A program made the position numbers and the translations under genes. 64,000 nucleotides of DNA from Rhodocollybia butyracea (lineage: Eukaryota; Basidiomycota; Agaricomycetes; Agaricales; Omphalotaceae), in the NCBI GenBank assembly GCA_015501585.1, contig JADNRY010000057.1, positions 186,001 to 250,000 of the forward strand. The letters run 5' to 3'. The notes below the pieces were generated by a model, which worked only from the letters and a program-made list of their open reading frames with translations, ran no database searches and was not told where the DNA came from. Shown here piece after piece: positions 1-64,000 of the stretch. Positions within the stretch are counted from its first letter, which is position 1. The number at the start of each line of letters is the position of its first letter.

Positions 1-651
1 GAGCCAAATGGTCACAGCGCGGTTACGCCTGAATGTAGACTTGGTTTTGCCCTAACACTTCTCTTCATTTTGGGGCAGCATGTGCGACACAATTATGCAT
101 AAGTTCCATATGCTATGTTCTATTTATTCTATACTTCCAAGGCCACGGGCCTGACCATTGAATGACTACACATCCCTCCTGATACCCACTACCATGTAAG
201 TATGGCATATACTCACACGTGCTTCTGCACTGCTACCATCTGTTTATACTTTGTTTCATCATAGATAACCTTACTGTACCGACAACCACCACCGTTAGTT
301 CTTATCGTTGCTAGTAGGCCTCGCGTCTCGCCGTTTGGAATATAACGTGGTCCTGTCAATATGTGTGATTGTCAGTGTTTCTGTCGAGACTAAATGACAG
401 CCTTTCATACCAATACCTGTAGCTACACCAATGCCCAAAGACCCCAATACATACACTACATAGAATGGAGGTGCAGCCTGCACCTCCCGTGTCTTGGTAC
501 TTAGTCTTACCTGTACGCACGGTTTAAAAGATTCCAAAAAAAAAAAAAAAAAATCAGGTTTTAGGCATTGCGGGAGGGGCGCTAAGCGCTTCGCGTGGCA
601 TCACGTGAACCGTGTATTTTTTACAACAACGGGTTTGACTTTTGCCTCACC
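1..651. other. No gene recognised; A18 tract
   Basis: I find no credible coding region here; the open frames are short and overlap on both strands. A run of about 18 A lies near 536-553. The segment ends at the start of the broken F-box reading frame. Confidence 0.4.
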
Positions 652-1021
652 ATGTCTGAACCTGCCTACCAGGCACTCTACACAGAATTCCTCGCCAAAA
701 GCCGCTACAATGATATTCCCGCTCTCCCGCTGCTCGAGCTACGTTACGCACTCTAATCGACCAGACACGAGACAATCTGCGAATTTGCTCTGAGTCCGAG
801 AGTATCACTCGTCGCCAGATTTCTTGGGTCCAAAATCTGCAGGAATCTCTATTGGCTCCCATCCGAACCCTTCCCCGGAAATTTTGATAGAAATCTTTCG
901 ACTCGTTATCGAGACATCCACTAATCCTGGCATTACCTACACATCCCGGCGCCATCGGCATGTTCTCACCTCTACTTTCGTTCCCAGCTATCTGGGTGTA
1001 TCTTCTTATTCACCTGGACCT
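652..1021 (+). pseudogene. F-box protein, broken N-terminal remnant
   Basis: The ATG at 652 opens a frame beginning MSEPAYQALYTEF that stops after about 34 codons. The protein sense continues in another frame (LIDQTRDNLRICSES, then WVQNLQESLLAPIRTLP), and a third frame carries the F-box helix PEILIEIFRLVIE at about 875-912. The order (charged helix, then P-I-R-x-L-P-P-E-I-L-x-E-I-F) is typical of the very large agaricomycete F-box family, whose members recruit substrates to SCF ubiquitin ligases. At least two one-base frameshifts, near 752 and 871, separate the pieces. The C-terminal repeat or LRR part expected in the family is absent. It is a dead fragment; the right side runs into a dispersed repeat and then the Gypsy element. 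Confidence 0.6.
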
Positions 1022-1260
1022 GCTGTCGAGCTTCATGCGTGTCTACGCACGAAACTCGTCATATTATCTAAGTATCTTTACAGTATATAAACTACGTACT
1101 CATACTGAGACAATAGAGATCTCTTTCTTCGGAACCACCACCATCACTTCAGCACCTCGGAAATACCTCCCAGAGATGTGTAGGGACTGGCCAAATCACA
1201 GGCAGATCCCCCGTCAACTCGATACTTGATTCCGAGTATAGACTCAGTCAATGTATCTCA
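1022..1260 (+). repeat. Dispersed ~240-bp repeat, second copy inverted at 28716-28957
   Basis: From CTGTCGAGCTTC to ATGTATCTCA this stretch matches the reverse complement of 28716-28957 closely. Both copies encode a similar weak frame containing YLPEMCRDW and NHRQIP. The distant copy is present in duplication A and missing from the same point in duplication B, so it behaves as an inserted unit. It may be part of the F-box gene that was copied, or a small non-autonomous element. Confidence 0.7.
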
Positions 1261-1424
1261 CTGCTTTTGGTGGCAACAAGTGGCTGTCTCTTTTTCTCCC
1301 TTCTGGTCCAGGATAAGGGTTTTCCACCGGAGTGGTTCGCTACGCACCAGGTCCGCTGAAGTAACTGCATTTCTGAATGAATGCATTTTGCGATCAGGAG
1401 TCTCAGCACCTATGAGTATTTATC

Positions 1425-2623
1425 TGGTGCGTGATACGTTTGACTTATGACATTTGGATTCGTTGGTACGCGCTTCTGCTGTACTCGAACATTATAACTC
1501 TATTCCTTACTTTCCACATCTCTGTCATTTTTCTATTACCAAATCTACATCTCTTTTTGAAATTATTCATAACTCTCCTTCTTCGAGTGATTCCGAGGAC
1601 GGAATCTAAAGTACCCCCTCTGTGGAAGTGCCAGCTGCCCCGCCGGTAGCTGCTACTTCATGTATACCTTTCACTCATACTTATTATCACTATACATATA
1701 TTACCAAATCCTTCACGCTCTTCAAACCTTATCATTTCCCTTCAAACTCCTTCACACATCACCTCTCTTTCTCTTTTACCTCCACCATCCAATTTCTCTA
1801 CTTTCCCTCCCTTATTCTAACCTCTGGACAACAACAAACCGGCATACAAATAACTCGAATACAGCTCGGTGATTATGGCCATTCAACATCACTGATACAC
1901 ACCATTTCAAATTGTCGCCCTCCCGATCTCCTCTTATCTCCTCTTGCCTATTGAAGTATTCCAGCAACTTATAATATTTCTACGGCACCCCCAGCATATT
2001 CGCTATGGATTCTATGGCTTAGTTTGGTCACGGAAGGGGCGTAGCAGTTTTAGCGGTTCGGTTTTATATCGGCGTATCGTATGTTTTATCATTCTTTTTC
2101 CGTTGATTTATTTGCTTGATCATTATTCCTTTCCGTATCCGATGGGTTTCGTGCCTTGACGGTGAATGCGGCGGACGTCGGTACACGCCTTGATTGCGAC
2201 GTTGAGGCTGGCAACCTCTCCTGTCCCCGTTGATGGTTGTAGGCGGGAGATCTAGTTTACTAGTCAAGCGTGTTACCCGCGCCGTGCAGCAGAGCCTTAA
2301 AGTCGCATACTCGGAGGTATTTCAATTCTTTCGGACTATTTTCCTTCTGAATATTTTATCCTACCTATACACATCACATGTATACAGTAAGGCGACGTAC
2401 GAGCACGCGTGGCAGCCTGTATATATCACAGGTAGATACAGTAATGAAGGGGACTCTCTTTTTTTCTTTAATTCTACTACGTGTGCATAACCGCTAGCGA
2501 CGGCTGACTATAAGACCATATTCCGATAGCTAAGTCTATCTATTCTTCTTCACGCTAACTCTTTCGTAGATCCCGACTAGGTATCCCCACCGGTCCTCGC
2601 TTGGACCAAATCTCCTTACTTCA
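1425..2623 (+). repeat. 5' LTR of the Gypsy element
   Basis: Homology to 10238-11459 starts at TGGTGCGTGATACG and ends at CTTACTTCA. The terminal TG/CA fits an LTR. The middle is strongly diverged from the 3' copy, the last three quarters of a kilobase nearly identical. Confidence 0.8.
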
Positions 2624-2624
2624 G

Positions 2625-2645
2625 TGGTGACCACCGCAGGGGATC
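2625..2645 (+). other. Putative primer binding site
   Basis: TGGTGACCACCGCAGGGGAT begins one base after the 5' LTR. Its leading TGG could pair with a tRNA 3' CCA end. The primer tRNA was not identified. Confidence 0.45.
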
Positions 2646-2772
2646 TAGTTTTCCGAGGTTCTACTTCTAGCTAAGTGTTCTTATTATTTTTATTGTGAAT
2701 TACGAGACTACCGTGTCTACACAGATGGAGACAGGCTGTATTGTCATTTAAATCCTTTTATTGTGAATTACG

Positions 2773-3145
2773 CATCAGGAAAAGGCGTTTTTGCCTAGGT
2801 GACCCCAGAGTGGCCTAAAGCAAACTAGGTGACCTATGAATCCTATGGCATCCTAGGAATTTGGGCTCGTCCCTTGCCAGTCAAGGCTCTTGAGGATTCC
2901 CTAGGGTATCCTAGGCAAACCCAGGGCAAGCCTAGGTTTGCCCAGGTTTGCCCAGGTGTTCCCCAGGTGTTCCCCAGGAGCACCTGGGCAAACCTGGGCA
3001 GACCTAGGCTTGCCTAGGGGATCCTCAAGAGCCTTGACTGGCAAGGGACAAGCCCAAATTCCTAGGATGCCATAGGATTCATAGGTCACCTAGTTTGCTT
3101 TAGGCCACTCTGGGGTCACCTAGGCAAAAACGCCTTTTCCTGATG
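2773..3145. mobile_element. 373-bp palindromic (hairpin) element, copy 1
   Basis: The ends CATCAGGAAAAGGCG and CGCCTTTTCCTGATG open arms of well over 120 bp that are near-perfect inverted repeats, so both strands encode the same spurious peptide. The centre is a field of CCTAGG and GGTTTGCCCAGG motifs. The insertion lies in a tandemly repeated leader sequence whose empty counterpart (2693-2711, GTGAATTACGAGACTAC) survives. Comparison with it shows a 2-bp target duplication, CG on both sides. The second copy, 15248-15620, has exactly the same length. It encodes no transposase. Confidence 0.85.
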
Positions 3146-3173
3146 CGAGACTACTGTGTCTATTTAGTGCAAA

Positions 3174-4576
3174 ATGTCTACTACACCTGGTGGTACTAAC
3201 ACCACTAACACACAGCCCACCATGTATAACCTCCGGGTGCCTATGCCGATTCCGCGCACCCAGAACGCACCATTCTTCAACGGTTGATATATCGAAGATT
3301 TCCTTAATCAGATTACCTTGCATGTGAGACAGACTTGGATAAGTCGGTAAAGTACATTATCGATTACTCTTCTGATAAAGTTAAGGATACCATTATCTAT
3401 ATGGAGGAGTTTGATACCGATAAGGCTCTCTCCTGGACTAACGCCAAGAACTCTCTTTATAGGCTTTATGGAACAATGGACAAGCCCAAGGAATACACCG
3501 AAGAGGAAGTGAAAGACTTTTGTAAAGAAAGATCAGCTAAGCCCGCTTTTACTAAACTCTCTGAAGTCGAGTCCTACTACCGAGATTTCATAGGTATTGC
3601 CGCTTCGCTGAAGAAACGCAAACTCATCACGGATAAGAAGTTTGACTATCTATTCATTCTGGGTATTCCTCATGAAATGAAAGACTGGTTTCACGGAGTT
3701 CTACCAACTAACAAGCGTTCAAAGGACGACCCGCCGGAGGTAATTGACTCTCTTGATATTCTCAAGTCGAGGTTTGACAAAAATTCAGTCATATATGAGG
3801 ACTGGAAGACGGATAACTCAGACAAAGCTAAGTCTTCCTTTAATGAGTTTGGAAATCGTGTCTCCAGCGTACCTATTCCCCAAGGGAATGTTTTGAATGA
3901 GGCGGTTGGATACAAAGAGCCAAAGATGAATACAGATATTCAGCCAGTTCAGAGGAACAGTATTGAAGAGTTGACAAAGCAGTTGGAGGCTTTAACTCTG
4001 CTTATGAGGGCAAAAGAGAGCAAATTGCCTCCACGCAGAGATGGCCAGACTGGACCGAGATATTGTTTCATGTGCGGCAAATCTTGCGGACAGGATGGAG
4101 TACATCCAACGGGCCCGAGGTTCTGCCCGGAAACTCATAAATTGCTTGCTGAACATCTTTTGACCTTTGATGCAGTACGATCCAGGTATGTTCTCCCCGG
4201 AGGAGCGGATCTCCCGCGCACTCCTAGTGGATGGTCTGGAGGTGTTTTGTCATATCTTCGACACCTACACGGATCCGCGGGGCAAACCACAACAACTACG
4301 GCGGCAACAGCTTCTGCTTCCGCACGCGATACGCCTCCGCATCTACAATCTTCTCACTCTGTGGGACTCATGTATGATGATACAGATGTTCTTGGTGGAG
4401 ACTCTTTCGCGCGCAATTCAGTACCGGATGCGCAACACTATGCGTACCCTTCTACACGATCCGGATTGGATACAGCAAAGACTAAGAGACATGACCCAAT
4501 GTCTCAAGTTAACCGCCTGGAGAAGCCGGCGAGGCAAAACCTTCCGTTGCAATCCACTTTACCACCCGCGCTATGA
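3174..4576 (+). pseudogene. gag: Gag-like protein of the Gypsy element
   Basis: The frame from the ATG at 3174 (MSTTPGGTNTTN) reaches APFFNG, where an in-frame TGA at 3285 interrupts it; YIEDFLNQI follows. A frameshift near 3330 moves into the long open frame to 4576. The N-terminal part is the usual Gypsy capsid-like helical region, including a W-F-H-G-type segment. The C-terminal part has a divergent zinc-knuckle-like motif (CFMCGKSCGQDG, then H and C) near 4060-4130. It ends at TGA 4574-4576, after which the same frame continues open into the protease. Both TGA codons fit CpG to TpG change of CGA. Confidence 0.75.
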
Positions 4577-5464
4577 CAACCAGAGCCACCTGTACAGCAA
4601 GTCCGATTTGCACCAGAGGCAACACCCATGGTACAACTGCCAAGGAACAACATTCCACCGCCGACAAATCTTATTAATCAACAACAAGGCTGGAAGGATT
4701 CGAGACCCGGAAATCCGAGGGGAGGTATTACGAAGGATGTAGAGATGAAAGATGGCGAGAAAAGATCTACGAACAATCCACAGTATCATTTTACTTCCAA
4801 AGTTCAGGATTTAGCTGACACACAGTCTATGTTCTCAAAAATAGGTGAACTAACCGTCGAAGTACCCCTCTTCGAACTTCTGGGTGCTAGTCCTCAGCTT
4901 TCTAAGCTCATGACGGAATACACCCGGACCAAACGCGAATACAGTGCTCCGAAAGATACGAGAACTACTTCTACAGGATACGGCAATATTATGGAACCGA
5001 TCACGTCTATTGAAGGTACTCTTGGAGCAGAGTCTGTGGAGAAACATGTGTATGTTGAGTCTGACGAAACGGGAATCAAAGACTTTGTCTTCAGGTGTTC
5101 TAACGCCGCTGCTCAAATCCCCGCATCCCGTTTCTTTGCAATGACCGTAGGCGACATTCGAATTACTCTCAACGGCAATGAATACTTGGCTATGATTGAC
5201 TCCGGATCTGAACTCAATGTTGCAGGGTCTCACTTGCCAGAATCTGCTTCACTACCTATGGACTTCGACGGGATGCGCTGGTCCCTCAGAGGCATCAACG
5301 GTGACTATGAACGCTTGCGCGGATGCGCTATCGATGCCCCTATTAAAATAGGAGGCCATGATTTTGCTCATCATATTTTCATCTCTAACCAACCCATAGG
5401 CAAACACGATCTTATTCTAGGACAACCATTCCTTCAAGAATTTTCCGCTCGGATCAATTATTAA
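4577..5464 (+). pseudogene. Aspartic protease region of pol
   Basis: This frame is the same as gag, separated only by the TGA at 4574-4576. It holds a charged linker and then a retropepsin-like domain with the active-site motif MIDSGSELNV at about 5190-5225 and the later hydrophobic segment HDLILGQPFLQEF at about 5405-5445, as in Ty3/Gypsy proteases. After the stop at 5462 the homologous reading continues in another frame (about 5480-5645, ending EEVEDLDFRD). It would release the polyprotein subunits if intact; in this copy the frame is broken on both sides. Confidence 0.75.
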
Positions 5465-5655
5465 CGAGGCAACCACTGCAAACTTTACTTATGGCAAGAC
5501 GGCAACAAGAGAATGCGCCCGACCCTTATGGTTTCTATTACGGACCCGGGAAATCCACGCAACACGACTGCTATCCGGATGGGAGAACCTCCGAGAGGAG
5601 TATCCTTCATTGAAGAAGTTGAAGACTTGGATTTTCGGGATTAGGAAGTGATTCC

Positions 5656-7082
5656 ATGACCTTCCGCACTTCCTATCCTGTCTTAGGAAGGTCTTTCGAA
5701 GCCCTAATGGGCAACGCTGAGTATTCTGAATTTGATTCTCTTTTGGATGTTATTCCCCCTTCTGAATATGAATCTCTTATTTATTGTTACATTTCAACAA
5801 TGGGAATTAACCCAACTTCTGTTCTTCCTTCGCCGTGGACAAACCGAGCACTAAACGACAATTATTTTTCTAGATACACATACACTGGCACTGGCGCCAA
5901 ACTGGCAAAGACTCCTAAGAAGAAATACAAGCCAGTCGATCACAAAGTTAGACCAGTACCAACCTACTTTCCTGACCCGCAAGCTCAACAATTCAAACCT
6001 ATACCACCAGCGACTCCTATGGTGCTACCTATTCATCCACCAGATTATCGCACACTCAATTTCTTGGGCCGAGTTATCGCTCGAGCGCCTCGAAGACATG
6101 CTACAAAAGATTGAGCCTGGTGTGTTATCCTCTGACGAAAGTTAATCTCATTGCTTTTGTTGTAGTAAACCAAGGTAAAGCCTTCGCATGGAGTTACGCC
6201 GAGAAAGGGTATTTCTCCCGGGAATATTATCCCGACTATGAGATTCCAACGATAGAACATATTCCATGGCAGTCAAGGCCAATCCCCATCCCAAGAGCAA
6301 TACAGGATGATGTTGTTGCGGTCATCCGCGACAATGAAGCAGCTGGACGCTTCGAGCCCACTATGTCGAGTTATTGCTCTTCACTTTTTGCAGTAGCAAA
6401 GAAACCTGGTTCAGTACCGCCAGTGCGTTTGGTCATCGATATGCAACCACTTAATGCGGTCACTATCCGCGATTCATCCCTGGTGCCAAATATCGGAGAA
6501 TTTGCTGAGTCGTTTCTCGGTTATGCTTCTTACGGTCTCTTTGATTTGTTTTCAGGATTTGACGCTTGTTGGGTAGCTGTTAAATCACGCCCCCTTCAAG
6601 CTTTTCACTCACCCGATGGTCCAAAGCAGCAGACTACACTGGTACAAGGTTTTACAAACAGTATGCAAGAATTTCAACGCCGAGTCAAGCACGGAATCCA
6701 TGAAATCTCACCCAAGATAGCTGATAACTTCGTCGATGACTGTGGTGTTAAAGGCCCTCGTTCACGATACGGAGAGGTGTCCATTCCAGATAACCCCAAA
6801 ATCCAAAGGTTCATGTTCGAGTATATTCAGAATCTTGATAAGTTCTTAGGCACACTTGAAAACGTTGGAATGACTGCGTTAGGGAAGAAGGTAGTATTGT
6901 TCGCTATCAAACTTCGAATCGTAGGATCTATTGTCTCACTCGAGGGATGGATCCTTGAACCTAGTGTCATACAAAAGGTATTAGACTGGCCGAATACCGC
7001 AAGATGTTTCAGATGTACGAGGATTTCTGGGCACTGCTGGAGGAGCGCGACGATGGATCAAAGGTTATGCATTGCTAGCTAA
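5656..7082 (+). pseudogene. Reverse transcriptase region of pol
   Basis: Two overlapping open frames (5656-6114 and 6111-7082) together cover the linker and the reverse transcriptase. Visible motifs are RLVIDMQPLNAVT (block 2-3), LFDLFSGFDACW (block A, with catalytic Asp), LVQGFTNSMQEFQRRV (block B) and NFVDDCGVKG (block C, the FVDD catalytic pair) near 6725-6750. The thumb region follows with FLGTLENVGMT. A frameshift joins the two frames, and another near 7000 separates this part from RNase H, so no continuous pol exists in this copy. Confidence 0.85.
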
Positions 7083-7536
7083 GCCTCTCACTACCTTACT
7101 CCGTGATACCGAAGCCCCTTTTGAACTCACTACAGAAGCATTAGAAGCTTTTGAGATGCTCAAGCACAGGATTACTCGTACTCCAGTACTCACAAGAATT
7201 GATTATCAGTTAGCTAAGTTGATTTCACATTTTGCACGAGAATCCGATGAAGGCCTAGTGATTGTAGGTGTTGATTCCGCATGGATGGGTGCTGGATGGG
7301 CGATGTATCAAGTTCAAGAACTTCAGAAACGGATATCGCTATACGGATCCTGTACATTCAACGCACAAGAACAAAATTATGGTCAGCCTAAAACAGAAGT
7401 TTATGGAATTTTTCGTGCACTCACGGAGTTGCGCCATCGCGTCTGGGGAGTACATTTCCGTTTAGAGCATGATGCTGCATCCGTTAAAGAAATGATTCGT
7501 TCCACAGATGATGTTCCCAATGCTCCCATCTTATGA
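7072..7536 (+). pseudogene. RNase H region of pol
   Basis: The connection segment (KPLTTLLRDTEAPFELT) is followed by the RNase H core: IVGVDSAWMGAGWAMYQ carries the first catalytic Asp, QPKTEVYGIFRAL the catalytic Glu, and FRLEHDAASVKEMI the third acidic position. This order is diagnostic of Ty3/Gypsy pol. The frame overlaps the end of the reverse transcriptase frame by 11 bp in a different phase and ends at a stop at 7534. A further frame from 7543 (FETKHVPATSFKLEDGLSRR) is the usual linker towards integrase. Confidence 0.8.
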
Positions 7537-8279
7537 TGGATTTTGTGGATTAAACTGTTTGATTTTGAGACCAAGCATGTTCCGGCAACATCATTCAAGC
7601 TTGAGGATGGTCTTTCGCGCCGCAAGCCCTCACCCAATGATCAACCTTACGATGATACGGACCCAGAAGAATTCCTTGATGCCTACAATGATATGGCATT
7701 GACTAGATTTATGTGGAACGAGCTCTATATCCACTATTCAAACCCATTTATTAGCTCATGGAATGAACCGGGTACGTCCATCCCACTAATGCTTAGCTCA
7801 GTGATTTCTTTAGAATTACCGGATTTTAATAATTCGATACCGCAGGCCCCTGTACATCCAACAGATGAGTATTCTATTTTTGCTGCTACTGCAAGTCGCT
7901 GTACTGCTACCAATCCATGTAGAAGACTCCCGAGTTTCACTATCGCCGAAACCCAGTATCTTGCAGTGCAGAATTCCTACTTGGGAATGAGACAGTGTTA
8001 TTGGAGTATATTGCACAAGTATCCCCTACCGAAACGCTTCCCTTGCCACCACTTGATTTAGAAAAGACTGGACATCAGCATCGCGTACCGGATACTGAAG
8101 ATAAGTCTTTCTGGAATCAACTGCGAGACTTTTTCACTACAGGTTTATATCCAGGACATCTGCGGACTCAAAAGGAACGAACTACGCTTCAAAAAGAAAT
8201 CACAGAGATTTTTTCTTCAGGATGGACGCCTATGGTTAGCTCCGAAGGCCAAGTCGGATCGACTTCCACAGCTGGTAGT

Positions 8280-9346
8280 TGAAGATTCTACGAAACGGAT
8301 GGATCTCATGGCGGCAGCACACAACGAGATAGGACATCGAGGACGGGATGCAGTGTACAAGCAACTTGTGGAACGGTTCTACTGGCCAAACATGTACGAC
8401 GACATCACCTATTTTGTCCGCTCGTGTATCGAATGTCAGAAATCAGTTAAGTCCAATCCAAAAAATTCCTTACAATGAGTCCTGGCAAGCGCCATTACTG
8501 CGACATTTTAATTTAGATTCAATCAAGATGCCCAATGGAGTCGGCGGTGTAGACCGAATTATTCAAGCTGTAGAACCGACAATGCTATGGCCGGAAGCCA
8601 GGGCAGTTTCAGGAAGCTCCGCCGCGCCCGTAGCCAAGTTCATTTATGAAGAGATAATTTGTCGATTTGGGTGTGTGCCGTTTTTCACTTTTGATGGAGG
8701 ACCGGAATTCCAGAAGGAGGTTACTCATCTGCTTGAGACACAATACCATTGTACTGTGATCTTTTCTACTCCATATCATCCACAGGGTAATGCGCCTGTG
8801 GAACGTGCTCACCAGCCACTGGTGGATTCTTTGTTCAAATGTACCGGCGATGCTAAAGGGAATTGGCCACGATTCCTTCATGCGGTTTTATTTGCGATGC
8901 GGGTAACAGTCTCCCGAGCTACAGGCTTCTCGCCATACTACCTCTTATACGGTACGCACCCAGTTTTCTCATTTGATCTAACAGAGATTACTTGGCAGAC
9001 ATTGGACTGGCACACGGTTCATACCCATGAGGAATTAATTGCCATGCGAGCGCTACAGTTGTCACAAAGAGATGAGAAGATGCGCGAAGCAAACAAGAAG
9101 CTTGCTGAGTCTCGGCGCCGAGCAATTGAAGATCTATCCAAGCGCGTTGGTTTTCAATGGGATTTTCGTGATTTCGAGGAAGGGATGTATGTTTGGTTAC
9201 GAGAGTCTGCTATCGACGAGATCAAAGGCGGAAAGGGACTCTGGACATACTCGGGCCCCTATATCATTCATGAGAAACGCCCTAACGATGCGTTTGTACT
9301 CAAAGAGCTAAGTGGTGCTATTCTTCCGGGACACATTAATATTTGA
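8280..9346 (+). pseudogene. Integrase region of pol
   Basis: A zinc-binding HHCC module lies at about 8318-8445 (HNEIGHRGRDAVY, then CIECQKS). The catalytic core then appears in another frame: NLDSIKMPNG (first Asp), FFTFDGGPEFQ (second Asp) and NAPVERAHQPL (Glu), the D,D-35-E arrangement. The C-terminal part (YVWLRESAIDEI ... GPYIIHEKRPNDAFVLKEL) is the SH3-like DNA-binding end typical of Gypsy integrases. A frameshift near 8455 separates the zinc module from the core. Confidence 0.85.
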
Positions 9347-9645
9347 CGCCTCCGTTTGTTCTATTATAGACCTACACATCAAACTCTGCGCGCAAAAATT
9401 CCGCAACCCCGGCAGCAAGTTGGCTCTGTACAGTATGAGCTCCCGTCGTTCCGTCTGGACCGTGTACAGGCACGGCTAAAGAGGTTTTTCCATTCGGACA
9501 TGCATCCGCTTACCGCTGAGTGATCATTATCTCGCTTTTTCCTTATACCCTATGCCTTTTCTTTTATCCATGTAATATATATATATTCCTTTTCCTATCT
9601 CGTCTTCCTATTTTCTTCCCCTCTTCTATTCTATCATCTCTCTCT

Positions 9646-10446
9646 ATGCCGCCTCCTATTATATCCCCATTTTCAATTCCACCTTCAGGTATTGTACCCC
9701 GCATTGGCCGCGTTGTTCGACGATCCAACATACCCAATGAACAAGGCTTTCACCCCTGGTCTGAGTACCAGATAGAGCCTATCCAAGAGCAACCATTTAT
9801 TATTCGCTCGACGGACCCGACTCACCCCGTTCTTGACGCCTTTGTTGACCCCATTGGACTGGCAACAAGTTATCCAATCGACCTTGGTCTCCGATGGGTC
9901 TATGAACACCCTGACAATCACACCGTGCATATCGTCTATGCTAGGGATACCCAACTCCGCTGGACTGAAGTAGTGGCCGGAGTTCGATCTGGTGTTGTTC
10001 CGGAACGATACGTACCAGAAGTTGGATCTGATGGTGCGCGGAACGGTCCAATGACTCGCGAGTGGTTCCTCGATATGGCTTCCCAATTCACCATCACGGA
10101 AGAGGGTGTCCTCCTGAAGAATAATAGGAAAGTGTGTCAAGACGCAACTGACTTCGAGTGGAAGGCAATGATCATGCTTCCACAACAAATCGGCGATATC
10201 AACTGGTCGCTATACACTCCCGAGCGTCTGGTGAATCTGGTGCGTGATACGTTTGACTTATGGCATTTGGATTCGTTGGTACGCGCTTCTGCTGTACTCG
10301 AACATTACAATTCTATCCCTTACTTTTCTCATCTTTCACATTTTTCTATCAAAGATACTACTACTCTTTTCGAGATTCTTCACAACTCTCCTCCTTCTTC
10401 TGTCTCTTCTATTGATTCTTCGAGGGATTCCGGGGTCGGAATCTAA
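9646..10446 (+). CDS. Extra ORF 3' of integrase, unknown function, running into the 3' LTR
   Basis: The ATG at 9646 opens 266 codons without interruption, while gag and pol of the same element are shifted and stopped. The product starts MPPPIISPFSIPPSG, has an Arg-rich patch (RIGRVVRRS) and no signal peptide, membrane helix or zinc motif that I can see, so it is not obviously an envelope protein. The last 70 or so codons (from about 10238) lie inside the 3' LTR and end in a Ser-rich tail. The corresponding tail in the 5' LTR is interrupted. It sits where some Gypsy elements carry an accessory gene. I do not recognise the family. Confidence 0.55.
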   Translation: MPPPIISPFSIPPSGIVPRIGRVVRRSNIPNEQGFHPWSEYQIEPIQEQPFIIRSTDPTHPVLDAFVDPIGLATSYPIDLGLRWVYEHPDNHTVHIVYARDTQLRWTEVVAGVRSGVVPERYVPEVGSDGARNGPMTREWFLDMASQFTITEEGVLLKNNRKVCQDATDFEWKAMIMLPQQIGDINWSLYTPERLVNLVRDTFDLWHLDSLVRASAVLEHYNSIPYFSHLSHFSIKDTTTLFEILHNSPPSSVSSIDSSRDSGVGI

Positions 10447-11459
10447 AGTACCCCCCTCTGTGGAAGTGGTAGCTGCCCCGTCGGTAGCTACACATCCTTA
10501 TACGCCGTTTACCAGTACATTATACTTACATACATATATATTACAAATCGCTTTACACATCGAAAACTATCAATTCGTTTCAGTTCCTTTCACACGTTCC
10601 CTCTCTTCCTTTCTTACTCCCACCTCCATATTCTCTCTTTTCTCTTTCCTTCTCTCATAATCTGGACAACGACAAACCGGCATACGAATAACTCGAATAC
10701 AGCTCGGTGATTACGGCCGTTCAACATCACTGATACACACCATTTCAAATTGTCGCCCTCCCGATCTCCTCTTATCTCCTCTCGCCTATTGAAGTATTCC
10801 AGCAACTTATAATATTTCTACGGCACCCCCAGCATATTCGCTATGGATTCTACGGCTTAGTTTGGTCACGGAAGGGGCATAGCAGTTTTAGCGGTTTGGT
10901 TTTATATTGGCGTATCGTATGTTTTATCATTCTTTTTCCGTTGATTTATTTGCTTGATCATTATTCCTTTCCGTATCCGATGGGTTTCGTGCCTTGACGG
11001 TGAATGCGGCGGATGTCGGTACACGCCTAGATCGCGACGTTGAGGCTGGCAACCTCTCCTGTCCCCGTTGATGGTCGTAGGCGGGAGATCTAGTTTACTA
11101 GTCAAGCGTGTTACCTGCGCCGTGCAGCAGAGCCTTAAAGTCGCATACTCGGAGGTATTTCAATTCTTTCGGACTATTTTCCTTCTAAATATTTTATCCT
11201 ACCTATACACATCACATGTATACAGTCAGGCGACGTACGAGCACGCGTGGCAGCCTGTATATATCACAGGTAGATACAGTAATGAAAGGGACTCTTTTTT
11301 TCTTCAATTCTACTACGTGTGCATAACCGCTAGAGACGGCGGACTACAAGACCATATTCCGATAGCTAAGTCTATCTATTCTTTTTCACGCTAACTCTTT
11401 CGTAGATCCCGACTAGGTATCCCCACCGGTCCTCGCTTGGACCAAATCTCCTTACTTCA
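10238..11459 (+). repeat. 3' LTR of the Gypsy element
   Basis: It matches 1425-2623 from TGGTGCGTG to CTTACTTCA. The part from about 10715 is nearly identical to the 5' copy. No clear polypurine tract precedes it, because the accessory ORF runs across the boundary. Confidence 0.8.
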
Positions 11460-11492
11460 CCGTTATCATGGACGACAAACGATCCACAACAT

Positions 11493-11807
11493 CTATATCC
11501 AGGGGGACCTGCAGAAACCATACTGTTTGAGCTGGGTCAATATTAGTGGATCGAGTGGACATACAGAAGGGGGGCTATAGTAGGCATCAGCGAGGAAAGC
11601 TGAGTTGATGCTACACCGGGCTGAAAAAAACTTACAGCAGCGAGACCACCTAAGCGCGCACAGACGTGTGAGTGACAAAATGTAGTAAAGCAGCTTACAT
11701 ATGTAGTTTTCTTCAGTAGGAGGTGACTGAGGCAAACCTTGAACCATGACTTGGTAGAAAAAGAGAATGGAGACAACAGCGTTGACGTGGGACAGACAGA
11801 ACTTCAT
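11493..11807 (-). CDS. Possible small secreted protein, 104 codons or spliced
   Basis: The minus-strand ATG at 11807 starts a peptide with a signal-like N-terminus (MKFCLSHVNAVVSILFFYQ, then VMVQGLPQSPPTEE). A GTAAGC donor-like site follows at the ACTACATAT codons, so the true product may be spliced. Related starts occur on the minus strand near 12600, 27800 and 32970 within copies of the same duplicated block (MFHLSNTDTVFSILSLFQ in the 27.8-kb copy), which argues for a real ancestral exon. None of the others stays open for long. I do not recognise a family; it may be a decayed effector-like gene. Confidence 0.25.
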   Translation of the reverse strand: MKFCLSHVNAVVSILFFYQVMVQGLPQSPPTEENYICKLLYYILSLTRLCALRWSRCCKFFSARCSINSAFLADAYYSPPSVCPLDPLILTQLKQYGFCRSPWI

Positions 11808-11914
11808 GGCGGCGGTTGATTAGGTCCTACTAGTTTTTACTTTTGGTCTGTTCTTATACTCCAATGGTTCCTGACACATATCACTGGTCAAGACAATGTG
11901 TCTAGAGTGCTACT

Positions 11915-12810
11915 TACTAGGATGATAGACATCGCTGCAAACTCGGGAGGAGCTACATTGTACTTGGAAGTAACAAGAGAATTAATTGCCCGCTTAGTAC
12001 TAGTTACTGCAAATGATTTCTTGACCCGCAGGAAATATGAATAGGTCCAGACAATCTTGAGCAAAGTGAAACATGGTTTTTGTCATCTGAGTTGAGCGCA
12101 AACGGCGCCATTCAATATCCGATATTGAATTCAATGATTACATGTCCATTAGGACCTGTAGGACAAACACATTATAAGTCGTACATTCGAATTTTGCATT
12201 AGCTCAAATCCTCCATTTCGGCATGGATCCATTCCGGTGGCAGTCTTGGCGCTCTGGGTACTCAGGCGAATCACTTTGAATACCCCGATACCTCTTGTAC
12301 GAGGATGAAGATGACTCCGAGGTTGATAAACCGATGAAGTGGGTAAGTATAACCGGTGTCCTCTGATCTTGACAAAAGATCCCAGTTCAGTAGCACAGTC
12401 GACATAACTCAATCCGAAAAGCGCATACTTAAGCTCAGTTTGATATATTCGATACTCAGTGAGTTTTAACTTCGATGAGTTACAATGAGTATTACTGTTT
12501 GGACAGGACAACTGATTCCATTCCTGTTTTCACCATGGCTTGGAATATGGAGAGGATGGAAACAACATTGGTGTTGGACAGACGGAACATGGCTGTTAAT
12601 TATGTAGGTCTTGTTTCTCTTGGCCTAATGATTGTGTTACTAGGGACACAGACTTTCACGACCGCTACAAACACGGGAGGAGCTATACCACATATTGAAT
12701 AAACGAGATATCTGCCCAAAACTACTCACCACAAACGCTTAGAGCAGAGTAGAACATTGGAGTACAAAAGCCCAAGGTTTTGTTATTGTTTTGAAGATTT
12801 TGACCTGCAG
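11915..12810. repeat. Third, diverged copy of the 27.3-28.4 kb block (left part)
   Basis: Segments such as GGATGATAGAC-ATCGCTGCA, ATGATTTCTTG-CCCGCAGGAA, the CATTCAATATC region and the CAAAGCCCAAGG region recur in the same order at about 27281-28040 and 32500-33180. The right part resumes at 14487. It is older than the A/B pair, being clearly more diverged. Confidence 0.6.
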
Positions 12811-14486
12811 TTCAATCAGAGGAATTTTGGATAGTGAGTTCGAGAGTTACAGATCCTTTACAAGTCCTGAATGTAATGAAGGCTCATCCTTATGGCGGGT
12901 TTTGCGTGAGAATCTGTCCAAATTAGGCTTCCTTTTGTCTAAATTGGGTTAACCCAATAAGGAGATTAGTTTCGATATATTTGGAAAGTCAAAGCATTTG
13001 CCATGTGACCCTGGGTTTGCTCATCTCCGCGCTCAATTCTTAGTATTATGTAACCTCAGACTTGCTCATCTACTCCACATTCTCTTCTTATTGGCATTCT
13101 ATTAATTCAACTCTGTTTCTTGTTGTCTTGTTTTGCCTTCTCTGTGCTGCTGGAGCCTGGAAGTGCGCCTTTCTATCTGTGCAGATGCGGTTCTGGGATT
13201 TGTGGTTTATTTCTTCTTTCTCTGTAATATCTGTGAGTTGATATTTTTTTGTGGTCTACTTTGCACATTGCTGCTTTTGCAACTCCGCTCTCTAGCCCCT
13301 CAGTTTTTCTTCTTCTATCAGCAGTGGTTGCAATGCGATCTTTCATGTGTGCTCTGCTTCCTCCAGTGTATTTATTGCACTTATTGGCAACTTCATTGCC
13401 CAGCTTGTTTTTGGTTTCATACCTCGACCTCCATGCAGTATGCCGTTTATTCATTCATGTAGGTGTTATGATTCAAGGCTCTTTTTGATTCCTCCCACTG
13501 ATAATTTTCTTTTGCAGTGCCTACTGTGATCACTGCAAAAATCTTGCAAATTTACATCTCTGGCTATCTTGTTCCCTCGTTCAATATCACTTGTGTCCCT
13601 GAAAATGACATTTCTGTGCTTGAATTCCACCGCCTTACTGAATGTGCAGAGCTGCTTGTGATGCTCAGTGTTTGCAAGTTGTTTGCTGCAGTGCTGCCTA
13701 AGATGATATTTAAGGGCGTTAATATCTTTTCTGTCAACACCGTTCACAAGTTCTGCAATGCTGTTTGCTCACCCTCACTTGTCACGGGTCACTTTGCAGG
13801 CGCTTTGACTTATGTTGAATTTTCTTTCTTGTTTGGCTCAGATATCACATTTGGTCTGCTTAGTACTGCACCTTGCATTGCCGAGACTTTGCCCAGCACC
13901 TTCTCCCCTCCCATGTTTCAGTGATTATCATGTGCATGGAAACCACCAATCTTTCACTCTTGCCTTTTCATCTATTTGATCGAACTATCTGGAACAATCA
14001 CACTTGGCCTGCTTTTTTTTGCCTCTATCCCTCATGTGACTGATGTTACTGTAATCACAATGCAGTACATTGTGTGGTTACCTTTTCCACTTGTTGAATC
14101 TGTGATTCTGCAATGAAAAGTGCTTGGCTCGCAAATGCAAGTTCTGCTTTTCAGTGCTTACATCTCCACTTTGGCCATCATGCTCTCTGACACATTGCCC
14201 TTGCCAACTACATCACGCAAGTTCAGACAGGTCTTGTGGGTTGTCCTGATTTACTTGCCAATATCTGTTGTGGGTTTACTTGTTCAGAGTGGAATACATA
14301 CCAGCCTTCTGCTGCTGTGTACTGCAAAATATAGTCTCTATTCAATAATTAGCATGTCACAGGACTCATACCTGCCACGTGCTCTGTGTGATGGCCCACA
14401 CTCACAAGATATGAGAATGTGGGATGACTGTGACAGTGGAAGTTAGGTAGCCAATTGCTTAATGATGAATTGCTAGAATACGTAGA
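12811..14486. mobile_element. 1676-bp insertion with 5-bp target duplication (TGCAG), class unknown
   Basis: TGCAG at 12806-12810 and again at 14487-14491 flank a segment that is absent from the matching position of duplication copies A (about 28037) and B (about 33188). The insert has no LTRs or terminal inverted repeats that I can see. It is T-rich with several short frames (for example 13133-13462 and 13517-13924), none recognisable. A perfect palindrome TTGGGTTAACCCAA lies at about 12944-12957. It may be a non-autonomous element or a fragment; its boundaries come only from comparison with A and B. Confidence 0.5.
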
Positions 14487-14835
14487 TGCAGGTCCTCTGA
14501 TATCTTATATTTGACTTGGAATACAAATCATCATCCCATTTGCAGCAGTCAATTTAGGAAAGGATAGAAGGGGCCACTGAAAGTGGAACCAGAAGCGGAG
14601 AAAAGAGCGCTAGTAGTTCAGAAAAAAAAGGTCAATGAGCGTCTTGGAATATAAAGTCTATCTAGTGAGTCTGCTCTTGAATTTGAAGAACGAGTAAGAC
14701 TAGTGACATTGTTATCTCACTGAATTTTCAATGCTCAGGATGCCTGGTCAAAACTTGTGGGTAACTTTTTTTGCGTGGGTACAGAGTATAGTTTTCAATG
14801 AAAACAGAGCAACCTCACTTTATCCAACCTTAGAG
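14487..14835. repeat. Third copy of the duplicated block (right part)
   Basis: TGCAGGTCCTCTGATATCTTAT and the following GGTAGTTCAG, GAATTTGAAG and TTTTTTTGCGTGGGTA segments match about 28040-28360 and 33190-33490. Confidence 0.6.
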
Positions 14836-14861
14836 TTGGGTCACAATGGTTGGGAAAGGAA

Positions 14862-15247
14862 AGGATAACTGGCACGGTCCCAATGAGGAACAGCTGGGGC
14901 CCACGCTACACACATTGCACCTAATGTGTGCCGTGGATGTGAGAAGCCAAAGGTGATCCTGAGCAGCGTGAGCTAAGCCACCTGTCGCACACAGCCAGCT
15001 AAACACATGAAGAGTACCATTGTAGAGGTGCCCACATCACTGAGTAATCAAATCACAAGTGTACTATATTGTCTACCATAGGAGAGTACACTGGTACAAG
15101 GATGGGACATACGGCTCCCTCCCTGCCCGGATGCTCAGTACAACATAGCTGTAAAGGTGACAATACATGCGTTAAACAGGACAACATAGGAAATCACAGT
15201 CTGTAAGACTTCTCTGCAAGCCAGAGAGGTCCGGAGCCACTGCATAA
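14862..15247 (-). mobile_element. LINE 3'-end fragment
   Basis: CACGGTCCCAATGAGGAACAGC and the next 200 bp match the 3' end of the LINE at 56100-57890 in the same orientation. A GGAAAGGAAAGG tract sits at the 3' edge, as the GAAG tract does at 56.1 kb. Only 3' untranslated sequence is preserved. The palindromic element copy 2 adjoins its other side. Confidence 0.55.
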
Positions 15248-15620
15248 CATCAGGAAAAGCCATTTTTGCCTAGGTGACCCCAGAGTGGCCTAAAGCAAAC
15301 TAGGTGACCTATGAATCCTATGGCATCCTAGGAATTTGGGCTCGTCCCTTGCCAGTCAAGGCTCTTGAGGATTCCCCAGGCAAGCCTAGGTCTGCCCAGG
15401 TTTGCCCAGGTGCTCCTGGGGAACACCTGGGGAACACCTGGGCAAACCTGGGCAAACCTAGGCTTGCCCTGGGTTTGCCTAGGATACCCTAGGGAATCCT
15501 CAAGAGCCTTGACTGGCAAGGGACGAGCCCAAATTCCTAGGATGCCATAGGATTCATAGGTCACCTAGTTTGCTTTAGGCCACTCTGAGGTCACCTAGGC
15601 AAAAACGGCTTTTCCTGATG
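15248..15620. mobile_element. 373-bp palindromic (hairpin) element, copy 2
   Basis: Same length and ends (CATCAGGAAAAGCC ... GGCTTTTCCTGATG) as 2773-3145. The asymmetric centre is the reverse complement of copy 1, so it was inserted in the opposite orientation. AA on both sides fits a 2-bp target duplication. The few arm differences lie near the tips (GGCG against GCCA/GGCT). Confidence 0.85.
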
Positions 15621-17106
15621 AAACATCAGCCTGGTTGCCCCGGAAATGTGCTAGAAGGATGTAGCGAACCTATAAGTCACCAAAAAATTTTATACACTCC
15701 ACAAGCAAGCAGACAGAGTAGTAAAGTACAAAAGAAGACATCTATTTAGACCAGTTCCAAGACTGTCTAACTGTATGCTTCATGCAGGAGTGGAGAATGG
15801 AGAGCAAAATGACCAGTACAAAAGGAAACATCTATTTAGGCCAGCTCTAGGACTGTCTAACTGTATGCTCCATGCAGCAGAAGAAGAAGAGGATAGTGCA
15901 ACAGAAAATGCAAGAAGAGGACAATACATGGCAAGCGTTGAAGCCTCACTGATTGAAGCTGCAAGTAGGACTAGAAAATCCCAGGGTAATTTGCCAATGC
16001 GAACCAGTAAACACCGCTTGTACCCACCAATCTCCCAGACACAGATGATACAGATCAACCTTGAGAGGCTTAGCTGGGGTTTCACTTTGTCTCAGTTGAG
16101 AGGCAGAAAGCCAAAAGTATTGCCGCTGTTTGTCCATAGCTTGACCACTGAACATTGACAGGCAGACAGCGCCAGGCAACTTTTCATGCCACTGACATAA
16201 TTTCCAACAGTCATATATTAAGGTTTTCGATGAGAAGTACCTGAAGAGCGAGTCCTGTGACGACAAGCTTGACAAGAAAAATTTTAGGCGCCCAATAGAT
16301 GATGGTGGTCACATTTCAAAAATTGGGAGAAACAATTTCCAATGGGCGCTAACTTGCACAGGTGCATGTGTCAAATTTTGACGTGCCCAAGCTTCAGCCC
16401 TCCACCGTAACCATATATGGTTATGGCTGGTAAAATTGGTCAAAATTGCTCTATACGGTATGGTATACGGCAAGTATATGGTGCATCCATATTCCTGTTA
16501 CCTCTTTAGAGTAGAGGGTCTTGTGGTGCTCTTACTTTCGATCAACCTTGCCTGGCCGTTAGTCATTAATTGACAGGTCTTGTGATTGTAATTTGATCCA
16601 GTGTCTGAACTTGTCCGACTTAACCAGTGCAATTGTTTCTCTTTCTTTATCTTTCCCTCATGCAGGTTTCCATACACAACATTGCGCTCAGCGCAGTTTA
16701 TAGTCTTTCTTTTTCCGGTTTGGCTCTGCACACCCCCAAGCATGCTCTGAGTACCTCACATTCTCCTCTCTTAATTCTGCCCATTCTTTTCCACATCAAT
16801 TTCAGGTATCCGAGTGCACGCCCAGTATTGATTCTGAGATCTGATTTGCTTAAATCTTCATCTGCAGCTGTTGAGCTCGTCCACTGCATACCTCAACTCA
16901 GCTCAGTCAACATTGGAGCTCTTCAGCAACACATTCCAAAACAGCTCCACATCCCAATATTGGCTCCCAAATCTGCGTGCTCCACAAACAGTGCTCCACT
17001 GAATGGCTGGAGCTGGCTCATATAAACATGACCAGTGTAACTACTATTTGTGGGCTTTGAAGAACCCAATGCTCTCTTTTTTGCACAATATCATTATAGC
17101 TTGCAT
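15621..17106. other. No gene recognised; 88-bp tandem duplication, AT-rich
   Basis: An approximately 88-bp unit (AGACATCTATTTAGACCAG ... TATGCTTCATGCAG) is repeated twice at about 15727-15790 and 15815-15878. A segment at 16395-16490 has opposed CCGTAACCATATA and TATGGTATACGG motifs like those at 18.5 kb. The open frames at 15775-16158 and 16627-17025 have no recognisable content. Confidence 0.4.
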
Positions 17107-17762
17107 TGTTACTTCTTTTAATTGTCTTAGGACCAGAAGGACCTTGAGGGACACTGACAAAAGACCAGGTCAGAAGCGGACCGGTGTAAGGTATCAAACC
17201 AATTCATGCCAAAAGTAACGAAGGGGACACTCCTAAATCCACATATATTACATTGTATACTTGTTAATTGTTAAGTTACTGCGTCCTCAAGTGTTGCCTA
17301 ACCTTCTGAATGACTTGGAATGACTCGACAAACCAGATCAGCGGAACATGCGGATATGGCCTGCCTGACCATGTGACTATTTAAATGACTTACATCGAGT
17401 CATTATCTCACTTAGGAAGGCTTACCTGTACAAACCATGGTTTGCCTTGAGGATAACACATGTACTATATATATTTAATTACTTAATGATCTCCCATGTA
17501 AAAGACTATAAAAGGAGGGGATTATCGATACACCCTTTTTCTTTAGTCTCTATATTTTGTAACCCAGTACCTACAAGAATTACACTTGTTATCTCGATTC
17601 TTTGTGTGAACAACACCTGAGGAATTATCTACTGAGTGAATACAGCAAGACTCACTTTAATATCAAGGATATTGAAGGTACGTATTCCCGACGCTTATTG
17701 TCACCAATACCCGTATAGTGCACACCAACTCTATACAAAGATACCCCCAAAACACCGTAACA
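17107..17762 (+). repeat. Probable isolated LTR with TATA box
   Basis: TGTTAC at 17107 and GTAACA at 17762 are short inverted termini. A strong TATA box (ACTATAAAAGGAGGGG) lies at about 17507-17522, followed by a pyrimidine-rich start region, the usual layout of a retrotransposon promoter. No matching partner LTR or target duplication is visible, so the boundaries are tentative. Confidence 0.35.
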
Positions 17763-19938
17763 TTTAGGTTCTTGTAAGCATTATCTACTGAGCAGCCCCC
17801 GAATCTGTTAGATCGGAAGTATTAGCTAAATACGACTGGTTAACAAGCCTCTTTGTTCGAGACTTGACAACCGGTAACTACTTAGTCACTTCTGATAAGA
17901 TTGCTGTCCCAAAACATAACACTCAAATTTAAATTTGAAACATTTTGGGATGTGTTGCTGAAGAGCTCTATTGAGCTGCCAATTCTGCCTGCTTTCTTTC
18001 CTTTGCCAGGTGAGCATTAGATATTAATGTCTCAGTCTTCTCGAGTTTCTGACGCCATTGACCACAGTGTTTCACTGTCTGCCCCTGTATTGCCTTTGGC
18101 CAAGTCCCAAGTCATCAGCATGTCTTCCAAGTGCCTTCTCAGGTTCATTGTTTCACTGTTAACATAAGAATTGGTTTAACCTATGTGGCAACTGGTTTAT
18201 GATCTGCTTACTGTTACTGTTATTTATGTGGTGTTATCTTTATTTACTGTTGTCATGTTTTGTTACAGGTTCCTTAGTTGTTCTTTGCTTTTACCTTGTA
18301 CGTTCTGTATGCAACTTCCCGCTTCATCAATCATAGCATGGTCCTCACAATTGGTTCTTGTTGTGATCTGAGTGATTACCAGTCTTAGCACAGCTGGTTT
18401 ACATATATGGCACATCAGATCTTGAGCTGGTGGGTCCTACTAGCCAATATTCTTGAAGCAAAAACCATTGATTTAATTGTTTTTGAACTCACCAGGATAG
18501 AGATGAGTGCCAGATTCCACCCCTACAGGGTATCCATATGGCACCCGTAAAAATATGGCTGTAAAAACTGCTCGCAGAAACCCTTTATGGTACGGTTATG
18601 GGTACCCATATAGCTGTAACCGTATAGCCATATCTTATGGTTGCGGGTGGAGATCCCTACTTTGAGAGCAAAATTGGATTACTTATCTCAGACAAAGAAC
18701 TTCTCCTCCTACTAGGTACCTACACTAGTAAATTGAGGAATGGGAACCGAAGGCCTTCAACCCCAACTATCTGTTTGATTATTTTCCTTGAGAGCAAAGG
18801 TAGAAAATTGAAAGAAGGAAAATTGATGGCTTATCAACTCAGTCTGTCTATTAGCCTATTATATTGTACAAAGTATACATACAAGTAGGGTGAGACAATC
18901 TCACCTACATCTACCTACCTAGCCAGCAAACATTGAAGCCCAGTCAAAACCCAAGCTGGGCTGATCTGGGCATTTTGTGTGTAAGTCCATGTCAGCTGGC
19001 CAAATGGTAAGTAAATTTGTTTTTGAATCTATGGGTGGGAAATTCACTGAGAAAGTTTGACTCAAGTACTCTGAACTCGAGTGGACACAGCAATAATATG
19101 ACTTTAGGTAATCTACCTTGAGCTTGGTGTTCGAACTTCAAGTATTTTTTGGGAATGCCACCAAACGGCTTAACATGTGACAGAATAAAGTTTCAGCATT
19201 TTGAAAAAAATGAGTCATGGGGCTGCCAAAATCAGGCAAGTGCCATGATAAGCTGCCACAGCTATGATCCATGAACCAAAATTTTTGACATTGCCCTTTG
19301 TTCATCTCCAGGCTCTGTCAAGATTTGCTGTTCAACAACTCCTCAACCTACTTTGGACTCTAGAGACTTGAAAGTGGATTTATTGGGCTTGGCCATTTCT
19401 GGTAGGTGCCAACGCCTGCCAGTAAAAATTAGCGCTTGAATTTTTCCCACATTATTTTTGTTCAAAAAAGTGGCAAGAGCACTTATTGCTTTATGCAATT
19501 CCTGCAACAAGCTTGAGTAGGATAAAATGTTCTTAACATACAAATAGATAGATTGTTAGGACTTTTTTAGTACCATGGTAGAAAACTGAAATATAAATTG
19601 CTGTTCAGTGATTTTGCCCAGTAAGTATGAAGCGTATATTACATTTCTTGTCCTGAACTTTATCCTTTTTCCAAAAAAAATCCAAACATTTTTTCCTGAG
19701 CATAAAAACGGTTTTCATTTTGAGTCATGAATACAAGAAATCAGATGGAATCTCAGGGGTCTGTCTGCCAAAGCTAGACCTGAAATTTCTATCATGCTAA
19801 CAAAAGATACTTCTGAGCTATCAAAGTCCTCACAGTCACTTCAGAAGACAAAAATAATAACATTGGCTTCTAAAATCTGACTGAGAAGCATCAGTATGCC
19901 TTAATTAAAGATGTTATAACCCTTATCTGGAGAGCTGC
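17763..19938. other. No gene recognised; small inverted-repeat sequence at 18.5 kb
   Basis: Short unrelated open frames only. At about 18518-18655, opposed motifs (GATTCCACCCCTACAGGGTA and TTGCGGGTGGAGATCC, with several CCATAT/ATATGG pairs) suggest a decayed MITE related to 16395-16490. The rest is AT-rich and featureless. Confidence 0.35.
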
Positions 19939-20090
19939 TGTAACGCCTACGGCACGTTCATTGCCGTTAGCGCCGATATTACATAATTAGTCTACTCTTA
20001 TCCTCGTACCACATACTCGTTTCGGTCTATTTCTCTAATAGAACGAGATCTTGCTCATGGTCTGAGGCATTAAGAGTCAGGGCTCTTACA
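19939..20090 (+). repeat. 5' LTR of the TRIM-like element
   Basis: 152 bp, TGTAACG to CTTACA; the three diagnostic CpG sites (TACGGC, TTTCGG, AACGAG) are intact here. Confidence 0.9.
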
Positions 20091-20133
20091 CTTTTTTGAG
20101 CAACCTTGTCCTGAATAGGAATATTACAGCAAT

Positions 20134-21315
20134 ATGACCACACAACAACACAACTCAAGCCATGACTCTGTCATGGCTCTGGCTTACTCTTTTCTTTCTC
20201 AAATCCTTTCTATGTTTCCTCATGATCCTCTTTCACACATCTCTGGGATCCTGGACTTCTCCTCCCAGGGAATTCAACAGCTGCTAGTCAACTTTAAGCA
20301 GCTCTGGGAACAACATGGTCTTTCAGTGGCTGGTAGGAATTTGGCAGAGGCAGTGGTGCAGGATTCAACATTAAGATGTTGCTGGGCAGTGAAGGAAGAA
20401 GGTTTCCAGGCAGAGGTCTGTTTTCAGATGATAGAGTCTATTAAGAGACTGGGAGAAGAGTTTGGGATGGAACTGTCCAAATCTCAAACACCACCTCCTG
20501 CTCTGAGTTCTCCATCACCTTTGACCGCTCTTACTGCCTCATCATCAACTCCCACACTCGCTTCAAATGTGTCAGACACGTCGAAATCATCTCCACATGC
20601 TCTGACATTGGTCTCACCATCCAAACCCACTCCCCCTTCACTTCAACTCCAACCAACCTCAGAGTTTGCACGGGAGGTGGCTGAACTGCAGAAAGCAGGC
20701 CGGAAACTTGAAGTATTCATGGATGAACATGTCATGGGGCTTGAACACACAGCTGGAGCACCGCCAGCTTGTGTTCATCTCTCAAACACTCCAACTGAGT
20801 GTACACCTGTGCCTTATGTTGCCCCTGTGACTGCCGTTCCACCAACAGGCCTTCGTAAACGTGTCAAACACAACATGTATGGTGCGTTTGGTTCACTCTT
20901 GCTTCGTTCAAGTCGTTGCCCATCCCAATCTGGTACACTCATGCCATCACCTTCACCCACTGAAACTCCCCATCACCATATTTGTGCTCCAATCAATGCT
21001 CCCATTCATGGCGCTGGAGATCTACTGTCTCCACTGTGCCACCACCATCTTAATCTGGACTTAGTGTCAGCATCCAGAGAATCCAGCGATTTTCACAGGA
21101 CACTTTCTCTTCTTCTGCGCTTATGGAAATTGCCAACATACTACATCATACGTTACCTATTAGATGACTGTATGTTTCTCTTTGTTATGTTTTCCCTTTT
21201 TCATCTTTCTCTTTTGTTTTTTTTTTGGGTAAGATGGACCTGTGGGGTCAATCTAGGGGCATGTGTAACGCCTATGGCACGTTCATTGCCGTTAGCGCCG
21301 ATATTACATAATTAG
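20134..21315 (+). CDS. ORF inside the TRIM-like element, unknown function
   Basis: 393 codons from the ATG at 20134 (MTTQQHNSSHDSVMALAYSF). The N-terminal 115 residues look globular and helical (FKQLWEQHGLSVAGRNLAEAV; FQMIESIKRLGEEFGMEL). The next 80 are Ser/Pro/Thr-rich. A second helical segment follows (EFAREVAELQKAGRKLEVFM), then a low-complexity Pro/Thr region and a hydrophobic stretch with a poly-Phe run near residues 340-375. The frame continues 52 bp into the 3' LTR. It has no zinc knuckle or protease motif. It may be a divergent gag-like protein or a captured host gene; I do not recognise it. Confidence 0.5.
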   Translation: MTTQQHNSSHDSVMALAYSFLSQILSMFPHDPLSHISGILDFSSQGIQQLLVNFKQLWEQHGLSVAGRNLAEAVVQDSTLRCCWAVKEEGFQAEVCFQMIESIKRLGEEFGMELSKSQTPPPALSSPSPLTALTASSSTPTLASNVSDTSKSSPHALTLVSPSKPTPPSLQLQPTSEFAREVAELQKAGRKLEVFMDEHVMGLEHTAGAPPACVHLSNTPTECTPVPYVAPVTAVPPTGLRKRVKHNMYGAFGSLLLRSSRCPSQSGTLMPSPSPTETPHHHICAPINAPIHGAGDLLSPLCHHHLNLDLVSASRESSDFHRTLSLLLRLWKLPTYYIIRYLLDDCMFLFVMFSLFHLSLLFFFWVRWTCGVNLGACVTPMARSLPLAPILHN

Positions 21316-21415
21316 TCTACTCTTATCCTCGTACCACATACTCGTTTTGGTCTATTTCTCTAATAGAATGAGATCTTGCTCATGGTCTGAGGCATTAAGA
21401 GTCAGGGCTCTTACA
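21264..21415 (+). repeat. 3' LTR of the TRIM-like element
   Basis: 152 bp matching 19939-20090 with three C to T differences, each at a CpG (TATGGC, TTTTGG, AATGAG). Confidence 0.9.
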
Positions 21416-21420
21416 GCTGC

Positions 21421-22025
21421 TTACCATGATCAAAACAAGTGCTAAAACTTTGTTTATTTGCTTTATTGCTTTTTGTCATTGGCAAGTCGTTGGTTTGGGA
21501 CTTAAAAGCACTATACTTCTATTTAACTAGCACTAGTATGTTTGACAGTAGATAATAGAGTCTAATCTCGGAGATAAGACACCAATGAGCACAAACCGGA
21601 GTGTAAGGCAAGGTTTGCCATATTTATTGCTGAATTATTTTCCCACCATCACAGGGGGGGGGGTTAGTTTTCTCACAGGCATTGGCCACTACCACCATTT
21701 CTAAGGTGAGCAATCTTTTTCTTAAATAATTCATTGAGCTAATTTTTTTTTGATTACCAGCTTGTGTTGGCCTGTCAATGTCGTAGCATGCCGGTATGCC
21801 ACACTCTTGTGTTTTCGTCAAGTTTTCATATGTTTGTATCTGAGCGCAAGTTGTAACTGTACTTTATTATATGTAGAGACAGTTGCCCACTCATTCTTCA
21901 TAGTCATATTGTAGTCATATGTAGTCTGTATATTGTATTAAGTAGTTGATAATCCAATATGATGCACTCAGACCATCCCAGACAGATCCCAGATGAACCC
22001 AGATGAGCATCCTAGTAGTAGTAAT
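21421..22025. other. No gene recognised; G10 tract
   Basis: AT-rich sequence with a run of about ten G near 21653-21662. Open frames are short and unconvincing. Confidence 0.4.
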
Positions 22026-22655
22026 TGTTGGACTTTGTCATCTATCATCTTCATTATACTTACTATGGAACAGTCTTCTCACTTGCTACTATCTATGGAA
22101 CATTCTCTCTTGCTGTAAATACTGGTATGTGAACTAGTTGTACTATCTTTATCCTGCCCACTCGCCATTGCTTTATTATCATGCTATTGTCTATTCTTGC
22201 TTACTTACCTTGTGCTACATTCCACTCTTGTCTTATTGCTCTCACTCTGTGTGTAAACGCTTCACACGTTGTACTTATTATTATCTTGCTGGACTCATAT
22301 ATAAGCTCTGTACATACTTGTGAAATATCAAGGTGTCTTTCTGTGTCTGTGTTTGTGTCTGGACCTTTGTCTCCCTTGTGTCTGTGTGACCAAGGCCAAC
22401 TAACAGTGTTGTATACACTGTCTGCTTTATCAATCAACCTCTAATAGTAATGTCATAGTTCAATTCAAGCCAGAGAAACTCAGATTATCCCAGAGGAACT
22501 CAGTTGCATACAAGACCAATTTTTCATTCCTTGTGCAGCTCCTGTCAGATAAACCCAGACAAGAATAGACTGTATGGCATATTTCTAGAGATTTCTGGAA
22601 AACAGCTGATCTTGTTTGATCTTGTTTGATCACAGTCAAATCACAGACCCCAACA
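22026..22655 (+). repeat. Probable Copia-type LTR
   Basis: TGTTGG at 22026 and CCAACA ending at 22655 are inverted termini. A TATA box (CATATATAAGC) lies at about 22296. The next bases, TATCATCTCAGCCC, resemble an initiator-tRNA type primer site. No second LTR or pol is visible in the next kilobase, so this is a truncated remnant. Confidence 0.45.
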
Positions 22656-23403
22656 TATCATCTCAGCCCTTCCCAGTGCGGGTTTTCACTGGGATTGAAG
22701 CATCACCTGAATCCCTGGGCAGCGCCAAGTGAAAGGCTTGTACAGTGATTTCCACAAAGAATGACTGGGGGGTCAGAGAGCTTGTACTATGTGAGCAAAA
22801 ATTGACTTAAAGTTGCCAGGAGACCAAGATTAGGTATTCCCTCCAGCAATCCCACAGATCCTCATCAGTTGGCAGACTGCTGTCACAGAAAATGGCAACA
22901 AAGTCAGCAATAATATGCAGATTTTGCGCTTAGGCTTGTAGCCATATATTTTGACAATGTATATGCGCTATACATACAATAAGAGGGTTATACGGAGCCC
23001 GAACCGATAATACTCAGTTAGTTGTGACAATACACCCACAAGCGTAGTTTGATACTAAACTAGTGAGGATACTCGAGGTGCCCAGAGACATCAACACTAG
23101 ATTGTCAGCCTAGTTTCTACCCACCCCAATGCATACATGAATCCGCATACTTGGATGTCTCAAAGTGAAATGAGTACTGGCAGCAGCATTACATAACTCT
23201 GGGATTCTTGGTATCTACTCAAAGCTAGTGAAGTGAACTAGCGCTGGGAAATATTATTATCTTAGGGGATTGAGCTGGTCTTGTTCAAAACCTACCAGAC
23301 AACTTCGAGGATAGACATGCAGACACGTACCTGTGTGGAGCCATGAAACATCCGATGGAAGGAACAGTTATTTGCGGTACAAGATTCTGTGAGGACCAGA
23401 ATA
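22656..23403. other. No gene recognised
   Basis: AT-rich sequence without credible coding frames. It contains CAGACTGCTGTCACAG-AAATGGCAACAAAGTCAGC, a motif that recurs near 29270-29310. Confidence 0.35.
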
Positions 23404-24701
23404 TGTTAACCCATTTTAATTTCTTTTACTTTGATACTCAAATTGGGACCATACCTAAATTGGGATGGTTCTCTAGATAAATGTACAATATGTCCGGGCT
23501 AGAGTTTCCTTTCTTAGCTAAATTCCTCTCTTTCTTGAATTTCTATCTCACTCCATTTCTCTCCAACTCTGTTTCATCTCTTTTTGTATTAAACTAGTAA
23601 ATACCCAGTATATAAGCACAATGTATTTATCTCATAAATCAAGTTATCTTGCCACCTCTCATAACCACCTGTTGTGACAAAGTTGAAGGTCTCTTCACCA
23701 CCGGAGTCTGCTAGTCCTCTTAATTCCCCCTGGTTTAAAAGTACTGAGTCAATCAAACACTGTAACTGGGCATTTGTTTAGGGTGCGTATGGAGTCTAGC
23801 TTTCTCTTTGAAGTTAATATTATATTCTATCTTATAAAGTTTGGATTGGTGTAATAGAAGCTTCATAACAGCTTTTGTGCCCGCTTAAGATTGAGTTAGA
23901 TCTTTTGTGTGAATCTAGTTGCTTCCTTAGAGGGGATGGCTTCTAGTAAGGAATTATTTGGCTCCAGAGTGAGGGTTCCTTAGCTAGCTCTTAACAAGTA
24001 TTAGTGAGCCACTAAGATTGTGGTATGAGTTCCTAGTGATTAAGTTCACTCTCCTTTGCATAATTCTAGTTGCTTCCTTAGAGGGGACAGCTTCTAGTAA
24101 GGAATTATTTGGCTCCAGAGTGAGTGTTCCTTAGCTAGCTCTAATGAGTATTAGCAAGCCACTAAGATTGTGGTATGAGTTCCTAGTGATTAGTTCACTC
24201 ACAGTTTTGTAGCTTGACCCAGAGTTTGGTCAGGGACGTTATGGTGTTACGCTAGCTGGAGCCAGAGTTTGCCCAGGAGTGTCCTAGTTGCATTGTATTG
24301 GTTTGGGTTTGGGTTATCGTTGGACACACACACACACACGGTTAATTGATTATTTGGGTTTTCAATCAGACATATGCGCACAACTTAGACAATACTCTAT
24401 GCTAGTTCAGTTGAGAGAACTTACTAGACCTTGTTGCACTACGCTAGTTTGGTTGTTTCACTACACTGGCTGGCGTATCATCTTACATTTGATATCTTAA
24501 CTTTCTTTGGGGAATCTTTGACAACCCAGCCTCACTCCCTTTAAACAAATCAATAGTCTGGTTAGGCGCGGCCTTGTATTTGTTAGGTTGTTTTCTAGCG
24601 CCTTTCACATACCAGTATGAACCAAGCCAATTAGCAACAAAAATGCAGGGAATGCTATGGTTAACAACTTTGAGGTGTGTGAGAAAGGCTGAGCTTTAAC
24701 A
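23404..24701 (+). repeat. Probable Gypsy-type LTR with internal 151-bp tandem repeat
   Basis: TGTTAACCC at 23404 and GCTTTAACA at 24701 form inverted termini about 1.3 kb apart. A TATA-like CCAGTATATAAGC lies at about 23607. A unit of about 151 bp (CTAGTTGCTTCCTTAGAGGGG ...) is repeated in tandem at 23915-24065 and 24066-24205. A CA microsatellite occurs at about 24326. The bases after the right end (TTTCCGGCCTGACCCGAGCC) could be a primer binding site. There is no partner LTR. Confidence 0.4.
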
Positions 24702-25253
24702 TTTCCGGCCTGACCCGAGCCAAACACTAGGATCCGACTCCAGGGGGGGGAAGAGGGGGAGGCTTAGAATTGTACTTCTCATGCTTTGGCATTACTATTT
24801 CTGCTACATTACTCATTCTATTCAACATGATTACATATGCAGAGACTCAATAATATGCAGACTTAGTCTCCCCTAGGCAGAGTCGCTATACACTAGCAGT
24901 CTGGATGGATGTGTTTATATTGAAGACTTATCGACTCCTGCCATGCAGTGTGCATTTGAACGAGGTGAGATTTCTCATTTCATTTCTCTTTACCTACATC
25001 CCTTTCTAGTTTATCATCCTACAGCCTGGTCTAGGCTAGGAATAGTAATAGTTGTACTGTGTATATTCAATGGAGTTCATCATACTACAGGATGTACCTC
25101 TGTCATTTTCAAAGGTGCCTGTCCCCGTGTATTGGAAGGTATGGAATCATATTTAGGCGAGAATGGATGGATTAAACGACCAATAATATGGCCTGGCTCC
25201 GCAAGTGAAGGAGTTCTGTATTTGAGTGTGAATGGCCATATAGTGGTATCCCT

Positions 25254-26869
25254 TCAATTCGCAGGCATTGGAGGCACAATCCCGGAGGGCATATCCTGAT
25301 ATTTAAGTGAAAAAGGATTGATGATACCTGGACCGGAGTTGTCCATATCTATCCTAGCCTGCTCTAGATCAAGAGTGTCCAGTGAGTCCTGAGTACTGTC
25401 ATTGCCCATATCTGGACAATGTGTACTTTCAATGAATTGGAAAGGTTGTACATCAACCCCTAATCCTATGCGTACAATGATCAGTGTTGAAGCAATAGCC
25501 TGGTGGTAAATTAAAAGCCAGTAAGATTCCAACAGTAGCGTAGTAATAAGGATTTGTTAGTGTTACTTACAGCTGCCTGTGTGAGTGCACAAATGCTTAA
25601 GGTCTGGGCACCCCTTGCTGTCCCTAGGTCTATGAAGTCAGGTCCTGGGAACTTCATATCTACATTTATTCCCAATGCTACACCCAAAAAGACAGGCAGC
25701 AGAATTCCAGATTCTATGCTATAGAATGATTGTAAGTCAAATTGAAAAGGCCCATATTTGGGCCCATATCGAGCCATAATTCAATACACAATTTCCGTAA
25801 GCTTCCTAAGTGTACTCTGTGAGCTTTTCCCGAGAGATCTCTCTGATTGACGATTCAGCCACCAAATTCTAGATGCTATAGTTGCGTAATAACCATCAGT
25901 ATTAATTTATATATGTGGACAGTAAATTGCAGTTACAAACCTAGCAGTATTGTAAGTCCAAGCCCTACAGCAACCTCACAAACGACATATATGGGAAAGA
26001 AGAGGCTATTTTCCTCACGAATATCCCGAACCTCAGGTCGGACACCTATAAATTGAAAAAGAATTGAAAAAGCTGTTATTCAGGAGAAGTTAGTGATTAA
26101 AACCAACCTCAACCCGGACTCCAATACCCACCAATAGAGGCTACTATGCCAAAGGCAAGCAGAAAGATCATGACTCTTTTACTTGCATTCCACAAATGAT
26201 AGCATTGATACAACTGCACTTCCAAGTTTGAGAAGCTTGGGCATAGGGATAAAATTATAAAATATACCAATATCATATCATCAAGTGTACTTTGAACATC
26301 TTGCTATGAGTGACAGTGCATCAAGTAGTTTGAAGGGAAAATCACAAACCTGGAGGCAAAGAAGATCCAAGTCAGTGCTGCATCAAGATCTGACACCACT
26401 CCATTAACAGGAAGCTCAAGGCTCTCGAAAAGTTCTTCATCAGCTGGAGCAGTAGAGCCTGAGATGGCAGCAGCAAGGGTAGCAGAGATATAATCAAAAA
26501 GGGCAATCCTTTTGGTGAGTAAATCCATTACAACCGAACTAGTGGTCAACAGGAAAAACAAGACTGTTGTCACAATGAATAGCCTCCCTGGCATCAGTTT
26601 TTGGCGGAAGACATAGATGCTTAGACCAAAAATGCTTATAAATACTCCTATGAATTATTTTGTGAGAGAGAATGACAAGAGCATCATATCAACCACTTGC
26701 CATAAAGAAGTAGTTCCAGCTTCCCAAGGACCCAAGAAGGGCTCAATGTTAGTGCCGATGTAGAATTGCATTCTTTGTCACTCACTGTAATCGGGAGAAA
26801 AATTGACAAAAAAAGTTGAGACTCGGTAGAAACGACCTTGTCAAATGCTTGAGTGAAGTTGGAGTACAT
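25254..26869 (-). pseudogene. Seven-helix orphan membrane protein, copy A (one premature stop)
   Basis: Seven exons can be placed: 26869-26701, 26647-26346, 26303-26268, 26213-26132, 26045-25941, 25875-25571 and 25499-25254. All phases agree and would give 414 residues. Family marks are YQCYHLWN after helix 3, SRIWWLNRQSERSLG in the cytoplasmic loop, and ASTLIIVRIGLGVDV after the last helix. These are typical of an agaricomycete-specific multi-helix family of unknown function, sometimes treated as receptor-like. The first intron begins with GC (GCAAGT) instead of GT. A single in-frame TGA at 25781-25783 (TATTGAATT, where copy D reads TATGGG) truncates the protein before the last helices. The start was chosen because the frame from 26869 runs openly into helix 1. 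Confidence 0.65.
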
Positions 26870-27141
26870 TGTTGTCTAAATCAGACAGGGGAAACCCACC
26901 TCTTATAGCTTGCACCAGCATCAATCAAATTTTTTCTCACTTGACAGAGATGAGGCACTACACACTTTCAAAAATAACAATCATGACTACTGGTCTGTTG
27001 TTCGTGGTAACACACTTGTGTTGGAAAAGGTACTTGATCTCATGCCCATTGTGCCCAGTTATGCAGACTCATCTACAAAACATGGGTAAAACTATGGACT
27101 GCTATGAACTGCCATGGAGTGCTCCAGAGTCGGAGCAGCCC

Positions 27142-28715
27142 TGAGTGCTACAGAGTGACGGGCTTTGCATTTGAAGCTATGGACTGTATAGTAACTGAAT
27201 AGACATGCTCTGATCAAAACCCAGGTTATGCAGATGGATCTCGGGAGGTATGCATAGACCTGTATAGACCTGTATAGACGAGGATGATAGACTTCGATGA
27301 TCGCTGCAGACTTGAGAAGAGTATAAATAACAAGAAAATTGATTTTTTGCCCCCAAGTGCCGGGGCCCCAACTAATGATTTCTTGGCCCGCAGGAATCAT
27401 GAATAGGTCTAGACAATCTTGAGCAATTTTATCATTTGAACGCCATTCAATATCGAATACTTATTGAGTTTGACGACTACACGTCTCTTCGTTTGGAGGA
27501 CAAACGCATTATGTATACGCTGCAGATCCAAATTTTGCCTTGAGCATCGGTTTAATGCATCAACCAACTTCCATTTCGCCATGGATTCATCCCAGTGGCA
27601 GAGCCTTAATGTTCTGAATCCTCCATACATAGCCTGCATTAGCAGTATCTGATCAAAGTGCATAGGCTTAGTTTGACATGTTCAGTACTCAGCAAGCTTT
27701 GACATTGATGAGCATTGCTGTTTGAACAGGAAAACTGGTTCCCATCAAGAGCTGGAATAGCGAGAGGATGGAAAAGACAGTGTCGGTGTTGGACAGATGG
27801 AACATGGCTGTTAACTACGTAGATCTTGTTTCTCTTCGCTGGCTTGATGATTGCGTTACTTGAGATGCGAACTTTCACGATCGCCACAAATCCGAGATGA
27901 GCTCACCACACTTTGAGTAATACTGGATGAACGAGAAACGCCTAGTGCTAGTCGCCGCAAACGATTAGAGCAAAGTGAGACATCCAAGAATGCGAAAGCC
28001 CAAGGTTTGGTTATCTTTTTGAGGATTTTTGACGCAGTGCTCTGATATCTTATACTTGCAATAGAATGACCATCCAGTTTGAACGTGGCACCAGTGACGT
28101 AGGGAGTAGAAAAGGATTTCTTGGGTCATAGCGCTGGTAGTTCAGAAGAAGTCGACAAGTGCCTCGGTTAAGCCTATCTAGTTTGTCCGCTCTTGAATTC
28201 GAAGGAAGAATAAGATTATTTGAATGTATAGTTATGGGTATTCTGAGTGCTGGCCACTTGCAGAACAATTGGAGCAATTGGAGCTTATTATCTCGTTGAA
28301 ATTTCGATGCTTAGGACGCCAAGTCGAATCTTGTGGGTCTTTTTTTGCGTGGGTAGAGAGTATATTTTCTAACGAAACAGTATCAGTACGAGTCAGTCAG
28401 TGCGAGCTCACCGGATCCACCTTGAAGTTTGATCAACGATGTCGATGATGGCTTGAAGTGAAACGATTTCTGTGGGCGCTAAGTACAAACGCATGTGTGG
28501 AAATTTAGACGCTCGAGTCAGTTTCCTCCTGTCTCCTCGTCCAGGCAAGACAGTGGACACGAGCTACGTGTAAGGCACGCCCACGAAAGATACACAAGCC
28601 TCCTCCCAGGTACTTACAGTGATTGAATGACCGAAGGTCTGAGCCCCTTTTCCTGCTCCTGTGCGTTATTTCTTTTTCAATTGTTTCTGTCAGGCTCAAG
28701 GATGTGCAGGTTCAC
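27142..28715. other. Unassigned part of duplication A
   Basis: This sequence is shared with 32390-33807 and, more distantly, with 11915-14835. A minus-strand start (MFHLSNTDTVFSILSLFQ) near 27805 recalls the exon at 11807. A plus-strand frame at 27464-27652 (MSLTTTRLFVWRTNALCI ... FHFAMDSSQWQSL) is also shared between copies. Neither stays open across copies, so I see a decayed gene rather than a working one. Confidence 0.35.
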
Positions 28716-28957
28716 CTTGAGATACATTGATCGAGTCTGCACTCGAAATCAAGTATCGAGTTCGACAGGGGATCTGCCTGTGATTTAGCCAGTCCCTACA
28801 CATCTCTGGGAGGTATCTCCGAGGTACTGAAGTAGTGGTGGTGGTTGGGAAGAAAGAGATCTCTTTTGTCTCAGTATGAGTACGTAGATTATATACTGTA
28901 AAGATACCTAGATAATATGACGAGTTTTGTACGTAGACGCGTACGAAGCTCGACAAC
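28716..28957 (-). repeat. 242-bp inverted copy of 1022-1260, inserted in duplication A only
   Basis: Copy B joins GGTTCAC directly to GTCTGTAC (33801-33815), while copy A has 242 bp between the same words. That segment is the reverse complement of 1022-1260. Confidence 0.8.
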
Positions 28958-29104
28958 GTCTGTACATTTTGTTACATTCTGATGAATGATGAAGAAGCTG
29001 TATACAACATAGTCATAGTCCAGAACGAAAGATCTGCACCCCCATCCCAAAATCCGCCAAGTCCCTCAGACAAGCGGCAAAGTATTTGCCCTCATATTTT
29101 TCAG

Positions 29105-29292
29105 CCTTAGAGACCGTTCACCCTATTCAATGCCGGGAATTTCGATCTCGCTACCGCTCTACGCAGAGCCCATATATCATTTAACAAATCAAACTCGTCA
29201 ATAATCCTTACATTCCTCATTTTTGTCACCTTGAACGATTTTCTGAATGGACTATCCTCGTCAGTTAGTAGCAGACCGCTGTCACATTGGAG
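29105..29292 (-). pseudogene. IRG-like GTPase, C-terminal fragment
   Basis: The frame NVRIIDEFDLLNDIWALRRA and following RSKFPALNRVNG match the end of the GTPase at 33995-36252. The duplication stops at about 29292, just after the codons for KIVQ, so no GTP-binding motif is present. It marks the edge of the tandem duplication and has no function of its own. Confidence 0.7.
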
Positions 29293-29388
29293 AATGGTAA
29301 CAAAGTCAGCAGCAAAAATGCGGGAAATGAGAGAATTGATTGCATAGAAGTGGCAGTGGTGGGTACCCTCTAGTCTTGGGGCTAGGTG

Positions 29389-30171
29389 ATTTTGCCGTGC
29401 AGCCGGTGCGTGGTGCGTGCAGGTGCGTGCACGCACCTACTGATGCGTGTTGTATGGTGCGTGCACATATGTAATTTTTTCAGCCCGAAATATGTATTTT
29501 TTGTAATATATACTAACATTATCAACTTCATATTAATGAACTTTTGGCCAATTGGCCCAAAGAGGTAATTCTACACAAATTTGACCTAATTAGTAGTAAT
29601 ATCGAGGCTTGGATAAACAATCATTATACGCATCACGCATCACTTGCACGCACCGGCACGCACCCGGCACCACTTGCACGCACCCTCGCACGCACTATGC
29701 ACGCACCCCGCATCACTTGCACGCACCCGCAAAATGATGATGGCAGGTGCGTGCAAGTGATGGCGGGTGCGTGCAAGTGATGGTGCGTGCGTGCAAATGT
29801 TGTGGGTCTTTTCAGCAATGTTTGTGTTTTTTTAGACATTGGAACCTGTACATACACCTCTACACCTCTACACTGATCTCGCCTTATCAGGCAGCCTCCT
29901 ATGTGCCTAGTGCAGGTCAATTTACTTACGTTGATGATACTTACACTACTTATCTTTGAGTGTACAATCCAAGTTGCAGCTTTGGGGACAGAAATAAAAG
30001 AAAGGCTCAAGAAAGGCTAGTAAATTCTATAGTAGAAATAACTTTACACAATGAAGTGAACTTGGCCCAGTTGACACGCACGCACTTGCACGCACCACGC
30101 TCCGCATTTGCACGCACCAAGCACGTTTGCACGCACCAAGCACGCACCACGCACCGGCTGCACGGCAAAAT
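29389..30171. mobile_element. Fold-back element built of GGTGCGTGC repeats, ~783 bp
   Basis: The ends are perfect inverted repeats of about 32 bp (ATTTTGCCGTGCAGCCGG, then TGCGTGGTGCGTGC, at 29389-29420 and inverted at 30140-30171). Inside, three clusters of GCACGCACC or its complement occur: next to each end and at 29640-29800. The central cluster is itself an inverted repeat, with ATCACTTGCACGCACCCGC facing GCGGGTGCGTGCAAGTGAT. No ORF is credible. It lies exactly between duplications A and B. Target duplication is not obvious. Confidence 0.7.
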
Positions 30172-30269
30172 GTATGTGCCGCTAGTCTTGCATATAGCTA
30201 TGAACGCCTGTCCTGGCAGGTGCGCTACAATGAACTTTGAAGTGTACGAGAAATAACTACTCTACTACT

Positions 30270-33200
30270 TAGTAGTAGTTGTACTGTATATATTTAACGG
30301 AGCTCATCATTCTACAGGATGTGCATCTGTCATTTTAGAGGCACCGTTCCTTGTGTTGGAAGGTATGGCATCATCGTAGTATATATGTGAGAAACAACGG
30401 ATTAAACGGCCAATAGTATGGCCTGTCTCTACAAATGAAGGAGTTCTGTATTTGAGCGTGAATGGCCAAATGGTGGCATCCCCTTGCTCCGCAGGCATTG
30501 GAGCGCAAGTCCCGAGGGTTGATCCTGGTATTTAAGTGAAAAAAGATCAATGATATCTGGACCGGAATTGTCCACATATATTGTAGCCCGCTCTAGATCA
30601 GGAGCTAATGAGTCGGCACTGCCATTGTCCATATCTGGATAGTGTGCGGTTTCAATGAGCTGGGCCAAAGGTTGTACATCAGCTCCTAACCCTATGCGTA
30701 CAACGATCAGTGTTGAAGCAATGGCCTGGTGAGAGTAAAAGTCAGTAATAATTCAGTAGCATACGTAGTGATGAAGATTTGCCAGCGTTACTTACGGCTA
30801 TCTGTGTGAGCGCACATACGGTTAAAATCTCTGGGCACCGCTTGCACCTATAAGTCTAACGAAGAGATCGGATCCAGATATGGGTGTAATTTGAAAGTTT
30901 ATTCCCAATGCCACCCCCAAAAATACGGGCAGCAGTATTCCAGATTCTACGCTATAGAAAATTAGAAATCGTAAGTCAAAAGCCGTATCGAATCATAGTT
31001 CCGTACACGATTTCCGTAAGCTTCCTAAGTGTACTCTGAGAGCTTTTCCCGAGAAATTTCTCTGTTTGACAATTCAGCCACCAAATTCTAGATGCTATAG
31101 TTGTGTAATCAGCATTAATTTAGTACGGTAAATTGCAGTTGGCAAACCTAGGAGTATTGTAAGTCCAAGCCCTACAACAATCTCGGAAATGACATAAACG
31201 GGAAAGAAGAAACTATTTTCCTCTTGACTATTTTCCAGAATTTGGCCACTGATAACAGGGCCAAATTGAAATAGAAATTGAAAAGTAATTGCCGCAGCTG
31301 TATTCAATAGATTAGTGATTAAAACTAACTTTAAGTCGGACTTCGACATCTACCAGTAGTGACAACTATGCCAAAGGCAGGTAAAAAGATGACTCTTTTA
31401 CTTGCATTCCACAAAAGATAGCATCGATACAACTGCACTTCCATGTTTGAGAAACTTGGGCATATGGATAGAATTATGAAATATACCAATATCATATCAT
31501 CCAATGTACTTTGAACATCTTGCTGTGAGCAACACTGTATCAAGTTGTTTGAAGGGAAGTTCACAAACCTGGTGACAAGGAAGATCCAAGTCAGTGCTGC
31601 GCTAAGATTTGACTTCACTCGGACCACTCCATCAATGACTCGGAGGTCATCCTCAGTAAGTGGATCAGTAGAGAGGTCAGTGGTGGCAGAGATGATATAA
31701 TCAAAAAGGGCAATCCTTTTGGTGAGTAGATCCATTACAACCGAACTAGTGGTCAACAGGAAAAACAAGACTGTTGCCACAATATATAGCCTCCCTGGCA
31801 TCAACTTTTGGCGGAAGACATAGATGCTTAGACCAAAAATGCTTATAGAAATTCCTATAAATTATTTTATGAGAGAGAACGACAAGAGCATCATATCTAC
31901 CACTTGCCATAAAGAAGTAGTTCCAGCTTCCCAAGGACCCAAGAAGGGCTCAATGTTAGTGCCGATTTAGAATTGCATTCTTTGTCACTCACTGTAATCG
32001 GGAGAAAAATTGACAAAAAAAGTTGAGACTCTGTAGAAACAGCGTTGTCAAATGCTTGACTGAAGTTAGAGGACATTATTGTCTAAATCAGACAGGGGAA
32101 ACTCACCTCTTATAGCTTGCAGTGGCTGCACCAGCATCAATCAAATCTTTTCTCACTTGAAAGTTGACAGAGATGAGGCACTACACACATTCAAAAATAG
32201 CGACCATCGCTGCTCCGTGGTAACACAAGGCTTGTGTTGGAAAAGGTACTTGATCTGATGCCCATTATGCCCAGTTATGCGGACTCATCTACAAAACATA
32301 GGTTGAACTATGGACTGCTATGAATTGCCATGGAGCGCCCAGAGTCTGAGCAGCCAGAGCAGCCCTCAGGAGCAGCCCTGAGTGCTACAGAGTGATGGGC
32401 TTTGCATTTGAAGCTATGGACTGTATAGTAACTGAATAGACCTGCTCTGATCAAAACCCAGGTTTTGCAGATGGATCTCGGGAGGTATGCATAGATGATA
32501 GACTTCCATGATCGCTGCAGACTTGACAAGAGTACAAGTAACGAGAAAATTAATTCTTTACCCCCAACTAATGATTTCTTGGTCCGCAGGAATCATGAGT
32601 AAGTCTAGCATTTGAACGCCATTCAATATCGGGTATTGAGCTCGACGACTACACGTCTCTTCGTTGGGAGGACAAACGCATTATACGTTGCAGATCCAAA
32701 TTTTGCCTCGAGTGTCAGCTTTGATCCTTTTGATGCATCAACCAACTTCCATTTCACCATGGATTCATCCCAGTGGCAGAGCCTTGACGTTCTATATATA
32801 GCATTAGCAGTGTTTGATCAAAGCGCATAGGCTCAGTTTGACATGTTCAGTACTCAGTGAGCTTTGACATTGATGAGCATTACTGTTTGAACAGGAAAAC
32901 TGATTCCAATCAAGAACTGGAATAGCGAGAGGATGGAAAAAAACAGTGTCGGTGTTGGACAGACAGAACATGGCTGTTAACTACGTAGATCTTGTTTATC
33001 TGCTGGCTTGATGGCTGTGTTACTTAGGAAGCAGACTTTCACGATCACTACAAATCCGAGAGGAGCTCACCACACTTTGAGTAATACTGGATGAACGAGA
33101 AACGCCTAGTGCTAGTCGCCGCAAACGATTAGAGCAAAGTGAGACATCCGAGAATGCGAAAGCCCAAGGTTTGGTTATCTTTTTGACGCAGGTCCTCTGA

Positions 33201-34192
33201 TATCTTATACTTGCAATACAAGAATGATCGTCCAATTCGAACACGGCACACGTAGAGATAGTAGAAGAAGATTTCTTGGGTGGTAGTTCAGAAGAAGTCG
33301 ACGAGTGTCTCAGAATACCAAGCCTATCTAGTTTGTCCGCTCTTGAATTCGAAGGAAGAATAAGATTGTTTGGATGCATAGTTATGGGTATTCTGAGTAC
33401 TGGCCACTTGCAGAACAATTGGAGCTTATCTCGTTAAAATTTCGATGCTTCGGACGCCATCGAATGTTGTGGGTCTTTTTGTTGCGTGGGTACAGAGCGA
33501 TACAGTATCAGTGCGAGTCAGTGCGAGCTCACCGGATCCACCTTGAAGTTGAATCAACGATGTCGATGATGGTTGATTTCTGTGGGCGCTAAGTACAGGC
33601 GCACGTGTGGAAAATTTTGACGCTCGAGTCAGTTTTCTCCTAGTCAGTGGACACGAGCTATTTGTGCACGCCTACGCAAGATACACAAGCCTCCTCCCAC
33701 AGTAATTGAATGAGGCATGGAACCGAAGGTCTGAGCACCTTCTCCTGCTCCTGTGCGTTATTTCTTTTCCAATTGTTTCTGTTAGGCTCAAGGATGTGTA
33801 GGTTCACGTCTGTACATTTTGTTACATTCTGATGAAATACAATGAATGATGAAGAAGCTGCATACTGCATACAACATAATCATAGTCCAGAACGAAAGAG
33901 TGCATATGACAATTGAAACGAACGCATGGATGTTTTTAGTAAAATGCACAAAGAAGAGCGACCTGCACCCCATCCCAAAATCCGGCCAACTCCCTCAGAC
34001 AAGCGGTGAAGTATTCGCCCTCATATTCTTCAGCCTCGGAGACCCGTTCACCCTATTCAACGCCGGAGATTTCGATCTCGCTATCGCTCTACGCAGAGCC
34101 CATATATCGTTTAACAAATCAAACTCGTCAATAATCCTTACATTCCTCATGTTTTTGTCGCCTTGAACGATTTTCTGAATGGACTTGTTCGA
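30270..34192. repeat. Tandem host-block duplication, copy B
   Basis: It matches 25030-29292 in order. Its right edge lies inside the IRG-like GTPase gene, at about the codons for KSIQKIVQ, where copy A breaks off. Confidence 0.75.
30429..32076 (-). pseudogene. Seven-helix orphan membrane protein, copy B (frameshifted)
   Basis: Start ATG at 32076; the exon layout is as in copy A, including the GC donor of the first intron. Preserved pieces are GRLYIVATVLFFLLTTSSVV, DDMIL joined to LYRCYLLWNASKRVIFLPAF, EENSFFFPVYVISEIVVGLG and NPFSLKYQ-like LFSLKYQDQPSG near the end. Unlike copy A it keeps a Gly codon at the site of A's stop (VYGTM). It is out of frame just after that (TTTTGACTTACGATTTC, about 30965-30985) and again before the C-terminus, where the family ending is replaced by an unrelated tail to 30429. 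Probably non-functional unless spliced in an unexpected way. Confidence 0.55.
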
Positions 34193-36252
34193 AACCATAT
34201 AAACCTTCATCGAAGGCAACCCCGCCCCATTCAACGCGATATCCACACTCTGCCTCGTCTCTGAAATATACTCTGCGCGAGCAGAGAACGGTATTACCGA
34301 ATACCGGGATTTACGATCCTTGTTGGTTAGTGTTGGGTCAACATCGATGATGTCCCTCATCCGGTCCTCGATATTCATAACGTGGGTATCGGATTTGGAG
34401 CGTACGATGAATGTGGGGATTTTGAGACGGAGGCAGGAGTTTAGGACGGAGATGTCGATTTCGGAGAGGCGGTTGTCCCATAGGACGATGACAGCGTCGA
34501 ATACATAGATCGCTTGCGAGTTGAAGTAGTTCCATGTGGGAGAGGAGGGTGTTCCCGCTCCAGGAACGTCATACCAGATGTGGGGGTAGTTTCGACGGGC
34601 GTCGATGTAACGACCGACAGCTTTGGTGTAAGATTGGGTTCCGGTGGGAATGGATTCCGGAGTGCCGTTTATGATACCCATGAGGGCGTTGATGAGGGAT
34701 GATTTTCCGGTTCCTGGGACGGGTTAGCTGGAGATTAGTCAAGGGGATCGCAGAACATACCTGTAAGACCAGCAACTGCAACATGGAAAGCACCTTCACG
34801 GAACTGCCTCGTCTTCCTAATGGCATCGATTTGACTTTCCGAAGGAGAGCTCGTCGGGTGAACGCCCTGCGTCCACTTTACTTGCGCATCGTCCAACGAC
34901 TCCAGCGCCCTCTTCGCATTCCTCTCCGCCTCCTCCTGCCTCAGTCCGCTCTCCTCCCGATCTTTCTTGGCCTGGGCCTCTAGCCTCTGAGCGAGCTTTT
35001 CTGCGTTGCGTTTCTCCGTCTCTGCTTTCTCCTTCGCTCTCCGATACTCCTCAGCCTGCCTCTGAGCATCGTACTGCGCATCCCGAGCTTTCTCCGCTGC
35101 GCGTTCAAAGTCCTCCTTCATCGTACGCGCATCTTCAGCTCGATCACGCCATTCCGAGACTAACACTGTGAGCTCTTCGACACGGCGCTCGGATTCCAGC
35201 TCGATGGTTTCCCTGGACTCGGCGGCGTTAGCAAGTTCAGTCTGGGCCGCAACTAGTTCCTCTTGAGTACGAACGAATGACTCCTCGAAGTTCTGCAGTT
35301 TATCCAGTAACATCTCCTTCTCACCGCGTAGATCGCGAACCTGATCAGCGAGGTCTCGGGACACGATTTCTGCTAGACGCATGTCGACCTCTGCCTGTTC
35401 CCGAGCGGCTTTCTCCAATGCGGCATTGTGTTCCGCGTCCAATTTCGATTGTTCCATATGAGCGAACTGAATACGAGCCTCCTCCCATGCCAACATGGCT
35501 TCTTGACTCTCCAGAACTTTCGCCTCTGCAACACTCTGTGCTTCCAAAGACTTGGCCTCGGCTACTTCCCGAACACGTTGTTCCTCCAAAGCGTTCCTCT
35601 CTGCCTCTCCACGGGCAGCAGCAGCATCTTCTACGTCTTTGAGCGCGGTATCCCTCTCAGCCTCAGCGAATCGCTGGGACTCGAGAGCATCAGCTACTTT
35701 CCGTTCGAGTTCCTGCTCGATAGTAACCTTTGCCGTTTCCGCCTCCTCCCTCTTCGCCTTCTCATCAATAGCATTCTGCTCCGCAACACGCTGAGCTTCT
35801 AGAGCTCGTTTCACCTGATCCTCCGCCTCGCGCGTAGCAGCAGCGAGGGAAGCTTCTGCATCACTAGCCTGTCGTTTGGCCGCCTCGATTTGGTCTGCAG
35901 CATCGCGAAGTGCCGCTTCCTTCTCCTCATCAGCTTTAGTTTTCTCCTCGATCGCGTTATGTGCCCCCGATTGAGCTTTCTCGAGCTCTTCCTTGGCTAC
36001 TCTACTCTCTTCCTTCGCCGTCCTTGCCTCCTCCACTGCGATCCTCTTTTCCACCTCGGCCTGATTCTTCGCGGCCTGAGCATCCTCGGCGGTCTGCTGA
36101 TGCGTAGTACATTCTTCCTGGAGTTTATCGAACCGAGATTCCAGATCGTCCTTTTCGGAACGAAGCTCGTCAATGCTAGACTTTTTGATACTGGCTTTGG
36201 ATCCCTTGTTCTTTAATGATAGAAGAGTCGCTACTCGTGATTTCATGGCCAT
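33995..36252 (-). CDS. IRG-like GTPase with long N-terminal coiled coil
   Basis: Two exons (36252-34761 and 34713-33995, 47-bp intron) give 736 residues. Residues about 20-450 are a near-continuous, Ala/Glu/Arg-rich coiled coil. The GTPase domain follows: the P-loop AGLTGTGKSSLINAL is split by the intron, the G3 motif is YDVPGAG, and the G4-like motif is FIVRSKSDTH. The DVPG form and domain order match the interferon-inducible GTPase (IRG) fold, known in vertebrates for membrane remodelling and defence and found in fungi with unknown roles. The start at 36252 (MAMKSR) is the first Met directly before the conserved region; upstream open frame lacks coiled-coil content. The coiled coil suggests self-assembly or membrane tethering. 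The last 60 codons are also present as a fragment at 29.1 kb. Confidence 0.8.
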
Positions 36253-36853
36253 TATTGCGCGTGGGTAACTCGAATTGCTGGCTGGAACGATAGTTGGAAC
36301 TCTGAGGAGGATTCGAAGATCTGCAGAACGCTTACCGTTACCGTAATACAAAATAAAAAAATGAAAAGGGTATAATGGAGCGGTGGAAGCTCGAGCTCGA
36401 CCAGGGTCCGAAATGGATAAAAAGCAGAAGTTGGAGAAGGGAGTTATAATAAGGAGATCCGGAAAGTAGGAACATGAGCAAGTGGCGAGTACAAAGTGTA
36501 TTCTCGATCGGAAGAACAGGCTGCAGTGGGCCAACACAGCCAACATCGGCGTGTATCACCGCATGAAGATCGACTGAAATGAATGGCTGCTTGATTAAAG
36601 ACTCACCAGTGACCAGGTCACCTTCCGCAAAACATGCATATACTGGCAGTTATGCACGTTCTATACACACATGTTAGTGACATCTGGCTCAAATGCGACA
36701 AAGTGGCCCAAAGTGACACGACACCCATTGACAGATTATCTCTATGTGCAACATGCCCACAACGTGCGAACATTGTCAAAGGTAACAGTGAGTTCGTCTT
36801 CGATTGAGTCAGACAAAGCGAATAGAAAAAAGCTCTGCAGCATCCATGCACAC

Positions 36854-36955
36854 CGACGCCAGCAGGATTCGAACCTGCGCCCTCAAAGAGGAACAGATAA
36901 GGGAGCACACATTCGTGATTCTAATCTGTCGCCGTAACCACTTGGCTATAGCGCC
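36854..36955 (-). tRNA. tRNA-Ser(AGA), with anticodon-loop intron
   Basis: Read on the minus strand: acceptor stem GGCGCTA/TGGCGTC, D arm GCC/GGC with AAGTGG box A, anticodon stem ACAGA/TCTGT, T arm GCAGG-TTCGAAT-CCTGC (box B). The loop TTAGAA carries anticodon AGA and is followed by an intron of about 20 nt. A CCTC-TTT-GAGG hairpin forms the long variable arm expected for serine tRNA. A T6 run about 27 nt downstream (36821-36827 region) can serve as Pol III terminator. Confidence 0.85.
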
Positions 36956-38191
36956 GTATTTGGGTTGGCCTCCACGAAAACTCAATCGCTCCCCATGTCA
37001 TCTCGCCACTTTCGATCCTTATATGGCCGGATTCCCCCAATTTCACGTCGTATTAATCGAGAACGTCTCGAATGACTGGATACCGAGCATTCCAAGTGAT
37101 ACCGCTGCTCGTGATTTCAACCTTTTCGGCTTTAGTATTCTTTCTCCTTTAACCTCTACGCTTCTTCTCTTTTTTTTTTCGGAGAATCTTCGAGTTGTGA
37201 AACATTGTTTTTACGACAATGGATTCATTTTTACCTCCGAAATCGGTGGTGATTTTGATTTGATTCAAGTGTTACTTTGTAAATTCCAGATAAATTCCAG
37301 GTAAATTCTTTCCTTCTCCCTCAACTTTCTCACCCAAACAAGGACTTGTGTTAGTTCGCTAACGTCGATAAGGCGTGCCAGCTTAGCTTACCTTCATGTG
37401 ACAGTGTTGTTTCCTTGGAGAATTGTTTTCCTCCTCTGACACCACCCGTGCTGGGCCAAGCCTTCACAGGTCTAAATTTATCTCCCGACTCGATAGCCCA
37501 GTGGTATAATATCTTGTTAACTACATCCATGACTGGGGCCTCGTGTTTGCCACTGTTGAGGCTGTAAGCGCCTAAATTGATGTAGAACTTTTACCTTTGA
37601 TCTTTCCTGTTCACTCTAGATATTCCGGTTGATCAGTGGAAAATCTGGCACGAGAACAATGCCATTAGGCCCAGTGCGCTATATGCGGACCAAATCTCCG
37701 CGGCTGGCTAGCTTGTAAGTAACGCCAGCATGGTGAAACATGTGTTTGCTATCATATGTGTGCAAGGAGATCATGATCCAATTGGGTGCACACAACAGTG
37801 CTTGCAATGTCAGTCAGCCCACACCCACTCTATGGGAGCCTTGGTCACCCGTCTCGTTATCTCAATTGAAACCTCACCAATCGCAAATGCCAGCAAATGG
37901 ATAACGGCGACGACATACGTAGGTAAGCTACTTAAACCCGGTCTAGCGTGTCAGAAGTTCCCAGTCAGCAACTTTGGCTCTATATCATTCTGTTTTGCTT
38001 GCGAATCAGATATATTGGTCCATATATGTGTGTTCAAATCGGTTCTGACACAGGCTGTACTCAGAGGGTCATTGAATATATGACATTATGACTCGACGCT
38101 GGCACCCCGCGACTAGGGTGTTCCCTAGATAAAAGCATACAAACCAAGGGATTCATCAACAGCCCACATATCTGCAACTTTCGCTACTAGT
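36956..38191. other. Intergenic; dispersed repeat 37070-37340 and UGT promoter region
   Basis: About 37070-37340 resembles 41145-41420 in the same orientation (CCGCTG-TCGTGA, TTTTTCGGC, and GGTGGTGATTTTGATTTGAT). A TATA-like AGATAAAAGC lies about 65 bp before the glycosyltransferase start. I see no gene between. Confidence 0.5.
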
Positions 38192-40121
38192 ATGACTATC
38201 ACCAAAAACATCCTTGTTCACGCTATTCCTGCTTGGGGTACGGTACCATCATCCTTAGTATTTTTGCCACACTAACGGAAACCCTTGCCTCATAAAAATC
38301 AGGCCACAATAAGCCTCTAGTTACTTTGGCTGTTTTCATTACCAGATCGCGCCAAGATGTTATGATAACCCTCATTACAACTGGACTGATGCATCCCAAG
38401 TTCGTGAACGAACTCAAGTCTAAATTGTCGAAGGAGGAATATGAACAGCTTTCATCGCGTATCAAGTTCGTCCGCAGATTTCGAGTGGACAATCAATGGC
38501 TCATATCAGTGTTTTTAGTGTCATTGACGTAGCGGGACCAGAAGTAAGCCCGTTCGAACCTCTCAAGGAATTTGCTCCTGCGTTCTCTGCTCTGTGTAAC
38601 TCTGAGCCCATCGCGTGCAAATCGTCAGGCAAGGTATTTTCCGGACTCCCACCCCCTGCAGTGGCTATCATCGATGTTCGTGCCCTCTCTATATGTCGTC
38701 TCGCTTGAACCTTCACGCTGGCTTACTTTCCAATGGCAGCCTTTTGCACCATATGCATTCGAGTCCGTACGCTCCACCGAAATTCCAATTATTGCGTGGT
38801 TCACTGCTCCCAGCGGAACTCTTCTAAGGCTTTTTGGTCCTGCATCACTCGGAGGAACAGCCGATCCAATGTTAGATACTGAGGCTGGGTTGGCGGCAGC
38901 AAGAGCTCAAGCTTCTGCATATTCACAGGCGCCAATTTCTGATTCCCAACCGGTACGGCCCCGTTATTTGAACTCAAGAGATACTTTGCTAATTCTAGTC
39001 TTGATTTAGGTCGTCGTCTCTTCTGCCTATGAAATAATCGAAGTTCCTGGTTTACCACCCATGTATAGCCACGAATGGGAACCACAAATTGTACGTCGAG
39101 TCGCCTGTCCACCAAAGTTTGATTGTTCACTGTACCTGAAGAGTCTGTTACCTGCCAACTTGCTCGAAAACTTTGGTCAAATATACATGCGTGTAGCCGA
39201 TGGGGTAATATCTGTGACCAATTCAGTGTACGAGAAGGAAGCGGTGAACGCTACGAAGACGTGGCTGGCGGGGAGTGGAAAACCATTCTATGCGCTGGCC
39301 CCGCTCTCGTTGCCAAAACCAGAACGCCACTCGGGATCTGACAACAAGGTTCTGCAGTTCTTAAACGACATGAAAAAAAGGTTTGGTCCCAAGTCACTCA
39401 TCTATGCGAGTCCTCTTTGGTTGAATTTGTGTCGATTCAACTGACTGTCGACATACTAGATATCTTTCGGCACCATTTTCTGGCCGCCTGAACAACCAAA
39501 GCTGGTGGCCCTCATTGAAACCCTCATTGCCAATCAGACACCATTCATCCTCTCTCATGCATCTCCTTTGGCTACCAATCTCTCTGCCGAACTCATAGCT
39601 TCAATCAAGGAGAGCGGAATCGGTTTTTCGAGCCCATGGAGCCCCCAGGAGGCTATTTTACAACACGAGGCAACAGGTTTCTTCGTTACTCATGGAGGGT
39701 GGAATTCTATCCAAGAATCCTTCGAACATAAGGTCCCACTGTGAGTGATATCGTCTTAATGTTCTACTCACCACTTAAGCAATACTTTAGGATCTTCTGG
39801 CCGATGGGTGCTGACCAGCCAGTAAATGCTGCTGTTCTTGGCATCACGCACAAAGCTGCTTTTGAACTCATCGAAGTGCGCTCGGGGAAAAATGGCACGA
39901 AGCCTTTGTTGCGTTTTGAGAATACAGATTACAAGCCCACGTTCACAGTCGACGCGGTGAAAACCGAAGTAGAGCAATTGCTGGTGAAAATTAAGGGTGC
40001 AGAGGGCAGGGTTGTAAGGGAAAACTTTGAGAGACTAGCAGATGAGATGGGAAGAAGCTGGGACGATGGAGAGCAGAGCCGAACAGACCTTGATGAACTT
40101 CTCAAAAAATATGTGGATTGA
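38192..40121 (+). CDS. UDP-glycosyltransferase (GT1 family), seven exons
   Basis: Exons 38192-38237, 38303-38465, 38510-38675, 38740-38952, 39010-39405, 39460-39740 and 39791-40121 keep phase and give 531 residues. The N-terminal half has the acceptor-side start HAIPAWGHNKPL, with the expected catalytic His following PAWG. The C-terminal half has the UDP-sugar signature: [20 protein letters not shown], then [15 protein letters not shown] and [11 protein letters not shown], as in the plant and fungal UGT motif. It would transfer a sugar from a UDP donor to a small molecule (sterol, phenolic or toxin); the acceptor cannot be inferred. The fifth intron (39406-39459) appears to be GC-AG, needed to join SLIY to ISFGT. 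Direct repeats at 37.1 and 41.1 kb flank the gene. Confidence 0.88.
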
Positions 40122-41728
40122 ACAGTAACCTTTGTCGTGGATAGATTGAACGGCTCAGGATAAGTAGCAACATACTACTAATACATACGAGTAATCTCAA
40201 CACCTGAATTTATGTCTTCAATACTAAAACCCATGGATAAATATCCATGATCCGCGATAGTATATACATAATTTGACCTGTACAAACCTGTGCAACACTT
40301 GACCAGCGTAATCATGTCCGTTGATATTGTCGGTGCGCTTTTCCAAGAATGGCAATGTCGCATAAGCGGCGTTTTGTTCCCGTTTCCTGCCCTAAGCTGG
40401 TCTGTGCGTATCTCGGAATATACCTATAAAAACCTCGAGTCCGGTTTTTGAATCTTTACCACTCTGGCCTTTTGGCTTAGATCAAGTGTAGTATCTGTTC
40501 TTAATAGTTTAACCACTATTACGAGGGCACCGCCCTCCGTATTTGGTTATCTAATTTTTGCCGCCCTTGTTCTTTCGTGCTCTGCTTGCAACACGGAGAC
40601 GCGATGACCTTGCTATTGCAGTACTGGCTTGTGTCGTCGGGGGATCGTTTCTTTTTCTTCTTTTGCTTTCATCTTGGTTCCAGTGTCATTTGACAATGGA
40701 GCGAATGAAAGCAAAGATGTAAAAGGACGTTGGATGTTAGATTTTTTGGAAATGCTCTATCTTCGGATAAAGCGGCCGCTCCCTTGATACGGCTGTGCTA
40801 CGTACTCGATGAGGAGAGGGGACCGGGAGAGGGGGAAAAGTAGTTGTTTGTCATGCTGTGCCAATTTCTTTAACTCATTCGTTTGACTAATAAACTGCTT
40901 GAAAGAGAGGATTCTGAATTAGAACGTGGTGTCCTTGGACTGAACCGTTGTTGAGTCTCGAAGTAAGATGAAAAGAACAGAAATGTACACATAGCATTAT
41001 CGTCGCTCGGCTTCGTGCACGACTAGATCACGCCACCGCATCGCAACGTGCCGTTAATGAGATTCTGGCACGTGATGAAACGCGATGCTGCATTGGAATC
41101 CGATTGGAATTTTGCTACTCTTATAACTTAGAAGGACGTCTGGCAACTGACGATGGGTGTTCCCTATCTTACCGCTGTTCGTGAATTCAACTTTTTCGGC
41201 CTCGTTACTCTTTCTTCTGTCCCCTCCTTAAAACGTGTGAGTCACAACTCTGCATTTCGAAATTTTTGTTTTCAATTCTGAATCTATGGTTGCTGCATCA
41301 CAGTGCGAATGTACCTCCGCCGACAACTGGTGGTGATTTTGATTTGATCCAAGCATTACTCTGTGAATTCTTTCCTCTTCCCTCAACTTTACCACATCAA
41401 TATTATACACAATACATATCCTATATTCGTAGGCCCTCAAGTCGTCCGCGTTTCTTGTCGGGCTTCCTCAGACTTTCGCGCTTGTTAAATTACTCACTCG
41501 AAGCGCAGAAGACCAATCGGCTCGGTAATAATCTGGTGCTACAATACGGTACCCCCCCCCCCCCCAAACATCGTGTGTCTAGAGTACATATACAATGTGG
41601 TCCAGGGAAAGATGACAGTGAAAGAAAAGAAAGGCGATGCAATACACAATACGAGAACGGGGCTAATAACGATAGCGAAGAACGATATCTACACATGCAA
41701 CGAGAATGACGCAACGGGTCAATGAATT
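40122..41728. other. Intergenic; repeat 41145-41420 and C14 tract
   Basis: No gene recognised. A TATA-like CTATAAAAACC lies at about 40424. The repeat shared with 37.1-37.3 kb is at 41145-41420. A run of 14 C at 41552-41565 is downstream of the next gene's stop. Confidence 0.45.
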
Positions 41729-43206
41729 TCAATGAACAACAATCTTCTCAATGCCCGAAAGACGGAGAAGGGTGCGGAAAGACCAGCGGAAAGGAAAGGT
41801 AGCGGCGTATATGGCGTGGATGAAGACGAGTGCAGGAAGAGCCATGAGCGACAATACCACAAGAAAAGGGCGAAGAATCGGATGTGGCCAGGGCCTGGTA
41901 GCTCGAGGCGATGACGGAGGAGATTTAACAACGACAGTCTTCGGAACAATGATAGGAAGATGCGGTCTTTCGTGGCCAACTTCCTTCCCTTCATGAATTG
42001 TCTCCAATTTCGTCGAGGAGGGCGATGACGTATCGGAGTGAGTGGGTGAAGTGTGCTTGGATGTCGGGAGTTGATAAGTGTTTATTGGAGACATTTGCTT
42101 CGATTTCGATGGCCTAGTGGCCAAAAGGCTAGAAGGCAGATGAAGAACGTACTCCAGAGCCTTTTCGTGATTTTTCACCATCTTTTCCACCGGTTCTACT
42201 TGTTCATCCACGTAGTCGTACACATCGTTCGTCTCCTTTGTCAACTTTTTCTTCAGTTTCATCATTGCTTGATCCATTTCCTGCATCTGACTATGGAGAC
42301 GTTCTAGCTCGCGCTGCATTTCTACAACGTCATCCTGATTTCCTTTCGCATCGGAGTGATAGTGTACGATGTCGTGCAAATCAGTAACACGCTGGTTCAA
42401 TCGCTGTACGAGATGCGACCATGGTCGTACACCAGTAGCAAGAACAAACAGACCGATGCTAAACCAGGAAAGAACGTCTTGCCCAGTGACTGCGAAGGTA
42501 ACATAGCGAAGGAGCCAGGCGCCGAGTAAAGGCGAGAAGGTCGCAAATGAAAAGAGAATGAACTCCCAGAACCGTAATTCTGAAGAAGCTCGCTTGGCGT
42601 GAAAGTTATCCGCAGCTGGAACGCGGCTTGAATGAGGATGAACTCGTGGTCTCGAGTTATGATACATGGTCCAAGGAACTAGTTAGATCGTGAGTACCAT
42701 GCCTTTGGATAAAGAAAACGTAGCCACGCACTTTCGATGATTTGATGCAAATAAAAAAGCAGAAGCAAAACAAATAAAAGGTTTTTGATATGATCGCCAC
42801 CTGTAAGCCAGTGTCCTACCGGCGATACCAAAGCAGCTACGACGGCAAAGTCAAATTGGTACCAAGAGCGAGCCTGTGCAGGATGGTGCGACAAAGGTCT
42901 GTTTCCAACATGACTCGGCTCTGAAACCCCTTCGTGTTCTTCGCCAAGAGAAGAGCGCCGAGTAGACCCTGGACGATGAGGGCTACTGCTAGAGTCTGAC
43001 CCAGTTTCATACTCCCCGTCCGATGGCTCAATTTCGCCTTCTTCATCGACATCGCTCTGCGCGTCAGATGGCTTTGCCATCGTCTTGGGCGTTTTCTCAC
43101 TAGAAGATTTATGATTCAGTTTTGACAAAGAATGCGCTCGGTCAAGAATGTTCATTCGTCGCCGAAGAGTTTTTGTAGGAGTTAAAATCGAGTTTGGATC
43201 CTCCAT
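41729..43206 (-). CDS. Multi-pass membrane protein with coiled coil, unknown function
   Basis: Two exons (43206-42732 and 42678-41729; 53-bp intron with CTAAC branch site) give 474 residues. The first 105 residues are acidic and Ser-rich (DEEGEIEPSDGEYETGSD). Helix 1 is around FDFAVVAALVSPVG and helix 2 around LLFVLLLLFYLHQIIEI; the intron joins this to PWTMYHNSRPR. Helices 3 and 4 follow (FWEFILFSFATFSPLLGAWL; VLSWFSIGLFVLATG). Then comes a coiled coil (about residues 255-325, with QRELERLHSQMQEMDQAMMK), a Pro/Ser linker and a C-terminal hydrophobic segment (PFLVVLSLMALPALVFIHAI). The layout resembles a conserved but uncharacterised agaricomycete membrane protein. It may sit in the ER or nuclear envelope; that is inference only. 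Confidence 0.8.
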
Positions 43207-43337
43207 TGGAGGATTCCTGAGGAAAGAAGATAAAGAGAGGAAGCAAGAATTGAGAAGAATAAAGATGGGCGTCTATGTGTCTTGTGACTGAGACTCAAAC
43301 GCAGCAGAGACCAAATTCTCCCTTGGCTCGAACAATA

Positions 43338-45206
43338 ATGGATGGCCGTGAAAATAGCCCTGATTTTTTGCCCAGTAGAGACCGCGGTCCTGTCCTCGAA
43401 GCAGAGGGTATTCAGTGCTGGCTTGCCGCAAGATATACGGAGAGTCCAGACAACATCTACCGACTTGATGCTGGTGGCATATATGAAAATGTCACTGGAC
43501 GAACGAAAACTGTCTCGACCTACATTTATCTACCTCCTGGAGGTTTTCCTAACGGGGTGAGCCCGAACTTCCTCGCATATACTACCGACTTGATGCTGGT
43601 GCATATATGAAAATGTCACTGGACGAACGAAAACTGTCTCGACCTACATTTATCTACCTCCTGGAGGTTTTCCTAACGGGGTGAGCCCGAACTTCCTCCG
43701 CATATACTAGATTGATTTGTTTTCTTGAAGGTGGAGTATGATCTTTACTGGCACACCCTACCTGAAGATCCCTTTCTTGCCGAATTCTCTTCAAAGGCCC
43801 GAATGGAATACAGGATGATTCATTTAAGACTAGCACCTGGATGTGCATTTCAGACCCCACCACACAATCTCGTTCCACCAAATGGTGGCGCGCTAATAAC
43901 CCTATGGAACAAATGTATGCACCACGTCGGGGTATGTATAAGTACTTCCGGGCTCTAGCACGCTCAGTATGTTAAATGCTTTTCCAGCTGCTTTGTCGAA
44001 CAACATGGGGTCTGTGAGTCTTCAACTTCGAAGAATCAACGGATCTGTTCACGTAAAGAAGTCCGAAAAGAAGAGGACAAGGGCGGACCATATCCCCACT
44101 TACGACTCCATTGACAAACCTGAAAGTGACCCATGGCTATCCTTTCAATATAACTCTCTCTGCAACAGCAGTATGTGGAATCCTTGTCAACATGGCGAAA
44201 CCTCGCTGATCTGCAACCCTCAGATAATACTCCCTCCTCGAATGACATACAATCCAACGGCAAAGGGAACCTCGCCTCCACCACGTCCCAGCCACCTACC
44301 GGCACCACCCGTTTGCTACGCTCCTCAGCTTCGAAGGCTAGCAAGCCAACACTTGAGCTATCAAAAAGCCCTGAGCGAAAACGTCGGCGCATATCACCTG
44401 TTACAACCAATCAATCTGGGGATGGTTCTTGTTCTCCGAAGTATCAGATAATTACCGACAGCCCAAGTCCGCAAAGTAACGCCAACAGAGCTCTAATACC
44501 ATCTGCAAGCTCAATTGAAGGACGGCCGAACCCTCGTCTCGGATCTACGCCCTCTGGTCTACCTCATCCCAGTGGTTCTAGTATCCCTCCTCTCGGTAAC
44601 TGTATACCAGTACAACATCATTCCGTAGGAAGCGCAAGTGAGAGAGTTTCTCTCCAAAATCACACTGCAACCTCGCACTCGAAGGTCGAGCATCAGTCTT
44701 CCAGTTCAGTAGCTTTTCAGAACAATACAGGTGATGCTGTCGCTTCAGGCTCCGCATCTGTTCATTGAGTATGATATCGGTTGACAGGACCCCAAGCTAC
44801 GACGACAACTAGCACGGGATTTTTTCAAACGAGCACCAGTAGCCCCACAGCTTCAGGATCAGAAAGCTCTACCGTTCGTGAATCTGAGGCTGAAATTGAT
44901 GTAGCATTTCTTTCACAAGATCACCTTAACGATGTCTAACTTCTCCTGGTTGCAGAGGAAACTTGAAGAGATTAAAGAGAAGAAACGAAAACTCTATGCA
45001 GAACTGGCTGCCCAGGAAATAGAGGTAAGTCGCTCATGTCATTGGTGAGATCTTTTCCATGTTGATTGCGGCCCGAACCTCGCTTGAAGCGCGATCAAAT
45101 CAAAAAGAAAAGAATGGAAGCGGAAGAAGCTGAACTTGAAGAAATCCAGAAGAGGGTGGAGCAAGGGAGGGAAGGCCTGAACGCGCTCAAAGAAGGAAGA
45201 CTCTGA
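43338..45206 (+). CDS. Eight-exon protein of unknown function, nuclear-type
   Basis: Exons 43338-43556, 43731-43931, 43988-44013, 44059-44125, 44172-44730, 44788-44900, 44956-45024 and 45090-45206 keep phase and give 456 residues. The first 140 residues form a globular region (LEAEGIQCWLAARY; TYIYLPPGGFPNG; ARMEYRMIHLRLAPGC). Next come basic stretches and a likely nuclear localisation signal (KSPERKRRRISP), a long Ser/Pro/Asn-rich disordered part, and a C-terminal charged helix (RKLEEIKEKKRKLYAELAAQ; RVEQGREGLNALKEGRL). I do not recognise the family. A 125-bp tandem duplication covers the end of exon 1 and its donor, leaving a second, shifted copy inside intron 1. Confidence 0.65.
43457..43708 (+). 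repeat. 125-bp tandem duplication of exon 1 end plus splice donor
   Basis: Unit 1 (43457-43581) and unit 2 (43582-43708) are nearly identical from CTACCGACTTGATGCTGG to the CGCATATACTA end. Unit 2 has lost GG after GCTGGT, which breaks its frame. Confidence 0.9.
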
Positions 45207-45597
45207 CCTTGTTGAATCATTTGCTGTAAGTTTTTGAACGAGAGGTGACTTTTGGTTAGGAAGGGTGAGTCGATGCCATTTGATACAATGCGGCCTTGTT
45301 GATTGGGAACTCCGCGTGAAGCAGCGTAAAAAATGAAGCGGGTGCCTACAAGCAATAATACCACAGGACAAAGTGGCAGTATGATACCAAGTCAAATACA
45401 AGAGTATAATCGATCCGCACAAATTAAAGCATCGGCTAGTCCTGAGTCACCGTGTCACTGTTACTCAGTGTTCCGTATCCCCCATCTCAAAAAATCACCT
45501 GATCGTGCATAGATACTTAAGACAGGGGGAAATTATCGAGTTGTATTAGAACCTCAACCCGTTTAACGTATTTCTTCAGTCAACCACCCTTAGCGCA

Positions 45598-47716
45598 ATG
45601 TCTAAACCCCCTTAAGTAAGTTCTTTTATGTTTCATTGGTCATTAATACTGATCTACTCGTATACTTTTTGTAGCAGATGATGTCTGGGAACGTCACGTC
45701 AACTCAGTAGATTTCGACAAACAGTGCGCCGTGTGCTCAAGGCAGATTCTCTTGGATCCTCCATACGGTGGGAGCGGTTTTGACTCCTTTTCCGACCGCA
45801 GCAGGCTACGGGAAACGGACTCCTCCTCCTCCTCAGCCCATGATGTCTCTCACTTTGAAGCGCACCTTTACTACTTTGGAATCCGTGGGCCCAGACGCTT
45901 TGGTCCCAAGTTAATCTTCCGGACCTCCAAGGATGTCTTCACGATGCCCTCAGGGTCGGAGCAAGAACAACCTCGTCGCATGCGGCTTCTGCCAGTCTAC
46001 GAGAACCAAGCCCTTGGTAAGGACGACCTATGGGCTGCTATTCGTTCCAAGGTGAATCACGACTTTCTTCAAGTGCAACAATCTATGAACTGACGTTCAT
46101 CTCAAGGTCGTTAAACTGCTCGACCAACAAAATATCCAGCATTCGTCCATCGACCTAGTTCGTTTCAGCTGGGAAGTTGAGGAGATCCAGGAGATCCAGG
46201 ACGACGACCAGGATGTCGAGGAGAAACAAGGCACCGAAGAGAACACGGAGGATGAATACGACCACACTACGTTCACCCTGTCCAGGACAGTCATTACCAC
46301 TCCCGTGACGATTTGGGTAGGAGTCTTGCCTGATACTCTCACTGCTGAAGTCGCATTCCACTCTTCCAACGATATCTTCAATGTCCTCAAGGAGCACGGT
46401 ATTTCTGACATCGATATTGCATACCGCGAGTCAGTAGCCAGAAGCTTCAGTGGTCCCGAACTGTTCGCACCCGCTACAGCGTTCGATCCTCTCAAGACTG
46501 TTATTGATCCCTTAACTACTAAACTTGGGCTACCTATTGCTGATCTGAAGAGGCTCGATCTCCAGGGGATGCTAGGATTCTTTTTCAGAGTGGGTGAAGC
46601 TCTTTACGCTGTGACGGCGCGGCATGTCCTTTTCCCTGCAGACGAAAGCAATGAAATGTACACCAACATCGGTATGTTCTTTTTCTTGACAAGATAAATG
46701 CATCTTGACCACACCTACAAAGGCGGGCCTAAGAAGGTTGTCCTCATGGGCACGAATGCTTTCGATAACTTCATCAAATCCATTCAAGGCTCTATCGGTA
46801 GATTCAATAGCGTGGTTACTGTCTTAGAGAAGCGGGTTCAGTCGTACATGGCACAGTCAGAGGGTGGTGGCTTGAGTTCTACAAAAGTGGCGGACAAGCT
46901 GGTGGAGACTCAACGCGAGCTGAGCGAGACACGCGCGACAATCAAGACGCTCAAGGAATTCTACATACAGATGAGGAAGCACTGGTCAAATCCCGGAGAC
47001 CGGGTTATAGGACATGTTGTCTGGTCGCCTCCCATCAGTGCTCTCCGTGGTTATACGAAGGATGTTTGCGTCATCAAGCTCGACAAGACAAAGTTCGAGT
47101 CAAACTTTGGGGGGAATGTGCTCGACTTGGGTATGTGCTGATTCGTTTCGTCTAGCTATAGGCATCTAATCCGAGTGCTTGGATTTCAGGCCCTGAGATC
47201 GAATGTGGCAAATTCATGCAGTTGATGTCCTCTCGCATCGATGCGCCGTCCGAGTTTGACTATCCATGCGACCGTCTCTTTGAACTCCAAGGCATTCTCT
47301 CGCCCGAAGAGGTACGCACACGCAAGGATACAGACCACCCCATGCGATACGTTATCAAACGCGGCCTTACCACGCTCACCACGATTGGTTGCTTGACTGG
47401 ATTTGAGTCCCATGTTCGCCAATATTCCGCCCTAGGCAGCCGCGATTCGGTGGAAACAGCAGTCTTGCCCTACTACCCCTTAGACCCTTTTTACCTCCGT
47501 AACCCTTTCCACGACTTCGGTCTGTTCTGCAAGGGCGGGGACTCTGGATCCATCATTGTTGACGCTGTCGGCAAGTTCGTTGCGCTCCTCACTGGTGGCA
47601 CGGGTTCAATAGATTCCCCCGACATCACGTATGGTTCGCCAATGCACTGGCTCTGGGAGATCATCAAGGTCCAATTCCCTGGTGCCGACCTCCGCTTCGA
47701 AAGGAGCGACAACTAA
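45598..47716 (+). CDS. Trypsin-fold (PA clan) protein, intracellular type
   Basis: Exons 45675-46051, 46107-46671, 46723-47130 and 47190-47716 keep phase. The triad can be read as His in YAVTARHVLF (about 46610), Asp in YTKDVCVIKLD (about 47060) and Ser in CKGGDSGSIIV (about 47530), the GDSG motif of chymotrypsin-like peptidases. There is no signal peptide. An acidic segment (EEIQEIQDDDQDVEEKQ) and a predicted helical insert between His and Asp are features of an agaricomycete family with unknown substrates. The first exon is uncertain: ATG 45598 leads to an in-frame TAA just before a good donor (GTAAGT at 45616). One more base in the preceding C5 run would bring it in phase with exon 2, so the gene has either a one-base defect here or another start. 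Confidence 0.7.
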
Positions 47717-48132
47717 GTTTGCTGCCTGATCCTCTTGTAATTATGCGTTTCGTATCGTTTACTTCTCCCCTCTCCTGCCATTTACCCTATATGTGTATGG
47801 TTATGAACGTATGTGTACTACATGTATATGTGTCTGACGTGTTATAACCATTCTGCACCCAGTCCTTCAGAGTGATAGACTATCAGAGCAGGACCGTGAG
47901 CTGCTGGCACGTCTCCGACTTTTGGAACTTATACTGCGACGCTCACAAGGTAATTTCGTGTACAAAACGAAGTATATTTGAAACGAAGGAAGAAGAACAT
48001 AGTTACATAAAGAAGGCCACATAAAGCATAGATAAGCATAAGGATAGATAACAGAATAAAGATACGAATTGCATAGAAATGATATGCGAGGTCGAGAGCA
48101 AAGTGATATGTACTTGGACGAGTCGCCAAAAG
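47717..48132. other. Space between convergent genes; orphan exon-like stretch
   Basis: At about 47872-47950 a plus-strand stretch reads SDRLSEQDRELLARLRLLEL in an open frame, with CAG before and GTAAT after it, like a coiled-coil exon without a gene. The rest holds the 3' ends of the flanking genes. Confidence 0.35.
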
Positions 48133-49218
48133 TCAGATCCAACGTCCAGTAGAAGGGGCGTCATACACCAAACGCTGGTCCTTCATATGCCACCCACCCT
48201 GGTTCATCAACGTCATGTACTCAATCGCTTCCTCAGTGGCCTCATCCAAAAGGTTATCAAGATCCCGATCCCCCGTGTCCGAAGCCCTGCACAACGTCTC
48301 TTCATCATCGCTACTCCATTCGCGTTCCGTAGAGGAATGGTCAACGCCAGAGCCGTCAGAACGGCGTCGGAGATTGTTCGCCAGTTCCTGGAAAGCATGG
48401 TCGAGTGCTTCGATAGTGCATTCGCGCACTTCGGACTCGGAAGCATCGGGGTGAGTGGAAGAGGCGAAGGATTCCCGAACGCGTTCCATTTTGAGGACCA
48501 GGTCGGCTAGGTCCCGGGTTGCAGAATCCAACGCGTTACGGGTCCCTATAGAGGCGCGCGCGATGTCGTTGAATGAACGGGATCGTCGGACGGCTTTGTT
48601 ACGCGGGCGGCGCACGCTGGTATTTTCGGGACGAGCCAGATTGAGAGTAAGGTTGCTTTTGTTGGTGGAAGTCATGCCGATAGTGGCGGCCCTGGAAGCG
48701 TCGGATGCGTGTCTGGTACGACCGAAATGGAATAGAGATGTTCCTTTGCGGGAAGGTGCGATTGTCGGCGACACGCTGGCGGAATCGGAGGTGGTTGTGG
48801 AGGGGGATATCAAGGCGGGACTAGCGGAAGAGATGCCTTTGGAGGTATCTGAAGGGAGGAGTTGTCGCAGCTTTTGCTTCAAAAGCTTTTTGAAACTGAG
48901 TTTCGCCTTTACTTCGACGTCAGCGGCGGCCATGTTCTCCTCTTTTTCTGCGAGACGAGCGAGACGCGTAGAAGAGGGGAATAAAAGATTAGGCGCGTCG
49001 GAATGCCTAGGCTTTCGTTTGGGAGGTACAAAGGTGACTGTGGTGTAGCTGTCGGACACGGAGGAGCAGAAGGTGATCTTGTGATTGTCTTCGCTGACGC
49101 AGGCCATGTGTCTGTTGGAAGCCTTGTCGTTGGGTACACGGCGAGCGTGGTGGAAGCGACGACGAGCAGATTCTGACTCTGAGGGAAAGCGTATCGACGC
49201 GGGGGAATGAGTAGGCAT
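48133..49218 (-). CDS. Basic, Ser-rich intracellular protein of unknown function
   Basis: A single uninterrupted frame of 361 codons from ATG 49218 to TAA-type stop at 48133. The N-terminal third is basic (ESARRRFHHARRVPND) and contains KLSFKKLLKQKLRQLLP near residue 115. The middle is Ser/Thr-rich with a second basic cluster (RRPRNKAVRRSRSFNDIARA), a plausible 14-3-3 or kinase site region. The C-terminal third is helical and acidic (LADLVLKMERVRESF; LDHAFQELANNL; LDNLLDEATEEAIEYMTLMN) and ends KDQRLVYDAPSTGRWI. No signal peptide or membrane helix. Family not recognised; the conserved-looking C-terminus suggests a binding module. Confidence 0.65.
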   Translation of the reverse strand: MPTHSPASIRFPSESESARRRFHHARRVPNDKASNRHMACVSEDNHKITFCSSVSDSYTTVTFVPPKRKPRHSDAPNLLFPSSTRLARLAEKEENMAAADVEVKAKLSFKKLLKQKLRQLLPSDTSKGISSASPALISPSTTTSDSASVSPTIAPSRKGTSLFHFGRTRHASDASRAATIGMTSTNKSNLTLNLARPENTSVRRPRNKAVRRSRSFNDIARASIGTRNALDSATRDLADLVLKMERVRESFASSTHPDASESEVRECTIEALDHAFQELANNLRRRSDGSGVDHSSTEREWSSDDEETLCRASDTGDRDLDNLLDEATEEAIEYMTLMNQGGWHMKDQRLVYDAPSTGRWI

Positions 49219-50283
49219 GGTGGTTGATAGCGAGCTGAGGATAGTTGGCTAGTTATAAGCATGAGGCTGAGATGTCGTTATTTATCCATAGACAATGGAT
49301 CGACAGGCCCAGTCAATTGTTCCTCGTCCAAATATGGCAATCCGAGTACCAAAAGCGTACATAAATGAACTGATGTGGTCAACAATGATTCACAATAGCT
49401 CACTTAATTTGGGATATCCTGTATTATCCTGAGAAAAGGAAGAGCTGTGAGGCCAGTGGCCACCATTGTCACCTTTATCCATTTGGTTCAATATAAGTCA
49501 AAATAACCATAAGTAGCAGCTGCAGTTGGTGATGTGTACCGTTCAGAATTTCTCAGCACTCCAGTAGACAATGCATGGATAGATGGACAAAGTTCTGATT
49601 GGTCTACTAGCCGCCGGATTCACAGGCCAAAGGGTCTTTCTTGTTGTCCAAGCATGACTTTGGGAGGCCTCCGATGTTGGCGACTCTGAGTTTGATGACC
49701 AGCACAAGAGGAGCAAAGAGCAAAGAAAGAGATGAAGAAACGCTAGGCAGAAAGACTCGAAGAAGGTAGTAGGAAAAGCGAGATTGACGAAGATACGGTG
49801 TTGAACGTTGATGCATGATGTGTTGGAGTCGGAAGTTGTTTGATCAAAATACGGGGTGCCCCAATATGGGTTGCTCAAAAAGACTCACGATAGTTTGGAT
49901 ATTTGAATGTGAGTGTTCATTCGGTTGTTTTACATGGCATTCGCGACGTTGTGCAGCTCACTATTTTCGACTAAAAACCCAAAACTATTCGATAAACGCA
50001 GAACCGGTACCTGTATGCAACTGCCCCGGGTAGAGTTTTTCCGTCGACAGGCCGCAGAACACCATCGTTTTCGTTTTTTAGAATAGGGATTAGAATATTA
50101 GAGCTCGAGTAAGAATCAGCGGTTCAGCGAGTGACAAACTCGAATCGGGAATCGCTTTGACCTCCGGACCGACTCGACGTGCACCGCTTTACGTAAGTAA
50201 CCTCAGGTCGTTTTCCAGCTTGGCGAAGTCGATCACACCTGGGATCCATTCGAACACTATACGCGGAAGGATGGCGATTACGA
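49219..50283. other. Intergenic; one small minus-strand frame
   Basis: A 69-codon minus frame at 49607-49816 starts MHQRSTPYLRQSRFSYYLL and ends with GGLPKSCLDNKKDPLACESGG-like composition. It could be a small secreted protein but has no support beyond being open. Confidence 0.3.
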
Positions 50284-51234
50284 TTGACTAGGACTATTGA
50301 GAGGAAGCCATGCGATTTGAGCGCGACTACGTCGGAGGAGGATCAGGATTCCGCGGACCACATCATATCCAGCATGGCCAGGACGTTGTATCAGTCGATA
50401 GTCTGGCCCATAATCGATTTCCACAAGACCTCCATTGGCAACCCTAGCCGTCATCGACTCATCCTTAGTGGGCACTTTGGTATCGGTATGTATTTGAGCT
50501 CGGCACTGGCCTCGGTTCGCCGTACTACGACTGACCTGATGTCTGCCAAGCAGGAATCTATCATTATGCTTTCAAGCAACCCATTCGACTTTACACACAT
50601 GAATTCCCTTCAACTCGTCATTAGACCACGTCGGTTACACTACCACTCATTGCGATCTTTCTTTCCAATACCGCTATTCGGGAAATGCTGCTCCGTCATG
50701 ACGATTATTCTCATGGACTGTCGCTATAGGTTGTCACATACATCCACTACGAAGCGAGCAGGCGGTCTCCGTTTGACAGCGCTATTATTATGTGCTACGA
50801 TTTGGAAACATAGCTCGCACACTGCTTTCAAATACACGCCGAAATCGCTGGGAATCTGAAGTATGCATCCCATCTGGCCTCACTAATTTGGCGCAGCGAC
50901 CTCTGTTGTTGGGAAACACACACGCGGTATTGGCTGTCGCTAATGTCCGTGCTTCTACCTCAAGCGTTATCGAGGCTTTACTTTTGATTACGAGCATCCT
51001 CGTCCATTATTCAATGCTTATTAGTACTGCTTATTGTTCTTATAGAAAAGCGTCGCCCACGGAACTATCAGAGTCATACGAAGGTTTTCGTTATTGCCAC
51101 ACATTCCAGTCCAGCAGATTTTTCAACCGGTCATGCTATTGCGATAGCAGCAATTCGGATGGCCTCTCGTCTCTGCGAGCAGCGGGACTGCGCAGTTCCT
51201 TATGGCCATACTAATTCAGCAACACCTCTCACTG
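50284..51234 (+). pseudogene. Decayed gene, possibly CHAT-domain-like
   Basis: The frame from about 50284 contains ADHIISSMARTLYQSIVWPI and then SRHRLILSGHFGIG before a GTATGT donor-like site, with GIYHYAFKQPI after it. This recalls the segment of agaricomycete CHAT (caspase-like) proteins in which a helix ending in VVxPIL is followed by PTGPLAFLPxHAAGIY. No catalytic His or Cys motif can be recognised downstream, and stops interrupt all frames. A second coding-like stretch at about 51080-51210 (VFVIATHSSPADFSTGHAIA) is unassigned. I treat it as a remnant, with real doubt about the family. Confidence 0.3.
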
Positions 51235-51857
51235 GAATAAAGAGAAGGATGGTGGTGCTCTACGAGTGAACGCACATAAGTATGATTGCTAACGGACGTT
51301 AGTGGACGTCCTATATTCCTGTGTCTGAACTTTTGCTGTAGGTGACTACTCTACGATATTTGGGGCTCTTCGGCGAATTTGGTGAAATCTCGATTCCATA
51401 CTTCCTAAGAATACATCGATTGTGTTACAGGCTATAGGCTATAGAGACCGTGGCAAGATAAATAACAATAATAATGAGATCAGAAGAGTGCAAGCCTCCG
51501 AAGAAGACGAAGGGAGAAGGAGGAAAGCAGAGCAGGATGCAGTCAAGGAGTCGGCGACATATAGCCACAAGAGTATGGCAGAAGCAAATAGAAACCATAA
51601 TGTAAGGAGTGGCGGAAACCAGCGTAAAGCTTGGTCAAGAGCGAGTGAGTGAGGAGGGCCGTTGGGCACGAGGGTTCAATGGACAGAAAAAAGAGGCCAA
51701 CTATCAAAGTGACCGTAGTGATGCTGATACAAGCTAGCCTATAGGTCGAATATGATCGTTAGCGAAACCGTGTCACGCCAGGCGAGCGCGAAGAAGGATC
51801 AGACTAACCCTTGTCTAACCTGAGTGGAAAAATGAACTGGCAGGAGGATCGGTAGGG

Positions 51858-51865
51858 TATAAAAG
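51858..51865 (+). promoter_or_regulatory. TATA-like box pointing across pheromone gene 1 antisense
   Basis: TATAAAAG preceded by GG, about 116 bp beyond the 3' end of pheromone gene 1 and facing it. No plus-strand gene starts with ATG behind it. Role unknown. Confidence 0.25.
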
Positions 51866-51980
51866 ACAAGAAGGGACCGCTGAAGAGGCACAAAGTTGGT
51901 GTCCTAATTGGTGAAGTCGGTGCTGAGTACGATAAGGGTCGTGTGGTTAACATTACGAACCTCCGTAGCGCCTGCGTGAA

Positions 51981-52163
51981 TCATGCGATTACGCAGAAGG
52001 TGGTAGCATCGCTGGCTCCAATGGCTTCTGCGTCCACGGGGAGCTCTGGCAGCGACTGCTGTGTCGGTAACGACTCGTCAGACCAGACTAGGCTTCGAGG
52101 GGAGTCGACGGAGTTTATTGAGGAGACAGCGAAGAGTGTTTCGATAGAGGTAAAAGAGTCCAT
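51981..52163 (-). CDS. Mating pheromone precursor 1, CVIA CaaX end
   Basis: 60 codons without intron. It begins MDSFTSIETLFA and ends FCVIA, a CaaX box (Cys, two aliphatics, Ala) for farnesylation, C-terminal proteolysis and carboxymethylation. Start and end match the precursor at 55203-55394 (MDSFSSLETLFA; LPVDxEAxG near the C-terminus; CVIS), while the middle differs, which is the pattern of basidiomycete lipopeptide pheromone precursors. The mature peptide would be the last 10-15 residues before Cys, cut out of a discarded leader. Its start lies about 2.0 kb from the receptor start and it shares the receptor's strand. A TTTATAAA box lies 106 bp upstream. No signal peptide, as expected for export by an ABC transporter. 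Confidence 0.85.
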   Translation of the reverse strand: MDSFTSIETLFAVSSINSVDSPRSLVWSDESLPTQQSLPELPVDAEAIGASDATTFCVIA

Positions 52164-52268
52164 TGCGAGTAAGATCTGGTAAGGGTTATATGCGACTCTC
52201 GGAAGGTAACAAGGTTGGAGGTTGCGCGGTATGGATTTCTGGGAACTCGAAAGAGTAGTTTATTCCGC

Positions 52269-52276
52269 TTTATAAA
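52269..52276 (-). promoter_or_regulatory. TATA box of pheromone gene 1
   Basis: TTTATAAA lies 106 bp before the ATG at 52163. The other pheromone gene has TATAAAA at a similar distance (124 bp). Confidence 0.5.
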
Positions 52277-52656
52277 TGTTTTCAAGGCCGAACTGTTGGA
52301 GGAACAATAAGAACATTGTCATTGTCGTTGGCCCATTATCCCCCCATCATCTATTGTTCCCATTTGGTAACACTCCTTCCGTATCCGTGTCTATTGTTGT
52401 AAAAAATGATGCCGAGTGGTGCCGGCGCCGGTTCGATAATGGATTTGGTATCGCTGTTTGTCTCCCGAAGGCAGACCTGAAAGCTCTTGACACTTACGAG
52501 TCGAGATACGGTTAGACGAAGTCGCGCATGTATATCTCAACAGAGTTGGTATAGTTTAGAGTGGCTGAAGTTACAATATAATACGACAAACACTAGTGTC
52601 GAGGCCCGGACTCTGACCAGCGCAAGTAACGTAGATACAAATACAGGTTTGTGAGT

Positions 52657-54168
52657 TCATATAGCATGAGGAAAGTGTATGTTAGAGTCGTCACAGTGTA
52701 GTTCAGTATAATGATCGAAATGGCTCGGTGTAGTAGGGCTAGAGCATAAAGTAGATGAAAAATCAGAAACAGAAGATCTGGCTGGTGATTCAAGAGGAAA
52801 GTCGTTGGTATCTTTAACGGTATAAAGTGGAGGAGCGGGTGACAGGGTTCGAGTTGGAGAGGGTATACTCCCGCTGTCGATATTGTATTTAGAAACGGAA
52901 GGAGTGGAAGGTAGCTTGATAGATAGGTCACCCTTCGATAAGGGCAGTCTAAAAAAAGTAGATAAATAGCTGGAGGAAATGACTGTACAGTGGGACTAAC
53001 CGTTCATCATTGGAGGAACTTTTGATGTGGAGTAAACGTAGCAGAGCACGGAACCAGAGACTATAGTGTCGGCGAGCTTCTTCCGCAAAGCCGAAGAAAG
53101 CGAAAAAGACGAACGAGCATGCGACGGAAGCCCATCGCGTGAATTGTATGCCCATGAAGAATATTGGGTCGGCGTTGTAAACAACGGAAGGGAATTGATC
53201 CACTCGGGAAAAGTCGATGTGAGTATTGGCAAGACTAATCCAAGGACCAATGGGGGACTGCGTAGCGCTGAGCCAGATGAGGTAGATACATAGAGGTATA
53301 GTGCATAACATCTCGGTCATGGCGAGAGCCATCAGTCGGAAATACCGCCCGATAGAGAGGGCTTTGTTGGTAGACATGAATTGCGCAAACTCGAGTCTGC
53401 GTTGAGCAAAGGCACGTAACGAAAGGACTGAGAAGCGTCATCAGATGCTTCGAAACGAGTGAAGAAAACGCGCTACTGACCGCAATAGATGGCAGAGCCA
53501 ATGCCGAAGAGAAGGGGCCAGGAGTAGGTGATGAAATACATAGGGAGAGAATTGTAAATTGCAGGTAAACAGCCTATGTCTTCGTAAATGTTGAAGCGAT
53601 GTCCTTGGACGATATACTCTAATGCCACTTATTAGACTCGTTCAAGCTGGAATGAAGTAGCTATAACTCACGCAACGCCACATATATCATAGGCCACAAG
53701 CCGCATATCAGACAGTCGATGAGGATAGCCCGGCGTTTCTAGAAATATTATGCAGGTTATTAACGCTGAAAAGCAACAATGACAATAACGATGCCTACTT
53801 CCGCGTGGGTTATGGAAGCAGTTCGAATCGCCGCTATACCATAGAGCCGTTTGATGATGCAAAACGACGCCGCAGGAAGGCTGACACTGGTCGCCATTGT
53901 TATACGTATAGCTACCAAAGGTCAGTCAAAGCAACGAGACGAAAACCAGACGCGTACAGATATCACACCATACAGGTGCAGAGTTGATAACGTTTCCTTT
54001 CCATATTATCGAGTTTACGAACTGGTTGAGGCACGAGATAGATGCCCAAAAGATATAGAAACATGTCCCGGAGTTCAGAGCTTGAAGATGCCACGAGAGA
54101 GGAATTAGAGGAAGGATAAAACCTAAGAAAGAGAAGATCGGGAACAGTGGGTAGTCGAGGTTAGCCAT
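52657..54168 (-). CDS. STE3: STE3-type mating pheromone receptor (GPCR), six exons
   Basis: Exons 54168-53958, 53911-53799, 53738-53672, 53627-53481, 53427-53001 and 52948-52657 keep phase and give 418 residues. The STE3 marks are in order: PLSWHLQALNSGTC and CLNQFVNSIIWKGN around helix 2, APVWCDIS before helix 3, LPAASFCIIKRLYGIA, KRRAILIDCLICGLWPM in the next loop, LEYIVQGHRFNIYEDIGC, YFRLMALAMTEMLCTIPLC, and FFAFFGFAEEARRHY after helix 7. The tail of about 120 residues is Ser/Thr/Pro-rich, as expected for a receptor desensitised by phosphorylation. It binds farnesylated pheromone from a compatible mate and signals through a G protein and MAP kinase path. ATG 54168 (MANLDYPLFPIF) is chosen because the upstream codons are only TTG-initiated. 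Confidence 0.93.
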
Positions 54169-55072
54169 CTGAAGTTGCAAATGGGGTCGTATGTGGAAGT
54201 AGGAACGCCCATTGTTGCCTCAGTATAAGTATTTTGTCAGTCCTTTTGTGGTGAACAATGGGGTTTTCAATGGTACTTGGACAATGGAGCTTCGTTTACT
54301 CGGTTGATGCCGGGCCGACCGTGAGAATACTAGCCGATTCTCGAGTTGCGGCTCTGACGTTGCTGTGCCTCGCTTCTCCTGGTGCATAAGTTAGGCTTTT
54401 CTGTGGTTGGATACTGTGACAGCCATCATGGATACTTGTTTCCCTTCACTTCGTTTTGTTGCAACTACTTATTCGATATTCGTTTCCAACGACTCGTCTA
54501 AGGTCTTATTACTTTCGAACCCGGCTTCACGTCCGAATGATTGGCATCCTTTCTGAAATTTCGACTCTATCGCTTGTGGTACGTTAATTCCGAATGGACT
54601 ACGTGAGCTCAGCTACACACCTCAATTTGCTTCGCAGTTTTCATGACGACTTAACAACGCGGTGGTCAACCCGCTAAGCAATGTGGACGAGTCATAGAAC
54701 TTCAACTGGAAACTATTATAAACAACTTGAACTCTAATTTATCTGTTCCGCAGCTATTTTCCTTCAACTCTGGGAATCCTCCTGCTCTTGTCCTCTTGCT
54801 CTAATAAACTCTTGCGGGATCAATTTCTTTATGGTTCGCTAATACTTCGCTGATACTTTGCGACAGCGATATGATATATATCATCTTAGTCTCCATGTAC
54901 TTGCATACTCTTCTGCGCCTGAAGGCGGCTGTGAGGTAAGGAATGGACCTTTCGGCTTTCGTATGGGAATAATCAACGACAAAAGCTTAGAACAATGGGC
55001 AATTGGACAATGTGTCAGTCGAAGTGCTTCGTTCATTGTTCTCTTCGGAGCACATGTACAATGGCTGAACAG
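54169..55072. other. Intergenic region between receptor and pheromone gene 2
   Basis: No gene recognised. The open frame 54858-55103 has no CaaX end and no recognisable content. The segment must hold the divergent promoters of the receptor and pheromone gene 2. Confidence 0.45.
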
Positions 55073-55079
55073 TATAAAA
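55073..55079 (+). promoter_or_regulatory. TATA box of pheromone gene 2
   Basis: TATAAAA 124 bp upstream of the ATG at 55203, in a context CAGTATAAAATGCGC. Confidence 0.5.
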
Positions 55080-55202
55080 TGCGCTTGTTCATCTTTTCTT
55101 TAACCAATTTCCGTCGTAGCTCTAACTATCGAGTCTCGCTCTATTAGTATCCTACTACTTTTCTACTAGTGCTATCGACTTCTCACCCGATCTGCTCACG
55201 CA

Positions 55203-55394
55203 ATGGACTCATTCAGCTCTTTGGAAACATTATTCGCGCCTGCGTCGTCTAGATTGAATGGTGCACTATTAGAGAACGACTCTCACTCCGATACTCCATC
55301 ATCCGCCGACTGCAAATTTTGTGCTGTTAATTTGCCAGTCGATTCTGAAGCTGTTGGCTCTGGGGATATCAATGGTTTATGTGTTATATCCTAA
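55203..55394 (+). CDS. Mating pheromone precursor 2, CVIS CaaX end
   Basis: 63 codons without intron, beginning MDSFSSLETLFAPASS and ending CVIS before TAA, a farnesylation-type CaaX box. The C-terminal part LPVDSEAVGSGDINGL corresponds to LPVDAEAIGASDATTF of precursor 1, so the two genes are paralogues. The stretch between leader and C-terminal part has no similarity between them. It is divergent from the STE3 gene, with about 1.03 kb between the two starts. Export and processing would be as for other basidiomycete lipopeptide pheromones; the two mature peptides probably address different receptors or specificities. The exact N-terminal cleavage site cannot be read with certainty. Confidence 0.87.
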   Translation: MDSFSSLETLFAPASSRLNGALLENDSHSDTPSSADCKFCAVNLPVDSEAVGSGDINGLCVIS

Positions 55395-55904
55395 GGTAGG
55401 ATTTATTTGCTTGAAGCTTGTGGGCACATGGATTGATCCCCTCGACCTTAGATCCTTCAAGTCGAGCTAGCTCGAGTCTTCGTCTTCAGTCTATACCATT
55501 CTCCTGCGATGCCATTCTTTGCCTTTTCCCTATCTATTTATTGCCAGGCGAGTCCCTCCGTTGATCGGCGTTCGCGCTTTACTGAATCTCTTCACATCAG
55601 CAATATCATTGACTTTGATAGTCGACCCCTCCTAATCTCCCGTCATCCTTTCGACTGCTTTGCTATACGAGTCCCAGAATTTCTTTATACTGCTTCTATA
55701 TCCAGCTGACTTTGCGTCATCCATTCCTTCATCTTATTGATTTATTCAGCTAACTTATATATCTATTTGTTTCGATCATCCGCCTTCCCTTCGTATTCTC
55801 TACGGCGGTTTGTACTCATATGAAGTTCTTACACGTTCTTTTAAGTATTAATGTCCTGGGCCAGTCTGTATGTACTGTAGCCTGTACCGTTGTAACGTTT
55901 TAGA
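55395..55904. other. No gene recognised
   Basis: One frame at 55509-55709 (MPFFAFSLSIYCQASPSVDR) lacks a CaaX end and any family feature. Confidence 0.4.
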
Positions 55905-56099
55905 TATGTGCTTCCAGACGCAGAACATCTCACTATCTGATTTTAAATGGTGTCAAAGCCTCTCGCTGGGACACCAAGCTACTGCACTGACTGTCTGCTA
56001 CAGTCTTTCGCCATCACACTTGGTCGAGGCCCCACCGCAGCAAAATGTTGGGCCGGAAGCCGCTTTCCGGCATGTGTTCAATGTTGGAAGGAAGGAAGG

Positions 56100-57890
56100 A
56101 AGGAAGGAAGGAAGAACCGGCGCGGTCCCACTTAGGAACAGCCGGGGCCCGCGCAACACATACTACGCCATATGTGCCGCGGATGCACCCACCCAACTCT
56201 GCTGTGGCAGGATGAACCCAATCACCCCGGCGCACAGAGCCAGCTGCGTACACGAGTACCGTACAGTTAGGCGCAGACTAAATACATATTCAATCATAAA
56301 ACATAAAGGTCTTATTCGAGCTATGTAGCGTACAGGTGTGGATCAGGGATATAAGGTTCCTGCCCCGAGAAGATACCTAGTACATCGAATGCAAATTTTG
56401 CAGTTAAGGTCAGAACCCGCAGATCAAACAAAAATCTACAGAGGAAATCATAGTTGGATAGCCGTTGTTGAGCCTTCAGCAAATCCGGCGCTAATGCCTC
56501 CATATCCAGCATGAACCGCTGTCGCACATAGACCAATCCCAGGTGACCTTTGCATCCCAGCAGTGCGTGGCACTCGTCCTCCACTCCCAGTCTACAGAAT
56601 CGGCACAACCTGAACTCTCGCGGGACGCGTGGTCTATACCGTTCATCATAGCGTAGGCGTTCCACTGAAAGAGCATGACTGGAAGTTACCAACTGGGTGA
56701 AGGCATGGCGGTGCTTTGGGACCGTGATAATGTGGAGGTACGGCTGGAGCTGCAAACTTCCTGTGGGTGCGATACTGTTTCCCCGAGAATCGTAGTTGAC
56801 CCTGTGATGTAGGAGATGGACTCTGACTGCCGCCTGGACATCATTAGTGACAGACACCCAGCACACTGACTTGACCTCATCTGCAAGCAACACGAGCTTG
56901 TCAATATCCATAAGGTCATCTGTCGTGCACAGAACAGGTATAGGCAGTGCCCGCAGGACCAGGCACAAATCATTCAACCATGCGGGGTGCCCACTACGCA
57001 CCAGCAACAGTGAGTTTTCCAAAGCGTCACGAGCAATCCGGCGGCCAGGCAATTGAAGTAGGGACTGCAGATATGTTATAGCTAGGGAGATACGGCGATA
57101 GCGCAGAGGTTGAACACCCAGCTCCAGAAACAAGGGTGCGAGGATAGACCGTCGTCTCACCCCCAACAGGCGGCGCAAGAACATATGCTGAACCCCTTCC
57201 AGCTCATTGAGCAGTGCAAGATCAACATCCAAAGCGATCTCAGGTCAACCCTGGCCATATACAGGATGACTCCTTCCTGCGGGGGGAGGCACCCAATCGC
57301 GGATTCCAATGCAAAGGAAGCCCGAGCAACGTTCCTTGCCTTGGAAGCCTTTGGACCATAATGCCCTGCAAGAATGTAGCGATGGTCCGGCACAAAGTAT
57401 ACACCCACATATTTGTAAGAGAGAACCAGCTCAATTGCCGTTCCATCCACCCAGAATGTGGGCAACATCCTAGGTGCTGGGCCAAAGAGCATCCACTTGG
57501 TTTTCTTAACACTGATTTCCATGGAGTTCCGACCGCACCATAAGAAGAAAGAGTCTAGCTTCGCCTGGAGGCCAGCCGCTGTCATCGACCATATTGCCAC
57601 ATCATCAGCCTGCTCAACATGAGAAATTGGCCGAGCGTTCAGATATGTGTCGTCAATGTGCACCGGAATGTTCAGGTCTGAGAAGTAGACATTCCAAAGA
57701 GTCGGTGAGAGGGTGTCACCCGTGAGGACCCCAATGAGACTGCGGAACGCCGCCGAGACCTGACCACCATGACGGACAACATATGTTGGAAATCGCTGGA
57801 AACTGCTGTATATGATACAGCGCCGGACAACGTTTTGCTGATCAGGGTTTGAACGCGGGTAAGCATGTAAATTCTGGTTTGAGATGACTT
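56100..57890 (-). mobile_element. 5'-truncated non-LTR retrotransposon (LINE)
   Basis: The minus strand encodes the C-terminal half of a non-LTR reverse transcriptase: GVLTGDTLSPTLWNVYFSD (with the preceding QRFPTYVVRHGG) and the catalytic region HVEQADDVAIWS, in which ADD replaces the usual xADD, then SVKKTKWMLFG and YKYVGVYF. After a frameshift near 57240 it continues for about 300 codons to 56321, including the zinc motif CRFCRLGVEDECHALLGC typical of the end of LINE ORF2. The 3' end carries a (CTTC)n tract at 56088-56116 rather than poly-A. Everything upstream of the reverse transcriptase palm is missing. It splits block C. Confidence 0.85.
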
Positions 57891-57959
57891 GGCTGTTCTC
57901 GACTCTGGTTCTACCTTGGTACTAGTCATGCTTGTACCACAACAGTTCGTCTGTTTAGA

Positions 57960-58870
57960 ATAGAAATGGATATTAATGCTATCCAGCTGCTTTCTGTCCG
58001 AGTCAATAGTACCGTCCTACTATTGACAGGTGAAGAGATAACTGCATCGAGATATCTGGCATTACCGCGGACTTCATCGGGCAAGAAAAGGTTTCGGTTG
58101 CTGCTAACAAGCTACGAGACAGTGCCTTTTCCCTCTTGGACGACAATGGTCTGTGAAACATGCATTGCATCCGCCTCGATTTGGCAGTTGCACCTCTTTC
58201 TATCACTTCTCCTTCCAGCTGCTGTGAGTGACCAAGATACAATTCTGCATCGGTACTAACATTAAGTCAAGTTTGGAATACTTCTTTATGTAAGGTGATT
58301 AATGAGCAACATTTTCCAAACCCTGAAGCTGAAAGGTTGGAATAATTATAGGAATAATTATAGGAATATTCCTAGCCAGGAAAGCTATACGTTATTGCAG
58401 CGCTCTTGTTTTTCCCGTTGACCACTTATTCGGCCATAATGGATCTATTCACCAAACAGATTGCCCTTTTTGCATATATCAGCTCTCTTTCTATCTTGGA
58501 CATAGACCATGAGCTCCTTAATCAGGCCGGTCCTAGAAGGTCCTAGAGGAGTAAAGCTCGGTGACGTGTTGACATGAATCTTCTTTGCCACCAGGTTTGT
58601 CTCTCCAAATGAGAAACAAAGTTTTGTTCACGGAAATGATGATCAACATAGTATTCTCGAGGATTTAGTATTGGTATGTTGTACATGCTCAACAATATGT
58701 TCAAGTTCGTAAACGGGGACGCTTAGATACATCGATGCTATCGTCTGTGGAACGCCAGAAAGATAGTCATCGTAGTGCCTCTCGGAGTATTTCTCACCAT
58801 CGGTACATGTAGGCCGTGTACGCCTCAACATTAACTCTCCCCGGACTTGTCTACTATCTCCCTTATCTAG
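57960..58870 (+). pseudogene. Seven-helix orphan membrane protein, copy C (truncated)
   Basis: Matches the first five exons of copy D: the N-terminal hydrophobic exon (FLSLLLPAA before a GTGAGT donor), VLPLTTYSAIMDLFTKQIALF-like helix in shifted frames, and YRLWNARKIVIVVPLGV at about 58745-58790. The segment coding for FGLSVYIFQRKMM is deleted near 58360, and nothing after helix 4 is present. Non-functional. Confidence 0.6.
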
Positions 58871-59153
58871 AACGTAGTATCCATTTTCTAGTTGGTCCCG
58901 CCAAGATGCCTTTGTTTACACTCTCGCCAGATGACTATGATACTAAAAGAATTCCGGTGATCTCCACTAGATGTATGTAGATTATTGTAGCTCGAAACTG
59001 GAAATCGAAGCGACTCGGTTTCATGTTTAAACTATCTATAATATATATCATGATGTTCATATTTCTCCTTCTCTGCACCTTCAAATCATTGGTTGATCAG
59101 TGGCGCAGCACCTTTCGTCAAGTTCAAGTCAAACTAGTGGGTCTTACAGCTAA

Positions 59154-59513
59154 TTAGGAAACTCTAGCACATTTTCGAAAAAATACTCATGAGTGATCTT
59201 GTTTACAACCAAACAAAGGTGACGTTGATGTAGGTGACCCAGGCACGTACTGGCCCACATCTTGACTTCAAATTTGCTTCAAATGCAACTTTTTTTTTTA
59301 CAATATTGCAGTCTTTACATGAGATGTACATTATAGGGTGCTGTAGACTCATTTCCCGGGCTACTGAAGAGCATAAGAGTATGCAAGTACAGGTGAAGTG
59401 TCGCCGAAGCGGAGCGAATGGAGCTTTGAATGGAATATTCTGACGTCACTTTGTTTGGTTGTAAATAAGATCACTGCTGAGTGTTTTTTCGAAAATGTGC
59501 TAGAGATTCCTAA
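59154..59513. mobile_element. 360-bp MITE with ~70-bp terminal inverted repeats
   Basis: TTAGGAAACTCTAGCACATT at the left faces GCTAGAGATTCCTAA at the right. The inverted arms continue through TTTTCGAAAAAA, GTGATCTT, TTACAACCAAACAAAG and a GTGACG motif, about 70 bp with few mismatches. The interior has no ORF. Target duplication is not clear. Confidence 0.7.
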
Positions 59514-61160
59514 GCAGCTGTAAATTCCATCTCGAGTCGTTCTTAACCGTATGCATATTTTATATGCATACGGATTCAATCCTCTTGACACTGACAGGGG
59601 TCCTACTGATTTATTAGCAAATGATCGCAACCCAGCTACCCAAATGTGGGGAACTCGCCCACAACTTCGAATTACAGTGCGTAGAAGGTCTATAAACTCT
59701 TCCTTTTCTCTTTCTTTTTTCCTCTTTTCTGAACTTAAAAAAACTTGAAAAACTCGTTCTCTCCAGACTCAGGACACGAGCCCAACTTCGACGTGTCCTG
59801 TTGCCGTTTACTACTCCCCCGATCTCGCTGGAGCGTGATATCGTATCGCTCCACCCTTTGACACCATCCCATACTGGCCCTCAACTGATAAGTCTGTAGT
59901 TCGAATCTCTACGCATCCCAGACATCCGATATCCACATCAGCAGCATTGGAAAATGGCAGGTGTATCACCTGTAGGCTTTCAGTGCAGTGGTAGCGCAAC
60001 CAGAGAAGTCGTAAGGACCATAGAGGAATATTTGGCATGGTCATTCTGGCTCGCTGCTAGTTGTAAGGACGGTCGGGAGTAATTCAAGTTGACACAGTCT
60101 AAGATATGTATGAACGTTGAACGTACATTGAACAGTAGATGGCCGAGGCTCCCAGGGGAATTATAACTTGGTAAAATAGAGCATTTGTGATGTACTATTG
60201 AGACATACACAATCGATTCATCTGAAGCGTAATAAACCATGTAACGCATTCAAGGCTCAAGGGAACTACATAGAGAGCTGTACCGTCGTCTGCTGGGTTC
60301 AAACAGGTTCAATAGATTGGTTGCCGGTTTGCTACAAGGGAAGGATACGGGGAGCGTTTGCGATCGAGGTATTGGTTTCCTAGGAACTTCAGGTGAAAGA
60401 TCCTCTACGTCTGACACCTGAAGATGGCACTCACTTGCATCCCAATTTCCTGGCCTTTCTTCAAGTCACGCTGTTCAATCTAGCGCGCTCAAAGGGTACA
60501 AAAACACACTGGAAAAACTCGGTAATCGATCTTCGAATCCATATAGCTTCGAGCTCGAGAGGTAGGCCCATACCCCATATCTATCTCGCTCTTTGTTCCT
60601 TGGGTGGATATGTAGAGTGGTTCTCTGACAACGCGTACAATTCCTCGGAACGAAATCTGTATAAGGAGTTGGTACGTTTTCGAGTATCTGTTTTCCACCT
60701 GTTGGGATCTGGGCTGGAGTCCCGCTATCTCGTATGCCCCGGGATAACTATAGGGGTAATATTCCTACCTTTCGCTTTCTTTATTCCTTCAATGTCGTTA
60801 TCTTTCTTCCATTATTTTCTTCGCTATATTCTTCTGCCGGGCTGCAGTATTTAACTTAGAGTATTTACGACGTAGCACCCCAGTTGATTCACTTGTAGTG
60901 CCCTGGGGTGCGTACTTATCTTTTATCTAACTTTACAGCTTACTAACTATCGTACCTTCAGATATCGTATTAATTAGTTCTACACCACCGGATGAAGATT
61001 GGATGAGCGACAAGCGTTGGGTGCGGTTGGAGGTGAGGAAATGTTGTTTAGGGCCGTTGCTGTAACAAGTGCGTCGACCATCGTACTGGCCACCAAGACA
61101 GCTCAAGAGTGCAGAATAGGCGCCAGCGCGCCTACTCAAAATTTAGCAAGTACCAGTAGC
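59514..61160. other. No gene recognised; weak open frames
   Basis: A plus frame at 60198-60383 (RNKPCNAFKAQGNYIESC) recalls a TPR start, and 60393-60854 (MKDPLRLTPEDGTHLHPNFL) is open but unrecognised; they could be exons of one decayed gene. A short inverted repeat, GCACCCCA and TGGGGTGC, lies at 60875-60911. Confidence 0.3.
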
Positions 61161-61349
61161 TCAAGATGCTCTACAGACTACTGTGCTTTTCTCGCAGGTC
61201 GCTTCTTTTGGGTCTGTCTCGTGACATATCTGGCCAACCATTCTTCGGTCGAGATTCATAACGCGTAACGCGTAGCCGTCAACGACAATCTTGAGCGCTT
61301 CCCTGCCAATTCCCTGCCTTCTTCCTTTCTCGTGGATTCCAACAATCAT
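61161..61349 (-). pseudogene. GNAT acetyltransferase remnant
   Basis: The minus frame has GIHEKGRRQGIGREALKIVV followed by DGYALRVMNLDR. This is motif A of GNAT acetyltransferases, with the R/Q-x-x-G-x-G acetyl-CoA loop (RRQGIG) and the helix after it, plus the start of the next strand. The rest of the fold, including the usual V-x-x-x-N-x-x-A segment, is missing in all frames, so only about 50 codons remain. Confidence 0.45.
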
Positions 61350-61447
61350 CCAAGCGATTGTTTAGCGGCTAATAGGACGTCATATTAGATTCGCCTTGTG
61401 GCTGTGTCCCCAACGTCTCGATGTCTATAGGAGGTAGTGGTGTAGTC

Positions 61448-61486
61448 GGCGTGGTCCCACTGGCACTTAGGAAAAGTTGGGATAGC
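61448..61486 (-). mobile_element. Very short LINE 3'-end fragment
   Basis: CGGCGTGGTCCCACTGGCAC and the following TTAGGAAAAG match the extreme 3' end of the LINE at 56116-56145. About 35 bp only. Confidence 0.4.
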
Positions 61487-61502
61487 AGGAACTTGCAGTG
61501 AT

Positions 61503-61777
61503 TGTTGGATATCACAAGATATCAGTATCATTGTTATGATTGATCAAGCTCATAGTTATCTCACACTCATTATTGACACGTACTTACACGTACTTATTTC
61601 CTATCACCCCCATTACCAGTATATAAGTAGTAGCTAGATATACGCTACCTCATCCGATTGCCCCTCTCTCAGTGCTGTAGGGGGCAAACGGAATATATTG
61701 TGCTTTTCACTTTATTCTGCCATTGTGCTATATATTATCCTGAGTGGTAATATTGTGTTCTATTTTATTATCCAACA
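61503..61777 (+). repeat. Copia-type LTR, possibly solo
   Basis: TGTTGGAT at 61503 and ATCCAACA at 61777 are inverted termini. The TATA box GTATATAAGTAG lies at about 61619. GTGAT before and GTGGT after the unit agree in four of five positions and could be a target duplication; alternatively GTGGTTTC is a primer-site start. Confidence 0.5.
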
Positions 61778-62007
61778 GTGGTTTCCTATAAATCTTGTTT
61801 ATAGGTTCGCTAAAGGTTTCAGAATGTCAAGTAACTACGGTCGGATGTGATGTTCAACGCTAATTCATGTCGCTGGCCAACCCAACCCAAATTCTCAGTG
61901 TTATTTGCACATGAACTCGGCTTTTGAGGCACCTCACATCTGCATCTTATTGGTTTCATATCACTATGGTTGAACAAGCCTAATTCATCCAGAAGGACTC
62001 TTGCTAG

Positions 62008-64000
62008 CGCACTTGCAGAAGCGCAGAACATCTCATTCCCTAACTGCAGATGTCGTCAAAGCCTCAAGCTAGGCCTCAAGCTCAAGGGTTGGCTCTCTTC
62101 CTGACTCCATGCTCTGAACACTGTCTTCCTTTTCTGCTTCAGTCTATCGCCATCGCACTTGGCCTACCCTTGAATGTTTGAATGTCGACAAGTATGTACT
62201 TAAATCCTGTAGGCACTAGGGGAATTTGAAAAGATGGTTCTACCTTAGAACTAGTCGTGCGTGTACCACAAGAAAACGAGTATTACCTGCCATCTGTCGA
62301 TAGTTGTTATTGACAGGTGAAGAAATGACTGCACCGAGATATCTGGCATTACCGCGAACAACAGACGTATCATGATTGTTGTTGACTCGGATTAAATATG
62401 GTGTCTTTGTCTGACAGTCGCCTTTCAGGCCAGGCAAGAAAAGGTTTCGGTTGCTGCTAACAAGCTGTGAGACAGCGTGCTTTCCCTCCAGGACGACGAT
62501 GGTCTGTGAAACATGCATTGTATCCGCCTCTATCCAGTTTCACCTCTTTCTATCGCTTCTCCTTCCAGTTGCGGTGAGTGACCAAGATACAATTCTGCGT
62601 CGATACTAACATTTAAGCCAAGTTTGAACTACTTCTTTATGGTGAGTAAATCGAGCCACGTTCTACAAACCGTGAAGCTGAACTTAGATCGGAATGATTA
62701 TAGGAATATTCTTGAGCATTTTCGGTCTAAGTGTCTACATTTTCCAGCGAAAGATGATGCCGGGAAAGCTATATGTTATGGCAACGCTCTTGTTTTTCCT
62801 GTTGACCACTTGTTCGGCCATAATGGATCTATTCACCAAACGGATCGCCCTTTTTACATATATTAGCTCTCTTTCTATCTTGGACGTCGACCAGGAGCTC
62901 CTTAATCAGTCCGGTCCTACAGGAGTCAAGCTCAGTGATGCTTCGACATGGATCTTCTTTGCCACTAGGTTTGTCTTTTCTCTCTGAATGAAAATCAAGC
63001 CTTGTTCACGGGAAGGATTTAGTATTGGTATGTTTGTACAGGATCAACAATATGTTCAAGTTCTTAGACATGGAAGCTTAGATGCATCGATGCTATCGTT
63101 TGTGGAACGCTAGAAAGATAGTCATCGTGGTGCCTGCTCTCGGAGTAGTGCTAACCTTTGGTACGTGTACAAGTCCGGCTTGAGGGCATCCAATCCCAAT
63201 CACAAACTTACTCGACGATAGCTTTTGGAGTCTACTCTCAACGCGTGTTTCCGAAAATCCTGGGGCAAAATCAACAGGAAGATGGAAGTTTCTTTGTCGT
63301 TTATGTTTTCGCTGGGATCACCGAAGGGCTCATCCTTACAGGACTACTGGGTTTGACCACAACTCACGCATCCTTATATAAATTAATGATGCTTAATGAT
63401 TATAGCATCTAGGCTTTGGTGGCTGAACCGTCGGACAGAGAGAATCCTTGGAAAAGGTTCTGGAAGTACAGTTAGGAACCTTATGGTAATCTTGTATGGG
63501 ATGATTGTAACTCGGTTTGGATTTTTTGGCTTAGATTTGTTTAGCATAGAATCTGGGCTGCTCCTGCCCGTCTTTTTGGGTATGGCGTTGGCAATGAATG
63601 CAGCTACATCGCCACTACTGGAAGCTATCGTATTGGAGGGGGGTGGAGCTGGTGCTCCAGCTGTGGAGGATAGTGCGCAGGCTTTGCCGATTACAATTCG
63701 GTATGGTGCACAGATTTTAAGTGTTTGTGCGCTCACGCAGGTCACCGTGAGTAATGTTCGGATGTCTTTACAGGTTACTACTGACTTCCGATTCCCGGCG
63801 CCAGGCCATTGCTTCGACACTGATTCTTGTGCGCATAGGACTAGGAGTTGACGTGCAACTCACGCAGTTCCCTGAAGGCACGCGTCGTACAAATGTGTAC
63901 AAAGAGTCAAGCCCAGATCTGGAGCGTCTTTTCATGGATGATTCCAATCCAGCTAGCATCCATCCTTTTTCACTCAAATATCATGACTTACCTTCAGGGC
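62008..64000 (+). repeat. Duplicated host block, copy D
   Basis: Partner of 55905-58870, without the LINE and without the deletions of copy C. It continues to the right edge. Confidence 0.7.
62499..64000 (+). CDS. Seven-helix orphan membrane protein, copy D (intact, cut by window edge)
   Basis: Exons 62499-62573, 62623-62641, 62704-62972, 63016-63027, 63082-63160, 63222-63350, 63406-63746 and 63805 onwards keep phase with no stop. Helix 1 spans FELLLYGIFLSIFGLSVYIF. Then MPGKLYVMATLLFFLLTT, HRCYRLWNARKIVIVVPALG, GSFFVVYVFAGITEGLILTG, SRLWWLNRRTERILGKGSG in the cytoplasmic loop, ESGLLLPVFLGMALAM, and ASTLILVRIGLGVDV after the last helix. The final residues, HPFSLKYHDLPSG, run off the window. 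Unlike copies A and B its second exon junction has a normal GT donor. Family: agaricomycete-specific, function unknown, probably plasma membrane. Confidence 0.75.

Follow-up and report, generated by a model that had tools for sequence, protein, structure and literature searches.

The question raised by this locus is whether a pheromone-receptor gene of Rhodocollybia butyracea, standing between two small genes for CaaX peptides, belongs to a P/R (B-type) mating-type locus or is a paralogous, non-mating STE3 gene. The window, by which we mean the whole analysed stretch of 64,000 nucleotides, corresponds to positions 186001–250000 of contig C905 in an assembly of 95.6 Mb and 1381 contigs. The candidate locus occupies window positions 51981–55394 and consists of a CVIA precursor (gene A, minus strand), the STE3 receptor (minus strand) and a CVIS precursor (gene S, plus strand). 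Features of the window and of the corresponding region on a second contig, C769, are collected in Table 1.

The initial annotation had described a complete six-exon STE3 receptor together with two small genes of 60 and 63 codons ending in CVIA and CVIS, and had recognised in this 3.4-kb arrangement the usual makeup of a P/R locus. All of this was borne out, with Pfam matches to each of the three genes and with the small genes lying exactly where they had been placed. The receptor model runs from 54168 to 52657, with six exons, five GT-AG introns and a product of 415 aa. The STE3 profile PF02076 matched the receptor over its full length (positions 1–292 of 292, E = 1.8e-99); this match and the comparison with public proteins were obtained with an earlier 418-aa model, whose intron 3 acceptor proved to be wrong on comparison with public relatives. 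In a protein search with PF08015 (fungal mating-type pheromone), both precursors scored above the cut-off of 22 bits, gene A (queried without its first Met) with 30.2 bits and gene S with 23.8 bits, and both lie at most 1.1 kb from the receptor gene. The best public protein match to the receptor was from R. butyracea itself, with 99% identity over 77% of the receptor. The public model P0001 ends at 335 aa by read-through into the fifth intron and therefore misses the C-terminal tail, which in our model (exon 6) is similar to the tail annotated for Collybiopsis confluens P0002. Searching the whole assembly with PF08015 at E ≤ 10 gave five matches, two in the window, two on C769 and one on contig C959, the weakest being the window CVIS gene (E = 0.07, 20.9 bits alone). 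Few STE3 genes are present, and chance does not explain why two of them each have two of the five precursors as neighbours. Among the annotated proteins, a profile made of both CVIA precursors only returned the C769 CVIA precursor as the sole candidate.

Table 1. Coordinates of the P/R sublocus features in the window (contig C905) and on contig C769.
Feature	Sequence	Position	Strand	Basis and remarks
Pheromone precursor gene A	window	51981..52163	-	ORF, 60 aa, CaaX = CVIA; predicted mature peptide EAIGASDATTFC
STE3 receptor exon 6, 292 bp including stop, C-terminal tail	window	52657..52948	-	spliced model
STE3 receptor exon 5, 427 bp	window	53001..53427	-	spliced model
STE3 receptor exon 4, 138 bp	window	53481..53618	-	spliced model; acceptor via ALQYIVQGHRF conserved in relatives
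STE3 receptor exon 3, 67 bp	window	53672..53738	-	spliced model
STE3 receptor exon 2, 113 bp	window	53799..53911	-	spliced model
STE3 receptor exon 1, 211 bp	window	53958..54168	-	spliced model
Receptor promoter, three ACAATGG sites (54209 -, 54255 +, 54281 +)	window	54209..54287	.	motif scan
Gene S promoter block, two ACAATGG sites (54992, 55058)	window	54963..55064	+	alignment and motif scan
Pheromone precursor gene S	window	55203..55394	+	ORF, 63 aa, CaaX = CVIS; predicted mature peptide EAVGSGDINGLC
Divergent core of the window allele	window	50574..62117	.	C905/C769 alignment
CVIA precursor	C769	14513-14692	-	CaaX ORF scan; predicted mature peptide EAPSSGDAIAFC
STE3 receptor	C769	15326-16834	+	spliced model
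CVIS precursor	C769	17179-17361	+	CaaX ORF scan; predicted mature peptide EAVGSGDVIGFC

Judged from its alignment, C769 carries the other haplotype's allele of the window locus, the assembly holding both haplotypes, which presumably come from a dikaryon. Collinearity with C905 extends over the entire length of C769, interrupted only by the core and one 0.9-kb insertion. On the left side, C769 1–4401 and 4273–5918 match window positions 39149–45225 at 98.8–99.0% identity, and C769 6846–12249 matches 45219–50573 at 91%; on the right side, C769 19362–47792 matches window coordinates 62118–90615 (mostly past the window end) at 98.7%, making a right flank of 28.4 kb. Collinearity stops at 50573, pieces of 78–83% identity appear at 61318–62118, and the near-identical flank begins at 62118. 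Inside these borders, no alignment of the 51–53 kb part of the window to C769 was obtained at E ≤ 1e-5, and most of the receptor aligned at only 68–69%; beyond them, identity was back at 93–96% at 62.5–64 kb. An alignment with shorter words added further small core pieces, including gene S in full and the final part of gene A. Relative to the window allele, the receptor of C769 lies in the opposite orientation, while order and direction are unchanged for the precursors, the promoter block and the flanks; the first five exons of the C769 receptor have the same lengths as those of the window allele (211, 113, 67, 138 and 427 bp). The few matches between the two contigs that are out of order stem from repeats and from a remnant of receptor exon 1 on C769.

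Over their first 298 residues, the window and C769 receptors share 75.8% amino acid identity, with a pS of 0.79 (0.788) and a pN of 0.13; over the whole protein, the identity is 68.4% across 402 aligned residues. Synonymous change between the alleles is saturated, past correction. Three other receptor pairs of the same assembly served as controls and were near-identical between the haplotypes: C147a/C1114a (288 residues, 99.7% aa, pS 0.005), C484/C182 (305 residues, 99.0% aa, pS 0.033) and C147b/C1114b (297 residues, 96.6% aa, pS 0.027), the 96.6% being a lower bound since the C1114b model is doubtful, partly mis-spliced or disrupted. Receptor C717b, having no partner among the STE3 matches, was left out of this comparison, and C717a and C1020 gave fragments only. 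As the control pairs are near-identical, the divergence belongs to the P/R locus and not to the two genomes. The allele comparison that the initial annotation had proposed as a check, made here between two haplotypes of one assembly, thus revealed strong divergence confined to the locus, the left flank grading into it over about 6 kb, from 100% identity at 42–44 kb down to 84–85% at 49.5–50.5 kb.

Receptor phylogeny was another check that had been proposed. Trees were built from 29 rows picked by hand among the 120 listed of 931 database matches; the first tree combined these 29 rows with four R. butyracea receptors, and the second combined 19 of them with the two alleles, the long branches C147b and C484 being omitted. 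Among the matches listed, the closest relatives of the window receptor are from Lentinula and Collybiopsis, and none is labelled RCB1 or RCB2. In both trees, 13 receptors of Lentinula, Collybiopsis and Rhodocollybia formed one clade with two halves, each of which contained one of the R. butyracea alleles. The C769 receptor clustered with L. edodes P0012 and L. aciculospora P0013 (bootstrap 99 in each tree) and the C905 receptor with L. boryana P0003 and L. edodes P0005 (bootstrap 82–94). The first 300 residues of the window receptor show 90% identity with L. boryana, 87% with L. edodes P0005 and only 75% with the C769 allele. Forcing the two R. butyracea alleles into one clade cost 75.9 log-likelihood units and was rejected (AU p = 5.0e-7), as were a single clade of all nine Lentinula rows (p = 1.9e-6) and of all four L. 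edodes rows (p = 1.8e-52), the latter two groups having been chosen after the first tree. The receptor allele lineages therefore appear to be trans-specific and common to Lentinula, allelism being presumed for the Lentinula rows, which carry no sublocus label; if some of the L. edodes receptors in the trees are paralogs, an old duplication could account for part of the pattern. Ancient trans-specific polymorphism at basidiomycete pheromone receptors was reportedly the title subject of one earlier paper. Long-term balancing selection on the P/R sublocus is the best reading of these patterns.

The type of the sublocus was approached through the pheromones, with Table 2 of PMC7288658, which gives 14 mature L. 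edodes pheromones with their subloci, as the reference. The Bβ peptides in that table follow the pattern EA...D..FC, and mature peptides were accordingly predicted by cutting before EA. Among the tabulated peptides, the best match of EAIGASDATTFC (C905 CVIA) was Bβ PHB7 (10/12 residues), that of EAVGSGDINGLC (C905 CVIS) Bβ PHB3/PHB9 (10/12), that of EAPSSGDAIAFC (C769 CVIA) Bβ PHB4 (9/12) and that of EAVGSGDVIGFC (C769 CVIS) again Bβ PHB3/PHB9 (11/12); with shuffled interiors, the best score was reached in 0, 0, 1 and 1 of 2000 cases, respectively. The type of EAPSSGDAIAFC is weakly set because the lead of PHB4 is slight (scores of 42 for PHB4 and 41 for both PHB3 and PHB7). With all four predicted pheromones of the two alleles matching tabulated L. 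edodes Bβ peptides best, the window locus is probably of the Bβ type, an assignment made from the pheromone peptides, the receptors in the tree having no sublocus label. A Bα assignment, taken from the nearest L. edodes receptors without such a label, was overturned by the same table. Between the two CVIS peptides, 3 of the 12 residues are different. In L. edodes, PHB3 and PHB9 have identical mature peptides, and the response of RCB2-1 to PHB3 and PHB9 was 59-fold (PMC7288658). The fifth precursor, on C959 at 1.2 kb from the contig end, ends in CVIV, and its predicted peptide EHPDEGSSVADTGFC matched Bα PHB5 best among the tabulated peptides, a score reached by 0 of 2000 shuffles. Neither a second copy nor an allele of this precursor was found in the assembly, and C959 has no STE3 match; a Bα receptor has therefore either been lost or is not represented in the assembly.

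How do these data stand against readings in which the locus does not decide mating? A paralogous non-mating STE3 gene lying by chance near pheromone-like genes is conceivable, as such receptors occur in mushrooms (PMC8877449) and the present assembly has at least three other STE3 receptor pairs besides the window/C769 pair. Those pairs, however, are the near-identical controls, and nothing like a pheromone precursor accompanies them. When eight other stretches with STE3 matches, among them 10 kb round each control receptor, were scanned for ORFs of 30–110 aa with CaaX-like ends, pheromone-like precursors came from the C769 stretch only and none from the control-pair stretches (L009, L010, L012 and L013); likewise, PF08015 had no match on the contigs of the three control pairs. 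An unrelated 46-aa ORF ending in CAFS is common to the C147 and C1114 stretches (L009 and L010). Receptor C147b, considered as a second mating receptor, was rejected because its haplotypes are near-identical, its relatives are conserved (its lineage shows 85% identity to a 36-member Lentinula cluster) and its surroundings yielded no precursor. P0162 was likewise dismissed as another receptor; by eye, it equals P0123 over the first ~230 residues and then follows a different exon model. Among the pairs found, only the window/C769 pair is both divergent and flanked by precursors, and a chance neighbourhood of a non-mating receptor is extremely unlikely.

It would also be conceivable that C769 represents a paralogous duplication within one nucleus, the divergence then being one between paralogs, given that the two loci lie on two contigs and separate contigs are no proof of separate nuclei. 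Against this, a 1401-bp flank occurs in exactly two copies, 100% identical, just as other STE3 loci of the assembly are present in duplicate; a paralogous block carried by each nucleus would be expected four times, collapsed copies aside. The collinearity of C769 with C905 on both sides of the core speaks in the same direction, and we regard such a duplication as very unlikely. In bipolar mushrooms, the HD locus alone decides the mating type, and the P/R locus of R. butyracea might have lost this role as well; in its favour is that the HD locus was not recognised in the assembly. The search with PF12731 gave no match either in the genome or in 14 controls and, being silent in the controls too, says nothing on HD absence. 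Homeobox and M3-peptidase profiles gave five (PF05920), eight (PF00046) and six (PF01432, on two contigs) matches, all on contigs other than C905 and C769, and no HD1/HD2 pair was recognised by eye in the translations round the five PF05920 places. On the other side, saturated synonymous divergence, open reading frames in both alleles and lineages common to Lentinula point to continuing balancing selection, which makes the loss of the mating role very unlikely. Thus, the locus is, with high probability, a functional heteroallelic Bβ-type P/R sublocus of R. butyracea with two anciently diverged alleles, C905 and C769. The initial claim that it is a mating locus and not a paralogous non-mating STE3 is supported by both the allelic divergence and the trans-specific polymorphism.

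The promoters of the locus share a short motif. Among the 1753 7-mers counted in the 2233 bp of the six P/R promoters, ACAATGG was the most strongly enriched; of its 32 copies in the 111.8 kb of the two contigs, 10 lie in these promoters, compared with 0.46 expected. The motif had been noticed before testing, and the two alleles have related promoters and backgrounds, so that the 10-copy count overstates independence; its first rank is independent of the choice of motif. The gene S promoter block is preserved between the alleles (54963–55042 and C769 16976–17056, 84% identity). The motif was absent within 400 bp of window gene A, at the C959 precursor and at the C147b promoter, and two sites were present at the conserved receptor C484. 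Its relaxed form ACAAWGG is mildly frequent window-wide, with 30 matches compared with 18.5 expected over the whole window, a number reached by 1 of 100 shuffles. The core of the motif is similar to HMG-box sites. A literature search using the motif as one of its terms did not find it. ACAATGG may be taken as a regulatory hint for P/R promoters.

Pheromone processing, farnesylation, receptor activation and the downstream events are established for this family. By analogy, each nucleus of R. butyracea would produce two farnesylated peptide pheromones by cleavage of the CaaX precursors and would display one STE3-type G-protein-coupled receptor. Its own pheromones should not fit this receptor, while a pheromone of the other nucleus should, and the response would lead to nuclear migration and clamp fusion. 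A PHB3/PHB9-like CVIS peptide is encoded by both alleles, and a nucleus that is self-incompatible is not expected to respond to its own peptide; the CVIA peptides, EAIGASDATTFC versus EAPSSGDAIAFC, are therefore probably the main basis of recognition between the two nuclei, and the CVIS peptides might be aimed at a further, third receptor class. A more far-reaching combination of these points is tentative, and we consider it possible rather than probable: the nuclei would recognise each other only via CVIA, the similar CVIS peptides being silent between them and kept for the third receptor class; the pheromone and receptor lineages would have been maintained as matched sets since before Rhodocollybia and Lentinula diverged; and the flip of the receptor alone, with both precursors staying in position, would act as a lock against crossing-over that pairs a receptor with its own ligand.

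A literature search combining Rhodocollybia butyracea with mating gave nothing on its mating locus in titles or abstract openings. A single assembly gives access to both alleles of the P/R sublocus and to the flanks of each. The lineages common to shiitake offer a ready set for asking which few residues set pheromone–receptor specificity, an example being the two CVIS peptides with their few differing positions.

Trichaptum belongs to a different order. Its MATB resembles the R. butyracea locus in trans-species polymorphism and balancing selection, and STE3.2, STE3.4 and the precursor genes vary in orientation among its strains; it differs in having four putative receptors in 30.3 kb, whereas R. 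butyracea has one, inverted alone between the alleles (PMC8970355). In Flammulina PR-b, the orientation of receptor and precursors changed between two assemblies of one strain (PMC5100862). As in the matB of L. edodes SP3/SP30, the two nuclei of one cultivar, mating receptors with precursors stand in R. butyracea beside precursor-less receptors alike in both nuclei; SP3/SP30 have receptors at both Bα and Bβ, while no Bα receptor was found in R. butyracea (PMC8877449). An L. edodes sublocus has one receptor and, as a rule, two precursors, and the Bβ sublocus (RCB2; PHB3, 4, 7, 9 and 10) is matched in R. butyracea by a receptor with two CaaX precursors, although the sequences differ (PMC7288658). 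C905 combines PHB7/PHB10-like and PHB3/9-like peptides and C769 PHB4-like and PHB3/9-like ones; a matching L. edodes Bβ haplotype for each allele is only suggested. Overall, this kind of locus has already been described in several mushrooms, and the case of R. butyracea is well supported.

A remnant of receptor exon 1 lies about 1.7 kb past the receptor gene of the alternative allele, carried by contig C769, where the intact receptor points in the opposite direction. The receptor may have been flipped by a duplication or an inversion that left this relic behind. The divergent core of the window allele was also seen to contain a reverse-transcriptase fragment.

Table. Coordinates of the features
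Feature	Location	Strand	Score or remark
Relic of receptor exon 1	contig C769 18519-18608 (= L011 7020-7109)	-	
Reverse-transcriptase fragment, PF00078	window 57160-57921	-	29.9 bits (cut-off 29.6)
Pheromone precursor no. 5	contig C959 33211-33381 (= L037 3011-3181)		56 aa, ends CVIV
U2 spliceosomal RNA gene	window 40456-40646	+	112.8 bits
tRNA gene	window 36854-36955	-	47.9 bits

Among the conserved receptors of the assembly, the copy of C147b on contig C1114 (L010, ~19450-20600) yielded a poor gene model both at one exon junction and close to the end of the transmembrane part, and this copy may be either disrupted in one nucleus or simply mis-modelled. Within 331 bp of promoter, the conserved STE3 gene on contig C484 (L012) has two sites of ACAATGG, the 7-mer most enriched in the P/R promoters. 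Despite these two sites, no pheromone precursor was found near this gene.

The fifth precursor is situated 1.2 kb from the end of its contig. Neither a receptor (STE3) on C959 nor a second copy of the precursor in the assembly was found. Judged by its sequence, the CVIV precursor is classified as Balpha-like.
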